48,411 bases of DNA from a virus: IMG/VR virus record IMGVR_UViG_3300023184_003118, positions 1 to 48,411 of that record; one strand, 5' to 3'. The position numbers and the translations under genes are program-made. The first letter of the stretch is position 1. Every line of letters begins with the position of its first letter. The notes under the pieces were generated by a model, which did no database searches, had not been told where the DNA came from, and saw only the letters and a list, made by a program, of their open reading frames with translations. Positions 1 to 48,411 of this stretch are shown here, one piece after another.

Positions 1-544
1 TACAGTATTTGATTCTATTCAATCTATTAACCAAATAGTCATTAAGTCTATCTTCATTAACAGTTAAAAGGAAAATCAACTTGGTAGAGTAATTACCATC
101 CATGATAGAAAGCAACTCTTGTTGATTTTCTTGTTTAGAATACATTTTTTCAAACTCATCTAAAAAGATGATACATTCTCCTAATTTAGGCGAAGTGATA
201 AAATCTATGAAATCACTTCCTTGAAATACTTCATTGATGATAATTACTGGCAATTCAGAATCCATACAGAATTTCTGTGCAGTGATTGTCTTTCCAGAAC
301 CTTTAACTCCTGCTAGAAGAATACCTAAATTCTTTGAAGAGTTTGTTTTCCAAGACGTCAACCATCTTTTGATAATAGATTGATCTCCATAAATTTTCTT
401 TGGGAGAACGAAAGCATCTTTCCTTTCTAGAAAATATCCTTCTCTAGGATCAAATTTCAAAAGATAATTACCTTTTGGTAAGGTAGTAAAAGTGTCTGTG
501 ATGTTGGCAAATGAATACTTTGTGCCTGATTGAATTACGCTCAT
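1..544 (-). CDS. AAA+ ATPase, C-terminus cut by window edge
   Basis: The first 181 residues are visible, starting at the ATG at 544-542 (protein begins MSVIQSG). A Walker A motif GVKGSGKT is followed by a Walker B motif CIIFLDEFE and a sensor-1-like LLTVNED segment, so this is an AAA+ ATPase. About 75 residues precede the ATPase core. Proteins of this type occur in many large phages and act as remodelling or unfolding motors, but the substrate cannot be inferred. The gene runs off the left edge, so the C-terminal lid is not seen. A promoter-like motif lies just upstream (571-597). AAA+ membership is secure; the specific role is unknown. Confidence 0.85.
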   Translation of the reverse strand, partial: MSVIQSGTKYSFANITDTFTTLPKGNYLLKFDPREGYFLERKDAFVLPKKIYGDQSIIKRWLTSWKTNSSKNLGILLAGVKGSGKTITAQKFCMDSELPVIIINEVFQGSDFIDFITSPKLGECIIFLDEFEKMYSKQENQQELLSIMDGNYSTKLIFLLTVNEDRLNDYLVNRLNRIKYC

Positions 545-564
545 TATTTGTTAATTTTTAATTG

Positions 565-597
565 GATATAAATATAAGATATTCTTTTGATTGATCC
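565..597 (-). promoter_or_regulatory. Putative phage promoter motif
   Basis: Read on the minus strand the gap holds TTAGGATC, then AAAAGAATATCTTATATTTA, about 20 bases before the ATG of the AAA+ gene. The same arrangement (TTAGG-T-TC, about 11 bases, then TTAT-n-TTTA) recurs in other operon leaders of this window. TAnnTTTA resembles the Bacteroidota -7 element TAnnTTTG. Promoter function is inferred from recurrence and position. Confidence 0.5.
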
Positions 598-1199
598 TAA
601 CTCATGTATAACAAAGTAGGATTATTTTTTTGAATGTCAATGTCTGGATATTTTTCTGAAAAAGTCGTTACATTAAAAGGAGATGTAATTAAATGACATC
701 CATTCTTTGTTGGTACAATCGCAATTAACTTTGACGGATCTAAAGCTTTTGTAATTGGTTCGCAATGATGATTGATATGAGCTAACATCAAAGGAGATAC
801 ATTGAATTGATCTACACCGTCTAAATCAATTATCCATCTTTTATTTTTTTCTTTTATGAAAGAACCGCATACTGAATCATATGCATTTTTAATAGATTTG
901 AAATCTTGATTAGACATTTGATCTATTATCTTCTTTAATACTTGAAGAGATAATTGCTCATAACTTCTTCTATTCAAATTGATATAGGCTCGAGCATTGT
1001 GAAACTCGCATAGATTAATGATCTCTGGCATTTTGGAATCTAAATACTCTATGGAACCTATGTAATAAGTTTTTACTGTATATGAATTAGATCCTAACTC
1101 AGGATTTTCTTTTTTACGTTTTAAAACTTGTAAATGATAAAACTCATCTTCCGATTTGAATTTCAGCAACGTTTTAATTAAATTTATATTATTTATCAT
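597..1199 (-). CDS. Hypothetical protein, possible primase-fold (AEP-like) domain
   Basis: A 200-residue protein without a signal peptide or membrane segment. The second half contains WIIDLDG (D125, D127), then a predicted strand IAIVPTKNGCHLITSPF with H169, and later PDIDI near 185-189. This order of an hhhDhD motif, an x-H motif and a further acidic strand is reminiscent of archaeo-eukaryotic primase (AEP) folds. The protein is small and the match is by eye only, so it could be an unrelated or inactivated fold. It sits two bases after the next gene upstream and probably shares its transcript. I do not recognise a named family. Confidence 0.6.
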   Translation of the reverse strand: MINNINLIKTLLKFKSEDEFYHLQVLKRKKENPELGSNSYTVKTYYIGSIEYLDSKMPEIINLCEFHNARAYINLNRRSYEQLSLQVLKKIIDQMSNQDFKSIKNAYDSVCGSFIKEKNKRWIIDLDGVDQFNVSPLMLAHINHHCEPITKALDPSKLIAIVPTKNGCHLITSPFNVTTFSEKYPDIDIQKNNPTLLYMS

Positions 1200-1202
1200 G
1201 AT

Positions 1203-1586
1203 TTAAATTAATTCAAATTTGGTTAATGTATCTCTTCTCTCTTCTTTGTTAATAGATAATAAATAATTCTTAACATTTCTAATAATAGTCTTACTGTAAA
1301 TTTGATTAAGAGCATCTAGGGATATTGTTTTCTTTACAATCTGAGTTGGATCACTTTTCAATCTTCCATTTTTATAATCACTAATTGCAGTAAGTATTAC
1401 ATTTTTGTACCCACTATTACCATCAACTAAATTAATAGTGTGCTCGGTATATTGTCCATTGATTATAATTCTAAGGCGATGTACTTTCTGTGCTTTACCA
1501 TAAGTTATAACATACTCATCATAGCCTGAATGAACAAATCCTGATTCTGTTTGTTCATATTTTGCAACTTTAAATTGATTTTTCAT
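1203..1586 (-). CDS. Hypothetical protein
   Basis: A 127-residue soluble protein of unknown function. Its start overlaps the stop of the SWIM-finger gene as TAATG at 1584-1588, indicating translational coupling. The first half is rich in beta-type segments (VITYGKAQKVHRLRIIING) and the C-terminal part is basic and helical. No catalytic motif or membrane segment is visible. Confidence 0.7.
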   Translation of the reverse strand: MKNQFKVAKYEQTESGFVHSGYDEYVITYGKAQKVHRLRIIINGQYTEHTINLVDGNSGYKNVILTAISDYKNGRLKSDPTQIVKKTISLDALNQIYSKTIIRNVKNYLLSINKEERRDTLTKFELI

Positions 1587-1903
1587 TATTTCTTTAATGC
1601 TATAATATGTTTACAATCTCCTCGCTTAAATGCTTTGGCAGGGCAACTACAAGTCCAATCTCCATCAGGATATCTATTTACTTGATAAACAACTCCGGGT
1701 CTTGAACCAGGAACTTTCCATTCTGTCTGCTCTTGAATAACTTTTTCAGCCTTAACAGGTTCAACATAATCAAAACGAACATCTTCAATTTTTGTTCCGT
1801 CTGGAACTAAATGCCATCCTGGGCAGACATAAGTCCCTGTCAATGTTTTAGCAATGCCAAAACGAGTACCAAAAGCTGTCTTTGTGAAAGGAATGGTTAT
1901 CAT
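1586..1903 (-). CDS. SWIM zinc-finger protein
   Basis: A 105-residue protein whose C-terminus carries WTCSCPAKAFKRGDCKHI. This fits the SWIM zinc-binding pattern CxC-(n)-CxH with C85, C87, C97 and H99. SWIM domains bind DNA or protein partners in proteins such as MuDR transposases and Zswim ubiquitin ligases. The N-terminal 60 residues have no clear motif. It is coupled to its downstream neighbour through a TAATG overlap. The SWIM motif is clear; the biological role is not. Confidence 0.75.
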   Translation of the reverse strand: MITIPFTKTAFGTRFGIAKTLTGTYVCPGWHLVPDGTKIEDVRFDYVEPVKAEKVIQEQTEWKVPGSRPGVVYQVNRYPDGDWTCSCPAKAFKRGDCKHIIALKK

Positions 1904-1904
1904 A

Positions 1905-2120
1905 TTAAAATAATTGGCTATGAAGTGTCATAGATACAAACTCACCATCTTGACTCAATTCATCTAATTCTAACTCTGTCAATGCTACGCCATCATAATC
2001 TGCAGCTACAATATAAGCATCACAAAATTTTGGATAATCTTCAAAATCTATACCTCCTATTACTACATTTTCTAATTTTGAATAATCAATTTTACTACCG
2101 TCAAATTCCATAATTTCCAT
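1905..2120 (-). CDS. Small acidic hypothetical protein
   Basis: A 71-residue acidic protein with the signature GGIDFEDYPKFCDAYIVAADYDG followed by an E/D-rich helix. It looks like a member of a small phage protein group with a conserved ID-x-x-DYP core, but no function is known to me. Translation could start at M1 (2120) or at M4. It is the first gene after a promoter-like motif at 2127-2165 and a hairpin at 2182-2215, so it probably opens a transcription unit running to at least 1203. Confidence 0.65.
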   Translation of the reverse strand: MEIMEFDGSKIDYSKLENVVIGGIDFEDYPKFCDAYIVAADYDGVALTELELDELSQDGEFVSMTLHSQLF

Positions 2121-2126
2121 TTTTTA

Positions 2127-2165
2127 ATTTCTATACATAAAGATAAGAATAAAATCAATAAGAAC
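2127..2165 (-). promoter_or_regulatory. Putative phage promoter motif (long variant)
   Basis: The minus strand reads GGTTCTTATTGATTTTATT and then CTTATCTTTATGTATAG, directly before the ATG at 2120. The CTTATCTTTATGTATAG block is identical at 8092-8110 and 10291-10310, in each case just upstream of a start codon. Promoter function is inferred from this recurrence. Confidence 0.55.
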
Positions 2166-2181
2166 CAAATAAATAGTAGAA

Positions 2182-2215
2182 AATCTGAGCAAGGTAGCGA
2201 CACTTTACTCAGACT
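2182..2215 (-). terminator. Probable intrinsic terminator hairpin in a structured intergenic stretch
   Basis: On the minus strand AGTCTGAG (2215-2208) pairs with CTCAGATT (2189-2182), one G-U pair included. The loop can itself form AAG-GT/AC-CTT pairs, and a short T-run follows. It lies about 57 bases after the stop of the gene ending at 2272 and just before the next promoter motif, which fits a terminator. The stretch 2216-2271 has further short inverted repeats (TGCC/GGCA, CGG/CCG), so the gap may be a longer structured RNA. Confidence 0.5.
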
Positions 2216-2271
2216 ATCCTGACACCTGCCCGATGAAAAGCTGGCAACAATACCGGTCCTAAGCCGTTATA

Positions 2272-2607
2272 CTATCCTAAACTAACTGTTCGTTTTGTAA
2301 TATTAACTCCATGAGCCACAGACTCTTGCTTTTGAGCTTGTTGCAATAATTTAATTGCAGCTGCTAAAGTTTTCAATGTAGGCTCTTGCATAAATTTAGA
2401 GTTAGCTTCAATACCTGAATAGAAGTTTTCAAAGATATCATTAAAGTCACTAATGGTCATCATACCATCAGCTTCTTGAAGTTTAGATTGCTTTTCGTTA
2501 TATGCTTTTTGAATATCTTCTAATGTAGGAAGAGCTTTACCGAAAGATCTTTCATTACGCTCCCACGCATATCCTTCAAGTAATGATTTTAATGTAGTCT
2601 TTGCCAT
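2272..2607 (-). CDS. Hypothetical helical protein
   Basis: A 111-residue, largely alpha-helical soluble protein beginning MAKTTLKSLLEGYAWERN. It contains a helical stretch (ISDFNDIFENFYSGIEANSKFM) and a C-terminal helix rich in Q and K. The opening resembles short N-terminal segments of other small phage proteins that begin with lysine/leucine-rich helices. No enzymatic motif is present. It is preceded by an ATATTTATATTAAA promoter-like element at 2618-2635 and followed by a hairpin. Confidence 0.7.
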   Translation of the reverse strand: MAKTTLKSLLEGYAWERNERSFGKALPTLEDIQKAYNEKQSKLQEADGMMTISDFNDIFENFYSGIEANSKFMQEPTLKTLAAAIKLLQQAQKQESVAHGVNITKRTVSLG

Positions 2608-2634
2608 TGTGTTTTATTTTAATATAAATATGTA

Positions 2635-3120
2635 TTAAGTAAATAAAACTGATATTGGCACTGTATGAGGCTTACCAGGTTCAAACTTAAATTGTAATAA
2701 CAAATCGCCATTGTGATTAACAGTAGCAAAGTCTGATATATCTTGATTCACTAATTTCTTAGTCACGAAATATCTTAACTCATTTAAATCGTAATAAATA
2801 TACTGTTTCATATAAGCATTAGTATGATATATCCTATCAGCTTTTGAAGTAAAGAACCAACCTGCCTTTCCATTAGCTTCTAATTCTATTTTAAATGCGT
2901 AGAACTCTGGGGTGATGTAGAGGTTGTTTTTCACGTCTAAAGTAAATTCTCTTCTCCAACCATCTTTGGAAATTCCAAAATCAATTCCTTGAGTTTGCTG
3001 AACCATATCCAATCTATAATCAGATACTTTATATTGTTTCTTTAATATATCTAGCATAAAGATCTCTCCAGCTTCTCCTTTAGCTCCTACAGCTCCAAAT
3101 CTTGTTGTTAATTGTCCCAT
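2635..3120 (-). CDS. PD-(D/E)XK-like nuclease or resolvase-type protein
   Basis: A 161-residue protein with motifs in PD-(D/E)XK order: a helix with acidic residues KGEAGEIFMLDILKK (E16, E19), a strand QGIDFGI (D47), then FTLDVKNNLY (D62-V-K64). This is the core arrangement of restriction endonuclease-like folds such as Holliday junction resolvases and repair nucleases. The C-terminal half is beta-rich without recognisable domains. Catalytic activity is plausible since E, D and D-x-K are all present, but family assignment is by motif only. It is one of a run of short, tightly spaced genes. Confidence 0.6.
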   Translation of the reverse strand: MGQLTTRFGAVGAKGEAGEIFMLDILKKQYKVSDYRLDMVQQTQGIDFGISKDGWRREFTLDVKNNLYITPEFYAFKIELEANGKAGWFFTSKADRIYHTNAYMKQYIYYDLNELRYFVTKKLVNQDISDFATVNHNGDLLLQFKFEPGKPHTVPISVLFT

Positions 3121-3122
3121 AA

Positions 3123-3335
3123 CTATTTAATATTTTCTTTAATGTGAACATCCCACGCTTTATTCATTTCATCTAATTTATCAGCTACTAATCTTAAAGC
3201 GTATGAACTCCAATATCCTGAGCCTGAAGGATAAAATCCAAAGTATCCATCATCTTCAACTACAAAGACTCCTATTTCTTTTTTATTGAAGTACACTGTA
3301 TGCACTCCATCTATAACGTAATTTGTTTCTATCAT
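3123..3335 (-). CDS. Small hypothetical protein
   Basis: The preferred start is the ATG at 3335-3333 (MIETNYVIDG), giving 70 residues. It overlaps the stop of the membrane-protein gene as ATGA, the coupling seen elsewhere here; an upstream ATG at 3383 would force a 52-base overlap. The protein is beta-rich and aromatic (VYFNKKEIGVFVVEDDGYFG, YWSSYAL), soluble, and of unknown function. Confidence 0.65.
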   Translation of the reverse strand: MIETNYVIDGVHTVYFNKKEIGVFVVEDDGYFGFYPSGSGYWSSYALRLVADKLDEMNKAWDVHIKENIK

Positions 3336-3673
3336 TTCCACAATAATTGAACTCCTAATATACAAACTGATAATCCTAAACAAACTAGAGTTTTTGTAGT
3401 AAGCGGTTCTCTAAACCAAGACCAAGACATTACTGTAAATACAATTGCACCGACAGCAAATCCTATAAGTCTAGAAGGCCACTTCTCTCCGTCATAGGCT
3501 AACACTAAATGTTTAACTGAAAATATATAAAGTAATGAAATAGGAATTCCTCCTATACATGCTACTATGAGTGGATGTTCTTTCATCCAGTCCCATTTAA
3601 ACTGACCTTGCAGTTGTACGAATGTCAATCCTTGAGCGATGACAGCGTAGATAATTCCTAAAATAAAATTCAT
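3332..3673 (-). CDS. Four-helix membrane protein, DMT/EamA-like
   Basis: A 113-residue protein with four hydrophobic segments at roughly 1-20, 34-56, 68-86 and 92-112. The size and layout resemble half of a DMT/EamA transporter or a small multidrug resistance protein. The last helix, LVCLGLSVCILGVQLL, is typical of such proteins. No charged residue within helix 1 supports drug/proton exchange. Inner-membrane location is likely; transport function is only a suggestion. The stop overlaps the next start by ATGA. Confidence 0.65.
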   Translation of the reverse strand: MNFILGIIYAVIAQGLTFVQLQGQFKWDWMKEHPLIVACIGGIPISLLYIFSVKHLVLAYDGEKWPSRLIGFAVGAIVFTVMSWSWFREPLTTKTLVCLGLSVCILGVQLLWK

Positions 3674-3733
3674 ATATTACTTCTTTAATTAAAGTAAATA
3701 TATGAATTTCATTTGTAAGAATTAAATAATTTA

Positions 3734-4837
3734 TTATTTACCTTCCTGTGTAGCGTATTTTATTCCCATAATTGTACCAACTATAGAAAAAGCGTTGGTT
3801 AATAGTACACTAAACATATTTGACCAAGTTGAGCCAATAATTTGAGTGTCTTTACCTGTAAGCATCGCCAACCAATATAACACCGTTGTTACAATGCCAA
3901 CTCCTACTATAACATCTAAAGCACACTTAACAATTATTTTTATTAACTCATTTTGACTCTTTTTCAATACTACATCTAAATCATTTACAGCAGCATCCTT
4001 TTCTAATTCTATTGAATTTTTAAGTTTTTCAGTGTTTTCAAGTTCAATTGTTAAATTCTTTGTAAGCTCATCTATTTTCTTTTTACTATTTACAGCTTCA
4101 GTAACATCAGTAGCGATTTTAACTACCTCAGTAATGCTTCCTTTGCTATCAAACACAGGATTATAAGTTGCTTGTAAATAAACAATAGTGTTATCTACTT
4201 TTCTTCTTTCAAATATTCCGTCAAAGAATGTACCTTTTCTTAAATTCTCCCAAAACTTAACATACTCATCAGACTTTGAATATTCATAGCTTACAAAAAT
4301 ACTATGATGCTTTCCAATGACTTTATCTTTTTCATTGGATTTGTAACCCATAGTTTCTAAAAATATAGAATTTGCATCTGTTATAAATCCATCAGTATTA
4401 AAACTAATTAAAGCAGTGCTTCGGTTGATTGCATCTATTTGCTTTTTGCTATCGACAATTGATGTAATGTCGGTAGCAATTTTCATTATTTTAGTAATCT
4501 TACCATCTTCATTGAAAATAGGATTGTAAGTTGCTTGAAGATTTATAAGACTTCTGTCTTTTCTTCTTCTTTCAAATTCGCCTTGATAATGCTTACCACT
4601 TCTTAATATATCCCAAAACTTTTCATATTCAAGAGATCTTGCATATTCTTCACATACAAAAATACTATGATGTTTGCCAATAAGTTCATCGTGGTTACCC
4701 ACTCCATACCCCATCGCTTCCAAGAAAATGTCATTAACTCCTAAGATAGTACCGCTAAGGTCAAAGTAAATAATAGCATTACTCCTATTAATTGCTTCGA
4801 GTCTACTTAATAACTCTTCTTTCGATAAGTTTTTCAT
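3734..4837 (-). CDS. Tandem PAS-domain protein with C-terminal membrane anchor
   Basis: A protein of 367 residues from the ATG at 4837-4835, chosen because it falls two bases after the preceding stop; an upstream ATG at 4879 would overlap that gene by 41 bases. Two PAS domains lie at about 16-126 and 136-246. They are close copies: both carry IGKHHSIFV, a FERR segment and an LQATYNP core, ending in IATDIT or IATDVT. A coiled coil (about 250-296) leads to two membrane helices (about 301-326 and 340-359). PAS domains of this kind, as in BdlA-like chemotaxis proteins, bind flavin, haem or small ligands. There is no kinase, cyclase or MCP output domain, so the membrane part may itself be the output. 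It follows a holin-like two-helix protein. Confidence 0.85.
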   Translation of the reverse strand: MKNLSKEELLSRLEAINRSNAIIYFDLSGTILGVNDIFLEAMGYGVGNHDELIGKHHSIFVCEEYARSLEYEKFWDILRSGKHYQGEFERRRKDRSLINLQATYNPIFNEDGKITKIMKIATDITSIVDSKKQIDAINRSTALISFNTDGFITDANSIFLETMGYKSNEKDKVIGKHHSIFVSYEYSKSDEYVKFWENLRKGTFFDGIFERRKVDNTIVYLQATYNPVFDSKGSITEVVKIATDVTEAVNSKKKIDELTKNLTIELENTEKLKNSIELEKDAAVNDLDVVLKKSQNELIKIIVKCALDVIVGVGIVTTVLYWLAMLTGKDTQIIGSTWSNMFSVLLTNAFSIVGTIMGIKYATQEGK

Positions 4838-4838
4838 T

Positions 4839-5087
4839 TTATTCGTTGCTAGACTTGTTTCCTCCTCTAAAACCTGCAAATTTTTCGATAACGTCTGGAA
4901 GGAATGAACCTAAAGTAATATACATAAATGAATCAAAGATGTATTCATTTAATTTTAGCTCTTTACCTAAATAACCTGTTACAAGATCGACAACGATTGT
5001 GCCAACCATTACTGCAAATGACAAAAATCCAATTACAGTTTTTTCATTGTAGTCATTTGATTTTTTAAAAATTTGGAAGAATCCCAT
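4839..5087 (-). CDS. Two-helix membrane protein, holin-like
   Basis: An 82-residue protein with a short basic N-terminus (MGFFQIFKKSNDYNEK), two hydrophobic segments at about 17-38 and 50-68, and a charged C-terminus. Size and topology match small phage holins, but many other phage membrane proteins look the same. It ends two bases before the tandem-PAS membrane protein, so the two are probably co-translated and may work together in the inner membrane. Holin identity is an inference. Confidence 0.6.
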   Translation of the reverse strand: MGFFQIFKKSNDYNEKTVIGFLSFAVMVGTIVVDLVTGYLGKELKLNEYIFDSFMYITLGSFLPDVIEKFAGFRGGNKSSNE

Positions 5088-5205
5088 AATATATAATTGT
5101 TTAAAGTTAAACTAAATTTAGAAACTTATTACAAAACAATTACATCAACTTTTAAATAAATATAAGTATCTAGCGAAAAACCAGTACCTTTCGATCATGA
5201 AAATA

Positions 5206-5221
5206 CCCCGTTAATACGGGG
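5206..5221 (-). terminator. Intrinsic terminator hairpin
   Basis: CCCCGT and ACGGGG form a perfect 6-bp GC-rich stem with a TAAT loop, 14 bases downstream of the exonuclease stop at 5236. On the minus strand it is followed by TATTTTC. It is the most GC-rich hairpin in the gaps. The remaining gap (5088-5205) holds an AT-rich element at about 5150-5170 resembling the promoter motif and nothing else I can name. Confidence 0.75.
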
Positions 5222-5235
5222 CACTTCAAAATAAT

Positions 5236-5859
5236 TTAATATTTTTTTCTTAAGACTTCAATTACATCCCAAGCGTCTTCCAAAGCATTATGAGTTACGA
5301 GTCCTTGTATACCAGCTCTCTCTTTGCATTTGTTAAGGTTTGGCACTTCCGTATCCGCTTTCCAATCCACATATAAGATTGCTGGATCTAAAACTCTTTG
5401 TTTAATTCGAATTGCTTGTTTCCAACGAGGCAATCTTTCTAAAAAGAGTTTATCAAAGGTTGAAAAGTTCTTTCCGGCACATGTAATAGTTACTGGCTTC
5501 ATTGAAGATGCTATTTCTGAAGTCTCTGCTATTCCATTTTCATACAGAAATCTATAAAATGCTGCTACTACATTTTCCGGATACCAAAATGTCATACCCG
5601 TGTTAGCTTCTAATTCAGCTCTAGTAGTTTCTGTTTTAGGTTCCATATAAGAACCAATGTCTGCAATCAACTCTGCATTCATTGTAATTGCTCTAGGAGA
5701 CCCATATAATTCATGGCGCAATATCGCTGCATGGAATTTAGGACATTCTTCATAAGGCAATGGATTGGCAGAGTCTTCTATAATTGCTCCAATAGAAAGC
5801 ACATTACATATTTCAGGATCTAATCCGGTAGTTTCAATATCAATTGAGATGTATTTCAT
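5236..5859 (-). CDS. DnaQ-like 3'-5' exonuclease (DEDDh)
   Basis: A 207-residue protein opening with ISIDIETTGLDP (ExoI, D7 and E9) and ending with HNALEDAWDVIEVL (H190, D195), the ExoIII signature of the DEDDh class. This class includes the epsilon proofreading subunit, oligoribonuclease and RNase T. As PolB in this window has its own exonuclease domain, this enzyme more likely acts on RNA or in repair or host nucleic acid degradation. The middle contains TCAGKNFSTFDKLFLERL, matching the ExoII region. A terminator hairpin follows the stop. Confidence 0.85.
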   Translation of the reverse strand: MKYISIDIETTGLDPEICNVLSIGAIIEDSANPLPYEECPKFHAAILRHELYGSPRAITMNAELIADIGSYMEPKTETTRAELEANTGMTFWYPENVVAAFYRFLYENGIAETSEIASSMKPVTITCAGKNFSTFDKLFLERLPRWKQAIRIKQRVLDPAILYVDWKADTEVPNLNKCKERAGIQGLVTHNALEDAWDVIEVLRKKY

Positions 5860-5894
5860 GATCTTTAATTTTTCTTAATATAAGGATTTCTTTA

Positions 5895-6284
5895 TTAAAA
5901 TCCTAATTTCTCTCTACCTGTTTGCTTAATACCAGCTTCTCTCATTTTAGTCTCGTGAACTTTCTTAATTACATCTGCTGAATGATACCAAAAAGGAACT
6001 ACTCCTAAATCATAATCATAATATGGAAATATCAAAGAGAATTCTGGCTTCTGGAATTTACAAGCCTTTCCAGTAATTAATTTTAGCTTGATATACTCTT
6101 TGTCTACTCCACTTCTGTTATAACTCCAGCTAGAAGTATCTTCAACTAATTCAGGATTGGTGCCTAAAGCCTCAGATAGATCTTTATCCGAGACTGTTAG
6201 TTTACCAAATTCAAAATAATTAATTGCTTCAACAATAAGTCCTATCAATAAAGCTAGGACTAAAAGGCAAATTAATACAATCAT
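5895..6284 (-). CDS. Membrane-anchored hypothetical protein
   Basis: A 129-residue protein with one N-terminal hydrophobic helix (MIVLICLLVLALLIGLIVEA) and a soluble remainder containing aromatic stretches (YYDYD, FWYHSAD). The helix lacks a clear signal-peptidase site, so it is probably an anchor. It starts seven bases after the SPFH lipoprotein gene stops, suggesting co-expression. Function unknown. Confidence 0.65.
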   Translation of the reverse strand: MIVLICLLVLALLIGLIVEAINYFEFGKLTVSDKDLSEALGTNPELVEDTSSWSYNRSGVDKEYIKLKLITGKACKFQKPEFSLIFPYYDYDLGVVPFWYHSADVIKKVHETKMREAGIKQTGREKLGF

Positions 6285-6290
6285 ACTATC

Positions 6291-7130
6291 TTATTTTAAA
6301 CCATACATTGTATTCGCGCCTGAAGCTAATTGAGTAGAAGGCAAAGCTCCATCCCATTTTTCAATCCATTGTTGTTGCAATAACATAGGAGTCAAAGTCG
6401 ATTGTCTTAATTTATTAGACTCTGCTTCTGCTCTAGCATTTGTTAACAATGCCTCTGCATTACCCTGAGCTGTCGCTACTTTAATTTTAGCTTGAGCCGT
6501 TGCTGTCTGCACCTGATTCTCTGCTGTCAAAGCTGCTTGTACTGCATTGTTTTTAGCGTTAATTGCATTTTTAAAGGAAGTTGGATATTCTAAATTAGAA
6601 GTAAATTGATTAACTATAAATCCTTCATGTTCTATTTGAGATGATAATAGTCTTCGCACTTCAACTTCAAACACTGCTCTGTTAGATATTAATTCTTCTG
6701 CTGTATATTTATTGGTTGCTAATCTAAATGCATCATAAATTGCAGTCTTTAAAAATCCTTCTTCTAACTCTGGCAGTGTACGTCTATATTTTGCAAAGAT
6801 AGAAGGTGCTTTATCAGCAGCTACTGAATAATTTAATATAGGAGATACTCTAAATTCAGACCCATCCTTTGTATTTACAGTGAAGGAATTATCTCCATCT
6901 TCTGTTTTCTTATACTCTTTGTGCTGGATATAAGTTGGAAACTCATAAACCTTTGTTGTGATAGGATTATAAAATACCCATCCTGTGCATGCTGTTACGT
7001 TATTCACTCCTTTTCCAGAGCCATACATATCAACTTTTACTCCTACATGTCCTGCATTGATCACGTCACATGAACTGAACATTGCGAAAATACCTACTAC
7101 TACTGCTACGATAACTAAAATTTTCTTCAT
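6291..7130 (-). CDS. SPFH/prohibitin-family lipoprotein
   Basis: A 279-residue protein with a signal sequence and lipobox MFSSC (C21), so probably lipidated and membrane-attached. The region 28-190 matches the SPFH (band 7/prohibitin) pattern with INAGHVGVKVDMYGSG, YNPITTKVYEFPTYIQ, a long charged helix and LSSQIEHEGFIVNQF. An alanine/glutamine-rich coiled coil (about 195-250, AENQVQTATAQAKIKVATAQ) follows, as in prohibitin-like oligomers. SPFH proteins scaffold membrane domains. In phages they might affect superinfection or membrane integrity during infection, but this is inference. It lies in a run of small membrane-protein genes. Confidence 0.85.
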   Translation of the reverse strand: MKKILVIVAVVVGIFAMFSSCDVINAGHVGVKVDMYGSGKGVNNVTACTGWVFYNPITTKVYEFPTYIQHKEYKKTEDGDNSFTVNTKDGSEFRVSPILNYSVAADKAPSIFAKYRRTLPELEEGFLKTAIYDAFRLATNKYTAEELISNRAVFEVEVRRLLSSQIEHEGFIVNQFTSNLEYPTSFKNAINAKNNAVQAALTAENQVQTATAQAKIKVATAQGNAEALLTNARAEAESNKLRQSTLTPMLLQQQWIEKWDGALPSTQLASGANTMYGLK

Positions 7131-7145
7131 TTTACTTGTTTTAAA

Positions 7146-7382
7146 TTAATTTAATTTTTCTTTTTCTTGTTGGTTAATTGGTGTTTCTAAATTTGGTTTT
7201 AATAATTTTACTGCATACACTCCTAAATACCCAAAAGCAACAAATGTAATTCCAAATGCTACTAAACCTAAATCAAATAGATATGTATCTGATTGATTCA
7301 TTAAATAGAATGATAAATCTAACAACTCTGCTAATCCTATCGCTACTAAAATTAATGCTAGTACTTCAATTACTTTTTTCAT
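7146..7382 (-). CDS. Small two-helix membrane protein
   Basis: A 78-residue protein with two hydrophobic segments (VIEVLALILVAIGLAELL at about 4-21 and LGLVAFGITFVAFGYLGVYA at about 38-57) and a charged tail. Its start shares a base with the stop of the next gene upstream (TAATG at 7380-7384). Function unknown; membrane location is likely. Confidence 0.65.
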   Translation of the reverse strand: MKKVIEVLALILVAIGLAELLDLSFYLMNQSDTYLFDLGLVAFGITFVAFGYLGVYAVKLLKPNLETPINQQEKEKLN

Positions 7383-7645
7383 TACTTTAAGATTTGAATT
7401 TGTCTCATGTATTCTGATACTTCGTTAGGGTTTAAATACCCTATTACGTCACTTGTCACTTCCGTCGAGTAAGTTAATCTGCCGTCTTTATCAAGAACTG
7501 CTAGTTCATACTTACCTTGACTACCTCCATATGTATATGGAGTCTTTACCACTGAAGCTCCGAATCCATTGGAAAATTGGATCTTTGCCTGAACTCCTTG
7601 CCCGTTTGGATGGAGTTTGAATTCTAAATCTGCAAACGTTTTCAT
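7382..7645 (-). CDS. Small beta-rich hypothetical protein
   Basis: An 87-residue protein with alternating hydrophobic residues (GVQAKIQFSNGFGASVVKTP, YELAVLDKDGRLTYSTEV), suggesting a beta sheet, and a short C-terminal helix. The spacing of strands and the DKDG turn resemble small phage proteins seen in many genomes, but I cannot name the family. Coupled by TAATG to the membrane protein downstream. Confidence 0.65.
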   Translation of the reverse strand: MKTFADLEFKLHPNGQGVQAKIQFSNGFGASVVKTPYTYGGSQGKYELAVLDKDGRLTYSTEVTSDVIGYLNPNEVSEYMRQIQILK

Positions 7646-7662
7646 TTTTATTTATTAATTAA

Positions 7663-8070
7663 TTATTCCCATGAAGGTTGAATACCTAGAGCAGCTTGCT
7701 CCTCTGTTCTTTTTTCCATAATAGACTTACCAATTTCGGTATAGGTTGGATAACCCCAAAACATTTTCAATTGGTCATTCCAAGTAACATTTCCAATATA
7801 AGAATTGTCATTGCCATAAATATTAACATGCTGGTCTGGAAACATAATTCTAATTGGCTCGGCAATTGCTTCAGCTTCTTTAAGAGATACATTTTCTAAC
7901 ACAAGAGTTGATGTTCTAGCTTCTATTAAGCTATCCCAAATATTTGGGTTTTCATAAGTATCATCGATACCTGTTATCTCTGAATACCGATGCCTAGCGT
8001 CTTGATATTGAGCTGGACTTGGACTTAAAACAATCTTAACTTCTGATACTTTGTTCTCAAATGGTTTCAT
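7663..8070 (-). CDS. Hypothetical protein
   Basis: A 135-residue soluble protein with a possible ferredoxin-like alternation of strands and helices (VKIVLSPSPAQYQDARHR, TLVLENVSLKEAEAIAEPIR, HVNIYGNDNSYIGNVTW). No catalytic motif is apparent. It is the first gene after a strong copy of the promoter-like motif at 8090-8130, so it likely begins the transcript that continues through the SPFH lipoprotein region. Confidence 0.65.
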   Translation of the reverse strand: MKPFENKVSEVKIVLSPSPAQYQDARHRYSEITGIDDTYENPNIWDSLIEARTSTLVLENVSLKEAEAIAEPIRIMFPDQHVNIYGNDNSYIGNVTWNDQLKMFWGYPTYTEIGKSIMEKRTEEQAALGIQPSWE

Positions 8071-8140
8071 AATTCTGTCTATTTATTAATTTCTATACAT
8101 AAAGATAAGAATAATAAATGTCAGAACCTAATCTTTTTCA
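8071..8140 (-). repeat. Leader/promoter module, copy 1 of a ~70-base direct repeat
   Basis: This stretch and 10270-10340 share a near-identical block of about 45 bases next to the start codon (including TTTCTATACATAAAGATAAG on the plus strand), a variable segment of about 11 bases, then CCTAATCTTTTTCAA again identical. The conserved outer parts with a divergent middle fit a promoter with two recognised elements. The copy overlaps the 3' end of the small gene 8128-8289. Confidence 0.6.
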
Positions 8141-8289
8141 ATGTTTTTTTCGTCATCTTTTTCATCTAAAGGATCTTCCCCAAATAAATCGTCTCCTTTG
8201 TAATCAGGAAATTCATTTTTCATATAATCAATTCCTGATACCCAAAGAAAAGCTGTAATAATAACAGCTAATCCTGCTATACAACACAT
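8128..8289 (-). CDS. Tiny membrane protein with acidic tail
   Basis: A 53-residue gene beginning MCCIAGLAVIITAFLWVSG and ending in a strongly acidic tail (DLFGEDPLDEKDDEKN). Its ATG overlaps the preceding stop as TAATG at 8287-8291, the coupling used throughout this region, which supports that it is real. One membrane helix is predicted at residues 3-20. The stop lies inside the repeated leader module. Function unknown. Confidence 0.65.
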   Translation of the reverse strand: MCCIAGLAVIITAFLWVSGIDYMKNEFPDYKGDDLFGEDPLDEKDDEKNIEKD

Positions 8290-8897
8290 TAGTCCCACCA
8301 TCCTTGAATATTTTCTTCTAAAATTTTAAACAATAATTTATGTGCTCGCTCTTGATTGATATGACCAATATTCATTGCAATCCTTTGTTTTAGCTGAGCT
8401 TCTGTATCGCCTGTCAATGGAAAAGGTCCTTCGCCATTCATCACGCGCTTGTAAATTAAAGGATATTTTTTAAAATAGTCTTTGTAGTTTTCCCAAATAT
8501 GCTCAGTCTTCCACTCTGAATATCCGTCTTTATCCGCGCAAGGTTCAAACCAATGTTTGTCTTCATGATAATCTGAATATTCCATAGAGTATGTTTCCTC
8601 TTTACAAATTTCCATTAATTTAACACAAAGTCTCATTCTTCTAGCATCTTGCTGTGCTCGAGTATGTCTATCATTTTTAGATATGTAATCAGCCTGTGAA
8701 GACAATTTGTGCTTAAGCACTGTATAAATATAACCATGATCCCAATTACGATCTTTCCAGATGATTGGAAACCAATACCAAAGGTTTTTAATTCCTTGAA
8801 TTGCATTTCTATAATAATGTCTTCCGTCGAATCTCCACCATAAAGATATTTTATCCCATAGCGTTAATTTTGGTCTGTCTTCAAAAAAATCTTCCAT
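8289..8897 (-). CDS. Hypothetical protein rich in Trp and charged residues
   Basis: A 202-residue soluble protein with an unusual aromatic N-terminal part (LWDKISLWWRFDGRHYYRNA, LWYWFPIIWKDRNWDHGY). The remainder is helical with many K, E and H residues. No catalytic motif or signal peptide is visible. The overall character is of a phage-specific protein found in large lytic phages, but I cannot attach a function. Start and stop are both TAATG-coupled to tiny membrane-protein genes on either side. Confidence 0.7.
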   Translation of the reverse strand: MEDFFEDRPKLTLWDKISLWWRFDGRHYYRNAIQGIKNLWYWFPIIWKDRNWDHGYIYTVLKHKLSSQADYISKNDRHTRAQQDARRMRLCVKLMEICKEETYSMEYSDYHEDKHWFEPCADKDGYSEWKTEHIWENYKDYFKKYPLIYKRVMNGEGPFPLTGDTEAQLKQRIAMNIGHINQERAHKLLFKILEENIQGWWD

Positions 8898-9016
8898 TAA
8901 TACTCTTCTTTAATGTATTTATAAATCATATAACCTCCTGCTACTATTATAATAACTACCCCTAAAGTAGTTGCTGTCATTAGCGTTACTGCTAAAAATT
9001 CTAAATATGCTTCCAT
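8897..9016 (-). CDS. Tiny single-helix membrane protein
   Basis: A 39-residue gene (begins MEAYLEFLAVTLM) with one strong membrane helix TLGVVIIIVAGGYMIY and a charged C-terminus KYIKEEY. It ends in a TAATG overlap with the next gene. It fills what would otherwise be a 125-base gap, which supports it as a real gene. Function unknown. Confidence 0.6.
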   Translation of the reverse strand: MEAYLEFLAVTLMTATTLGVVIIIVAGGYMIYKYIKEEY

Positions 9017-9022
9017 ACTATT

Positions 9023-9286
9023 TTATTTTTTAAGATGTTTAACTATGTTTTCAAGTTTAGATAAATCGTCTGGATTGAATATGAATTCATCAAATGCTCC
9101 ATAGCGACACTGTCTGCCAAAGATATATCTCAATCCATATCCAACTCTTTGCCAAAATGGTCGTTTAACTAAATGAATGTGAACATACACTATTGGATAT
9201 TGCTCATCTCGTTCTTTCATTACAACCATTTGATGCTCTGTGTTATGACAGTTACATATAAATAAATCTTTATTGTTTTCTTGCAT
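9023..9286 (-). CDS. Conserved phage-type hypothetical protein
   Basis: An 87-residue protein with LFICNCHNTEHQMVV near the N-terminus and a C-terminal FDEFIFNPDDLSKLENIVK. The CNCHNTEH segment followed by beta strands (YVHIHLVKRPFWQRV) is a pattern I associate with a small protein common in many phages, without known function. The C/H residues could bind a metal. It overlaps the end of gene 9270-9446 by 17 bases. Confidence 0.7.
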   Translation of the reverse strand: MQENNKDLFICNCHNTEHQMVVMKERDEQYPIVYVHIHLVKRPFWQRVGYGLRYIFGRQCRYGAFDEFIFNPDDLSKLENIVKHLKK

Positions 9287-9446
9287 TTCTTCTAGGTTTC
9301 TTTGGTTCTTCGTCTGGTACCTCTATCACCAAATAAGGCACTTCATTAACAGCTTTGACAGTTCCAGCTTGAACCAAAGCGTCTAAATGCTCAGGATATT
9401 GTCCTGCTAGCATATCTAAATAAGGTTTCATGTAAATCAATTTCAT
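9270..9446 (-). CDS. Small hypothetical protein
   Basis: A 58-residue gene (MKLIYMKPYLDMLAGQ) with a basic tail (PKKPRRNARKQ). Its ATG forms a TAATG overlap with the stop at 9446, and its end overlaps the start of the next gene by 17 bases. The helix LDMLAGQYPEHLDALVQAG and the strand AVNEVPYLVIEVP suggest a compact fold. Function unknown. Confidence 0.6.
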   Translation of the reverse strand: MKLIYMKPYLDMLAGQYPEHLDALVQAGTVKAVNEVPYLVIEVPDEEPKKPRRNARKQ

Positions 9447-9754
9447 TACTCTGCTAATTTAACATTAACTTTACCTGATCCATCTCCTTTAAATTCTACA
9501 ACTACTCTTCGCTCGTCTTTATCATCTGCTGGTAAATTCATTCCTTCTGCTAAATGCTGCATGAAGTCTGCAAAGTCTTTAATCTCTTGAGCTGTGTCAA
9601 AGTCTGCTTGAGTTAAGATATTCTCTCCACACTTTGGGCACGGAGCATCGATATGACTTTCATAATCTTCAAATTGAATTGTTTCATCTGCCCAATCACA
9701 TTCTACATTATCACAATGCAATCCACCACTTTTAAACGTTACTGCTTGATTCAT
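9446..9754 (-). CDS. Small zinc-ribbon protein
   Basis: A 102-residue protein with HCDNVECDW and CPKCGEN, two knuckles that would bind one zinc ion (about residues 14-45), followed by a helix and a beta-type tail (RRVVVEFKGDGSGKVNVKLA). The tail resembles a phage protein type that combines a zinc ribbon with a short C-terminal strand pair. Role unknown; nucleic acid or protein binding is likely. Confidence 0.7.
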   Translation of the reverse strand: MNQAVTFKSGGLHCDNVECDWADETIQFEDYESHIDAPCPKCGENILTQADFDTAQEIKDFADFMQHLAEGMNLPADDKDERRVVVEFKGDGSGKVNVKLAE

Positions 9755-9759
9755 AATTT

Positions 9760-9879
9760 CTATTTTTTATTTATTAATTTTTTTAATTTTTTAAATTCTT
9801 CTATAACTAATCCGATAAACACTATGAAGCCGGCTACTACAAAACCGGCTCCCATAATTCCTAATGCTACTTGAATCAT
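9760..9879 (-). CDS. Tiny single-helix membrane protein
   Basis: A 39-residue gene (MIQVALGIMGAG) with one membrane helix extending to about residue 26 and a lysine-rich tail (EEFKKLKKLINKK). It sits between two closely spaced genes and has the same layout as the products of 8128-8289 and 8897-9016. Function unknown. Confidence 0.55.
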   Translation of the reverse strand: MIQVALGIMGAGFVVAGFIVFIGLVIEEFKKLKKLINKK

Positions 9880-9887
9880 ATTTTTAA

Positions 9888-10268
9888 TTAAGAGTTAATA
9901 ACAAAAGCCTTATCTGCCCAGGTTTTAGCATTTACTGCCTTATATTGAGCTTGGTCACATAAATTAGAATCGTAAAACAATCCATTGATATCTCCAACTG
10001 TCATTTCTTTCAATAAAGCCTCATCTGCTAATATAATATTCTTACCTTTTTTAGCAAACACTGTCAATGGATAATCGGCACCTTCCGGTATGAACTCAAC
10101 GGTATGGAGTGCTCCTTTTCTAAATCTTCTAACAACTCCTGCTAAGGTATCTCTATCACAATTAACACTTGAATAAAATCCTGCCTGAACTTTAACAATG
10201 GCACGAAAAGTTCCTTTTCTACCTTGAATAAAATCTACTACATTTACACCTTTAATTAAATTTGTCAT
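9888..10268 (-). CDS. Hypothetical protein
   Basis: A 126-residue soluble protein with beta-rich N-terminal half (GTFRAIVKVQAGFYSSVNC) and a segment ILADEALLKEMTVGDINGLFYD. No recognised domain. It is the first gene after the second copy of the repeated promoter module (10270-10340), so it probably starts a transcript. Confidence 0.65.
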   Translation of the reverse strand: MTNLIKGVNVVDFIQGRKGTFRAIVKVQAGFYSSVNCDRDTLAGVVRRFRKGALHTVEFIPEGADYPLTVFAKKGKNIILADEALLKEMTVGDINGLFYDSNLCDQAQYKAVNAKTWADKAFVINS

Positions 10269-10269
10269 A

Positions 10270-10340
10270 ATTTCTGTCTATTTATTAATTTCTATACATA
10301 AAGATAAGGATAATATTCCTTACGTCCTAATCTTTTTCAA
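10270..10340 (-). repeat. Leader/promoter module, copy 2 of a ~70-base direct repeat
   Basis: Near-identical to 8071-8140 (see that entry). On the minus strand it reads CTTGAAAAAGATTAGGACG, then CCTTATCTTTATGTATAG, then an AT-rich leader to the ATG at 10268. The shared elements at both ends and the variable centre fit a promoter recognised by the same factor. Confidence 0.6.
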
Positions 10341-10357
10341 GAAACTTTTCAGAAATT

Positions 10358-10624
10358 TTACGCTTTACCTATAGGTCCGAAGTATGGAATTTTATTTGAA
10401 GCTGGCTTCACTTCGTCTAGCAAATAACTAGTAATGTCATTAACAGCGTGTGACACTTGATGAGCATGATTTGTCAATTTAATAATGTCTTGGTTATTTT
10501 CACTTTGAATGTAAGAGATAGCCTCTAACTCTTTTTGAATTTTCCGTATATGCATTATAGTGGAAATTAAAAATAACACCAATCCTAATGTAATGATTGA
10601 TAAGATGCAAATAGCGATAATCAT
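10358..10624 (-). CDS. Membrane-anchored small protein with coiled coil
   Basis: An 88-residue protein with an N-terminal membrane helix (MIIAICILSIITLGLVLFLI) followed by a charged helix and coiled-coil-like stretch (about 28-70) and a tail ending PYFGPIGKA. The layout resembles i-spanin or baseplate-associated membrane proteins, but evidence is weak. A perfect 10-bp inverted repeat lies immediately upstream (10628-10656). Confidence 0.6.
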   Translation of the reverse strand: MIIAICILSIITLGLVLFLISTIMHIRKIQKELEAISYIQSENNQDIIKLTNHAHQVSHAVNDITSYLLDEVKPASNKIPYFGPIGKA

Positions 10625-10627
10625 ATG

Positions 10628-10656
10628 ATACTTATTTATTTTATAAAAATAAGTAT
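10628..10656. promoter_or_regulatory. Perfect 10-bp inverted repeat at a gene start, operator candidate
   Basis: ATACTTATTT (10628-10637) and AAATAAGTAT (10647-10656) are exact inverted copies separated by nine bases, four bases upstream of the ATG at 10624. It overlaps the AAAAGGAATACTTATTTTTA promoter-like sequence (minus strand). It could be an operator for a dimeric repressor or a hairpin in the 5' leader that shields the start codon. Confidence 0.5.
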
Positions 10657-10688
10657 TCCTTTTGAAAGATGCAAATAATTTTTAGTAA

Positions 10689-10835
10689 TTATCTACCTTG
10701 ACCTCTATATGATTTATTGTAATGTTTGCCTGTTTTGTGTACAGAGTTTTTCTTTTTAGAATGTACTCCAGGTCTTTTTCTTTTGTTGGAATTTACCTTA
10801 ACTGAAGAGTTTGTTGATTTTGCTTTTGTTGCCAT
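10689..10835 (-). CDS. Small very basic protein
   Basis: A 48-residue, strongly basic protein (KRKRPGVHSKKKNSVHKTGK) ending YNKSYRGQGR. It begins in a TAATG overlap with the stop of the next gene upstream. Short basic proteins with this RPGVHSK and YRGQG pattern are typical of Bacteroidota and their phages, to my knowledge without known function. Nucleic acid binding is likely from its charge. Confidence 0.65.
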   Translation of the reverse strand: MATKAKSTNSSVKVNSNKRKRPGVHSKKKNSVHKTGKHYNKSYRGQGR

Positions 10836-11314
10836 TATGATGTATATAAATAAAGTTCACCTACTTTGTTTTGTTTGACAAATGAACCTAATACATCTTG
10901 ATTTGGCATAACTGCAATTGCGTCTTCACCTCGATCTTGTATAGTAGCACCTAATTGCATTGCAACTATTTTCCATCTTTCGAAATCGGTAAAATGTTGC
11001 GTTCTTGGTACTGACACTTGTCGAATTTGTTCGGAACCTCCTGGAGCAGAGTAGTACATAGACTCTGAACCATACTCTTTAATAGCTTTTAATTCTCCTG
11101 TAAATGCATCCATCAAATCATTGAATTTGTTTGGATCTTTCATTACAGATTTTATTTTATTTCTTTTTTCGTCATCAGATAGTTTAAGATTTTTAATCCA
11201 TCCTCTAACGTCAGCCGCATTCATTGGGTCTTTAAAGAAATCTTTTACAGCACCTTCTTTAAGAGCCTGATTTACTTCTTCACGAATAATCTGTCTTAAT
11301 TCAGACTTTTTCAT
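10835..11314 (-). CDS. Hypothetical protein with phage-type N-terminal helix
   Basis: A 159-residue protein beginning MKKSELRQIIREEVNQALKE, an opening found on many small proteins of large T4-like phages, often virion-associated. A charged helical region (30-85) follows, then a segment EQIRQVSVPRTQHFTDFERW leading to a beta-rich end with VMPNQDVLGSFVKQN. Function unknown. It starts by TAATG overlap with its upstream neighbour, which has the same kind of N-terminus. Confidence 0.65.
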   Translation of the reverse strand: MKKSELRQIIREEVNQALKEGAVKDFFKDPMNAADVRGWIKNLKLSDDEKRNKIKSVMKDPNKFNDLMDAFTGELKAIKEYGSESMYYSAPGGSEQIRQVSVPRTQHFTDFERWKIVAMQLGATIQDRGEDAIAVMPNQDVLGSFVKQNKVGELYLYTS

Positions 11315-11601
11315 TAGAAGTTATATTTTTGACGTTGCTGTTTAATCATATTCATATACATAGTAATTTGAGTACGATTCAATCCAAGCGCCATAATGAT
11401 GTCATTTAGTATAGCAGCGATTGCTGTCTTACTTAAATTAGGAGACTTTTGAATAACGCCTACTAAATCATCAACTTGTTTTCGAACAGTAGCACTATAT
11501 TTCACTTGATCTAAATCGTAAGTCTCATTTACTAATTCAGCATTTGCCAATTCTTTAGCAACTTCTTCTTTTATAATCTGTGTTAATTGTTCTTTTGTCA
11601 T
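11314..11601 (-). CDS. Hypothetical protein with phage-type N-terminal helix
   Basis: A 95-residue helical protein with an MTKEQLTQIIKEEVAKELAN opening, parallel to the downstream gene (MKKSELRQIIREEV). The second half is helical (LSKTAIAAILNDIIMALG) and ends in a basic tail. The shared N-terminal segment may be a targeting or assembly tag for the virion. Function unknown. Confidence 0.65.
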   Translation of the reverse strand: MTKEQLTQIIKEEVAKELANAELVNETYDLDQVKYSATVRKQVDDLVGVIQKSPNLSKTAIAAILNDIIMALGLNRTQITMYMNMIKQQRQKYNF

Positions 11602-11651
11602 AATAATTTTATTCTAAAATACTGTTCGAAAACGAGTTAATGGTTAAGGTA

Positions 11652-11846
11652 TTATTTCGCTGCTTTAACTTGCTCCACTGAAGCTTTCTTATAAGCAGTT
11701 ACATGTTTTTTAATTTCATTGATTGCTTTTCGCGCTCTTGCTGCAGCAGCTTTATTTCCTTTGTCGGCGAAGATAACGTGATTATCGTTAAATTCTGTCC
11801 ATAATGTGTCTAAATCTGCTTTGATGTCGAAAACTGTCTTTTCCAT
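11652..11846 (-). CDS. Histone H1-like DNA-binding protein
   Basis: A 64-residue protein with FDIKADLDTLWTEFNDNHV followed by a lysine/alanine-rich segment NKAAAARARKAINEIKKHVT and a short tail. The arrangement matches the small histone H1-like (Hc1-type) proteins of Bacteroidota and chlamydiae, which compact DNA. In a phage it might organise phage or host DNA. Expected partners and timing are unknown. Confidence 0.75.
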   Translation of the reverse strand: MEKTVFDIKADLDTLWTEFNDNHVIFADKGNKAAAARARKAINEIKKHVTAYKKASVEQVKAAK

Positions 11847-11923
11847 AAATTGGTTGTTTTAATAATTGTACTTAATGAATTGAATATTCCTATCCAATTT
11901 TATTTAATATAAATATCAGCTTT

Positions 11924-12493
11924 TTACTTTTTCAATATTTCTATTGCATCTGATAATTTATATATTCTATTTGAAGCCGGGCAGTCTTGGTTATAAGGTC
12001 TATCAAATAAGATATACTCTTTTTCATCTCTACCTGCCTTAACCCATTTGTCATAATTTTTTGGACTATCATCAATTAGAAAATCAATATCCACTTTGTG
12101 TTTATAATTAGTGATATACGTTTCTAAAAAATTGAAATAGTGTTTACCTAACCAATACAAAGTATGATTGGCATTGTAAGGCATTTGAGCTGTCACGCAT
12201 ACCCATTGGAATCCAGGCTTCTGAGTTCTTCCCCATTCTTTAAGACGTTTAAATTCTTCTTTGACTCCAGGCATTAATTCTGACTCTCTATAGATCTCTT
12301 CACAATGAGTTTCTTGCCAAATTTTAGATAGCTCTTTAATTGGAACATCTACATTGTTATAGTCCCATGAAGTAGCATACTCTGCTAACACTTTATCAGG
12401 ATATAACTCTTTGATGATTTGCATTGTTTTAGTATCGAAATCTCTCAATACCCCATCTACATCGATGCCTACACGTAACTTTCTTTTTGCCAT
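11924..12493 (-). CDS. 5'(3')-deoxyribonucleotidase-like HAD phosphatase
   Basis: A 189-residue protein with GIDVDGVLRDF (D11 nucleophile, D13), a middle segment WVCVTAQMPYNANH (motif II T), and IDFLIDDSPKNYDKWVKAG (acidic motif IV). This fits the NT5C family of HAD phosphatases that dephosphorylate (deoxy)nucleoside monophosphates. In phages such enzymes may trim the host nucleotide pool or remove unmodified dNMPs. That would fit a base-modifying phage but is not shown here. Cytoplasmic. Confidence 0.8.
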   Translation of the reverse strand: MAKRKLRVGIDVDGVLRDFDTKTMQIIKELYPDKVLAEYATSWDYNNVDVPIKELSKIWQETHCEEIYRESELMPGVKEEFKRLKEWGRTQKPGFQWVCVTAQMPYNANHTLYWLGKHYFNFLETYITNYKHKVDIDFLIDDSPKNYDKWVKAGRDEKEYILFDRPYNQDCPASNRIYKLSDAIEILKK

Positions 12494-12504
12494 AACTTTA
12501 ATTT

Positions 12505-12744
12505 TTATTTTTTATTTTTACTTCCTTTTGGTCTTCCTCTTCTTGTAGGAGGATGTAATGTCAACTGAATCTTATCTCTTAACATAGCACATTTCATATA
12601 ATCTTCTATAGTCTCAAAATACTTAAGAGTTTGATTAAGCAAGTCTACTTTCTGTTCAGTGCATAATTCATGCGGCCAATCTATTTTATCTTGAGTGTAA
12701 ATTAGATAGCTGTCAGTCATTAAGTTATTAAAATAATTTTTCAT
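12505..12744 (-). CDS. Small protein with UVR-like motif and AT-hook-like tail
   Basis: A 79-residue protein. ETIEDYMKCAMLRDKIQ resembles the UVR motif that mediates UvrB-UvrC contact and is also found in some phage and nuclease-associated proteins. The C-terminus RRGRPKGSKNKK has the RGRP core of an AT-hook, which binds the minor groove of AT-rich DNA. The promoter motif at 12749-12770 comes to within four bases of the ATG. Confidence 0.7.
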   Translation of the reverse strand: MKNYFNNLMTDSYLIYTQDKIDWPHELCTEQKVDLLNQTLKYFETIEDYMKCAMLRDKIQLTLHPPTRRGRPKGSKNKK

Positions 12745-12748
12745 ATCT

Positions 12749-12770
12749 TAAAGATAAGTAATCCTTTTGT
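12749..12770 (-). promoter_or_regulatory. Putative phage promoter motif, almost leaderless
   Basis: The minus strand reads ACAAAAGGATTACTTATCTT, then TAAGATATG with the start codon. The TTATCTTTA core lies only four bases from the ATG at 12744, so a transcript starting downstream of it would have almost no leader. The motif otherwise matches those at 565-597, 19672-19700 and 31898-31930. Confidence 0.5.
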
Positions 12771-12771
12771 A

Positions 12772-13899
12772 TTATTCTGTCTTTGCAACAAATACTTTTA
12801 TTTTTGCTTTGTATCCTTTAGGTAGTCTATTTACATATCCTTTGAAATCAGATTGCTCTTTATCCCATCTCATATGTAATTCTAAATCATCTAAATTGTA
12901 CATGATTTGTGAAGTGGTTTCCATATCATGTTCATTCTTTCTTCTATATGGATTAAGAAAATTATCATCTACATGTTGAGCTCCTAGCACGTCTAAAACT
13001 TTATTAGGATCTTTAACACTTGATAAAGCTGCTTTGGAAATTTCCATTCTTGATTCAGAAGATTTTCTTTTTATGCCACTAGTATAACCCGTTCCTGGAT
13101 GTTCAATTCCATGATTGGTTCTTACTAAAATATCTTTATTTGCTATTTGATTTACAATTGGCAAATGTTTAGAAGTCATTTCAATAATGAAAGCATATTT
13201 AGGATTGGCTATGATAGTTTGTCCTTTTACTCCTACATCGCTTTTATCATCTCCTGCAAAGTAAATAACAGATTTCATAGCTTCTGAAAGTTTCTTTTTA
13301 GACAATGCAGTTCTAATTTTCAATCCGTCTGCTGATATTTTAGGAGCTTTGCCTTTATCTAATTTGCTTTTTGCTAAATCTCCTTCCTTCTCATCAAAAT
13401 CTACTAACAAAGAAGCATTGACAATTCCAATTCCAAATTCATTTAACCCTTCAGACCAATCTGTTAATTTATCATGTAAATAAGCTACTTCAACTCCATT
13501 GATAATTTCATGAATAATTTCTATATCTGCTTTGTAACCTCGGTCTCTGTTTTTAGCTAGAATAGTCTTTCCACTTACATTAACTTTAGCAACTACACAT
13601 TCATTTAAGTTAGTCGGTCTAGCAGCAACGCCAGACATTTCTACAGGAAGTGGAGTGTGAGTGAATATTTTCAAAAACAAATCTCCAAATTTAGTAACCT
13701 GAGTAAATGGAGTCTTGGTAGATCCTATATTATCTATTTGATATGTAATATCTCCATTTGGATGAACAGCAACTACCTCTCCGGTAGTTTTATAATGCTC
13801 ACAATTTGGATCTATATTCTTTACTATATCACCCGTTGCCAATCCATACGGTTTGGACACTTTAAGTAAATCAGATTCTAATTTTAATGATTTCATCAA
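12772..13899 (-). CDS. Ntn-hydrolase, C45/acyltransferase-like, with N-terminal SH3-like domain
   Basis: A 375-residue protein. Residues about 20-75 (ATGDIVKNIDP, GEVVAVHPNGDITYQIDN) look like a KOW/SH3-type barrel. From C101 the sequence CVVAKVNVSGKTILAKNRDR followed by WSEGLNEFGIGIVNASL matches the C45 peptidase/acyl-CoA:6-APA acyltransferase type of Ntn-hydrolase, where self-cleavage exposes an N-terminal Cys. The N of AKNRD and the conserved GLNEFGIGIVN support this. Such enzymes cleave or transfer amide bonds. The substrate in a phage is unknown. A C-terminal portion (about 290-375) is not assigned. Preferred start is at 13899; the second Met would be only one residue shorter. Confidence 0.7.
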   Translation of the reverse strand: MMKSLKLESDLLKVSKPYGLATGDIVKNIDPNCEHYKTTGEVVAVHPNGDITYQIDNIGSTKTPFTQVTKFGDLFLKIFTHTPLPVEMSGVAARPTNLNECVVAKVNVSGKTILAKNRDRGYKADIEIIHEIINGVEVAYLHDKLTDWSEGLNEFGIGIVNASLLVDFDEKEGDLAKSKLDKGKAPKISADGLKIRTALSKKKLSEAMKSVIYFAGDDKSDVGVKGQTIIANPKYAFIIEMTSKHLPIVNQIANKDILVRTNHGIEHPGTGYTSGIKRKSSESRMEISKAALSSVKDPNKVLDVLGAQHVDDNFLNPYRRKNEHDMETTSQIMYNLDDLELHMRWDKEQSDFKGYVNRLPKGYKAKIKVFVAKTE

Positions 13900-13906
13900 T
13901 TGAGTT

Positions 13907-13957
13907 TAATATAAATATCGTAACTTAATATTATAGCGCCAGCAATAACTAAGTTAG
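13907..13957 (-). promoter_or_regulatory. Leader with TATTTATATTAAA element and stem-loop
   Basis: On the minus strand, TAACTTA and TAAGTTA (plus inner TTAT/ATAA) can form a stem around TGCTGGCGCT, directly followed by CGATATTTATATTAAAC and the ATG at 13899. ATATTTATATTAAA recurs near 2620, 11905 and 30295. The hairpin is partly an inverted copy of 14824-14850, so this gap and that one flank gene 13962-14738. Confidence 0.45.
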
Positions 13958-13961
13958 ATTT

Positions 13962-14738
13962 TTATAGTTCAGCCCCGCAATTAGGACAAAACTTCCAAGA
14001 TGATTTTCTAATTCTGATTCCACATTCATTGCAATAATTTCTTATCTCTGAAGTTTCTACAGGCTTAGCTGATTCAGGTAGTAATTGAAATTCCCAATTT
14101 GAAAATGAATAGTCAGAGTATTTACCTCCTTCTTGTTTGAATTCTTGTTTTGATTTTCCTCCTTTACCTACTCTTCCAGTCTCGACAGAATCAGTAATGA
14201 CTTTGGATCTAACGTTAGGTCCTGCAAATGTATTTACTGAATTTGAATAGAAAGCTGAATTGACAGTTTGCGTAGAAGTGACACCTGCGGTAATATTATA
14301 CGGATTACTTGTAGTGCTTGTATACGTTAGTGTATTTGGATATAACGTAGTGGAAGCAGTACCCCCGCACAATAATAAATTAGGCATTATTTTACTAAAG
14401 AAAGATACTTTAACCAATCCATTTTTCTCTCTTGCTGCTTTGGTTTCCTTTACATCATCAACTTCAAATACATTGAATTGGAATTTTTCAGGAGTGTCTA
14501 AAAAACGTTCCAAATAAACTCTTTGCCCTGCCTTGATAATAATTCCTGACGCTGACATTAATTTGTCATTGAGCCAGATTTTAGCAAGCACAGATTCATT
14601 TGTCGGATTGAATAACTCAATCTCAAAATTAGTTTTTGATTTTAAATAGTGATTTTTGTTTTCGTAAAGTTTAAGACGATTTTTCTTAACTGTTACAAAC
14701 GCTTCAGGTTGAAGCATGGTCATGTTTGTTGTGTACAT
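13962..14738 (-). CDS. Zinc-ribbon protein with N-terminal beta domain
   Basis: A 258-residue protein. The first 95 residues look like a beta sandwich with IELFNPTNESVLAKIWLNDK and SGIIIKAGQRVYLERFLD, resembling small proteins found in large DNA viruses and phages. A low-complexity Ser/Thr/Asn-rich linker (about 125-175) is followed by a charged stretch. The C-terminal zinc ribbon has NYCNECGIRIRKSSWKFCPN (CxxC...CxxC). The linker and ribbon fit a host-exported or virion protein, or an RNA/DNA binder. Imperfect inverted repeats lie on either side (see findings). Confidence 0.7.
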   Translation of the reverse strand: MYTTNMTMLQPEAFVTVKKNRLKLYENKNHYLKSKTNFEIELFNPTNESVLAKIWLNDKLMSASGIIIKAGQRVYLERFLDTPEKFQFNVFEVDDVKETKAAREKNGLVKVSFFSKIMPNLLLCGGTASTTLYPNTLTYTSTTSNPYNITAGVTSTQTVNSAFYSNSVNTFAGPNVRSKVITDSVETGRVGKGGKSKQEFKQEGGKYSDYSFSNWEFQLLPESAKPVETSEIRNYCNECGIRIRKSSWKFCPNCGAEL

Positions 14739-14857
14739 AGTTTTAATTTTTGATAAATGTTAAACATCTAATTTTGCTAATCTTTTCGTAGCTTAATACT
14801 ACTCAAGGGCATTGACCCAAGACTAACAAAGTTATTGGCGCTATACTAATAAATATG
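14739..14857 (-). other. Structured intergenic region with hairpins
   Basis: This 119-base gap follows the stop at 14858. On the minus strand it holds GGG-TCAATG-CCC and GTAG-TATTAAG-CTAC hairpins and a TATAGCGCCAATAACT segment that is an imperfect inverted copy of the hairpin at 13925-13957. I see no open reading frame. It may be a terminator-leader combination or a small RNA; I cannot assign a family. Confidence 0.45.
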
Positions 14858-15361
14858 TTACTTGCTAAATTCTTCCTTTGGCTCAAAGATATCATCTTTA
14901 AGTATGGATTCCCACTTTGCTAACTCCTCATCAGTTACTTCAAAGTCCTGATTGAATTCAGTTTCAAAATCTTCATAGGCAATTCCACTGTCTACTAGCA
15001 ATTTGTCTTTTAAATAATCAGATGCTCTTTCATAGCCATCCATATCTAACATTGCAATTGCAAATAAATTAGCTTCTATTTCAGATTGTTCATCTGTACC
15101 AGCTTTATGCCCAAGCAATGAATGTGCTATTTCGTGAGCTTCAAGAGCTAGTATTTGATCTGAATCTATGTTATTATCTATAATTGATTCTCCGTCAATG
15201 TAAATGTCTTTGGTACCTACCCATAAAGCTCCTACTGATTTTATTTCATCTAAAGCTTCTTTGATAACTGCATAGTCTGTATGCCCATCATATAAGATAT
15301 GTACTGTAAATTCAGAATTTAATTCTGATTGATATACTTTTGAATTTTCGTCTTGTATCAT
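14858..15361 (-). CDS. HExxH metalloprotease-like protein
   Basis: A 167-residue protein with HEIAH (76-80) and a downstream glutamate in SEIEANLF (E94 or E96), the arrangement of ImmA/IrrE-type gluzincins. Those enzymes cleave repressors or regulators. The first 70 residues are beta-rich and the tail is acidic. The start overlaps the stop of gene 15358-15600 by four bases (ATGA). Catalysis is plausible from the motif; the substrate is unknown. Confidence 0.75.
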   Translation of the reverse strand: MIQDENSKVYQSELNSEFTVHILYDGHTDYAVIKEALDEIKSVGALWVGTKDIYIDGESIIDNNIDSDQILALEAHEIAHSLLGHKAGTDEQSEIEANLFAIAMLDMDGYERASDYLKDKLLVDSGIAYEDFETEFNQDFEVTDEELAKWESILKDDIFEPKEEFSK

Positions 15362-15600
15362 GATTTAATTATTTTTAATGGTTGCAATCTGGTTAGAAAT
15401 TCTTCCACAGATAAATTTTCGTTTTTGTCTGATTTAATCCTAACATGCTCAAGCATCTCAGGAGCTCTATCTATCATTTTCATTAATGCTGTTAAGCCTC
15501 TTCCTGAATAGAATGTTTTAAATGAAGCTTCTCCTAACAGATTAGTTTCTAACATAGCATCTTGTTCAGTGTCTCCGGGTAATAGAATATAGTACTGCAT
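15358..15600 (-). CDS. Small hypothetical protein
   Basis: An 80-residue soluble protein with an N-terminal YYILLPGDTEQDAMLETN segment and a helix AEMPEML-like region (DRAPEMLEHVRIKSDKNEN). It lies between the dehydrogenase and metalloprotease genes with overlaps at both ends, so it is part of the same transcript. No family recognised. Confidence 0.6.
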   Translation of the reverse strand: MQYYILLPGDTEQDAMLETNLLGEASFKTFYSGRGLTALMKMIDRAPEMLEHVRIKSDKNENLSVEEFLTRLQPLKIIKS

Positions 15601-16457
15601 TACTCTTCAGAGACTGCTCTCCCAATTTGTTTAGTCCAATCAAAGTCAGTTCGAACATCATTATTTTTATACGCAGTTCCGTTTAGCACAATAGGATCTA
15701 CTCCTAATGCAGTCGCTAAATAAGTTAAAGCAGCTACATCTTTAGGAAAGCAATGACCTCCATATCCGAAATCACCGTCAGGCCCAGGTACTGACCAATG
15801 AGTTTGACCTAATCGCTCATCATATCGAGCATACTCAATTACTTTGTCATAATCAATATCCAGCGCCTTTGAAATTTGATACATTTCATTTGCAAATGAA
15901 ACTTTAGTCGCTAAAAATGTATTAGTAACATACTTAACCATTTCTGCAATAGTTGAAGATGTTTTAATGATAGGAACTTTAGGAAACGCTTTTGCAAATA
16001 TTTGCTTTACTTGAGAAGTGTAAGGTCTTTCTCCGCCTACAATAATTCTATTTTGATTTTTAAAATCGTCATTAGCATTAGCTTCTGTTAAGAACTCCGG
16101 ATTGAATACTACATCTGCATAATATCTATACAACTCATTTAAAGTTTCTGTCGTGCCTGGCGATACAGTCGATTTAAGAACTACTGTAACATGTTTTTTT
16201 AAAGCTTCACACGAATCTGAAATTTCTTTCATTGCTTTATGTACTATTGATAAGTCACATGCTCCTGATTTATACATTGGAGTAGGTACACATAAAAATA
16301 CTACTTCTGTTTGTGCAATCACATCATATAGTGATTTTTCTGTACATTTCTTATTTGGGTCTTTGTCATACGTTATCATTTCATAACAATGAGACATTCC
16401 TTCAGTCACGGCTGTACCTACAAAGCCTTGACCAATAACTCCTAATTTTGTTTTCAT
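15600..16457 (-). CDS. UDP-glucose/GDP-mannose dehydrogenase-like, short form
   Basis: A 285-residue NAD-binding dehydrogenase: GQGFVG (9-14), FNPEFLTEAN (118-127), K185, and the catalytic GYGGHCFPKD (C236, K239). This is the pattern of UDP-glucose 6-dehydrogenase-type enzymes that oxidise a nucleotide sugar to a uronic acid. Family members usually have about 400-450 residues with a C-terminal sugar-nucleotide-binding domain. That domain is missing here, the protein ending about 50 residues after the catalytic Cys. It may act on a different substrate or rely on a partner. It is the 3'-most gene of the glycan locus. Confidence 0.85.
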   Translation of the reverse strand: MKTKLGVIGQGFVGTAVTEGMSHCYEMITYDKDPNKKCTEKSLYDVIAQTEVVFLCVPTPMYKSGACDLSIVHKAMKEISDSCEALKKHVTVVLKSTVSPGTTETLNELYRYYADVVFNPEFLTEANANDDFKNQNRIIVGGERPYTSQVKQIFAKAFPKVPIIKTSSTIAEMVKYVTNTFLATKVSFANEMYQISKALDIDYDKVIEYARYDERLGQTHWSVPGPDGDFGYGGHCFPKDVAALTYLATALGVDPIVLNGTAYKNNDVRTDFDWTKQIGRAVSEE

Positions 16458-16762
16458 ATTGTCATTGTATTTATAAATGCATTTAATTTTGAGATGCTAG
16501 ATTTAGCACCTTCATGCTCTGCTGGATAGTGCCATGTTTTGGCATTAGAATCTGTAATATCCGTTTTTCCAGCAAGGAAGTCTTGAAGCTGTTGTTTATC
16601 ACAAATAGCAACTGTCTTTTCCCATTGGTCTACTACTATACATCCAAAAGGAGCTTTAATTGCTTTTAGCACAGGTCCTTCAAAATTTAACAATTCAATT
16701 GAAGGCATGTTACGCAAGTCAATATATGTATTGCGTAAATCATGAAAATTGTTATTCTCCAT
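16454..16762 (-). CDS. Hypothetical protein within glycan locus
   Basis: A 102-residue soluble protein with strand-like VLKAIKAPFGCIVVDQWEKT and a helix CDKQQLQDFLAGKTD. It overlaps the dehydrogenase by four bases and the epimerase by 11, so it is co-expressed with nucleotide-sugar enzymes, but no motif ties it to sugar chemistry. Confidence 0.65.
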   Translation of the reverse strand: MENNNFHDLRNTYIDLRNMPSIELLNFEGPVLKAIKAPFGCIVVDQWEKTVAICDKQQLQDFLAGKTDITDSNAKTWHYPAEHEGAKSSISKLNAFINTMTI

Positions 16763-17657
16763 TGTTGATTATGTTTATATATGTTTTTAAATCTTTTGTT
16801 GCTCTCCAACCTATAGCATTTTGCGTATCTTTCCATAATGCCATTGTATGCTTACCTTCATTTTTTCTTAAAGGCACATGCATAATTTTAGAAGGGTCGT
16901 AATTGCAAATCATTAACGCAACTTCTATTATTGATATTGGCTCTCCTCTTCCTAAATCATAATCACGAACCGGAGTGGATATTCCTTGAGGTTTGGTTAA
17001 TAGATGCTCTGCTATTGCAATTAATCCAGAGCAAATATCATCTACATGAGTAAAGTCTCTTGTTTGATTACCATCTCCCACAACAGTCATAGGTTCATTA
17101 TTATCAAATTGTCTTTGGAATTTTGCTCTTACTGTTGCATACTCTCCTACTTCAGGTTCTCTAGGACCATATACATTAAAAAATGTAGCTGAAGCACAAT
17201 TTACTTTGAAACATTTTTTGTAAGTATTTAAAATATCTTCCCCTGCTACTTTGGAATAAGTGTATGGAGATATGTATTTTGACCCATGGTTTTTAGATGA
17301 CGTCGTTGCATACACTACTGCCTTTGCATTTGTTAACCTAGCAAATTCCATTACAGCTGCAGTGCCCATTATATTAGTTTGAAACCAATGCAATGGATTT
17401 TCAAATGACGGTTGAATTCTAGCTTCAGCAGCTAAATGATAAATTACATCATACGATGCATCCCACGCTTTATAACCTACGATATCGCATACATCAATAT
17501 AGCTATAATTTGCTTTTGGGTTTACATATTTTTTTGAGCTTGACGCTGAAGATAAGTTATCAATTACATCTACTTGATGCCCTTGACTAATTAACATATC
17601 TACTAAATTAGACCCTACAAAGCCTAACCCTCCTGTTACTAATATTCTTTTAGACAT
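16752..17657 (-). CDS. NAD-dependent epimerase/dehydratase (extended SDR)
   Basis: A 301-residue enzyme with the Rossmann motif GGLGFVG (9-15), the Ser/Thr of the active site in ATTSSKN (119-121) and the YxxxK pair in PYTYSKVAGE (Y132, K136). The sequence FFNVYGPRE is typical of UDP-glucose 4-epimerase and dTDP-glucose dehydratase relatives. It would interconvert or dehydrate a nucleotide sugar to supply the neighbouring glycosyltransferases. Length is normal for the family. Exact sugar not deducible. Confidence 0.85.
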   Translation of the reverse strand: MSKRILVTGGLGFVGSNLVDMLISQGHQVDVIDNLSSASSSKKYVNPKANYSYIDVCDIVGYKAWDASYDVIYHLAAEARIQPSFENPLHWFQTNIMGTAAVMEFARLTNAKAVVYATTSSKNHGSKYISPYTYSKVAGEDILNTYKKCFKVNCASATFFNVYGPREPEVGEYATVRAKFQRQFDNNEPMTVVGDGNQTRDFTHVDDICSGLIAIAEHLLTKPQGISTPVRDYDLGRGEPISIIEVALMICNYDPSKIMHVPLRKNEGKHTMALWKDTQNAIGWRATKDLKTYINIINNGE

Positions 17658-18843
17658 TGATTAAATTGTTTTGAAGTTCTTCCATTGAGTGTATTGCAAT
17701 TTTTAAATGACCTAATTCAAATGTAGCTCTTGGTGTTCCAGAATCTTTAATAATTTCAGCAAGGTGTTGAATATATGTAAAATCGTCATTGTCAAATGTG
17801 TTACAATCTATATTAACTACAATGTCATTTTCTCCATGAGCGTCATTCAATGAGTCTGTTAATACTTTTCTATGTAAAATAAATGAAGTATTTTCAGCTT
17901 CATTCATAATATACTGAGCTCGTAAATTATCTATAGTATCTCCAAACGAACTAGCAATATACAATCTATCACACCATGGTTCTAAAGCTTCTAGGCTAGG
18001 TAAAGTACAATAGTCTACTACAAACGCAATATTGTATTTTGGAACAATTATCGGTTCCATTAATGCTGTATGCTTAACATTACTTCCCCATTTACGAATA
18101 AATTCTTTAGTAGACTTCATCATATCTTTTTGCCAAGCAGCGTGCCTCGCTTCATCTCCGTCAAAACTTCCAGCGCCTCTTCCTGTTAAATGATATACTA
18201 AAGAGTTCCAAGGTTGTTTAAATACAAATCCTGCTAACTTTAATCTATTAAATACATCTGAATCTTCTCTGCAAGAATGCATTATTTTATCATGACCTCC
18301 TATTGCTAAAAATTCTTCTTTGTACATCATCCACGGAGCAAATACTCCATTGGTTATATTAGTATTTGAATAAGAAATATCTACAAAATTATCAAATTCA
18401 TCTGATTTAAATTCTTCCGGCCACATTCCAAAATCCATTAGAATCTTTTCTCCATTATTAGGATGCAAAGGAGGTTCAACTCTAGTAGAAGATACTACAG
18501 TTTTAAGTTTTAAATGATTAAATGCTAGTTTATCTGCATTTTTACCTAACATCATATCCGCATGAAAAATCATAAAGATATCGGTTGTAGATTGTTCAAT
18601 ACAATAGTCATAAGCTTTACCAATTCCAAATAAAGAATTACCTAAATCAGGATTGACATAGTAAGATAAATTATATTCATCTTTAACTTGCTCCAGCCAT
18701 TTTACAGTACCGTCTTCATCTGAATCCACAAAAATAATAATATCATGATCAGATCTAGATGCATTTTTTCTAATTGAAGGAATGCAAGTTTTTAAATATC
18801 GCAAATTGGATTTGCTAGGAATGCAAAATGTTATTTTATTCAT
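17650..18843 (-). CDS. Family 2 glycosyltransferase with extra C-terminal domain
   Basis: A 397-residue protein. Residues 1-260 form a GT-A fold with TFCIPSKSNLRYLKTCIPSI, an acidic VDSDEDGT segment, MIFHADMMLG (DxD-like HAD) and SCREDSDVFNRLKLAG, all typical of GT2. About 130 C-terminal residues (PKYNIAFVVDYCTLPSLEAL onwards) form a separate alpha/beta domain of unknown role. Presumably it transfers a sugar from a nucleotide donor. It overlaps its neighbours by a few bases. Confidence 0.8.
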   Translation of the reverse strand: MNKITFCIPSKSNLRYLKTCIPSIRKNASRSDHDIIIFVDSDEDGTVKWLEQVKDEYNLSYYVNPDLGNSLFGIGKAYDYCIEQSTTDIFMIFHADMMLGKNADKLAFNHLKLKTVVSSTRVEPPLHPNNGEKILMDFGMWPEEFKSDEFDNFVDISYSNTNITNGVFAPWMMYKEEFLAIGGHDKIMHSCREDSDVFNRLKLAGFVFKQPWNSLVYHLTGRGAGSFDGDEARHAAWQKDMMKSTKEFIRKWGSNVKHTALMEPIIVPKYNIAFVVDYCTLPSLEALEPWCDRLYIASSFGDTIDNLRAQYIMNEAENTSFILHRKVLTDSLNDAHGENDIVVNIDCNTFDNDDFTYIQHLAEIIKDSGTPRATFELGHLKIAIHSMEELQNNLINV

Positions 18844-19658
18844 AATAATAATGGCCTTACTTTTTTAGTAAATGAAGTATCTTGAGTTAATATAAATTCT
18901 TCATTTGTGAATTCTTCAAAATCAGGATTATGTATATAAAAACAATGATGTGCGTAATTGTCTAATAATTCATCTGAAGAATATAAACCACTTAAAGGAT
19001 CTATTAATGTATTTTCGTTATCTGCATTAGATGAATAAAACCATTTCATACTAGCAGTATGATATAGAGGCCAATGAAAGGTAGTATGTGGTAATATTGT
19101 TACGTCAGGCAATGCCTCTGCAATTAGCTTTGGGTATTGAGTTGAAAATATACCAATATGGTTTTTTTGTTCGTACTCCCCATATTTTTTAAAAAGTTGT
19201 AAATATTCTTCACAGAATTTAGAACCTTTGTCGCCTATCATTACTCCCATGTTACATCCTTCTCTACCATCTATTCCTTGATATGCAATCGCAAATGTGT
19301 CAATTGTATCTAATAAAGGAGCTATATCTTTACACCAAATAATATCAAAGTCACAATAAATTCCGCCTTGTTCATATATTATCATGTTACGATATATATC
19401 TGACCAGACATGTAACTCTGTATGTATAATAGGATTTCCAAATATTTCCTTTTCTCTTACAATTTTTTGTATTGTTACTTTATCTTTTATCTTATCAAAA
19501 TATTCACCGTCGATATCAGTTTCAGACCATATTGTGATAGAGTCTGGATTACCATATTTTATTGTTGATAATATACTCAAGTATTGATAAAACTGTAATG
19601 TGTGAGTAGTATTTCCTAACCACACATAGTGAAAATCTCTTTTAAAATCTGTTTTCAT
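18840..19658 (-). CDS. GT32-type glycosyltransferase (DxD sugar-binding)
   Basis: A 272-residue protein with HYVWLGN near the N-terminus, a donor-site segment WSDIYRNMIIYEQGGIYCDF with DFD at 103-105, and a mid-region GCNMGVMIGDKGSKF. This is the layout of the Gly_transf_sug (GT32) family, which includes capsular polysaccharide and mannosyltransferases. It is preceded by a promoter-like motif at 19672-19700, so the transcript to 15600 may start here. Confidence 0.8.
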   Translation of the reverse strand: MKTDFKRDFHYVWLGNTTHTLQFYQYLSILSTIKYGNPDSITIWSETDIDGEYFDKIKDKVTIQKIVREKEIFGNPIIHTELHVWSDIYRNMIIYEQGGIYCDFDIIWCKDIAPLLDTIDTFAIAYQGIDGREGCNMGVMIGDKGSKFCEEYLQLFKKYGEYEQKNHIGIFSTQYPKLIAEALPDVTILPHTTFHWPLYHTASMKWFYSSNADNENTLIDPLSGLYSSDELLDNYAHHCFYIHNPDFEEFTNEEFILTQDTSFTKKVRPLLL

Positions 19659-19671
19659 TTAATTTATTATT

Positions 19672-19700
19672 TCTAAATATAAATAATTCTTTTGTATTAA
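19672..19700 (-). promoter_or_regulatory. Putative phage promoter motif
   Basis: On the minus strand TTAATACAAAAGAATTATTT followed by ATATTTAGAAATAA lies in a gap within the glycan locus, upstream of the GT32 gene. It matches the CAAAAG-AT-n-n-TTAT-n-TTTA consensus. It may separate 19697-30253 from 15600-19658 transcriptionally. Confidence 0.5.
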
Positions 19701-20563
19701 TCTAATTGGTTCAAGCTTTCAAATGCTATTATTCGCTGCTCTCGGTCAAATATTTCAAATTCTTTATGCTGAGCTATATCTCTAGAGTGATTTGTTCTTT
19801 TCAAAGGATGGCCTGTATTATGGCCTTTTAGATAATATGAAATATTATACAATGGTATCTGTTTAAGTTGACAATAGTTGAAAAAATAAGTATCTTCTCC
19901 CATTAACTGCAACTTTGGCGCTATAAATGGAGTAGGCATATTTGGGCTTAAACAAACTAATGCACCATCTCCTTTATAGCAGTTAGTAGCAACTAAATTA
20001 TGACTTCCATTAAATGACTCATTAAATCTATTAAGTTCTTCTAAAGATAAAGAGTCTTCTCCAGTAACAAATTTATTATTTAATGCTCGAACTTGTTCTA
20101 AACTAAATTGTTGAAAAGCTTCATGCTCTGTCGGAGTCCATGATGCATCCCACATTTTCTTTTGTTTAATAGTGACTACAAATGGATACGTTTGATTTGA
20201 AGTAAATATATTTTCTATATAACCAAAATACGTATCAGGTACTAAACAATCAGTCTCGCCCCAAATTGTTATATTATTTGGATCATAACATTCACGACGC
20301 CAATCTCCTACATTATAAAAATTATCATTATCAGTCTTCCAAACTATTTCAGATTGTTTAACTAAATCATCATTTAATAATTCAGTAAACATTTCATCAA
20401 TACTCTTACCAACAGGCGTATCAAATCTAGTTTGTTTATTAAAACATAGCTTAACTTTAACTTCAAGATTGGTATTTTTAATAGCTTGTTTAATAGATTG
20501 TATTGTTTCAAGAGCCATTTCTGTCTCAAACCATATTACGTGCATTTGATATAGTATATACAT
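19697..20563 (-). CDS. Putative glycosyltransferase, GT-A-like
   Basis: The preferred start is ATG at 20563 (MYILYQMHVIWF), which avoids the overlap forced by an ATG at 20599; this gives 288 residues. The segment IWKTDNDNFYN and the later IWGETDCLVPDTYFG suggest acidic donor-binding sites of a GT-A enzyme, and GEDTYFFNYCQLKQ resembles the acceptor-side ED motif of GT2-like proteins. No family recognised with confidence; context (eleven glycosyltransferases nearby) supports the call. Confidence 0.55.
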   Translation of the reverse strand: MYILYQMHVIWFETEMALETIQSIKQAIKNTNLEVKVKLCFNKQTRFDTPVGKSIDEMFTELLNDDLVKQSEIVWKTDNDNFYNVGDWRRECYDPNNITIWGETDCLVPDTYFGYIENIFTSNQTYPFVVTIKQKKMWDASWTPTEHEAFQQFSLEQVRALNNKFVTGEDSLSLEELNRFNESFNGSHNLVATNCYKGDGALVCLSPNMPTPFIAPKLQLMGEDTYFFNYCQLKQIPLYNISYYLKGHNTGHPLKRTNHSRDIAQHKEFEIFDREQRIIAFESLNQLD

Positions 20564-20576
20564 TATCGCTATATGA

Positions 20577-21482
20577 TTAAATTTGTGCGTACCAGCCACC
20601 GAAATTTTTAGGGACTAGCGATTTACTTAACTGCCAGGTTCTGCCTTCTAACTCTAATCGTTGTTCATTTTCTTCTCCAGCATAAAATGCCGAATTAATA
20701 ATAACTCCTAAATAATTTCGTTTGACAGAATCAAATGGTATATTATTTAAAAACCAATCATATTGCTCTTTAGTGTGCATACAAAGAAATTGTGATTCTG
20801 TTGGAATAATATCAATTAACTTAGTATACATTAAATATTCTCCATACCAACCATATTCATTAGGAACATGATTGATTATATCATATACATCTAAATTGTT
20901 AGGAATTAAAAATTCTTCTATAAAGTGTTTCCATACACTAGAATTAAATGTTACTGGGCAAGGACCGTAATGTAGCGATTTTTTAAATTTACTAGGTATT
21001 AATTTTCTTATAGCTCGTTGCCAGTCTTTATGACATAAATCTATAAATTCTCTATCATGGTCATCTTTCCATCCCTCATAAGTTTGTGATGTTAATTGAT
21101 ATACATTATCATCAAATATTGTAGTGTATGGAATATCATCATACGCAATAAAATCGTCTAGATAAAATGGCTTAATAAAAAAACTATCAGAATCTAATGT
21201 ATAATAATTTTTTGCTATGTCTAATGTAGCAAAATTAATTTTATTTATTTGCTGTACTCTCCATCCATCAAATAAATGTTTTTTAGGATTAATAGCCTCT
21301 TCTTCTATATAATTAATATTGACAGTACCTATTTTATCTTTAAAAATAGCTATATCTTCTTTACTAGCTACTATATAAAATGGAATTTTATCCATATTAA
21401 ATTTTTCTATACTTTCATATAGTTTGGCTAGCCTCGTAATATCTCCCTTCCAGGTAGATACAAATAAAACAAAATTGTGCAT
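20577..21482 (-). CDS. DUF6492-like glycosyltransferase-fold protein
   Basis: A 301-residue protein with FVLFVSTWKGDITRLAKLYE at the N-terminus, YYTLDSDSFFIKPF (DSDSF, a DxD variant) and NEYGWYGEYLMYTKL in the second half. The arrangement matches the DUF6492 group in the GT-A superfamily, known from polysaccharide loci. Sugar specificity is unknown. Confidence 0.7.
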   Translation of the reverse strand: MHNFVLFVSTWKGDITRLAKLYESIEKFNMDKIPFYIVASKEDIAIFKDKIGTVNINYIEEEAINPKKHLFDGWRVQQINKINFATLDIAKNYYTLDSDSFFIKPFYLDDFIAYDDIPYTTIFDDNVYQLTSQTYEGWKDDHDREFIDLCHKDWQRAIRKLIPSKFKKSLHYGPCPVTFNSSVWKHFIEEFLIPNNLDVYDIINHVPNEYGWYGEYLMYTKLIDIIPTESQFLCMHTKEQYDWFLNNIPFDSVKRNYLGVIINSAFYAGEENEQRLELEGRTWQLSKSLVPKNFGGWYAQI

Positions 21483-21494
21483 AATTTATTTAAT

Positions 21495-21581
21495 TTAATT
21501 TGGAATGCATAAATAATCTACAGGGTAATCTGAATCAATATTATACATAGTATAATTTAATTCTGTATTAATATATTGCAT
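21495..21581 (-). CDS. Very short ORF, possible remnant
   Basis: Twenty-eight codons (MQYINTELNYTMYNIDSDYP and beyond) start within the end of the GT2 gene and fill the gap to 21482. Its frame differs from that gene, so it may be a separate micro-ORF or the leftover C-terminus of a longer glycosyltransferase after a frameshift. Weak support. Confidence 0.3.
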   Translation of the reverse strand: MQYINTELNYTMYNIDSDYPVDYLCIPN

Positions 21582-22296
21582 ATGACTCTCCGTATTTACG
21601 TAAATCTAAATATAAGGATTCCATTTGCGAATTACTAAAATAATTATACATATTTGTTTCTGCATTTCTACAAAATTCACTAACTCCAATGTCAAGCTTA
21701 TTTTCTTTGAATGTTAATGAATTCATATGTGTTATAGTATTTGTATCAGATACTATAGTTTTTAAATTGGTTTGTTCTGTAATGCATCCTGTATAAAAAT
21801 CAAGTCCCCATCCGTATATTAATTCATTAGGATATTGTTTAATTTTCTCTAGCACGTCTCTTCTAATTAAAGGACATTGAAAGTCTATCCATTTAACTTC
21901 TCTTAATCCTTTGCCCCAATTCCACATTTGTTTCCAATGACATTGTTCCATAGAAGCATTGATAATTGAAGGAGAATACACTGCGGCATTCGATTCTTTA
22001 GCTTCTTTAAGAGAAGTAGTAAGAAATGAAGGGCCATGAAATACTAAATCATTATTTAAAAAATAAAGATAGTCGTGTTCGGTAGTAAGAAAATAATCTA
22101 AAACTACATTGAATCCTCCTCCAAAGAATACATTTTCTTCTAGTTGATGAGTTGTCGAAACTGCCAAAGGTTCTTTTTTTGAACCATTATCAACTACTAT
22201 CAATTCACATTCTTTGAATAGTGGATCTTTTTGTAATTGATTTACTAAGTTATCTGTCCATAAAGGCAGGTTATGATTAAGCGTTGCTATTAACAT
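21568..22296 (-). CDS. Family 2 glycosyltransferase (rhamnosyltransferase-like)
   Basis: A 242-residue GT-A protein with CELIVVDNGSKKEPLAVS and a DxD-like NNDLVF in YLYFLNNDLVFHGP, followed by PLIRRDVLEKIKQYP and YGWGLDFYTGC, the ED/GWG region of rhamnosyl- or galactosyltransferases. The start overlaps the GT4 gene by 20 bases. It would add a sugar to a growing glycan; donor unknown. Confidence 0.8.
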   Translation of the reverse strand: MLIATLNHNLPLWTDNLVNQLQKDPLFKECELIVVDNGSKKEPLAVSTTHQLEENVFFGGGFNVVLDYFLTTEHDYLYFLNNDLVFHGPSFLTTSLKEAKESNAAVYSPSIINASMEQCHWKQMWNWGKGLREVKWIDFQCPLIRRDVLEKIKQYPNELIYGWGLDFYTGCITEQTNLKTIVSDTNTITHMNSLTFKENKLDIGVSEFCRNAETNMYNYFSNSQMESLYLDLRKYGESYAIY

Positions 22297-23173
22297 TAAA
22301 TGAATTTGAAATTATTTTTTTATATAAATTGATATGCTCATTAACTACATGCTTACTATCACAAAGTTCTGGCATATTATTTGGTTCAACTAATTCTATG
22401 GCATTTATATCTCCATTAGCATTTATTAGATATGTATATCCTGGTATGCCGCAACATAAACCTTCTAAAGTTGTTCGACCTAATAATATACCTCCTGTAA
22501 AATCTACTTGTTTAACAATTTCTTCTGTGTGCCATCTTTGATCTATATATTTGATATTAGGATGATTGAAATTGTATTGACTTCTACTCATTAATAGCAA
22601 TTCCCAATCATTTTCAATACAACTTTGTACAAGATGTGCTATTGAAGGAAACCTAATAGGATCTAAAACTTCTCCTACAAATATACCTTTAGTTTTGTCA
22701 GAGCTCTTTTTATCTAAAGAGTTAAATCTAGTTCTATCAATAGGATTATAAATCAAAGACACTTTTTCTTCTGCAATCTTATAATCTGTTATTAACATAT
22801 CTACTATAGACTGTCTTATGCCTATGTAATGTGATATACGAGCATCGACAATAGGAGTTTCGGCACGAACCTCAGAATGAATGATACTGATTATAGGAAT
22901 ATTATTAAATGTTTTAAGTATGAATTGAGTCATGTCAGGTTGACTAACTACTATAATATCATATTTTTGATTTGCATCTATAGTTCGCAAATCAATTTGA
23001 TTGATTCCTAAATTATTTAACTTAATTCGTGTATTGTCTGTTACGTCAATATTACCAAATGTAAATAAATCAATATCATGGCCAGCTTCTGTTAATTCTC
23101 GTGCTAACTCATAGTGATACATTTCACTACCTCCTAATCCATTTACATTTAAACATCCTAATAAAATTTTCAT
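22277..23173 (-). CDS. GT-B glycosyltransferase (GT4-like)
   Basis: A 298-residue protein that opens MKILLGCLNVNGLGGSEMYH, the GGSE/GGxE loop of GT4 enzymes. It continues with IIVVSQPDMTQF and the linker IYNPIDRTRFN at the start of the donor domain. The C-terminal donor site is less typical: GRTTLEGLCCGIPGYTYLIN. It is shorter than most GT4 proteins (about 350-400). Confidence 0.75.
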   Translation of the reverse strand: MKILLGCLNVNGLGGSEMYHYELARELTEAGHDIDLFTFGNIDVTDNTRIKLNNLGINQIDLRTIDANQKYDIIVVSQPDMTQFILKTFNNIPIISIIHSEVRAETPIVDARISHYIGIRQSIVDMLITDYKIAEEKVSLIYNPIDRTRFNSLDKKSSDKTKGIFVGEVLDPIRFPSIAHLVQSCIENDWELLLMSRSQYNFNHPNIKYIDQRWHTEEIVKQVDFTGGILLGRTTLEGLCCGIPGYTYLINANGDINAIELVEPNNMPELCDSKHVVNEHINLYKKIISNSFNVNSNA

Positions 23174-23757
23174 TGTGTATATTTTAAATAATTAAATTTA
23201 AGTTCATCATTGTAATCTCTAAATCCATCTTGTAAGTCTGAATATGATGGTAGTTGATATGCTATCAGGGGGTTGCATACGTATATGTTGCTGCTTAGCA
23301 TTAAATTTGCATAATGAACATCAATAGGGTAAGTGTCTGATAGTTCTAAAATTGTAGAATAAAAATTACTATTTACAATGTATGCATGAGCACACCAAGA
23401 TTTTGTAAGTTTACTTAGATTACTTGACACTCTGTATGCAGGAGCTTGCAAATTTGCACCTAGGAAGAGCATATCCCACTGCAGTAGCAGTAGTTGTTCT
23501 AAGGATTGCTCTAAGATAAATTGAGCGTTATCTACAAATACAGCATCATCTTCTAATATAAGTACTCTTTCTAGGCTATTTACCTGTGCCAACTTGATTG
23601 CTTTTTGATGAGATTTAAAGCATCCAGATTCTGGATTGTTGTCAACTATGGCCTCTATAATTTCAATTTTATCTGTTTTCAACTTTACAACTTCTTGCGT
23701 AATGTGCTGTAATCTATCTACCCTAGACTTTAGATTTATCGCGTATACCTGTACCAT
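23170..23757 (-). CDS. GT25-type glycosyltransferase
   Basis: A 195-residue protein beginning VYAINLKSRVDRLQHITQEV with GCFKSHQKAIKLAQ and RVLILEDDAVFV, the hallmark order of LPS glycosyltransferase family 25. The DD of LEDD binds the metal-nucleotide sugar. GT25 enzymes add galactose or related sugars to LPS. This gene opens the higher-GC block (23.2-26.06 kb) on its left side and overlaps its neighbours by one to four bases. Confidence 0.8.
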   Translation of the reverse strand: MVQVYAINLKSRVDRLQHITQEVVKLKTDKIEIIEAIVDNNPESGCFKSHQKAIKLAQVNSLERVLILEDDAVFVDNAQFILEQSLEQLLLLQWDMLFLGANLQAPAYRVSSNLSKLTKSWCAHAYIVNSNFYSTILELSDTYPIDVHYANLMLSSNIYVCNPLIAYQLPSYSDLQDGFRDYNDELKFNYLKYTQ

Positions 23758-24551
23758 TACTTAGAGACTACTAATACCCAGTTTTCATTATGATGTGTCT
23801 TTGGATATTCTGGTGTAATGTTAATATTTGTAAAATAAGGTTTTATAGCTTCCACTAGAAAATCTTTTCTAGCATCCCAAGTATTCATTAAGAAGTATCC
23901 ATTTTGGCAGTGTCGTATCACAGTATCTATGTAAAACTGAATACCTTGTTCATCTAGTTCACTTAAGCACCAGTTCGATATGACAAGATCTGCAGACATG
24001 TTGCTCACCTCAGAAGTTGTTGTATAGTTTACGTTTGTGTGGTTAAAATGTGAAAGGTATTTATTACATACTCCTAACGTGCTAGGGATATCAATCACTG
24101 AGTAGTTTTTTATATCCATGTCGCTGTCTAGAAGTATCTTTGCCTGTCCTCCATATCCACTCCCAATTTCTATAACATCAATGTTGTGTAAATTTCCAAA
24201 CTGTCTACGTATGTCTGCTAACACATTAGCAAAGTATAGTGTACCAGGTGAAATATTACCTAAACTATCGTAAGCATACAGCAAAGGAGAACCTAAAGTA
24301 TCATTGACTTTAAACCTTCTTAATTCTTCAAGTGACACTAAATCTTCAACTACCAAACTTGACTCATATATATCTGATATATTTTTTGATAGTACGTCAT
24401 TCCCTATAACTGTAATAAAGTGTGGATGCTTTTTAAAAAATTGAAATTCATCATCATTTCCAACTATAAATTCACAATACCGTTTAAACTCTTGTACTAC
24501 AGTATCCTTTTCAAAAACCCATTGACCTTTAAATCCTTTTGTATTTTCCAT
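23757..24551 (-). CDS. Putative sugar O-methyltransferase
   Basis: A 264-residue SAM-dependent methyltransferase: DVIEIGSGYGGQAKILLDSD gives motif I, SVIDIPSTLGVCNKYL and SADLVISNWCLSEL the following motifs. It resembles the putative sugar O-methyltransferases that cap glycans in polysaccharide loci. It would methylate a sugar hydroxyl. GC content here is higher than in flanking genes. Confidence 0.75.
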   Translation of the reverse strand: MENTKGFKGQWVFEKDTVVQEFKRYCEFIVGNDDEFQFFKKHPHFITVIGNDVLSKNISDIYESSLVVEDLVSLEELRRFKVNDTLGSPLLYAYDSLGNISPGTLYFANVLADIRRQFGNLHNIDVIEIGSGYGGQAKILLDSDMDIKNYSVIDIPSTLGVCNKYLSHFNHTNVNYTTTSEVSNMSADLVISNWCLSELDEQGIQFYIDTVIRHCQNGYFLMNTWDARKDFLVEAIKPYFTNINITPEYPKTHHNENWVLVVSK

Positions 24552-24555
24552 AATA

Positions 24556-25197
24556 TTATTGTGTTAAATTTTCTTTTTGAAAAACTACTTCCCAACCATT
24601 TGATACTATTCCTCCTACTCTAGCATAGTTAAAGTATATAGGTTGTTGTCTAGCTTTTATTAGTACTTTTGGAGATATGCTAGATGTAAATAAATTTCCT
24701 TCAAGTTCAAATTGCCATGGACTGTAGTACTTCTTAAGGACTGTTTTTAAGTACTCTGTTTTCCATATTGAAGGTTGGACAGAGTTTAAGTAATTACTAT
24801 TCAAGTCAAATACATACAAATTATCTTCTAAAAGTTTAAGGCTGTACTCTCCATGTCCTATAATGTCTAACATTATTTTATCTGCATTGTATTTTTCCAA
24901 TAACGCAATGTGCTCCTGTATTGCTGTTTCGTCTATTTCTTCTGTAAGATAGTAGTCTTCTAGTATAAAAAATACATAAGGTGTCTGTACTTGTTCTAAG
25001 CAAGCTAGCATCCTAGCACCCCAATCGCACTGACCTGGTAGTACGCTTTTGTACCCTTCGTAGGGGAATGGTAAAGTTTCCCCTGCGATATAGTTAGCTG
25101 TCTCTAATTTCCAATACCTCTTAAAAAGTATATCAAAATTTTTCCATAAATGTGAATAGGAATCACATGTGCCTATTACTGCTGATATAGTTCTCAT
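24556..25197 (-). CDS. Putative glycosyltransferase
   Basis: A 213-residue protein with an N-terminal AVIGTCDSYSHLWKNFDILF and YVFFILEDYYLTEEID, where EDYY could be a DxD-like donor motif of a GT-A fold. The end has an aromatic RQQPIYFNYARVGGIVSN. I recognise the ILEDYYL signature from sugar loci but cannot name the family. Located in the higher-GC block. Confidence 0.55.
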   Translation of the reverse strand: MRTISAVIGTCDSYSHLWKNFDILFKRYWKLETANYIAGETLPFPYEGYKSVLPGQCDWGARMLACLEQVQTPYVFFILEDYYLTEEIDETAIQEHIALLEKYNADKIMLDIIGHGEYSLKLLEDNLYVFDLNSNYLNSVQPSIWKTEYLKTVLKKYYSPWQFELEGNLFTSSISPKVLIKARQQPIYFNYARVGGIVSNGWEVVFQKENLTQ

Positions 25198-25201
25198 AAC
25201 T

Positions 25202-26059
25202 TTAGATTAGCTCTTTTATTTCATCAATAGTAAACTCAGTAACTTCATTTGAATATGGGCCTTCTTCTAAAACCTTTTCATGCAAGTTTTCGCCTGGCTG
25301 CAGTCCTATTACTCTAACAGCAATTTCTTTTCCATTGCTGTACTTTTCGATCATAGCTTGTAGTAAGTTATTGATACTCATAGATTTCATAGAAGGGCAG
25401 TAAGGGGTTGAATCTTTTGAATTCTTCATACAATCAACAATAAGATCGATTGCCTGTTCTACACTCCAGAAAAACCTTGTTGCAGATGGCTCAGTTACGA
25501 TGACTCCTTTTCCCTGTTCGATTAACTCTTTCCACTTACACAAAACAGACCCAGTTGAATATAGTACGTTTCCGTACCTAACTACCCTGTACTTACATTT
25601 AGTATTTATTTTCTCGAACTGGCTTATTAATCTTTCCATCAAAAATTTAGATGCTCCGTATACACCCGATACTTGCGCTGCCTTATCCGTGGAAATTGCT
25701 AATACAAATTCTAAGTCAAGTACTAAGGACTCCTCTAAAATATTCAAAGATCCTAATGTATTTGTTTTTACATTTTCTCTTACAAACGTTTCTGCCAACC
25801 CTACATGTTTAGATGCAGCTAAATGAAATACGCCATTAACGCCTTTCATTGCTTGTCGTACTTCAAATTTATCTGCAATATCTCCTGTGTAAATTTCTAC
25901 ACTAGGATATTTTTCTTTTAATTCTATTAATTTACCTTCATCCCGAGACATTACTCTTACCTCTGCACCCTGTGAAAGTATATAGCTAACTAAAGGTATA
26001 CCTAGGAATCCGGTGCCGCCTGTTACTAAATACTTATTACCTTGTATTAAATTTATCAT
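25202..26059 (-). CDS. CapD/FnlA-like nucleotide-sugar epimerase or dehydratase
   Basis: A 285-residue extended SDR: GGTGFLG (14-20), FHLAASKHV, AISTDKAAQ and the YxxxK motif VYGASKFLMERL. The STDKA and RYGNVLYSTGSV stretches are typical of the polysaccharide biosynthesis CapD family, which makes 4,6-dehydrated or C5-epimerised UDP-GlcNAc products. It lacks the N-terminal membrane domain of long CapD proteins. It ends the higher-GC block and supplies unusual sugars to the transferases. Confidence 0.85.
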   Translation of the reverse strand: MINLIQGNKYLVTGGTGFLGIPLVSYILSQGAEVRVMSRDEGKLIELKEKYPSVEIYTGDIADKFEVRQAMKGVNGVFHLAASKHVGLAETFVRENVKTNTLGSLNILEESLVLDLEFVLAISTDKAAQVSGVYGASKFLMERLISQFEKINTKCKYRVVRYGNVLYSTGSVLCKWKELIEQGKGVIVTEPSATRFFWSVEQAIDLIVDCMKNSKDSTPYCPSMKSMSINNLLQAMIEKYSNGKEIAVRVIGLQPGENLHEKVLEEGPYSNEVTEFTIDEIKELI

Positions 26060-26064
26060 TTTTA

Positions 26065-26922
26065 TTATTTATTAAATTGTGTTATCATTCCGAACTCATT
26101 GAATATAGGCATTTCTTTCCATTTATCCAACCATTTCATGGAATTTTTTTGTTCTGCATCTCGTTGTCTTTGAGATGACTGCCCGTCATTTTCTTCTAAT
26201 CTATGCGAACCTCTTGCTCCAAAGTGCCATACTATAGATGAAAATGGAAGTACAAATCTTACTCCATGATTTAACATTCTTAAGAATAAATCCATATCAT
26301 CCCAAGAGGTTGGAGCAAATCTAGGATCATTGCCTCCTACTTCATCCCATACAGATTTCTTAACTAAACCTGATACTCCTTCTCCTTTAGGAATTTCAAA
26401 ATAATCATTAATTTTTTTAAATTCATCTACAAATTCTTCAAACTCAGAGGCATTAAAATTATAATAGTATCCTCCAAATGCTTCAGGATCTATTAATAAA
26501 GTTCCATGTCTTTGTGGAGAGTTAAACATATTAGGTTCTATTCTATAAGAATTCACCCATAACTTTTCGGTAGGTCTTGATTGATGAATTTTTAATAATT
26601 CCAAGTCCCAATCTTTAGTTACATAAAAATCTGAATGAAGAAAATTAATATATTCAGTCTCTACTTTATCTGCACAAAAATTCATACCGCCTCCTATTCC
26701 TTTAGGAGAATTAGTATGAACATCTATATAATATGTAAAATTGTAAATTGGAGCATTTTCTTCTAACCATTCATTAGTACCGTCTGTGCAATTTTCTGCA
26801 TGAATTATAAAAGGAGCATCTTTATAAAAAGAGTTTTTCCTTACTGATTCTATTGCTAACTTTAAGTATGGTAGGTTATTGTAGGTAGAAATACAATGAG
26901 TTAAGGGACTAGAGTGTATCAT
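26065..26922 (-). CDS. Family 2 glycosyltransferase
   Basis: Preferred start is ATG at 26922 (MIHSSPLTHCISTYNNLPYL), 285 residues, leaving a 14-base overlap; an ATG at 26952 would overlap by 44. GT-A features are a strand then AIESVRKNSFYKDAPFIIHA, NFLHSDFYVTKDWD (DxD-like HSDF) and PTSWDDMDLFLRMLNHGVRF, which is the ED-like acceptor/base region. A further segment IVWHFGARGSHR fits the C-terminal loop of GT2. Confidence 0.8.
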   Translation of the reverse strand: MIHSSPLTHCISTYNNLPYLKLAIESVRKNSFYKDAPFIIHAENCTDGTNEWLEENAPIYNFTYYIDVHTNSPKGIGGGMNFCADKVETEYINFLHSDFYVTKDWDLELLKIHQSRPTEKLWVNSYRIEPNMFNSPQRHGTLLIDPEAFGGYYYNFNASEFEEFVDEFKKINDYFEIPKGEGVSGLVKKSVWDEVGGNDPRFAPTSWDDMDLFLRMLNHGVRFVLPFSSIVWHFGARGSHRLEENDGQSSQRQRDAEQKNSMKWLDKWKEMPIFNEFGMITQFNK

Positions 26923-27544
26923 AATAGTTGTTTTGTTTTTCTTGTCTATCAATTGTTTTTGGATGATATAGACAGAATTCTTCTTCTGCAGGAAGTAATG
27001 TTACTGATTGGAATCCTTCAAGCACTTCATGAACTTTGTTTTTCCATTTTATGCTAGTATCATTTTTGTAAATTCTCCATTGATAGTCTGGAAAGTTTAT
27101 CCATCCTTTTTCATCTACATTCCATCGCCATTTTTGTATATGATGAGGCGTTAATCCTTCTACAGTATTTACTCTTGGTACTCGAAATACATCTACTTCT
27201 TGATTGATTTCTAGAATATAAGGAAGTCCTTTAATAAGTTCTTCATTTGGAAGTTCATCTGCATCTATTTGAAAAATATAATTTCCTGAACAATTTGCCA
27301 TTAAATTATTTTTAAATGCAGCAAAGTCATTGTTCAATGAACAGCTAACAAATTTAATCTTTCTATCAAATATTAATTCATTAAGATAATTTTGTACTGC
27401 TACTGTATACATTGAAGGATTAGTCAATTCATCTTGTTGAACTACTATCTCATCTTGGTCTCGTTTATTCGCTATGAGAAAAGAGACCAACTTCTTGATC
27501 TCTTCTATCTCATTGCATACTGTTATCGCGTAACTAATTTTCAA
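26909..27544 (-). CDS. Family 2 glycosyltransferase (WaaE-like)
   Basis: A 211-residue protein opening MKISYAITVCNEIEEIKKLV, with QIDADELPNEEL (DAD metal site) and YQWRIYKNDTSIKWKNKVHE, very close to the order in LPS core beta-glucosyltransferases of the WaaE type. Small but complete for this subgroup. Donor unknown; cytoplasmic or peripheral membrane. Confidence 0.85.
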   Translation of the reverse strand: MKISYAITVCNEIEEIKKLVSFLIANKRDQDEIVVQQDELTNPSMYTVAVQNYLNELIFDRKIKFVSCSLNNDFAAFKNNLMANCSGNYIFQIDADELPNEELIKGLPYILEINQEVDVFRVPRVNTVEGLTPHHIQKWRWNVDEKGWINFPDYQWRIYKNDTSIKWKNKVHEVLEGFQSVTLLPAEEEFCLYHPKTIDRQEKQNNYYDTL

Positions 27545-28868
27545 TTTTGTCTATTTTATTTAATTTAGGCAATTCTATCTTTTTCAATTGAGGCAACTCA
27601 ATTTTCTTTAATTGAGGTAATTTCAATTGAACTTGTTTTGGAAAGTCCGGAAGTCTAGAATCTAAAATAGCTCCTGCCTTTTCAGTCATAGCTTCAAAAG
27701 AAAAATTAGTTTTAATATGATGATAAGTCTTTCTAGATTTTTCTAAATACTTTTTATAATCTTTGTGCATGTCTTTCATAAAAGCAGACGCTTGATCATA
27801 ATTTATAGTGAACCATTCTGCATCTAAATTTAACACTCCTTGCCAAGCTGCTGAAGGATGAACCTTAGTCATTTTACCGTCGACTAATATAGTTGATTCA
27901 GGTTTAAGGAAATCTAAATGACCAGACCAACCTGAAGCTATAATTGGCTTACCTGTCACAGCTGCTTCAATTAAAGGCCTTCCAAATCCTTCTCCTTTCG
28001 TAAATGAAATATGAGCTTTTACTTTAGGATGATTATATAAATCATTTATTTCTTCTTGTGTAAAATCTCCATACGCAATATATACATTAGGAAGGTTTTT
28101 ACTATCTATAGTAGATTTAATAAAATCTATTTTATTTTGCAATTCTATTCTGTCAGATATTGAAACTGTACCTCCTGAAGTCTTTAATACAAGCGCCGGC
28201 GCTTTAGATTTATTTTTAAAAGATTCATAGAAAGTTTTAATCATCCCACTTACATTTTTTCTATCTTCTCCTAAATCTCCTGGTAACCAATGACCAACAA
28301 ATAGAAAACAAAAATCTTCAGGAATTTGATCAAAGATTTCAGCTACATTAGCTTGCCCCGTATATTTCTTTTGAAAAGTATCTAATCTAATTCCTTCAAA
28401 TAAAACTTCTACTGGAGTTTGTAATTTTAGTGAAGCTACAATTTGACCAGTATTACCATCTTTTTTATCAAAGACAGTTCCTTCGAATACTGATTTAGCG
28501 TGCTCTGAAGAGGCTAATACTAAATCCATTCTATTACATCCTTCTAACCAAGTATGGTCACATAAATTAGTTTCAATACCGGCAGTAACTCCTATATTAT
28601 ATTTTCCAACTTTTTGAAATTCGCTAGGAACTGTTACTTGCATATAAATTTCTGGTTGTTGGTTCAAAGGTCCTACTAAAATTCTATCAAGAATATCAGT
28701 GTCTAATTCTGTCAATGCATTCATTGGAGTACCTCCCCAACGAGTACTTACTATTTTAATGTCAAACTTATCTAATGCAATAAGAGCTCTAACTAAATCA
28801 CGGGATCTTTCTCCGTAACCTGAGCGAGTACCTACTGGAGCTTGAAATACTAATACTGGTTTACTCAT
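27534..28868 (-). CDS. GT4 glycosyltransferase with repeated C-terminal tail
   Basis: A 444-residue GT-B enzyme. The donor domain is clear: FLFVGHWLPGDLGEDRKNVS, then FTKGEGFGRPLIEAAVTGKP with the E-x7-E catalytic motif. The last 35 residues are an unusual tandem LPQLKKIELPQLKKIELPKL that looks like a leucine/lysine amphipathic repeat and may bind membrane or another protein. Sits upstream (5') of three GT2 genes. Confidence 0.85.
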   Translation of the reverse strand: MSKPVLVFQAPVGTRSGYGERSRDLVRALIALDKFDIKIVSTRWGGTPMNALTELDTDILDRILVGPLNQQPEIYMQVTVPSEFQKVGKYNIGVTAGIETNLCDHTWLEGCNRMDLVLASSEHAKSVFEGTVFDKKDGNTGQIVASLKLQTPVEVLFEGIRLDTFQKKYTGQANVAEIFDQIPEDFCFLFVGHWLPGDLGEDRKNVSGMIKTFYESFKNKSKAPALVLKTSGGTVSISDRIELQNKIDFIKSTIDSKNLPNVYIAYGDFTQEEINDLYNHPKVKAHISFTKGEGFGRPLIEAAVTGKPIIASGWSGHLDFLKPESTILVDGKMTKVHPSAAWQGVLNLDAEWFTINYDQASAFMKDMHKDYKKYLEKSRKTYHHIKTNFSFEAMTEKAGAILDSRLPDFPKQVQLKLPQLKKIELPQLKKIELPKLNKIDKIEN

Positions 28869-28870
28869 AA

Positions 28871-30253
28871 CTATACTTTTATAAATTCTGTTCGTTTTCT
28901 AGGTTTCCAATTTGTAAAACATGTATTAATATGTTCTATTACATTGTTACCCATTGATTCTGCTGATAATCCAACTTCAGGTTTTAAATAATGCTCTCTA
29001 CCTAATTGACCTACTCGCTCTCTTTCTTCATGGGAAGTATCATACCATTCTTTAAATTTTAATGCAGTGTCTTCATAAGACGCAATGTCATCAAAGATGT
29101 ATGGAGTAGGTACAGACCCTTGAAGAGTTCTTACTGCTGGGAAAGTAGGTTTAGCCCATTCTCCACACTCTTTATATCTTCCTTCTGCGTTGGTCTGAAA
29201 CTCATCACAATAATCATCTGCCGTTAAATAAGTGCCGTCTTCTTTCTTGAATCCACATTGATCTTGAAGACCTCCAGTTACATTAACTACGATAGGAGTA
29301 CCGGCCATTACGGCCTCTGCAGTACCTAATCCAAATCCTTCATTGGAAGCAATATTAGCAGAAATGTCAGCCATATTATAAAGGAAATTTAATTCTTTAG
29401 TTGATATAACTCTAGAAGGTGTGAATTTTACTTTATACATTGGACAAAGCTCTTTGATAACTGCTAGTAAATCTGTACCAGCTTCTTCAATCGGCTCTGT
29501 ATGGAATAGCAATAAACATTTGTCTGACTTTTCTTTTGGCAAAGAATCACAGAATGTTTTATAAGCTAAAATTAAATCTGAAGTATGTTTTCTTCTTATA
29601 TTTCTAGCATTGTGGAATATTGTAAATTCAGTTTCTGTTGGAATTATGTTTGCTTTATATTCTATAAACTCATTCCATTGTTCATGCGTTTCATTTATTG
29701 GAAAGAATTGTTTATGATTAATACCGTGTGGAGTATAAGTAATTTGCCAATCTTCATAACCAGCGTCACTTAATACTTGTTTAACGATATTGTGAGTTTG
29801 TTTTGAAATGCACATTAACAAATCACATGATTCGTAATATGGTCTATTGTATCTAGGATATGGAGTATCATCCCAAATAGTGTAATACATCAATGGCATC
29901 ATTTGACGCAATTCATGCTCCATTGCATATAACCAACCCCAAAATCTAGGATCTGTAAAATGTAATACAGCATCTGGCTTTTCAATTTGTATTAATTCTC
30001 TTAATACTTCTTGATTTCCATAATCATTGAAACAATAAATTTTTACGCTTGCGTCTTCAACTCCTGCATGAGCTGCAGTGTCTGTAGATAAATCAAATAC
30101 CTTTCCAGCATCAGGATGATTAATTCCTGCACCTAATTGTACCCAATCAAATTCTTTTACAGAGTTTAAGACAATTTCACGGGACATAGTTGCAATTCCT
30201 GAATGCATACGTAAGTCATCCGATAGTAGTAGTATCTTTTTCTTTTTTGACAT
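28871..30253 (-). CDS. GT4-like glycosyltransferase
   Basis: A 460-residue GT-B enzyme. KKILLLSDDLRMHSGIATMS starts the acceptor domain; FTIFHNARNIRRKHTSDLIL and ADISANIASNEGFGLGTAEA mark the donor domain with its E-x7-E site. It is the first gene of the glycan locus, following tandem repeats and a promoter-like element at 30254-30316. Donor and acceptor unknown. Confidence 0.8.
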   Translation of the reverse strand: MSKKKKILLLSDDLRMHSGIATMSREIVLNSVKEFDWVQLGAGINHPDAGKVFDLSTDTAAHAGVEDASVKIYCFNDYGNQEVLRELIQIEKPDAVLHFTDPRFWGWLYAMEHELRQMMPLMYYTIWDDTPYPRYNRPYYESCDLLMCISKQTHNIVKQVLSDAGYEDWQITYTPHGINHKQFFPINETHEQWNEFIEYKANIIPTETEFTIFHNARNIRRKHTSDLILAYKTFCDSLPKEKSDKCLLLFHTEPIEEAGTDLLAVIKELCPMYKVKFTPSRVISTKELNFLYNMADISANIASNEGFGLGTAEAVMAGTPIVVNVTGGLQDQCGFKKEDGTYLTADDYCDEFQTNAEGRYKECGEWAKPTFPAVRTLQGSVPTPYIFDDIASYEDTALKFKEWYDTSHEERERVGQLGREHYLKPEVGLSAESMGNNVIEHINTCFTNWKPRKRTEFIKV

Positions 30254-30292
30254 AACCTTAATTTAACCTTATTAATTTAACCTTATTAATTT
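30254..30292. repeat. Short tandem repeat in the glycan-locus leader
   Basis: A 14-base unit (AACCTTATTAATTT) occurs about 2.8 times between the stop-proximal leader and the promoter-like element. The first copy has lost three bases. Such repeats vary in number easily and lie directly before the first gene of the glycan locus. Confidence 0.7.
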
Positions 30293-30316
30293 AATATAAA
30301 TATGTAATCCTTATGA
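30291..30316 (-). promoter_or_regulatory. Putative phage promoter motif for the glycan locus
   Basis: The minus strand reads CATAAGGATTACATATTTAT followed by ATTAAATTAATAAGG. It combines the AAGGATTA and TATTTATATTAAA elements found at other operon starts. It lies upstream of 28871-30253, the first gene of the locus. Confidence 0.5.
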
Positions 30317-30327
30317 TTATCGACTTT

Positions 30328-30465
30328 TTATCGACTACAATTTTTACAATATTTAGGAAGAGTTGATTTGACTTTTTTAGCTAATTTAATTGTGTATCTG
30401 TGCCCACAATCGAAACACGTAAAAGTCTTTTTAACAGGAATTTCGGCAATTTTAGATTTGATCAT
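30328..30465 (-). CDS. Tiny zinc-ribbon protein
   Basis: A 45-residue basic protein (MIKSKIAEIPVKK) with CFDCGHRY and YCKNCSR, four cysteines that would bind one zinc. It starts about nine bases downstream of the SLOG-domain gene's stop and fills the gap before the glycan-locus promoter. A role in nucleic acid binding or as a subunit is likely but unproven. Confidence 0.65.
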   Translation of the reverse strand: MIKSKIAEIPVKKTFTCFDCGHRYTIKLAKKVKSTLPKYCKNCSR

Positions 30466-30473
30466 ATATTTAA

Positions 30474-30935
30474 TTAAGATTTTTCATTTATGATAACAAC
30501 AGGCTTTGAATGTTTTTGTGCCATTGTTACGGCATGATACGAACCTTTAGATGCTACATTAGAATCTATGAAGGCAATCATCTTATCACAATACTTTGCA
30601 ATCAATTCATTTCTATGAAAGAATTGAGTAGTGTGAAAAGGCTTACTGTAATATGAATCCGGCATTACTGAATACAAATTCTTTACAGAATGTGCAGGAT
30701 TGAATTCTCTATAATTAACTCCTAGCTCGATAGAATACTTTTTAGCATACTTATCAGCTCCTGAAGGGCAACCTCCTGATATAATTTCCAATTTATCTCC
30801 AAACGTTTGTTTAAGTTTGAAAATCATATCTCTTATTTTTCTTTTATTCTCGTATTCTCTAGACCCAATAATTGCAATTTTGATTCTGTCTGGGTCTGAA
30901 TTTAATGAATTCATGACTTTATACTTGTTTATCAT
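30474..30935 (-). CDS. SLOG-type Rossmann protein (YspA/DUF2493-like)
   Basis: A 153-residue protein with KIAIIGSREYENKRKIRDMI, EIISGGCPSGADKYAKKYSI and VVIINEK, the pattern of SLOG nucleotide-binding proteins (YspA/DprA-like). These bind nucleotide signals or ADP-ribose-type ligands and occur in phages and in defence islands. The start overlaps the nuclease gene by four bases. Function in phage replication unknown. Confidence 0.75.
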   Translation of the reverse strand: MINKYKVMNSLNSDPDRIKIAIIGSREYENKRKIRDMIFKLKQTFGDKLEIISGGCPSGADKYAKKYSIELGVNYREFNPAHSVKNLYSVMPDSYYSKPFHTTQFFHRNELIAKYCDKMIAFIDSNVASKGSYHAVTMAQKHSKPVVIINEKS

Positions 30936-31882
30936 TTTATTCTTTTATCTTTAGGACATAAATCTTCTCTATTTGCAAACTCACACCATCTACAATTTTT
31001 AAATCCAGCTAACCCAATAGCAGGATGAATTGCAGCATCGTTATAAGAACCATCTTTATTGAAACTAGTAGCTACAAAATTTGCAATTTCTTTTTGTAAT
31101 TTATTTCTAGTAGGCTTACCTGAAGCTGGCACAAACTCTTGAACTCTTTTCTGTGGGTACATAAACCCTTCAATAAGCTTTCTTTTTACAATGAAATATT
31201 TAATATCAATCGACTCTTCATCATACCCATATTGTTTTGCAAAGTAAGACTTATACAATACTAATTGAGAAGCTTTGGTCTTATCTGACTTTGCATATTG
31301 ATTCCAACCTTTAGTGCTCGTCTTAAAGTCAATGATAAGTATTTTACCAGTTGCCTTTTCACGTAATACAATATCCAAAAATCCATTCATGATAACTTTT
31401 TCATTATCTTCAGACGCTTGAGTGTAAAGTGGAATTTCAATTCCTACCAATTCATGAGTTTGATTAGAGAAGTAAGCTCCTCTATGTTTTTTAATCCAAT
31501 CTAAAATTGCTAGCCCATCTTGATAAAACTCTTGCAATTCTTGTGGATTTGAAAAATGCACACCTTCTAAATTAGAAACTTCCAGCATGTAATTTTGAAT
31601 CATTTGCTCGTGTAAACATTCTGCCAAATTAAGTCGGTCTGCATCTTTAATAGATTTAGTGAACATAATATGTAAGTACCATTGTATAGTCTCGTGAAAG
31701 GCAGTACCAAATACCATATGTATTGAAGGGCCTCCTAATCGAACTCTATCTACATAATTCAATTTCCATTTTTGTGGGCATGAACTCCACATTGCAAACT
31801 GACTATACGATATTGTCTTATCGCCTTCTTTCTTTTCTGGCACAACTGCTTTAAACAATTGACCTAATGCACTTACTCCCAT
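30932..31882 (-). CDS. Cas4/RecB-like PD-(D/E)XK nuclease with Fe-S cysteines
   Basis: A 316-residue protein. The nuclease core has GFLD (D170), IIDFKTSTKG (D185, K187) and Q206 in ASQLVLYKSY, motif QxxxY. C35 in SCPQKWKLNY and C297, C300, C309 in CRWCEFANREDLC form the four-cysteine set that holds a 4Fe-4S cluster in Cas4 and AddB nucleases. Likely a 5'-3' or end-processing exonuclease for recombination or packaging. Its own promoter motif lies at 31898-31930. Confidence 0.85.
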   Translation of the reverse strand: MGVSALGQLFKAVVPEKKEGDKTISYSQFAMWSSCPQKWKLNYVDRVRLGGPSIHMVFGTAFHETIQWYLHIMFTKSIKDADRLNLAECLHEQMIQNYMLEVSNLEGVHFSNPQELQEFYQDGLAILDWIKKHRGAYFSNQTHELVGIEIPLYTQASEDNEKVIMNGFLDIVLREKATGKILIIDFKTSTKGWNQYAKSDKTKASQLVLYKSYFAKQYGYDEESIDIKYFIVKRKLIEGFMYPQKRVQEFVPASGKPTRNKLQKEIANFVATSFNKDGSYNDAAIHPAIGLAGFKNCRWCEFANREDLCPKDKRIK

Positions 31883-31897
31883 ACTTACTAATTTATT

Positions 31898-31930
31898 TTA
31901 TAAAGATAAGGAATTCTATTGTAGGAACCT
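31898..31930 (-). promoter_or_regulatory. Putative phage promoter motif
   Basis: Minus strand TTAGGTTCCTACAATAGAAT then TCCTTATCTTTATAAAATA, about 15 bases before the ATG at 31882. The full TTAGG-T-TC plus TTATCTTTA arrangement makes this one of the best copies in the window. Confidence 0.55.
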
Positions 31931-31932
31931 AA

Positions 31933-32709
31933 TTAAAGACTGGAAAATACTAGCAACTTTTCAGCTTCTAATATTTCATATACTTTGTTTCTTAAGTCAC
32001 TTAAATCTCCATCATTGGAAATTATATAGTCCCAATCCGTTACATGATCTAAGGCAATCTCTGAAGCGTGTTGAGCTTGTTTGTCATCTGTCTTTCTACC
32101 TGGTCTATGAACTTTAATAGTAATTCCTTTTTGTTTTCGAACTGCTTCTAATTCATTTGGAAATCTAGTGTCAGTAATAAGCCAATTTGGATATAGGGCC
32201 TCAGCATCATCTAAATGCCTTGTCATCGAGCCTATTAAATAGTGATTAGGCGTATAATCTGCCATTAATGCATTGACCCATACATTCTCATGTAATCCAT
32301 TTCGCATAGCTTCTGTACCTAACAATTGAAGTAGATCTCGCACTGTCATTTGAGTTTTTTCAATACGAGTTTTTAAATCCTTATCCCATTGTAAAGCTTT
32401 TCTCTCATGACTTTCAAATTTAATAGCTTCTTGTTCTGTACAGATATTTCCATATAACTCTTTACTTTCAGACCCATCTTCATATACAAATCTAATTCCG
32501 TAAGTGTCCCAGCATTCTGGGAGATTAGTATATTTGAATTCTTGATCTTCAAATTTTTCTTTTGGAATTCCAGAAACTATTTCTGCAATTGTTTTAAGTT
32601 TACCTGCCCACTTTTGAATTTCCCATTTATGGTATGGAGTGCATTCTTGTATAATTTGCGCAACGGTGTCTTTACCGCTACCTATTTTACCTGTAACTGA
32701 TATTATCAT
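31933..32709 (-). CDS. Deoxynucleoside monophosphate kinase (T4 gp1-like)
   Basis: A 258-residue P-loop kinase with MIISVTGKIGSGKDTVAQII (Walker A at 7-15) and a substrate/lid region including RDLLQLLGTEAMRNGLHENV and LITDTRFPNELEA, characteristic of T4 gp1-type dNMP kinases. It converts dNMPs to dNDPs for DNA synthesis. Placed next to clamp-loader genes, as expected for the replication module. If the phage replaces guanine, specificity could matter, but that is not visible. Confidence 0.85.
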   Translation of the reverse strand: MIISVTGKIGSGKDTVAQIIQECTPYHKWEIQKWAGKLKTIAEIVSGIPKEKFEDQEFKYTNLPECWDTYGIRFVYEDGSESKELYGNICTEQEAIKFESHERKALQWDKDLKTRIEKTQMTVRDLLQLLGTEAMRNGLHENVWVNALMADYTPNHYLIGSMTRHLDDAEALYPNWLITDTRFPNELEAVRKQKGITIKVHRPGRKTDDKQAQHASEIALDHVTDWDYIISNDGDLSDLRNKVYEILEAEKLLVFSSL

Positions 32710-33182
32710 TTTGCAACTTTTGGCTTTAATAAATTGTCTATTTCTTTATCTGTCTTTCCATACAATTTAACTATGTAACGAATCTCTCCAACGTTAGTAG
32801 ACTCCAAGAGCTCTATATATTCCGTAGCTTCTTTTTCACTCACACAGAAGTGCTGTGACAGTAATTCGACTAACTCTGTGCTGTATTTATCAGCCTTCTT
32901 ACCTTTAATGTACTTATTGAATTGTCTTTGTTTAGGAAGAAACTCGTAATACAATTTATAGGTTTCTGCAGGCGATATTTGACCTATCGTATATCTTTGC
33001 AATTCATTGATTACTTCGATAAAATCCATATTCATAGACAACCATCTATTAATAATAAATGGAGTAAATGACTTTTGATCGACTTCGCTAATAGAATGCC
33101 AGGGCTTCTTCTTATCTGTTAAGTTTGACATATGGTCAAAGATAGAAGCAGCCCCGGTTCCTGTTGATTTAGGTTTAGACAC
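32706..33182 (-). CDS. Clamp loader small subunit (T4 gp62-like)
   Basis: A 158-residue helical protein with DKKKPWHSISEVDQKSFTPF, FIINRWLSMNMDFIEVINEL and LPKQRQFNKYIKGKK, the arrangement of phage clamp loader A subunits. In T4 this subunit (gp62) completes the gp44 ATPase ring that opens the sliding clamp. It is slightly shorter than T4 gp62. The overlap with dNMP kinase and closeness to gp44- and gp45-like genes support the call. Confidence 0.75.
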   Translation of the reverse strand: MSKPKSTGTGAASIFDHMSNLTDKKKPWHSISEVDQKSFTPFIINRWLSMNMDFIEVINELQRYTIGQISPAETYKLYYEFLPKQRQFNKYIKGKKADKYSTELVELLSQHFCVSEKEATEYIELLESTNVGEIRYIVKLYGKTDKEIDNLLKPKVAK

Positions 33183-33405
33183 TTAAATCAAACTCTTTAT
33201 TAACATTACCACAGGCAGTGCACATATAAACTTCTACAGGAAGAATTCCATCTTGAGGTTGACCTGTTATAAGCTTTGAAACTTTTCTAAATTTCATTGC
33301 TTTTATAAACATATCATTATCACATTCTTCATTATCACATAAAATTGGAATTGTCTTTGTGATATCTATCTTTGGGCCTTGAGCCCCGACTGGTTGTTTT
33401 TGCAT
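33175..33405 (-). CDS. Small zinc-binding phage protein
   Basis: The preferred start is ATG at 33405 (MQKQPVGAQGPKIDITKTIP), giving 76 residues; the longer frame overlaps the previous gene heavily. Two knuckles, LCDNEECDND and MCTACGNVN, would bind zinc. A hydrophobic strand VEVYMCTACG lies between. Small proteins of this type sit beside clamp loader genes in other T4-like phages, to my memory, without known function. Confidence 0.65.
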   Translation of the reverse strand: MQKQPVGAQGPKIDITKTIPILCDNEECDNDMFIKAMKFRKVSKLITGQPQDGILPVEVYMCTACGNVNKEFDLSV

Positions 33406-33412
33406 TGTATTA

Positions 33413-33799
33413 TTATTTTTTGTTTGCTTTGAATATACCTTTTTGTATTTTATTGTTAAGGTCGATTTGTCTTTGTATGTCTGCTTTTGCAATATTTGCC
33501 ATTTCAATTTGAGCCTCACTAGATACTCTAGTTAAACATATTCCATCCCAAGCTTCAGTAACAGCTTTTTTTAATTTAACTGTCTCTGAATCTAACACCG
33601 TTTCTTTAATCATTTTAGCTTGCACATACTCTCTTTGATTCGGGTTTGCTTGATACGTCATTAACTCTTTTAAACGATCTGGACTTTCCATCATCGATGA
33701 AATATTAACTCCTTCTTCAGGAGTCCACCATGGTTCGCGTACAGGCTCTTCTTGTTTTTTACTAAATAGATTAGTAAAAAATTTAATTAGTTGTTTCAT
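33413..33799 (-). CDS. Hypothetical protein
   Basis: A 128-residue helical protein, MKQLIKFFTNLFSKKQEEPV at the N-terminus, then a region with LKELMTYQANPNQREYVQAK and a C-terminal helix RQIDLNNKIQKGIFKANKK. No motif recognised. It sits in the replication module between a zinc protein and a coiled-coil protein. Confidence 0.6.
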   Translation of the reverse strand: MKQLIKFFTNLFSKKQEEPVREPWWTPEEGVNISSMMESPDRLKELMTYQANPNQREYVQAKMIKETVLDSETVKLKKAVTEAWDGICLTRVSSEAQIEMANIAKADIQRQIDLNNKIQKGIFKANKK

Positions 33800-33803
33800 A
33801 ATA

Positions 33804-34199
33804 TTATAAATTTCTTTCTAATTGCATAACATTTTCTCTCCAAGCTTGAGCTACCATTACTAAATCATTATTAGCTTGTGCAAATATTTGGGTTTCTTCT
33901 TGAAGCTCTTTTACTCTTTGATTAAGTTCATCATTTTCTTTTTGTAAAAATTCTGTTTTAGCATTTACAAAATTTGGCATAATTTGAGTTAATCTGTCTA
34001 GAAACATATCTGCTGCTTCTGTAGGAGTATATCCTTTACCAATTATAATTTGACCTTCTCTGTTTATTTCAAAAATTAATTCTGTATTAGTATCTTTAAA
34101 TGTAATAATAGAAGGGTCTATTGGAGATACGTTAGGTATTGAAGAAAAAGTATTATCAATCTTCATATCTTTGAAATGTGGAGGGAAATGCATTGCCAT
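33804..34199 (-). CDS. Hypothetical protein with C-terminal coiled coil
   Basis: A 131-residue protein with a beta-type N-terminal domain (ITFKDTNTELIFEINREGQI) and a coiled-coil stretch KTEFLQKENDELNQRVKELQ (about 80-115). It starts one base downstream of the clamp loader stop. The layout could fit a virion-associated or regulatory protein. Not recognised. Confidence 0.6.
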   Translation of the reverse strand: MAMHFPPHFKDMKIDNTFSSIPNVSPIDPSIITFKDTNTELIFEINREGQIIIGKGYTPTEAADMFLDRLTQIMPNFVNAKTEFLQKENDELNQRVKELQEETQIFAQANNDLVMVAQAWRENVMQLERNL

Positions 34200-34200
34200 A

Positions 34201-35130
34201 TTAGTAAATTTCGTTAAGTATTTTTACAAACATAGCACATACATTAATTTCTTTATCAACTGCAAAGGCATCTTGATATTGAGCTTCTGCAATGATAAGA
34301 ATAATAGATGCTATGTGACCAGTAGCAAAAGAATCTAAATTATCATACAGATGTCTATATAATGCTGTATAGTCTTTTACTTGAGAATCTGCTAACAACT
34401 GACGAATTGAAGTAAACAATTGTTTTTTATCCGGCTTAGACGCTAACAATTCAATAACTTTATCCATGTAATTGGATGCAATTAAAGATTGCTTGTCTAC
34501 TTTCAATTCGCCTTTCACTACTTGACGCTGGCAGGAGTTAAGTATCCTACGGATATCAGGATACCCTGCATTAATAATAGAAACCAGGTCCTCTGGCTTA
34601 AACGTAACCTTTTCAGCTTGAAGAATCTCATTAACACGAATAGCAACGTCTTTCTTTGAAGGAGGTGTAATACCAAATACTTGGCAACGTGATTGAATTG
34701 GGTCAATTACTTTTTCAACATAGTTACATGTTAAAATGAATCGAGTCGTTTTCGAAAACGTTTCCATCAAATTTCGAAGAGCTGCTTGTGCATTCGGAGT
34801 CAAGTAGTCGGCCTCGTCAAGGATTACTAATTTCCATTGACGAAAGCCTATTGTGCTAGCAAAACTTTTAATCTTTTCTCTAACAGTATCTACATTGTTT
34901 TCATCTGATGCATTAATATACATCAAATCACAATCTATGTTTTTAGCAATTAATTTTGCAAGAGTAGTTTTACCTGTTCCTGCAGTTCCATAAAGGAGCA
35001 AATGCGGAACATCTCCACTTTCAAGATATATCCTTACCTTTTCTACAATTGCTTGATTACCTACGTAACCGTCTAACTGCTCTGGTCTATATTTTTCTAC
35101 CCAAAGGGTATGTTCCGAATTTCCAAACAT
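34201..35130 (-). CDS. Clamp loader large subunit (T4 gp44-like AAA+)
   Basis: A 309-residue AAA+ ATPase: WVEKYRP near the N-terminus, Walker A LLLYGTAGTGKTTLAK (48-55), Walker B LVILDEADYL (101-108) and the SRC motif SRCQVF (147-149). This is the RFC/gp44 class that loads the sliding clamp with gp62. Its start overlaps the clamp gene stop by one base, the T4 order gp45-gp44-gp62 being preserved here with small genes inserted. Confidence 0.92.
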   Translation of the reverse strand: MFGNSEHTLWVEKYRPEQLDGYVGNQAIVEKVRIYLESGDVPHLLLYGTAGTGKTTLAKLIAKNIDCDLMYINASDENNVDTVREKIKSFASTIGFRQWKLVILDEADYLTPNAQAALRNLMETFSKTTRFILTCNYVEKVIDPIQSRCQVFGITPPSKKDVAIRVNEILQAEKVTFKPEDLVSIINAGYPDIRRILNSCQRQVVKGELKVDKQSLIASNYMDKVIELLASKPDKKQLFTSIRQLLADSQVKDYTALYRHLYDNLDSFATGHIASIILIIAEAQYQDAFAVDKEINVCAMFVKILNEIY

Positions 35131-35843
35131 TATGATATTGTTAATTTAACTAAAAAGTAAGTTGATGAATAATCAGCATTTGAGAAAGTTACTCTAGCCA
35201 ATCCTTTAGATGATACTTCTAATAACCCAGTCGCATCAGCATTTGCGTTCAAGATCTCTTTAAATAATTTTGCTGAAAAACAAACTGTGTCCATTGAAGC
35301 AGACTCTACAGTGTCTGTCGAGAATACAATTCTATTTGTATTCACACTTGAGTGGTTGATGATAATTTTAGTTTCTTCACCATTAGACTCTACACCAAAA
35401 TTATCTGATTCTGGTAAGGCATTCGCTGCCTTTTTAAAGTTATTCGCGAAGTCTTTATTCAACTCAATCTTTACATCAAAGTCAGGCAATGACTTTAAGT
35501 TAGGAACTTGTCTGATAACTGATAAGTCAGCTAACATATAAGTTACATTTGTGCTAGAATCTTTAAAATTCATAGAGTAAATCTTTTTGTCTACTTCCCC
35601 AAAGGTAATATCCATTTTCTCGTCTACTGCACTTAACATTTTTACTAATTGAGAAGTGGCATAAACACCTAAGTCAGCGTCAGTAGCTTCAAAGTTATTT
35701 AAAACTACCTCGCCAATTACATTTTGGTCTGCACTAATAAAGTTAGTACTTAATTTTTTGTCTTTCACGACTAATTTGGCACTATCTGTATTACCTGCCA
35801 AGAAGTAACGGTTAATAAAACCAATAAACTTACTTTTTTCCAT
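35130..35843 (-). CDS. Sliding clamp (T4 gp45-like)
   Basis: A 237-residue protein of two repeated beta-alpha domains, close to the T4 gp45 length of 228. Segments such as FKKAANALPESDNFGVESNG and LLEVSSKGLARVTFSNADYS fit the clamp fold. It forms the ring that holds the polymerase on DNA. Position directly before the clamp loader supports the call. Confidence 0.8.
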   Translation of the reverse strand: MEKSKFIGFINRYFLAGNTDSAKLVVKDKKLSTNFISADQNVIGEVVLNNFEATDADLGVYATSQLVKMLSAVDEKMDITFGEVDKKIYSMNFKDSSTNVTYMLADLSVIRQVPNLKSLPDFDVKIELNKDFANNFKKAANALPESDNFGVESNGEETKIIINHSSVNTNRIVFSTDTVESASMDTVCFSAKLFKEILNANADATGLLEVSSKGLARVTFSNADYSSTYFLVKLTIS

Positions 35844-35878
35844 TTTAATTTGTATTTAACTTAATATAATAATTCTGA

Positions 35879-37495
<1,617 letters not shown>

Positions 37496-37499
37496 TTAT

Positions 37500-38753
37500 T
37501 TATTTTGTTTTTAGTAATTTTTGTTCTTTTTTAAGTTTTTTTAGATCCACTGCATCAAATACTGAATAGTCAAAGAATTCAGTTGCAACTTCTTTTGCAA
37601 TATTCATTACATTCTCTCCGCCATACTTAACATAAAATTGACGATATCTTTCATATACTGCAATTGGATCTGGAGAATTAAACATTTCTTCCATAGATCT
37701 CAATACTTGAATTAAGTCATTTGGAATAATATCAACCATTGCTTCTAAAGGGCAAGTATCAATTAATTTTTCAACATTGTCTACAGTATAGATATACATA
37801 TGCAAATTGTGATATGTCGCTCTAGTTACTGCTTCAGTTGACCAATTTTTAGCAATGTCATAAGTAAAATAAGGAACACCAGGATGATTAACTAAAGAAG
37901 GCAAATGCCCATGATCAGGATAACCCATATTAGAACCATCTTTTGGAAAATACAACATATTAAATACTTGATCTTTCCAATTAGGACTCCACACCATTTG
38001 TCCAAAGATTGGATATTGACCTGGAGAAGAAGAATCTGTTGAGATAGTAATTCTGTTACCTGTATACTGATTCATTAACTTTTGCAAATAAGCTAACACG
38101 AAAAAGTCTGATACTTTTGAAATACCTAATAAGTGAATCCAAGTATTATTTTCTTTCAAAAACTCTTTCTCTTTAATCATCAAAGATAAGATGTACATGA
38201 AGTCTACTAATCTTCTAGAAGATCCAATACACCAACCTCCAAATTCTAATCCTTTAACTGTATTGTACCAATGTTTAAATTCTTGTGGATTTGAACCTTG
38301 CACTACATTTAAGAAATTAGTCTTACCAGATTGTTTCTTTTCAAAGTATTTGAAGTTGTCTAAACTCATATCTAAACACTCTTGAAATCTTCCTTCGTAA
38401 GTAACACGAGGCGGAATATCTATATTACACGCAATATCTGAATTAGCTTCTAACCATTCAAATATTTTATCACGTAATGCCATATCCCATTTTAAGGCTC
38501 CAGTTGCAATTTGGAATCCTCCGGAGTCACCAAATACCAAAGTATCTTGCAAGCCCCACTTTTGTCGGATATCTTCTTTTTTGTATAAGTGACCTGCTGT
38601 CATAAGGAAATACTTATAACGCCACTCTTCAGGCACTCTATCATCCCAAAATCTATATGGAACTCCTGGAGCTACCTCTGCGTCTTTAGTCAAAGGCGAT
38701 GCATAAGCTCCACTCGATAGAGACGGGAAATAAACTAACTTTTTTTCTTTCAT
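37500..38753 (-). CDS. dpdA: TGT/DpdA-like 7-deazaguanine transglycosylase
   Basis: A 417-residue TIM-barrel of the tRNA-guanine transglycosylase superfamily. Motifs in order are FGDSGGF (D76), NIDIPP (D112), VVQGS (150-154), GGWCIGSS (172-179), LLGISK (208-213) and TISTDSSS (D240 at the nucleophile position). TGT nucleophile, base-binding and acid residues thus all have counterparts. The zinc motif of tRNA TGT (CxCxxC...H) is absent. This combination fits phage DpdA, which exchanges guanine for a 7-deazaguanine in DNA. Adjacent GroEL, a glycosyltransferase and a QueD-like gene, and FolE/QueE in the same window, support this. It could still act on RNA. Confidence 0.8.
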   Translation of the reverse strand: MKEKKLVYFPSLSSGAYASPLTKDAEVAPGVPYRFWDDRVPEEWRYKYFLMTAGHLYKKEDIRQKWGLQDTLVFGDSGGFQIATGALKWDMALRDKIFEWLEANSDIACNIDIPPRVTYEGRFQECLDMSLDNFKYFEKKQSGKTNFLNVVQGSNPQEFKHWYNTVKGLEFGGWCIGSSRRLVDFMYILSLMIKEKEFLKENNTWIHLLGISKVSDFFVLAYLQKLMNQYTGNRITISTDSSSPGQYPIFGQMVWSPNWKDQVFNMLYFPKDGSNMGYPDHGHLPSLVNHPGVPYFTYDIAKNWSTEAVTRATYHNLHMYIYTVDNVEKLIDTCPLEAMVDIIPNDLIQVLRSMEEMFNSPDPIAVYERYRQFYVKYGGENVMNIAKEVATEFFDYSVFDAVDLKKLKKEQKLLKTK

Positions 38754-38771
38754 ATTCTAAATATATAATTT

Positions 38772-39776
38772 TCAATTGGAATTTCCAAATATTTGCTCAA
38801 TTATTTTTTCTGAGTCGTAATGATTTTCAAATAAATGTTCTAACTGGTTATTAATTAATGGCACATACATTGTATAATTGTCTGTCAAATCTTTTATCTT
38901 TGAAGTCAAATCAGGCGCGTATTTACTATAATTAAAAATTGTGTCTGTCCATTCTGGAGGATATCTAAATTCCATTGGAACAAAATCTCTTAATCCTTCT
39001 AAATCTGGAACTAAAGGAATGGTACCTAACAATAGACATTCATAAATTTCAGTTCCTATATTAGGATAGTCATATGGTAAAAATGCAACTTTTGCTTTTT
39101 GAATTTGAGTCAAAAGCTGATGTCTTTCCAAAGGACTTTTTTCTTGAGCAAATATAATTTGCATATTCTTAAACACTCTTACAAAGTCGTACATAATTTG
39201 TTCTTGAAGTGGAGTATATGAATTCCACGGAAAGATAATCATGTCCTGTTTGTAATGTTTGTTTTTGTACAAAGCCATTTCCAATTCTAAATAATCTAAC
39301 GGAAATGGAATCACTCCTAGCCTATCAGGAAATACAAACTTAGATACATAAATTCTAAACTGCTCTTTGAAATAATCTGAAATAAAAAATGATTTGTCTA
39401 AACATCTAAAAGATGCTCTTTCAACTACCTTTCTCCAATCTCTATTGCCTACAGGTCTAAATTTTTTGTCATTATTGATAAAACATCCTCTTGACCACAT
39501 TCCAATTGTTTCAACCGGTATGTTATAACATTCAGACCAATGTTTAATATAAGTTGTCGAATATGTCCAAGCGTTTGGAAATATAAATTTATCATTAGAC
39601 TGTATGGTTTTGTTTGTAAATAAGGCTTTGATCTCAGACAAGTCGGATATGTCCTTAATTGCATAAGTGTCTAATTTATTAGCTTCTATATACCCTTGAA
39701 GAATAGACGCTAAATGAGTCTCCCATGAATTAGGTTCAGTTATTAAATTATCTGTTATAACATAAATGGTAATCAT
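38772..39776 (-). CDS. GT-B glycosyltransferase
   Basis: A 334-residue GT-B-like protein with KVAFLPYDYPNIGTEIYECL (E-x-x-E donor site) and FPWNSYTPLQEQIMYDFVRV at the start of the donor domain. The N-terminal half has GMWSRGCFINNDKKF and DRLGVIPFPLDYLELE. It sits directly downstream of the QueD-like gene and overlaps its start by four bases, and it precedes the TGT-like gene, so a role in modified-base glycosylation is possible. Sugar unknown. Confidence 0.75.
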   Translation of the reverse strand: MITIYVITDNLITEPNSWETHLASILQGYIEANKLDTYAIKDISDLSEIKALFTNKTIQSNDKFIFPNAWTYSTTYIKHWSECYNIPVETIGMWSRGCFINNDKKFRPVGNRDWRKVVERASFRCLDKSFFISDYFKEQFRIYVSKFVFPDRLGVIPFPLDYLELEMALYKNKHYKQDMIIFPWNSYTPLQEQIMYDFVRVFKNMQIIFAQEKSPLERHQLLTQIQKAKVAFLPYDYPNIGTEIYECLLLGTIPLVPDLEGLRDFVPMEFRYPPEWTDTIFNYSKYAPDLTSKIKDLTDNYTMYVPLINNQLEHLFENHYDSEKIIEQIFGNSN

Positions 39777-40129
39777 AATCCTTCTACTATCGCGCCATTT
39801 TCTTCATCTTCCCAAACTTCAACCCATTTACAATCAAATTGATTGAAAAGTTCTCTTCCTAACATTTCACAGGACATTGAACCAAATTCATGAGTTCGAG
39901 TTGTTGCGTCATAATACTTATCAGAAAGATATGCTAACACATCTCTTTTAAACATTATAAATTCTACATCTCTGTCATCATGATATACTTTTTTGCATAC
40001 TTTAAAGTGAAACATATGTCTATGTCTATCAGATAAAAAAGCTACCTCTGGAAATAATTCCTTAGCAGCAGGGAAGTTGTGGCAAGCGTCTATAGACAAT
40101 TTTACTATTACAGCTGTCGTTGTTTTCAT
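39773..40129 (-). CDS. 6-PTPS/QueD-like protein, catalytic residues apparently lost
   Basis: A 118-residue protein of the 6-pyruvoyl-tetrahydropterin synthase fold. The zinc ligands H17 (DACHNFP) and H36, H38 (DRHRHMF) are present, and WVEVWEDEENG (E107) matches the base-binding Glu. The catalytic Cys expected four residues before the HxH is L32, and the D-H of the triad appears as D70-K71. So the pterin/purine pocket may be kept without the usual chemistry. It lies between PolB and a glycosyltransferase, separate from the FolE/QueE pair. A genuine QueD seems to end at the right edge. Confidence 0.75.
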   Translation of the reverse strand: MKTTTAVIVKLSIDACHNFPAAKELFPEVAFLSDRHRHMFHFKVCKKVYHDDRDVEFIMFKRDVLAYLSDKYYDATTRTHEFGSMSCEMLGRELFNQFDCKWVEVWEDEENGAIVEGL

Positions 40130-40138
40130 AATTTAATT

Positions 40139-42706
40139 TTAGAAGCTGAAGAAATCAGCCATATTATCATTTTTAGGAATTCTACCATAACTCAAAGCAT
40201 CATAAAATCCTTGAAGCTTATTTTCTAAAGACGCAGTGAATATTCTATCATAGTCTATATACTGAGTTACGAATTTAAGTATTTCTTCTGGATCGTCAAA
40301 TCCTTTAACAGCACAAGTATCTAATCCAAAAGGATTATTTTTCAAATAAGTCCACTTAATCTTTTCACCATCTGTGATTGGCTGTGATAATGAAATCTTA
40401 TAGTAAGTCATTAAATCATTATAATTCAAAGCTGACTTTGCGTGTATTGGAGTTCCTTTAACTCTATCTCCAAACATTTGACCTTTGGCTTTTTTAGTCT
40501 TGTATTTTTTCAATTCCTTTACTCCGGTCGGAAACATAATATCAAACATAGGTTTATGCTTCATTTCTTCTCGAAATGCTAACACCTTATCATCAATTTT
40601 CTTTTGAGGAGATATATTTAAAATATCAATTAAAATACCAGACATAAATTCTCTAAATGCTTTTGGGAAATTCGATCTTACAACATCCATTCCTTTTACA
40701 TCTAGTTTCCATTCTTTAGCTCCATTAGTCATTTCAGAGATTAGAACTCCTTTCTCTGAAATAATTTTTTGAGCATAACGTTTCTTTGCAATCCATAACC
40801 CAGACTCTGCTACATATTCTTGTTTAATAGATAAAAAGTGTTTAGTAGAGTTTAAGATATTTAAACAAAATGCATCCCAAGACTCATTAATATACTTTTC
40901 AACTACCTGAGAAGTTTTATAAGTTATATCAATCTTTTCTTGTTTAGTCATTTCTTTACCCATTTTCGATTCCATTAAATCAATTATAGGCTTAGCAGAG
41001 AAGTAATTTGAATCTGTATCCACATAAATTACATACTCTTTATCAACTCCAGTTTGTTTAGTAAACCATTCATTACCTTTGAACATCGCGTGCTTGATAA
41101 CCTGCTGTCCTGTTAGTGTGATAGACTCTGCGTTATCCAAATCATGGAATCTAAAACCTGGAGCTCCTAATGCACCATACAAAGAGTTATTTACAATCTT
41201 CATAGTATGCTGTCTAGAGTCAAAGAATTTAGACATATCAGCGTCTCCTTCTTTACCATATTTTTTGGCTAGAGCTCTATATTCTTCTCTTTCATTCATC
41301 CAAGTTTCAAGAATAGAAGGGATCAATCCATTTCTAGAATAATCATACACTACTCCAATTGAAGATACTGTAAATTTATTCTCGACTAAATAATCTCTGA
41401 ATTCATTTATTGGAATTAGCGAATGTCTTGCACCTGCTTTAATTTTTGCACTTGTAGTGTCATTTGTATTATTCCAAAAAGACTCTTTTACTGAATCCCA
41501 ATTTTCAATTCTACCTACTTTAGTCTCTGGAGATATATTTAAAGTTCTAATAATAGAAGGATATAGAGATGCCATATCTTCGTCAAATACCCATTCATAC
41601 ACACCTGGAATTGGATCTTTCACATAAGCTCCTGCAAAGTCATTTTCATGACCATCTTCTTCTGTTACCTGTGAGTGGTCTTTTAGTTTTCTATCCGGAG
41701 CAACTATTCCTAATCGCTTCATATAAGTCACACAAGCTCCATCTAGATATCTTGTAGTGAAATAAACATCTTCATAAGGCACATGGCCTTTGTGACAGAT
41801 ACCTCGGGCCAAAGATAAAAACTTAAGCTTCTCGTCTAACTCTAAAACTAAAGTAACGTCATTTACGTTATACTCTACAAACTTTTCAGGATCTGTTTTA
41901 TATAAATGATCTAGGTTTCCTTCATACTCAATCTTACCTTTACCTAATTCTTTTTTACAAATATTGTCTAGAGAATATGAAGACTCTTCTGAGTAAGTAA
42001 ATAGCTTATACAATGCCATGTAATCTAAACAAGACACTCCCATTATTCTATATCTGTTTCTATGAGGAAGATAAATTACTTCATTGATAGGAGATAAAGT
42101 GTTTGCATATTCCTTTCCAGCTACTTGCGAAATTCTATTATACAAATATGGAATATCAAAATAATCAATGTTCCATCCTGTTATAATAGTTGGATTGATT
42201 TCCATATAGTAAGTAAGAAATTTAGATATAAGTTCATATTCTGTTTGAACTACTTCTAAAATTAAATCTTTATCTGTATATGGTTTTAAGGCTCCGTCTT
42301 TATCTACAATAATTGCCACAGATTGCTTTGCAGTTCTATCATGAAATGCAATTGAAGTCATTGGTTGCCAAGCTTCTTCTGCTGAAGAAAATCCACCTTC
42401 TGTCGAAACCTCAATATCGATAAACATCTCTCTGTGACCTATTGAAGGATCATCCGTTTCAAAATATAAATCGATTAAAGTTCTTGTTTCTGGGTTGATG
42501 TCAGATTCATAAATTTGACCTCTCTGTAAATCAGAGTCATCCCACTTTGTAACCTTTTCTAATTTAGAACCATCAAGTGCCACAAACTTTCCATGAGCAG
42601 ACTTTTTATAAGCATACTTCTTGAATGGAAATTGCATATGACCCTTTTTGTCGTCCCAAACGTGAATTAAATTTTTATTCTTTTGATATGCTATATTTTG
42701 ATACAT
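40139..42706 (-). CDS. Family B DNA polymerase (T4 gp43-like)
   Basis: An 855-residue polymerase with a 3'-5' exonuclease domain (ExoI FIDIEV, D97/E99; ExoII GWNIDYFDIPYL, 177-188; ExoIII YNVNDVTLVLEL, 279-290) and polymerase motifs A (FDEDMASLYPSII, 374-386), B (KIVNNSLYGALG, 503-514) and C (YVDTDSNYF, 561-569, D563/D565). Length is close to T4 gp43 (898). All catalytic residues are intact. It copies the phage genome with the clamp and clamp loader. Start overlaps the next gene by one base. Confidence 0.97.
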   Translation of the reverse strand: MYQNIAYQKNKNLIHVWDDKKGHMQFPFKKYAYKKSAHGKFVALDGSKLEKVTKWDDSDLQRGQIYESDINPETRTLIDLYFETDDPSIGHREMFIDIEVSTEGGFSSAEEAWQPMTSIAFHDRTAKQSVAIIVDKDGALKPYTDKDLILEVVQTEYELISKFLTYYMEINPTIITGWNIDYFDIPYLYNRISQVAGKEYANTLSPINEVIYLPHRNRYRIMGVSCLDYMALYKLFTYSEESSYSLDNICKKELGKGKIEYEGNLDHLYKTDPEKFVEYNVNDVTLVLELDEKLKFLSLARGICHKGHVPYEDVYFTTRYLDGACVTYMKRLGIVAPDRKLKDHSQVTEEDGHENDFAGAYVKDPIPGVYEWVFDEDMASLYPSIIRTLNISPETKVGRIENWDSVKESFWNNTNDTTSAKIKAGARHSLIPINEFRDYLVENKFTVSSIGVVYDYSRNGLIPSILETWMNEREEYRALAKKYGKEGDADMSKFFDSRQHTMKIVNNSLYGALGAPGFRFHDLDNAESITLTGQQVIKHAMFKGNEWFTKQTGVDKEYVIYVDTDSNYFSAKPIIDLMESKMGKEMTKQEKIDITYKTSQVVEKYINESWDAFCLNILNSTKHFLSIKQEYVAESGLWIAKKRYAQKIISEKGVLISEMTNGAKEWKLDVKGMDVVRSNFPKAFREFMSGILIDILNISPQKKIDDKVLAFREEMKHKPMFDIMFPTGVKELKKYKTKKAKGQMFGDRVKGTPIHAKSALNYNDLMTYYKISLSQPITDGEKIKWTYLKNNPFGLDTCAVKGFDDPEEILKFVTQYIDYDRIFTASLENKLQGFYDALSYGRIPKNDNMADFFSF

Positions 42707-43707
42707 TAATTTTCTTTTATGATGTCAATCATCGTTTGTGCATTGTTATCCCATTTTTCTGTCCAAGACATTGGAACTACTAAACCACCTTCATTGAATT
42801 TTGCTTCAATTTCATCTACTGAATTATAAACATTTTTAGCAGGTACCATTTCAGGACAACATGCTCTATTTGGAACTAAAATTTCACAACCGAAATAAAT
42901 TGCTTCTTGAATAGTGTAACCAAACGTTTCTTGATAAGCTGTCGACAAGTACCATTTTGCTCTTCTCATTAAATCAAAATACTCTGCTTTCGTTAATGAA
43001 TGTCTATACTCGATGTTTTTAGGAAGCTTACCTAAATCTTTTGCTGGACCTGAAGAAGTAATAATAATTTTCTTTTTTGTGTTTTTTGCAAACTCAATCA
43101 ATTCAGCAATTCCTTTTTCTTCAGAAAACCTATGAGGCCAAATAACAAAATCTTCTTTATCTCCGTCGTTTGGAAATTGCTTCATGTATTCTAAGTCCCA
43201 TACCAATCCTGTTCTATGTACAGTTACTGGATTAAGACCGAAATGGTCACATACATTATATGCGTGATCTAAACTTCCTACAAAGATTCCATCACAGATA
43301 AAGTGATATCCTGCTTCTGAAGCATCTGCCCAATAAGATAATTGCTGCACAAAGTCTGTCTTATCAGCTCTACCTGCATAATTAATTCCAAATACTTTTA
43401 CATCCATACCTTGAAGTTCGGACATATATTTAATCATTTCAATTCCTGGGAAGAATATATCTCCGATTAAAAATGAATCTCCATTTTCTACGTTGCCTTC
43501 ATTAAATAAATCTGCAACCATTTGAAGTTGTGCTGCTTTGAATTTACATGTATTGACAATGTCTAGAAATTGACCTCTTTTAATTTCAGTATCAATTTCA
43601 ATTTTAGGATATAAAGAGATATCTACTTTTGGATAGATAGCTGCATTCATCATACCTGTATACCTTTGTGGTAATTCTTCTAAAGGAAGATAAATAATTT
43701 TACTCAT
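42706..43707 (-). CDS. GT-B glycosyltransferase (GT4-like)
   Basis: A 333-residue protein with donor-domain features VIWPHRFSEEKGIAELIEFA, then KAKWYLSTAYQETFGYTIQE with E-x7-E. N-terminal half includes GDIFFPGIEMIKYMSELQGM and FICDGIFVGSLDHAYN. It begins right before PolB and has its own promoter-like motif (43722-43745). Because it is placed between FolE and the DpdA-like gene, it might act on the modified base. Confidence 0.8.
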   Translation of the reverse strand: MSKIIYLPLEELPQRYTGMMNAAIYPKVDISLYPKIEIDTEIKRGQFLDIVNTCKFKAAQLQMVADLFNEGNVENGDSFLIGDIFFPGIEMIKYMSELQGMDVKVFGINYAGRADKTDFVQQLSYWADASEAGYHFICDGIFVGSLDHAYNVCDHFGLNPVTVHRTGLVWDLEYMKQFPNDGDKEDFVIWPHRFSEEKGIAELIEFAKNTKKKIIITSSGPAKDLGKLPKNIEYRHSLTKAEYFDLMRRAKWYLSTAYQETFGYTIQEAIYFGCEILVPNRACCPEMVPAKNVYNSVDEIEAKFNEGGLVVPMSWTEKWDNNAQTMIDIIKEN

Positions 43708-43721
43708 AAACTTAATTTTTA

Positions 43722-43745
43722 TTTAATATAAGGAATTCTATTGAA
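43722..43745 (-). promoter_or_regulatory. Putative phage promoter motif
   Basis: The minus strand reads CAATAGAATTCCTTATATTA followed by AATAAA, about 15 bases before the ATG at 43707. The first bases overlap the stop codon of the upstream gene. Fits the AAT-n-CTTATATTA consensus of the other leaders and would start the GT-PolB transcript. Confidence 0.5.
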
Positions 43746-45132
43746 AAAAACTAGATAAAGCATCTAAAGGATTTTCAATTTCTTTATGCTCTAAATTTCC
43801 ATTGTCGTCTGGAATTCCTAAATACGTTTCGTGATTTGTTTGTTTGATTTGATACCAAGCTATATTTACATAAATGGTTTCAATATCTGAAGTTAGATAC
43901 ATTACTCCTTTGGCATTTTCTGTTTGAAAATATTTAGCGAGATCTATCCAAGTTCCTTTATTCTCTTGTAGATAAGTGTATAATCTATTTCGTGGCTCTT
44001 TACCTCTACCCATTATAGGTCCGTCTAGTAAACCTAATAAAGATTGTTTATAAGAGTTTTGATAATCTGTAAACTCTTTTAAAATTACATCTTCTGCAAT
44101 AGGCTTTGCATTGTAAGACGCAAATACAGTCTCTGCTATATTTTTAGAATCAGCTACAATGAAATTGGAAAATCCTTTGAAGTTGTAATGCCAGTCATAT
44201 TTGTCTAACACAATGGTAGGCATATATCTTAAGGCTTCTAACACTGCAATTCCAAATGATTCATTTTTATAAGGCATGAATGCTACCTTTGACTTTTGAA
44301 TTATTTGAGCTTTTTCTTCTCCTACTACATCAGCCACAATTTCGAAATTGGTATGACCTATAGAAGCAAAGTCAGCTTCAAACTTTTTAACGTGTGCTTG
44401 ACGCGTCATTACATTAGCCTTTATTTCAATGCCAAACTTCTCTTTTATGTCTGCCAGACACTTGATATAAGCGGCCGGATTCTTACGGTCTTCATGACGT
44501 CCTATATAAAGTAACCCATCCCTCTCTTTGATATTTACAGCGTTCGCATCTGTTAATGGATAAAGCTGTACATAAAGGTTAGGTTTAGGAAATGGAAGTA
44601 AAGGAAGTATCTTTTCTTTATTTTGTTCAGTCTGAATTAGCGTTGTAATTGGAAAGTACATCATGTGCTCTATTAAATTGTAATAGCAGTCTTTGAATAC
44701 TCCAGCTCCTAATTCAGGGTTGATTGAAGCACATTCATGAGCGTATGAAGTTACATGTATATGTTTATAAAGTTCCATTTGGTAACATACAAAAGCTGAT
44801 TCTGTATCATTACAAATTATTAAATCATATACATTATTTGCTAGCGCTTTGGTAATTGCAGATCGAAAGTTAATTGCTTTTTCAAAATTAAAGCTATCTG
44901 CAAATTGAAACAAATTAGAATGTTTTGAATATGCTAATCTGTCTTGTTTGTCTGGAAATATAAAATTAATAGGATAGTCCTTTAAGAAGTTTTCGTCAGG
45001 TTCCCCGTCAGACAGAACATCTATAAAGTGACCATTCTCTAGAAATGTGTCTATAGCTCCTTTCATGAAAATTCCGTGCCCTGAAGAGGGACGGAAGTTC
45101 ATCTTGTTGATTATAAATAAAACTCTTTTCAT
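43738..45132 (-). CDS. GT-B glycosyltransferase (GT4-like)
   Basis: A 464-residue protein starting MKRVLFIINKMNFRPSSGHG. The donor domain has GLLYIGRHEDRKNPAAYIKC and KVAFMPYKNESFGIAVLEAL (E-x7-E). A C-terminal extension of about 110 residues (LYTYLQENKGTWIDLAKYFQ onwards) is not seen in ordinary GT4 enzymes. It is just upstream of another GT-B gene and PolB. Confidence 0.8.
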   Translation of the reverse strand: MKRVLFIINKMNFRPSSGHGIFMKGAIDTFLENGHFIDVLSDGEPDENFLKDYPINFIFPDKQDRLAYSKHSNLFQFADSFNFEKAINFRSAITKALANNVYDLIICNDTESAFVCYQMELYKHIHVTSYAHECASINPELGAGVFKDCYYNLIEHMMYFPITTLIQTEQNKEKILPLLPFPKPNLYVQLYPLTDANAVNIKERDGLLYIGRHEDRKNPAAYIKCLADIKEKFGIEIKANVMTRQAHVKKFEADFASIGHTNFEIVADVVGEEKAQIIQKSKVAFMPYKNESFGIAVLEALRYMPTIVLDKYDWHYNFKGFSNFIVADSKNIAETVFASYNAKPIAEDVILKEFTDYQNSYKQSLLGLLDGPIMGRGKEPRNRLYTYLQENKGTWIDLAKYFQTENAKGVMYLTSDIETIYVNIAWYQIKQTNHETYLGIPDDNGNLEHKEIENPLDALSSFFQ

Positions 45133-45133
45133 A

Positions 45134-45155
45134 AATTAATTGGGCCAGTCTCGTG
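45134..45155. repeat. Inverted repeat, left arm
   Basis: AATTAATTGGGCCAGTCTCG here is matched in reverse by GAGACTGGCCGTCAATTAAT at 45587-45607 (core GGCCAGTCTC/GAGACTGGCC, with a small indel beside the AATTAATT part). The arms bracket gene 45161-45568. Confidence 0.75.
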
Positions 45156-45160
45156 TTATA

Positions 45161-45568
45161 TTATCCTTTAATTACTTGTTTGGCACCTAAGGTACCTGTT
45201 AATTTCTGCTCTAACTTATCTACTCGAGAGTCAATAGTACTATAAATTTCACTAATTTCACTACTAATTGTCCTATCGATTCCGTCAGCGCGGTTACTTA
45301 AATCTCGATGAGCTTCTTCAAGATTTTTACTTGAGTCTCTGTGCAACTCGTCGCACATTTTGTTAGTTCTATCAATCTCTCTATCTATTCGAAGATTGGT
45401 TTGTATATCTCTTTCAGATATTTCCTTATAAGCACCTTCAATTGAATGTTCATGGTCTATTAAAGACGATTCTAATTTTGATACTCTTTTAGCTAATCCA
45501 GACACAAACACAATGCTTAAAATTAAAAGCACTGCACCTACCCCTGAAAGAAAATAAATTGTTTCCAT
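45161..45568 (-). CDS. Membrane-anchored coiled-coil protein between inverted repeats
   Basis: The preferred start is ATG at 45568 (METIYFLSGVGAVLLILSIV), giving 135 residues with one N-terminal membrane helix (about 2-24) and a long charged coiled coil after that (KRVSKLESSLIDHEHSIEG onwards). The upstream ATG at 45601 lies within the repeat arm and is less likely. Layout could fit an i-spanin, a membrane tether or a replication anchor. It interrupts the FolE-glycosyltransferase order. Confidence 0.7.
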   Translation of the reverse strand: METIYFLSGVGAVLLILSIVFVSGLAKRVSKLESSLIDHEHSIEGAYKEISERDIQTNLRIDREIDRTNKMCDELHRDSSKNLEEAHRDLSNRADGIDRTISSEISEIYSTIDSRVDKLEQKLTGTLGAKQVIKG

Positions 45569-45586
45569 ATTGTTTAAATTATTAAT

Positions 45587-45607
45587 GAGACTGGCCGTCA
45601 ATTAATT
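45587..45607. repeat. Inverted repeat, right arm
   Basis: The reverse complement matches 45134-45155. It also contains the last codons of FolE (stop at 45602-45604). Both arms would pair in a transcript, closing a large loop around the gene. Confidence 0.75.
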
Positions 45608-46240
45608 ATTTTTAAGTGTATCAACGAATCTATAAAATTCGTTTCTTGCTGCAGGATCTTCTAAAAAGGCACCTGACATTTTTGAAGTCATCATTGTCGA
45701 GTCATGTCTTACTCCTCTAACACAAGCACACATATGGTTCGCTGCTATCATAACAGAAACACCTTTATTACCTTCACAAACTTCATTGATATAATCATGA
45801 ATTTGCATAGTTAAGTTTTCTTGCACCTGAGGTCTTCGAGCAAAGTACTCTACAATTCTATTTAATTTTGACAATCCAATTACTTTACCATCTGAAGAAG
45901 GAATGTAAGCTACGTGAGCATATCCTACAAAAGGTAAATGGTGATGAGAGCAAAATGATTTAACATCAATATTTCCTTGAAACACTACTCCATCATAACC
46001 ATCTAAATTGTCAAATGCAGTGATTCTAGGGGCATCTGCATAACATCCTTGAGCTAAATCATTAACAAACGCTTTTGCTACTCTTCTAGGAGTATCTGAA
46101 GAGTTTGGGTCATTCTCCCAATCAATTCCTAACGCTGTCATGTATTTGCCATAATGTTCAGCAGCATGCTCAATCATAGCTAATTTTTCTTTTTCAGTTC
46201 TAGGACTAGAAGAATTTGCATATTTTAATAGTTCTTTCAT
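45602..46240 (-). CDS. folE: GTP cyclohydrolase I (FolE)
   Basis: A 212-residue enzyme with zinc ligands C97 and H100 in SFCSHHHLPFVG and C171 in HMCACVRGVRH. Also the conserved GLSKLNRIVEYFARRPQVQE. It converts GTP to 7,8-dihydroneopterin triphosphate, the first step of 7-deazaguanine synthesis (and of folate). In a phage with QueE and a DpdA-like enzyme the deazaguanine route is the likely purpose. It follows GroES by one base. Confidence 0.95.
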   Translation of the reverse strand: MKELLKYANSSSPRTEKEKLAMIEHAAEHYGKYMTALGIDWENDPNSSDTPRRVAKAFVNDLAQGCYADAPRITAFDNLDGYDGVVFQGNIDVKSFCSHHHLPFVGYAHVAYIPSSDGKVIGLSKLNRIVEYFARRPQVQENLTMQIHDYINEVCEGNKGVSVMIAANHMCACVRGVRHDSTMMTSKMSGAFLEDPAARNEFYRFVDTLKNN

Positions 46241-46241
46241 A

Positions 46242-46583
46242 TTAAAAAGGTAAGTCTAAATCTAATTGAGAATCTTCATCTAAAATACCTAACAATTCAG
46301 ACTCTCTGTATAATTGATATTCTAGTTTATTTAGTTTCATTGTTTGAGCTTGTCCATAAGGAGGTAATACAACTTCATCTCCTATCTTAACTGACATAGG
46401 AATAAGTGAACCGTTTTGAGTATACAACCCAGGCCCCACTGCTACTACCTTACCCATTTTTACATCCTCTGAAGATACAGTCTCAGGAATTATGATTCCA
46501 GAAGTTGTTCTTTTTTCTTCTTTTGATTTGTATTCTTTTACTAGAACTCTGTCGCCTAACGGTCTTAATTTTTTATTTTCCAT
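46242..46583 (-). CDS. groES: Phage GroES co-chaperonin
   Basis: A 113-residue GroES with RPLGDRVLVKEYKSKEEKRT, SGIIIPETVS, GKVVAVGPG and the mobile-loop region followed by GDEVVLPPYGQ. A C-terminal extension of about 15 residues (ESELLGILDEDSQLDLDLPF) exceeds the usual length of about 97. It would cap the phage GroEL encoded 9 kb downstream. Located between QueE and FolE rather than beside GroEL. Confidence 0.93.
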   Translation of the reverse strand: MENKKLRPLGDRVLVKEYKSKEEKRTTSGIIIPETVSSEDVKMGKVVAVGPGLYTQNGSLIPMSVKIGDEVVLPPYGQAQTMKLNKLEYQLYRESELLGILDEDSQLDLDLPF

Positions 46584-46585
46584 GT

Positions 46586-46795
46586 TTATTTAATTGAATA
46601 TTTTGTTTTTCCGTCTAATGACTCTGCTTTTATTAAATCTTTAGTAATGTTTACTAATTTCATATCATGATGTCTTTTTAATATTTCTATCAATTCAACA
46701 CGAGTAAGACGCTTATTTTGCCATAATGTATGCAAAGCTCTTAACATTTCAAATTCAGTCGATTTTGCTATCACTGTGTTATTATTTTGCTGCAA
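46586..46795 (-). CDS. Small hypothetical protein
   Basis: A 69-residue helical protein (FEMLRALHTLWQNKRLTRVE, ILKRHHDMKLVNITKDLIKA) that may hold a winged-helix-like fold. It overlaps the end of the preceding gene by 14 bases and ends two bases before GroES. Function unknown. Confidence 0.6.
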   Translation of the reverse strand: MQQNNNTVIAKSTEFEMLRALHTLWQNKRLTRVELIEILKRHHDMKLVNITKDLIKAESLDGKTKYSIK

Positions 46796-47372
46796 ATCTT
46801 AACATACATCCCCTAAAAGCTTCCGGCATATAATCTTCTGGGTTTGTTAAAACTTTTTCAAGTTTATCACGAAGAGATTGTTTCATTACTTCATCTTGAT
46901 CTTCTTTACTATCTATATCTTGTGGAAAGGTAGGATTGAAGGTAAGTGTGATTGATCTTGAAGGTTCAAAATTTTCAGGATTGTATAGTAGTGGTCCAAA
47001 TGTACATCCATCCTTTACTGGTGAGTGTACTGTTTTAGGATCATACATTTTAGGTGTAAAGAGAATTTGATATACATAAGCAGTCTTTCCTTCGTAAGTA
47101 GGATTTTCTTCATCATCTAATTTAATTGTTTTGGCTACAATTGCCTCTTTACCATCTTCAGTCATTCCCGCTGGTATTTCCATCCAAAGTACTTTTTTTA
47201 CTTTAAAATGATCTATTACTAACTGCTCTACTTGTACCTTCTGTTCGTCAGTTAGTGCTGTTACGTCATAGCCTCCTGCTGCTGCTCCCATGTTTAATCC
47301 TCCAAAAGCAAGTCGCTCATCCGTAACTGGACCTACAATGTCCATTACTCTTTTTGTAATTTTATTTTCCAT
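46782..47372 (-). CDS. Hypothetical protein between QueE and FolE genes
   Basis: The preferred start is ATG at 47372 (MENKITKRVMDIVGPVTDER), giving 196 residues and avoiding overlap with QueE. Recognisable pieces are KKVLWMEIPAGMTEDGKEA and AYVYQILFTPKMYDPK. No catalytic motif is identified. Being in the deazaguanine gene cluster, it is a candidate for an unrecognised step or partner. Confidence 0.65.
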   Translation of the reverse strand: MENKITKRVMDIVGPVTDERLAFGGLNMGAAAGGYDVTALTDEQKVQVEQLVIDHFKVKKVLWMEIPAGMTEDGKEAIVAKTIKLDDEENPTYEGKTAYVYQILFTPKMYDPKTVHSPVKDGCTFGPLLYNPENFEPSRSITLTFNPTFPQDIDSKEDQDEVMKQSLRDKLEKVLTNPEDYMPEAFRGCMLRFAAK

Positions 47373-47386
47373 ATTTTTATTTTTTA

Positions 47387-48160
47387 TTAAACTTCTCTTT
47401 GGTCTTCGAATGCAATTATATGAGGTCTCCAAGTTAATCTATAACCATTATCTCTAACCCAATCAAACATTTTTGGATAGGATTTGAATAAAGCTTCTCT
47501 TGAATCTCCTGCCGGCATAAACCAAACTTTATCTTCTGGAACATCTAACATTTTGATACATCCCATAATTTCTTTCAAAGCTTCTTGATCTTCTCCATCC
47601 CATACAGGTTTTAAGTGATAGTCAGAATGATATGAAATCATTTTAGACATTGCATCATAATTAAGTCTTAACTTGTTATGTTGCTTAACCATTTTCTCAT
47701 CGACGATATCCCCTTGCGGAGTAAGTATACCTGGCCGTGGAACAGAGTTAGAAAACTTAGGACTAATGCTAAGTAGATTAATCGGAAAGTCTGTTTCCAA
47801 GTAATGTGATCCCTCTGTTTCAATAGTAATAAAAATTCCTCTGTCATGTGCTAAATGTGTTAGTTCATTTACTAATGCTGGATGCATGGTTGGCGAGCCT
47901 CCTGTAAGCATCATCTCTTTGATGTGCGGATTTGCATCATACATGTTAATAATGTCTTGGAAACTAACATGACCTTTTTCAGGGTGAATAGAAGTGTACC
48001 AAGAATCACACCAACCTCCTTCACCAAACCAACATCTGTGAGTACAGCCTGTCGTTCTAATTACTACAGTAGGATATCCTGCTCTAGATCCTTCCGACTG
48101 AACTGCTGTGTAAAGTTCTACAATAGGAAGTGTTTTGTTATAATCTTCTATTCTTTTCAT
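47387..48160 (-). CDS. queE: 7-carboxy-7-deazaguanine synthase (QueE), CX3CX7C variant
   Basis: A 257-residue radical SAM protein. YTAVQSEGSRAGYPTVVIRT and TGCTHRCWFGEGGWCDSWYT hold the cluster cysteines C39, C43 and C51, giving CX3CX7C rather than the common CX3CX2C. EMMLTGGSPTMHPALVNELT is the typical GGE-like SAM segment. QueE rearranges 6-carboxytetrahydropterin into CDG, the third step to preQ0. It lies beside the QueD fragment and two genes from FolE. Confidence 0.9.
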   Translation of the reverse strand: MKRIEDYNKTLPIVELYTAVQSEGSRAGYPTVVIRTTGCTHRCWFGEGGWCDSWYTSIHPEKGHVSFQDIINMYDANPHIKEMMLTGGSPTMHPALVNELTHLAHDRGIFITIETEGSHYLETDFPINLLSISPKFSNSVPRPGILTPQGDIVDEKMVKQHNKLRLNYDAMSKMISYHSDYHLKPVWDGEDQEALKEIMGCIKMLDVPEDKVWFMPAGDSREALFKSYPKMFDWVRDNGYRLTWRPHIIAFEDQREV

Positions 48161-48303
48161 TATTTTGCTCCTCTAGATTTGTAATGGTCTGCTTTGGAAA
48201 ATTTAGAAGAAGACTCTTCTTTTTTAGGAACAAAAGCTTTCTTAAGACTAGGCAACCATGCCATTAATTGTTCGTAATTTGATTTTGCCGAATTCTTACT
48301 CAT
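48160..48303 (-). CDS. Small basic hypothetical protein
   Basis: A 47-residue gene (MSKNSAKSNYEQLMAWLPSL) with a Lys/Ser-rich second half (KKAFVPKKEESSSKFSKADH). Its end overlaps the QueE start as TAATG at 48158-48162. Probably real from the coupling; no function suggested. Confidence 0.6.
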   Translation of the reverse strand: MSKNSAKSNYEQLMAWLPSLKKAFVPKKEESSSKFSKADHYKSRGAK

Positions 48304-48326
48304 GTAATTTATATTTAGTTATTTGT

Positions 48327-48411
48327 TTATCCTCGATATGAATTGCATATCTGATATGAAGCTGCATTTCTTTCATGCTCATACACTTCTACTTTTACTG
48401 CTGACACTCTG
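48327..48411 (-). CDS. C-terminal end of a probable QueD (6-carboxytetrahydropterin synthase), partial
   Basis: The visible last 27 residues (RVSAVKVEVYEHERNAASYQ onwards) match the C-terminal strand and Glu-containing YEH/YET segment of QueD/6-PTPS proteins. The gene continues beyond the right edge. Position directly upstream of QueE fits a queD-queE order. The call is inferred from a short fragment. Confidence 0.5.
   Translation of the reverse strand, partial: RVSAVKVEVYEHERNAASYQICNSYRG

Follow-up and report, generated by a model that had tools for sequence, protein, structure and literature searches.

A candidate QueC-independent 7-deazaguanine DNA-modification module with linked glycosyltransferases in a T4-type phage

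Which base could a phage build from a 7-deazaguanine pathway that lacks QueC, and is DNA its destination? The question is raised by a minus-strand block in the window, i.e., the whole 48,411-nucleotide stretch of viral DNA analysed here. An earlier note had recognized FolE, QueE, a QueD fragment and a TGT/DpdA-like enzyme in this block, alongside T4-type replication genes, and had proposed that FolE, QueD, QueE and QueC make preQ0, which a DpdA-like transglycosylase then uses; it overlooked a small QueD-fold protein (here QDL) and the glycosyltransferases (GTs) of the same block. The relevant features are as follows.

37500..38753, minus strand: TGT/DpdA-like transglycosylase, 417 amino acids (Foldseek matches; invariant D76 and D240)
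38772..39776, minus strand: GT-B-like glycosyltransferase, 334 amino acids, between QDL and TGT; homologous to the QDL-adjoining GTs of Phosso, PA5oct and ACP17
39773..40129, minus strand: QDL, 118-residue protein of QueD fold that lacks the catalytic Cys (structural model and PDB match)
40139..42706, minus strand: T4-type family B DNA polymerase, between the above GT and the next (phrog_262, E 3.2e-179)
42706..43707, minus strand: second GT-B glycosyltransferase, 333 amino acids, from the same family as the 38772 GT, EX7E motif intact
43738..45132, minus strand: further GT-B glycosyltransferase, 464 amino acids, candidate member of the module (Pfam Glycos_transf_1, E 2e-8)
45602..46240, minus strand: FolE, GTP cyclohydrolase I (Pfam GTP_cyclohydroI, E 1.6e-50; NCBIfam, E 1.2e-49)
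47387..48160, minus strand: QueE, 7-carboxy-7-deazaguanine synthase, radical SAM (phrog_2076, E 2e-53; TIGR03365, E 4e-15)
48327..48411, minus strand: C-terminal end of a canonical QueD, truncated where the contig stops (all 27 residues identical in the QueD of relatives L002, L093 and L095)

All four enzyme assignments of the earlier note were borne out. FolE additionally matched its PHROG family (E 3.6e-63) and carries the zinc motif FCSHHHLPF, while QueE retains the cluster cysteines (C-x3-C-x7-C) and its gene is 85% identical in DNA sequence to that of Flavobacterium phage immuto. The full QueD genes of close relatives matched PF01242 above the cut-off, so that FolE, QueD and QueE are all present, with QueD complete in near relatives; together, these enzymes would convert GTP to 7-carboxy-7-deazaguanine (CDG). 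The replication genes were likewise found to be T4-type; a clamp, clamp loader subunits and a dNMP kinase accompany the polymerase. Promoter and terminator scans gave no signal above chance level.

The TGT-like protein had no Pfam match, and PDB searches with its sequence returned none either. Its AlphaFold model (pLDDT 78) nonetheless adopted the TGT/DpdA fold, the ten best PDB matches in Foldseek being TGTs and the DpdA structure 7ui4 (E 7.7e-9 to 9.4e-7). Both catalytic aspartates, D76 (in DSGGFQ) and D240, were invariant in 19 relatives and in five other phage lineages. Fold and aspartate pair thus place the protein in the TGT superfamily. In profile alignment by hhalign, the probability against the 9g enzyme (DpdA1) was 0.3% alone and 53% with a combined profile, and against the phiST, MA9V-3 and immuto enzymes (DpdA3) it was 2.4% alone and 31.5% with the combined profile. 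We predict that the protein exchanges guanine in DNA for a deazaguanine. It is to be noted that the fold is equally that of tRNA-guanine transglycosylases, and DNA and tRNA substrates are indistinguishable from sequence alone; in that case the genes might enhance queuosine-type modification of host tRNA during infection. Nonetheless, the module lies among DNA-replication genes in the window as well as in relatives, no tRNA genes were detected in the window, similarity to TIGR00449 was weak, and synthesis of preQ1 would require QueC and QueF, all of which make a tRNA target very improbable. Overall, a 7-deazaguanine modification with DNA as its presumed target is supported by the gene content.

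The component that had escaped attention, QDL, was modelled with high confidence (pLDDT 94), and its best PDB match was E. coli QueD (E 6e-5, TM 0.70); by sequence, a PDB search with the QDL profile yielded PH0634 as the sole, weak match (E 0.28). QDL shares with E. coli QueD and the PTPS family the common fold, the three zinc histidines and two glutamates, and residues H17, H36, H38, E88 and E107 are invariant. However, the catalytic Cys and the Asp-His pair of QueD are both absent, and QDL is therefore not a QueD; that it serves as the phage's own QueD was further ruled out by the presence of a true QueD in the same phage. We propose that QDL processes CDG, probably as a decarboxylase similar to DpdL; the likeliest reaction would be removal of the carboxylate from CDG to give 7-deazaguanine. 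Cui reportedly described, in 2023, phages of the phiST type that lack QueC, carry dDG or dCDG in their DNA and encode a predicted CDG decarboxylase, DpdL, to which QDL probably corresponds. Like the window phage, phiST has QDL beside QueD, QueE and FolE and is devoid of QueC; it differs in that its enzyme is of the short DpdA3 type and that it has a kinase-like protein but no GT, in contrast to the long TGT and the GTs seen here.

QueC is indeed missing from the window, as had been noted, and the suggestion that it resides elsewhere in the genome was not supported. A search of 48 related contigs, the longest of 465 kb, yielded no full-length QueC and no more than a few short, partial PP-loop matches, nor did 12 complete genomes of QDL-bearing phages contain a full-length copy; a QueC just beyond the window was thus ruled out. 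Conversely, the QueC-bearing phages immuto, phi38:2, 2.275.O and Xhv-12 all lack QDL, and hence QDL and QueC exclude each other among the phages examined. Phage phi38:2, considered as a possible QDL phage, was rejected as such, as it encodes QueC and QueF and no QDL. The missing QueC is therefore explained as a rule of this branch and not as a gap in the contig. These results bear directly on the alternative in which the inserted base is preQ0 or derived from it and QueC comes from an unsequenced part of the phage genome or from the host. The window is a fragment, QueC is used in 12 of 18 literature records of related pathways, and many hosts of such phages have a QueC of their own (PMC6884629); even so, the above absence and mutual exclusion, and the fact that preQ0 would leave QDL without a role, render this alternative improbable, albeit less so than a tRNA target. 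In effect, domains, fold, catalytic residues and synteny support the original proposal as far as a 7-deazaguanine pathway and its DpdA-like transglycosylase are concerned, and the preQ0 route is not supported for this phage. The established phage systems of 9g, CAjan and immuto (Hutinet 2019, PMC6884629) likewise combine FolE, QueD and QueE with a TGT-fold transglycosylase near replication genes, but they have QueC or Gat-QueC, no QDL, and no GT adjoining DpdA.

No genes accompany the TGT more constantly than QDL and the GTs. In the window, QDL, the 38772 GT and TGT follow one another directly, the GT start overlapping the QDL stop codon. The same cassette recurs in shuffled order in the unrelated phages PA5oct, ACP17, X1 and BUCT-ZZ01; in Phosso, QDL and GT are together and TGT is elsewhere in the genome. 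Among IMG/VR contigs, which are not independent of one another, GT was present in all 57 that had QDL, TGT and enough flank, and when contigs were sampled by GT alone, pathway genes lay within 10 kb in 49 of 51 loci. When 50,697 phage records were searched with the 38772 GT, the 14 matches all fell in QDL/TGT phages, and 19 matches were counted for the GT in these records, every one in a lineage with QueE; for comparison, FolE occurs in 0.8% of phage records. Matches of the 42706 GT were also limited to deazaguanine-pathway phages. That the 38772 GT is a stray of a general GT cluster was ruled out by the phage-wide and GT-first searches. When genome contigs were scanned with the ACP17 GT, no relative emerged, and the accompanying plasmid search was likewise without a match.

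At the level of the proteins, the 42706 GT scored above the Pfam cut-off for Glycos_transf_1 (28.5 bits against 26.4), as did the X1 GT (45.5 bits), and it is homologous to the GTs of ACP17, PA5oct and Phosso, all four having the EX7E motif. The 38772 GT is related to the 42706 GT, and either may be the ortholog of the single GT of the other phages; with one glutamate of EX7E (the first) absent and no Pfam match, it speaks against a glycosylation step, as do the many other GTs in the window (16752-30253). These other GTs, together with the DpdA3-type QDL phages phiST, MA9V-3, L080 and L081, which have no GT, and the fact that 7-deazaguanine by itself has no hydroxyl that could obviously accept a sugar, are consistent with a QueC-independent modification without sugar, in which dDG or dCDG is present in the DNA and the target of the linked GT is a virion protein, the cell surface or another base. 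The GT is indeed not essential to the route, because these DpdA3-type phages do without it. However, a GT adjoins QDL or TGT through several rearrangements of gene order and is nearly exclusive to the deazaguanine pathway in phages, which leaves the sugarless version unlikely, although it is the strongest of the alternatives.

The constant company of a disarmed QueD look-alike and a GT beside the pathway genes, together with the absence of QueC, suggests instead a sugar-decorated deazaguanine and not preQ0. We therefore favor a 7-deazaguanine DNA-modification module that works without QueC and includes a glycosylation step, at a probability just under one in two (about 0.48). After the predicted action of QDL, the DpdA-like transglycosylase would swap guanine in phage DNA for 7-deazaguanine, and one or more of the QDL/TGT-coupled GT-B enzymes, as judged from linkage, may add a sugar from a presumed donor, before or after insertion; the resulting bulky base might shield the DNA from host nucleases. 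With no hydroxyl on 7-deazaguanine, candidate acceptors are N2, C7 or the CDG carboxylate. To our knowledge, the known phage deazaguanines bear small substituents, and we found no published case of a glycosylated deazaguanine in DNA. A precedent for sugar on a 7-deazapurine is provided by huimycin and dapiramicin, in which FolE-QueD-QueE homologues and a GT are involved and the 2-amino group is glycosylated, but these are small-molecule antibiotics whose pathways have a QueC homologue and a methyltransferase and no insertion into DNA (PMC7439116). The T4 DNA glucosyltransferases, also phage GT-B enzymes that hide DNA with sugar, resemble the window GTs by analogy only, as their substrate is hydroxymethylcytosine and not a deazaguanine.

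Slightly more tentatively still, these phages may represent a widespread class of large phages in which guanine is replaced, free of QueC, by glycosylated 7-deazaguanine, with lineages trading GTs, and in some cases enzymes that oxidise sugars, so as to vary the sugar; GFO/IDH and ADH enzymes do recur next to the GT. If true, the sugar-bearing deazaguanine would count as a novel DNA base and its GT as a novel type of DNA glycosyltransferase, giving T4's glucosylated cytosine a counterpart among the purines; restriction, CRISPR and type IV nucleases would probably be affected, as would the sequencing of such phages. Since the cassette occurs in cultured phages (ACP17, the PA5oct group, X1, Phosso), the prediction is directly testable. 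As for the remaining GTs of the block, the 43738 enzyme has little similarity to the other two, and in the GT tree the 42706 enzyme occupies a long branch, the other phages having a single GT.

The four pathway genes that the earlier note had named, i.e., FolE, QueE, a QueD fragment and a TGT-like gene, were all found to be real and to lie on the minus strand. FolE contains a complete GTP cyclohydrolase I domain. QueE scores 2e-53 against the phage QueE family, its gene sharing 85% DNA identity with that of phage immuto. QueD is interrupted by the contig end, and over its final 27 codons it agrees completely with the C-terminus of QueD in near relatives; of 15 related records, 12 have full QueD genes that scored as PTPS/QueD. 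The note overlooked a QueD-fold protein (QDL) and GT-B glycosyltransferases (GTs) in the same block, shown here in transcription order with small unknown ORFs omitted.

QueD, cut by the contig end, minus strand
47387-48160, minus strand, QueE
46242-46583, phage-encoded GroES (1.1e-18)
45602-46240, minus strand, FolE
43738-45132, GT
42706-43707, GT
DNA polymerase
39773-40129, QDL
38772-39776, GT
37500-38753, minus strand, TGT/DpdA-like transglycosylase (TGT)
35879-37492, phage-encoded GroEL (phrog_5725, 4.6e-177)

The deazaguanine module is flanked by the two phage chaperonin genes; immuto likewise has GroEL and GroES, there side by side.

The TGT has no Pfam match. Its AlphaFold model, computed from 19 related sequences (pLDDT 78), found its best structure matches in ten TGT or DpdA structures (E 7.7e-9 to 9.4e-7). 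Both catalytic aspartates, D76 (in DSGGFQ) and D240, show no variation within the TGT family and are also kept in the related proteins of phages PA5oct, ACP17, X1, Phosso and BUCT-ZZ01. Profile comparison with DpdA1 and DpdA3 gave no assignment to either class.

The 118-residue QDL also has no Pfam match, and the best match of its model (pLDDT 94) is E. coli QueD (E 6e-5, TM 0.70). Because the zinc histidines H17, H36 and H38 and the glutamates E88 and E107 are retained, while Leu occupies the position of the QueD catalytic Cys and the Asp-His pair is absent, QDL is probably a zinc protein with a site for a pterin- or guanine-like ligand, and the QueD reaction is probably impossible for it. 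Since a true QueD is present and QDL is found where QueC is absent, 7-carboxy-7-deazaguanine (CDG) would be its obvious substrate, with loss of the carboxylate as the simplest reaction. A CDG decarboxylase, DpdL, was reportedly predicted by Cui et al. in 2023.

The window indeed lacks QueC, as had been stated before. In 48 related IMG/VR records of up to 465 kb, a search in which the positive controls worked retrieved no full-length QueC; matches in two records exceeded the cut-off but spanned only ~65 N-terminal residues, and two more were weaker. Nor was full-length QueC found in 12 phage records with QDL; among these, D479 gave a partial hit that passed the cut-off, and X1 a hit that did not. 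Conversely, QDL was not found in the QueC phages immuto, phi38:2, 2.275.O and Xhv-12. On these sequence distributions, QDL and QueC look like alternatives of one another.

The lone QDL-adjacent GT of PA5oct, ACP17 and Phosso is a homologue of the window's GTs at 38772 and 42706 alike. The order is QDL-GT-TGT in the window, TGT-GT-QDL in PA5oct and ACP17, GT-TGT-QDL in X1, TGT-QDL-GT in BUCT-ZZ01, and QDL-GT in Phosso, where the TGT lies far off. Among 50,697 phage records, the GT at 42706 had only 19 matches and that at 38772 only 14, and QueE was present in every matching lineage (one member per lineage checked), although only 393 of the records (0.8%) have a detected FolE. The GT was present in all 57 IMG/VR contigs that had QDL, TGT and sufficient flank, and exactly one GT lay between QDL and TGT in 63 of 64 contigs, this slot being filled by several subfamilies less than 45% identical. 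To avoid sampling bias, 51 loci were sampled by GT alone; 49 had pathway genes within 10 kb (QDL in 43, QueE in 35, window-type TGT in 32, QueC in none), and of the other two, one had QueE elsewhere in the contig and one was a 10.8-kb fragment. Many of these loci are related, although the full GT set still forms 14 clusters at 40% identity. Elsewhere in the window (16752-30253, minus strand) lies a long series of genes for glycosyltransferases and for nucleotide-sugar enzymes (NAD-dependent epimerase-like), most of them without BLAST similarity to the deazaguanine-block GTs.

In the proposed route, FolE, QueD and QueE would convert GTP to CDG, QDL would convert CDG to 7-deazaguanine, the TGT would exchange the base into its putative target, DNA, and a GT would glycosylate it before or after insertion, with acceptor atom and sugar both conjectural. 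The main weakness is that plain 7-deazaguanine has no hydroxyl, so that the sugar would have to attach at N2, at C7 or, if the QDL reaction differs, at the CDG carboxylate. There is a precedent in small molecules: huimycin, built by FolE, QueD, QueE and QueC homologues, carries N-acetylglucosamine on the 2-amino group of its 7-deazapurine, attributed to the glycosyltransferase HuiG, and dapiramicins bear sugars at that same position (PMC7439116). In phage DNA, a carboxyl handle has been demonstrated on cytosine (PMC12783734). In the QDL phages phiST and MA9V-3, the enzyme is a short one of DpdA3 type and a GT is missing, which suggests a simpler, sugar-free form of the same route.

The module resembles the known phage 7-deazaguanine DNA modification (PMC6884629), with which it has FolE, QueD, QueE and a TGT-fold enzyme in common; the preQ0 branch, to which it had been assigned, has QueC, whereas this module does not. 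Glycosylated deazaguanine in DNA was not found in the open-licence literature, and an earlier description elsewhere is possible.

A GFO/IDH/MocA oxidoreductase and a zinc alcohol dehydrogenase are paired near the GT in eight GT-sampled loci and also occur in the window-related contigs L047 and L066-L068 (for example at L142 8233-9992 and L067 2299-4152); they perhaps tailor the sugar or its donor. In Xanthomonas phage PhiXhv-12 (Xhv-12; L113 5621-9707), Gat-QueC, a PIG-L type deacetylase, a more distant GT and a GFO oxidoreductase are consecutive, and the TGT is of a different long family; this row may represent a variant in which a QueC-type deazaguanine carries an aminosugar. A ~185-residue family without any Pfam match often lies between TGT and QDL; it occurs at L135 8992-9528 and at 22 further loci, one of them in ACP17 (L103 5210-5692). 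In the GT-less phages phiST (L101 8326-8805) and D479 (L107 9546-10091), a dNMP kinase-like gene adjoins QDL and the DpdA3-type gene. A phosphoribosyltransferase near QueE (L137 2867-3415 and 20 other loci) might recycle the guanine freed in base exchange. Lastly, a small window protein (30474-30935) resembles DprA-like (phrog_289, 7.8e-16) and GTP-binding-domain (phrog_768, 0.0014) PHROGs, and possibly has a SLOG-type fold.
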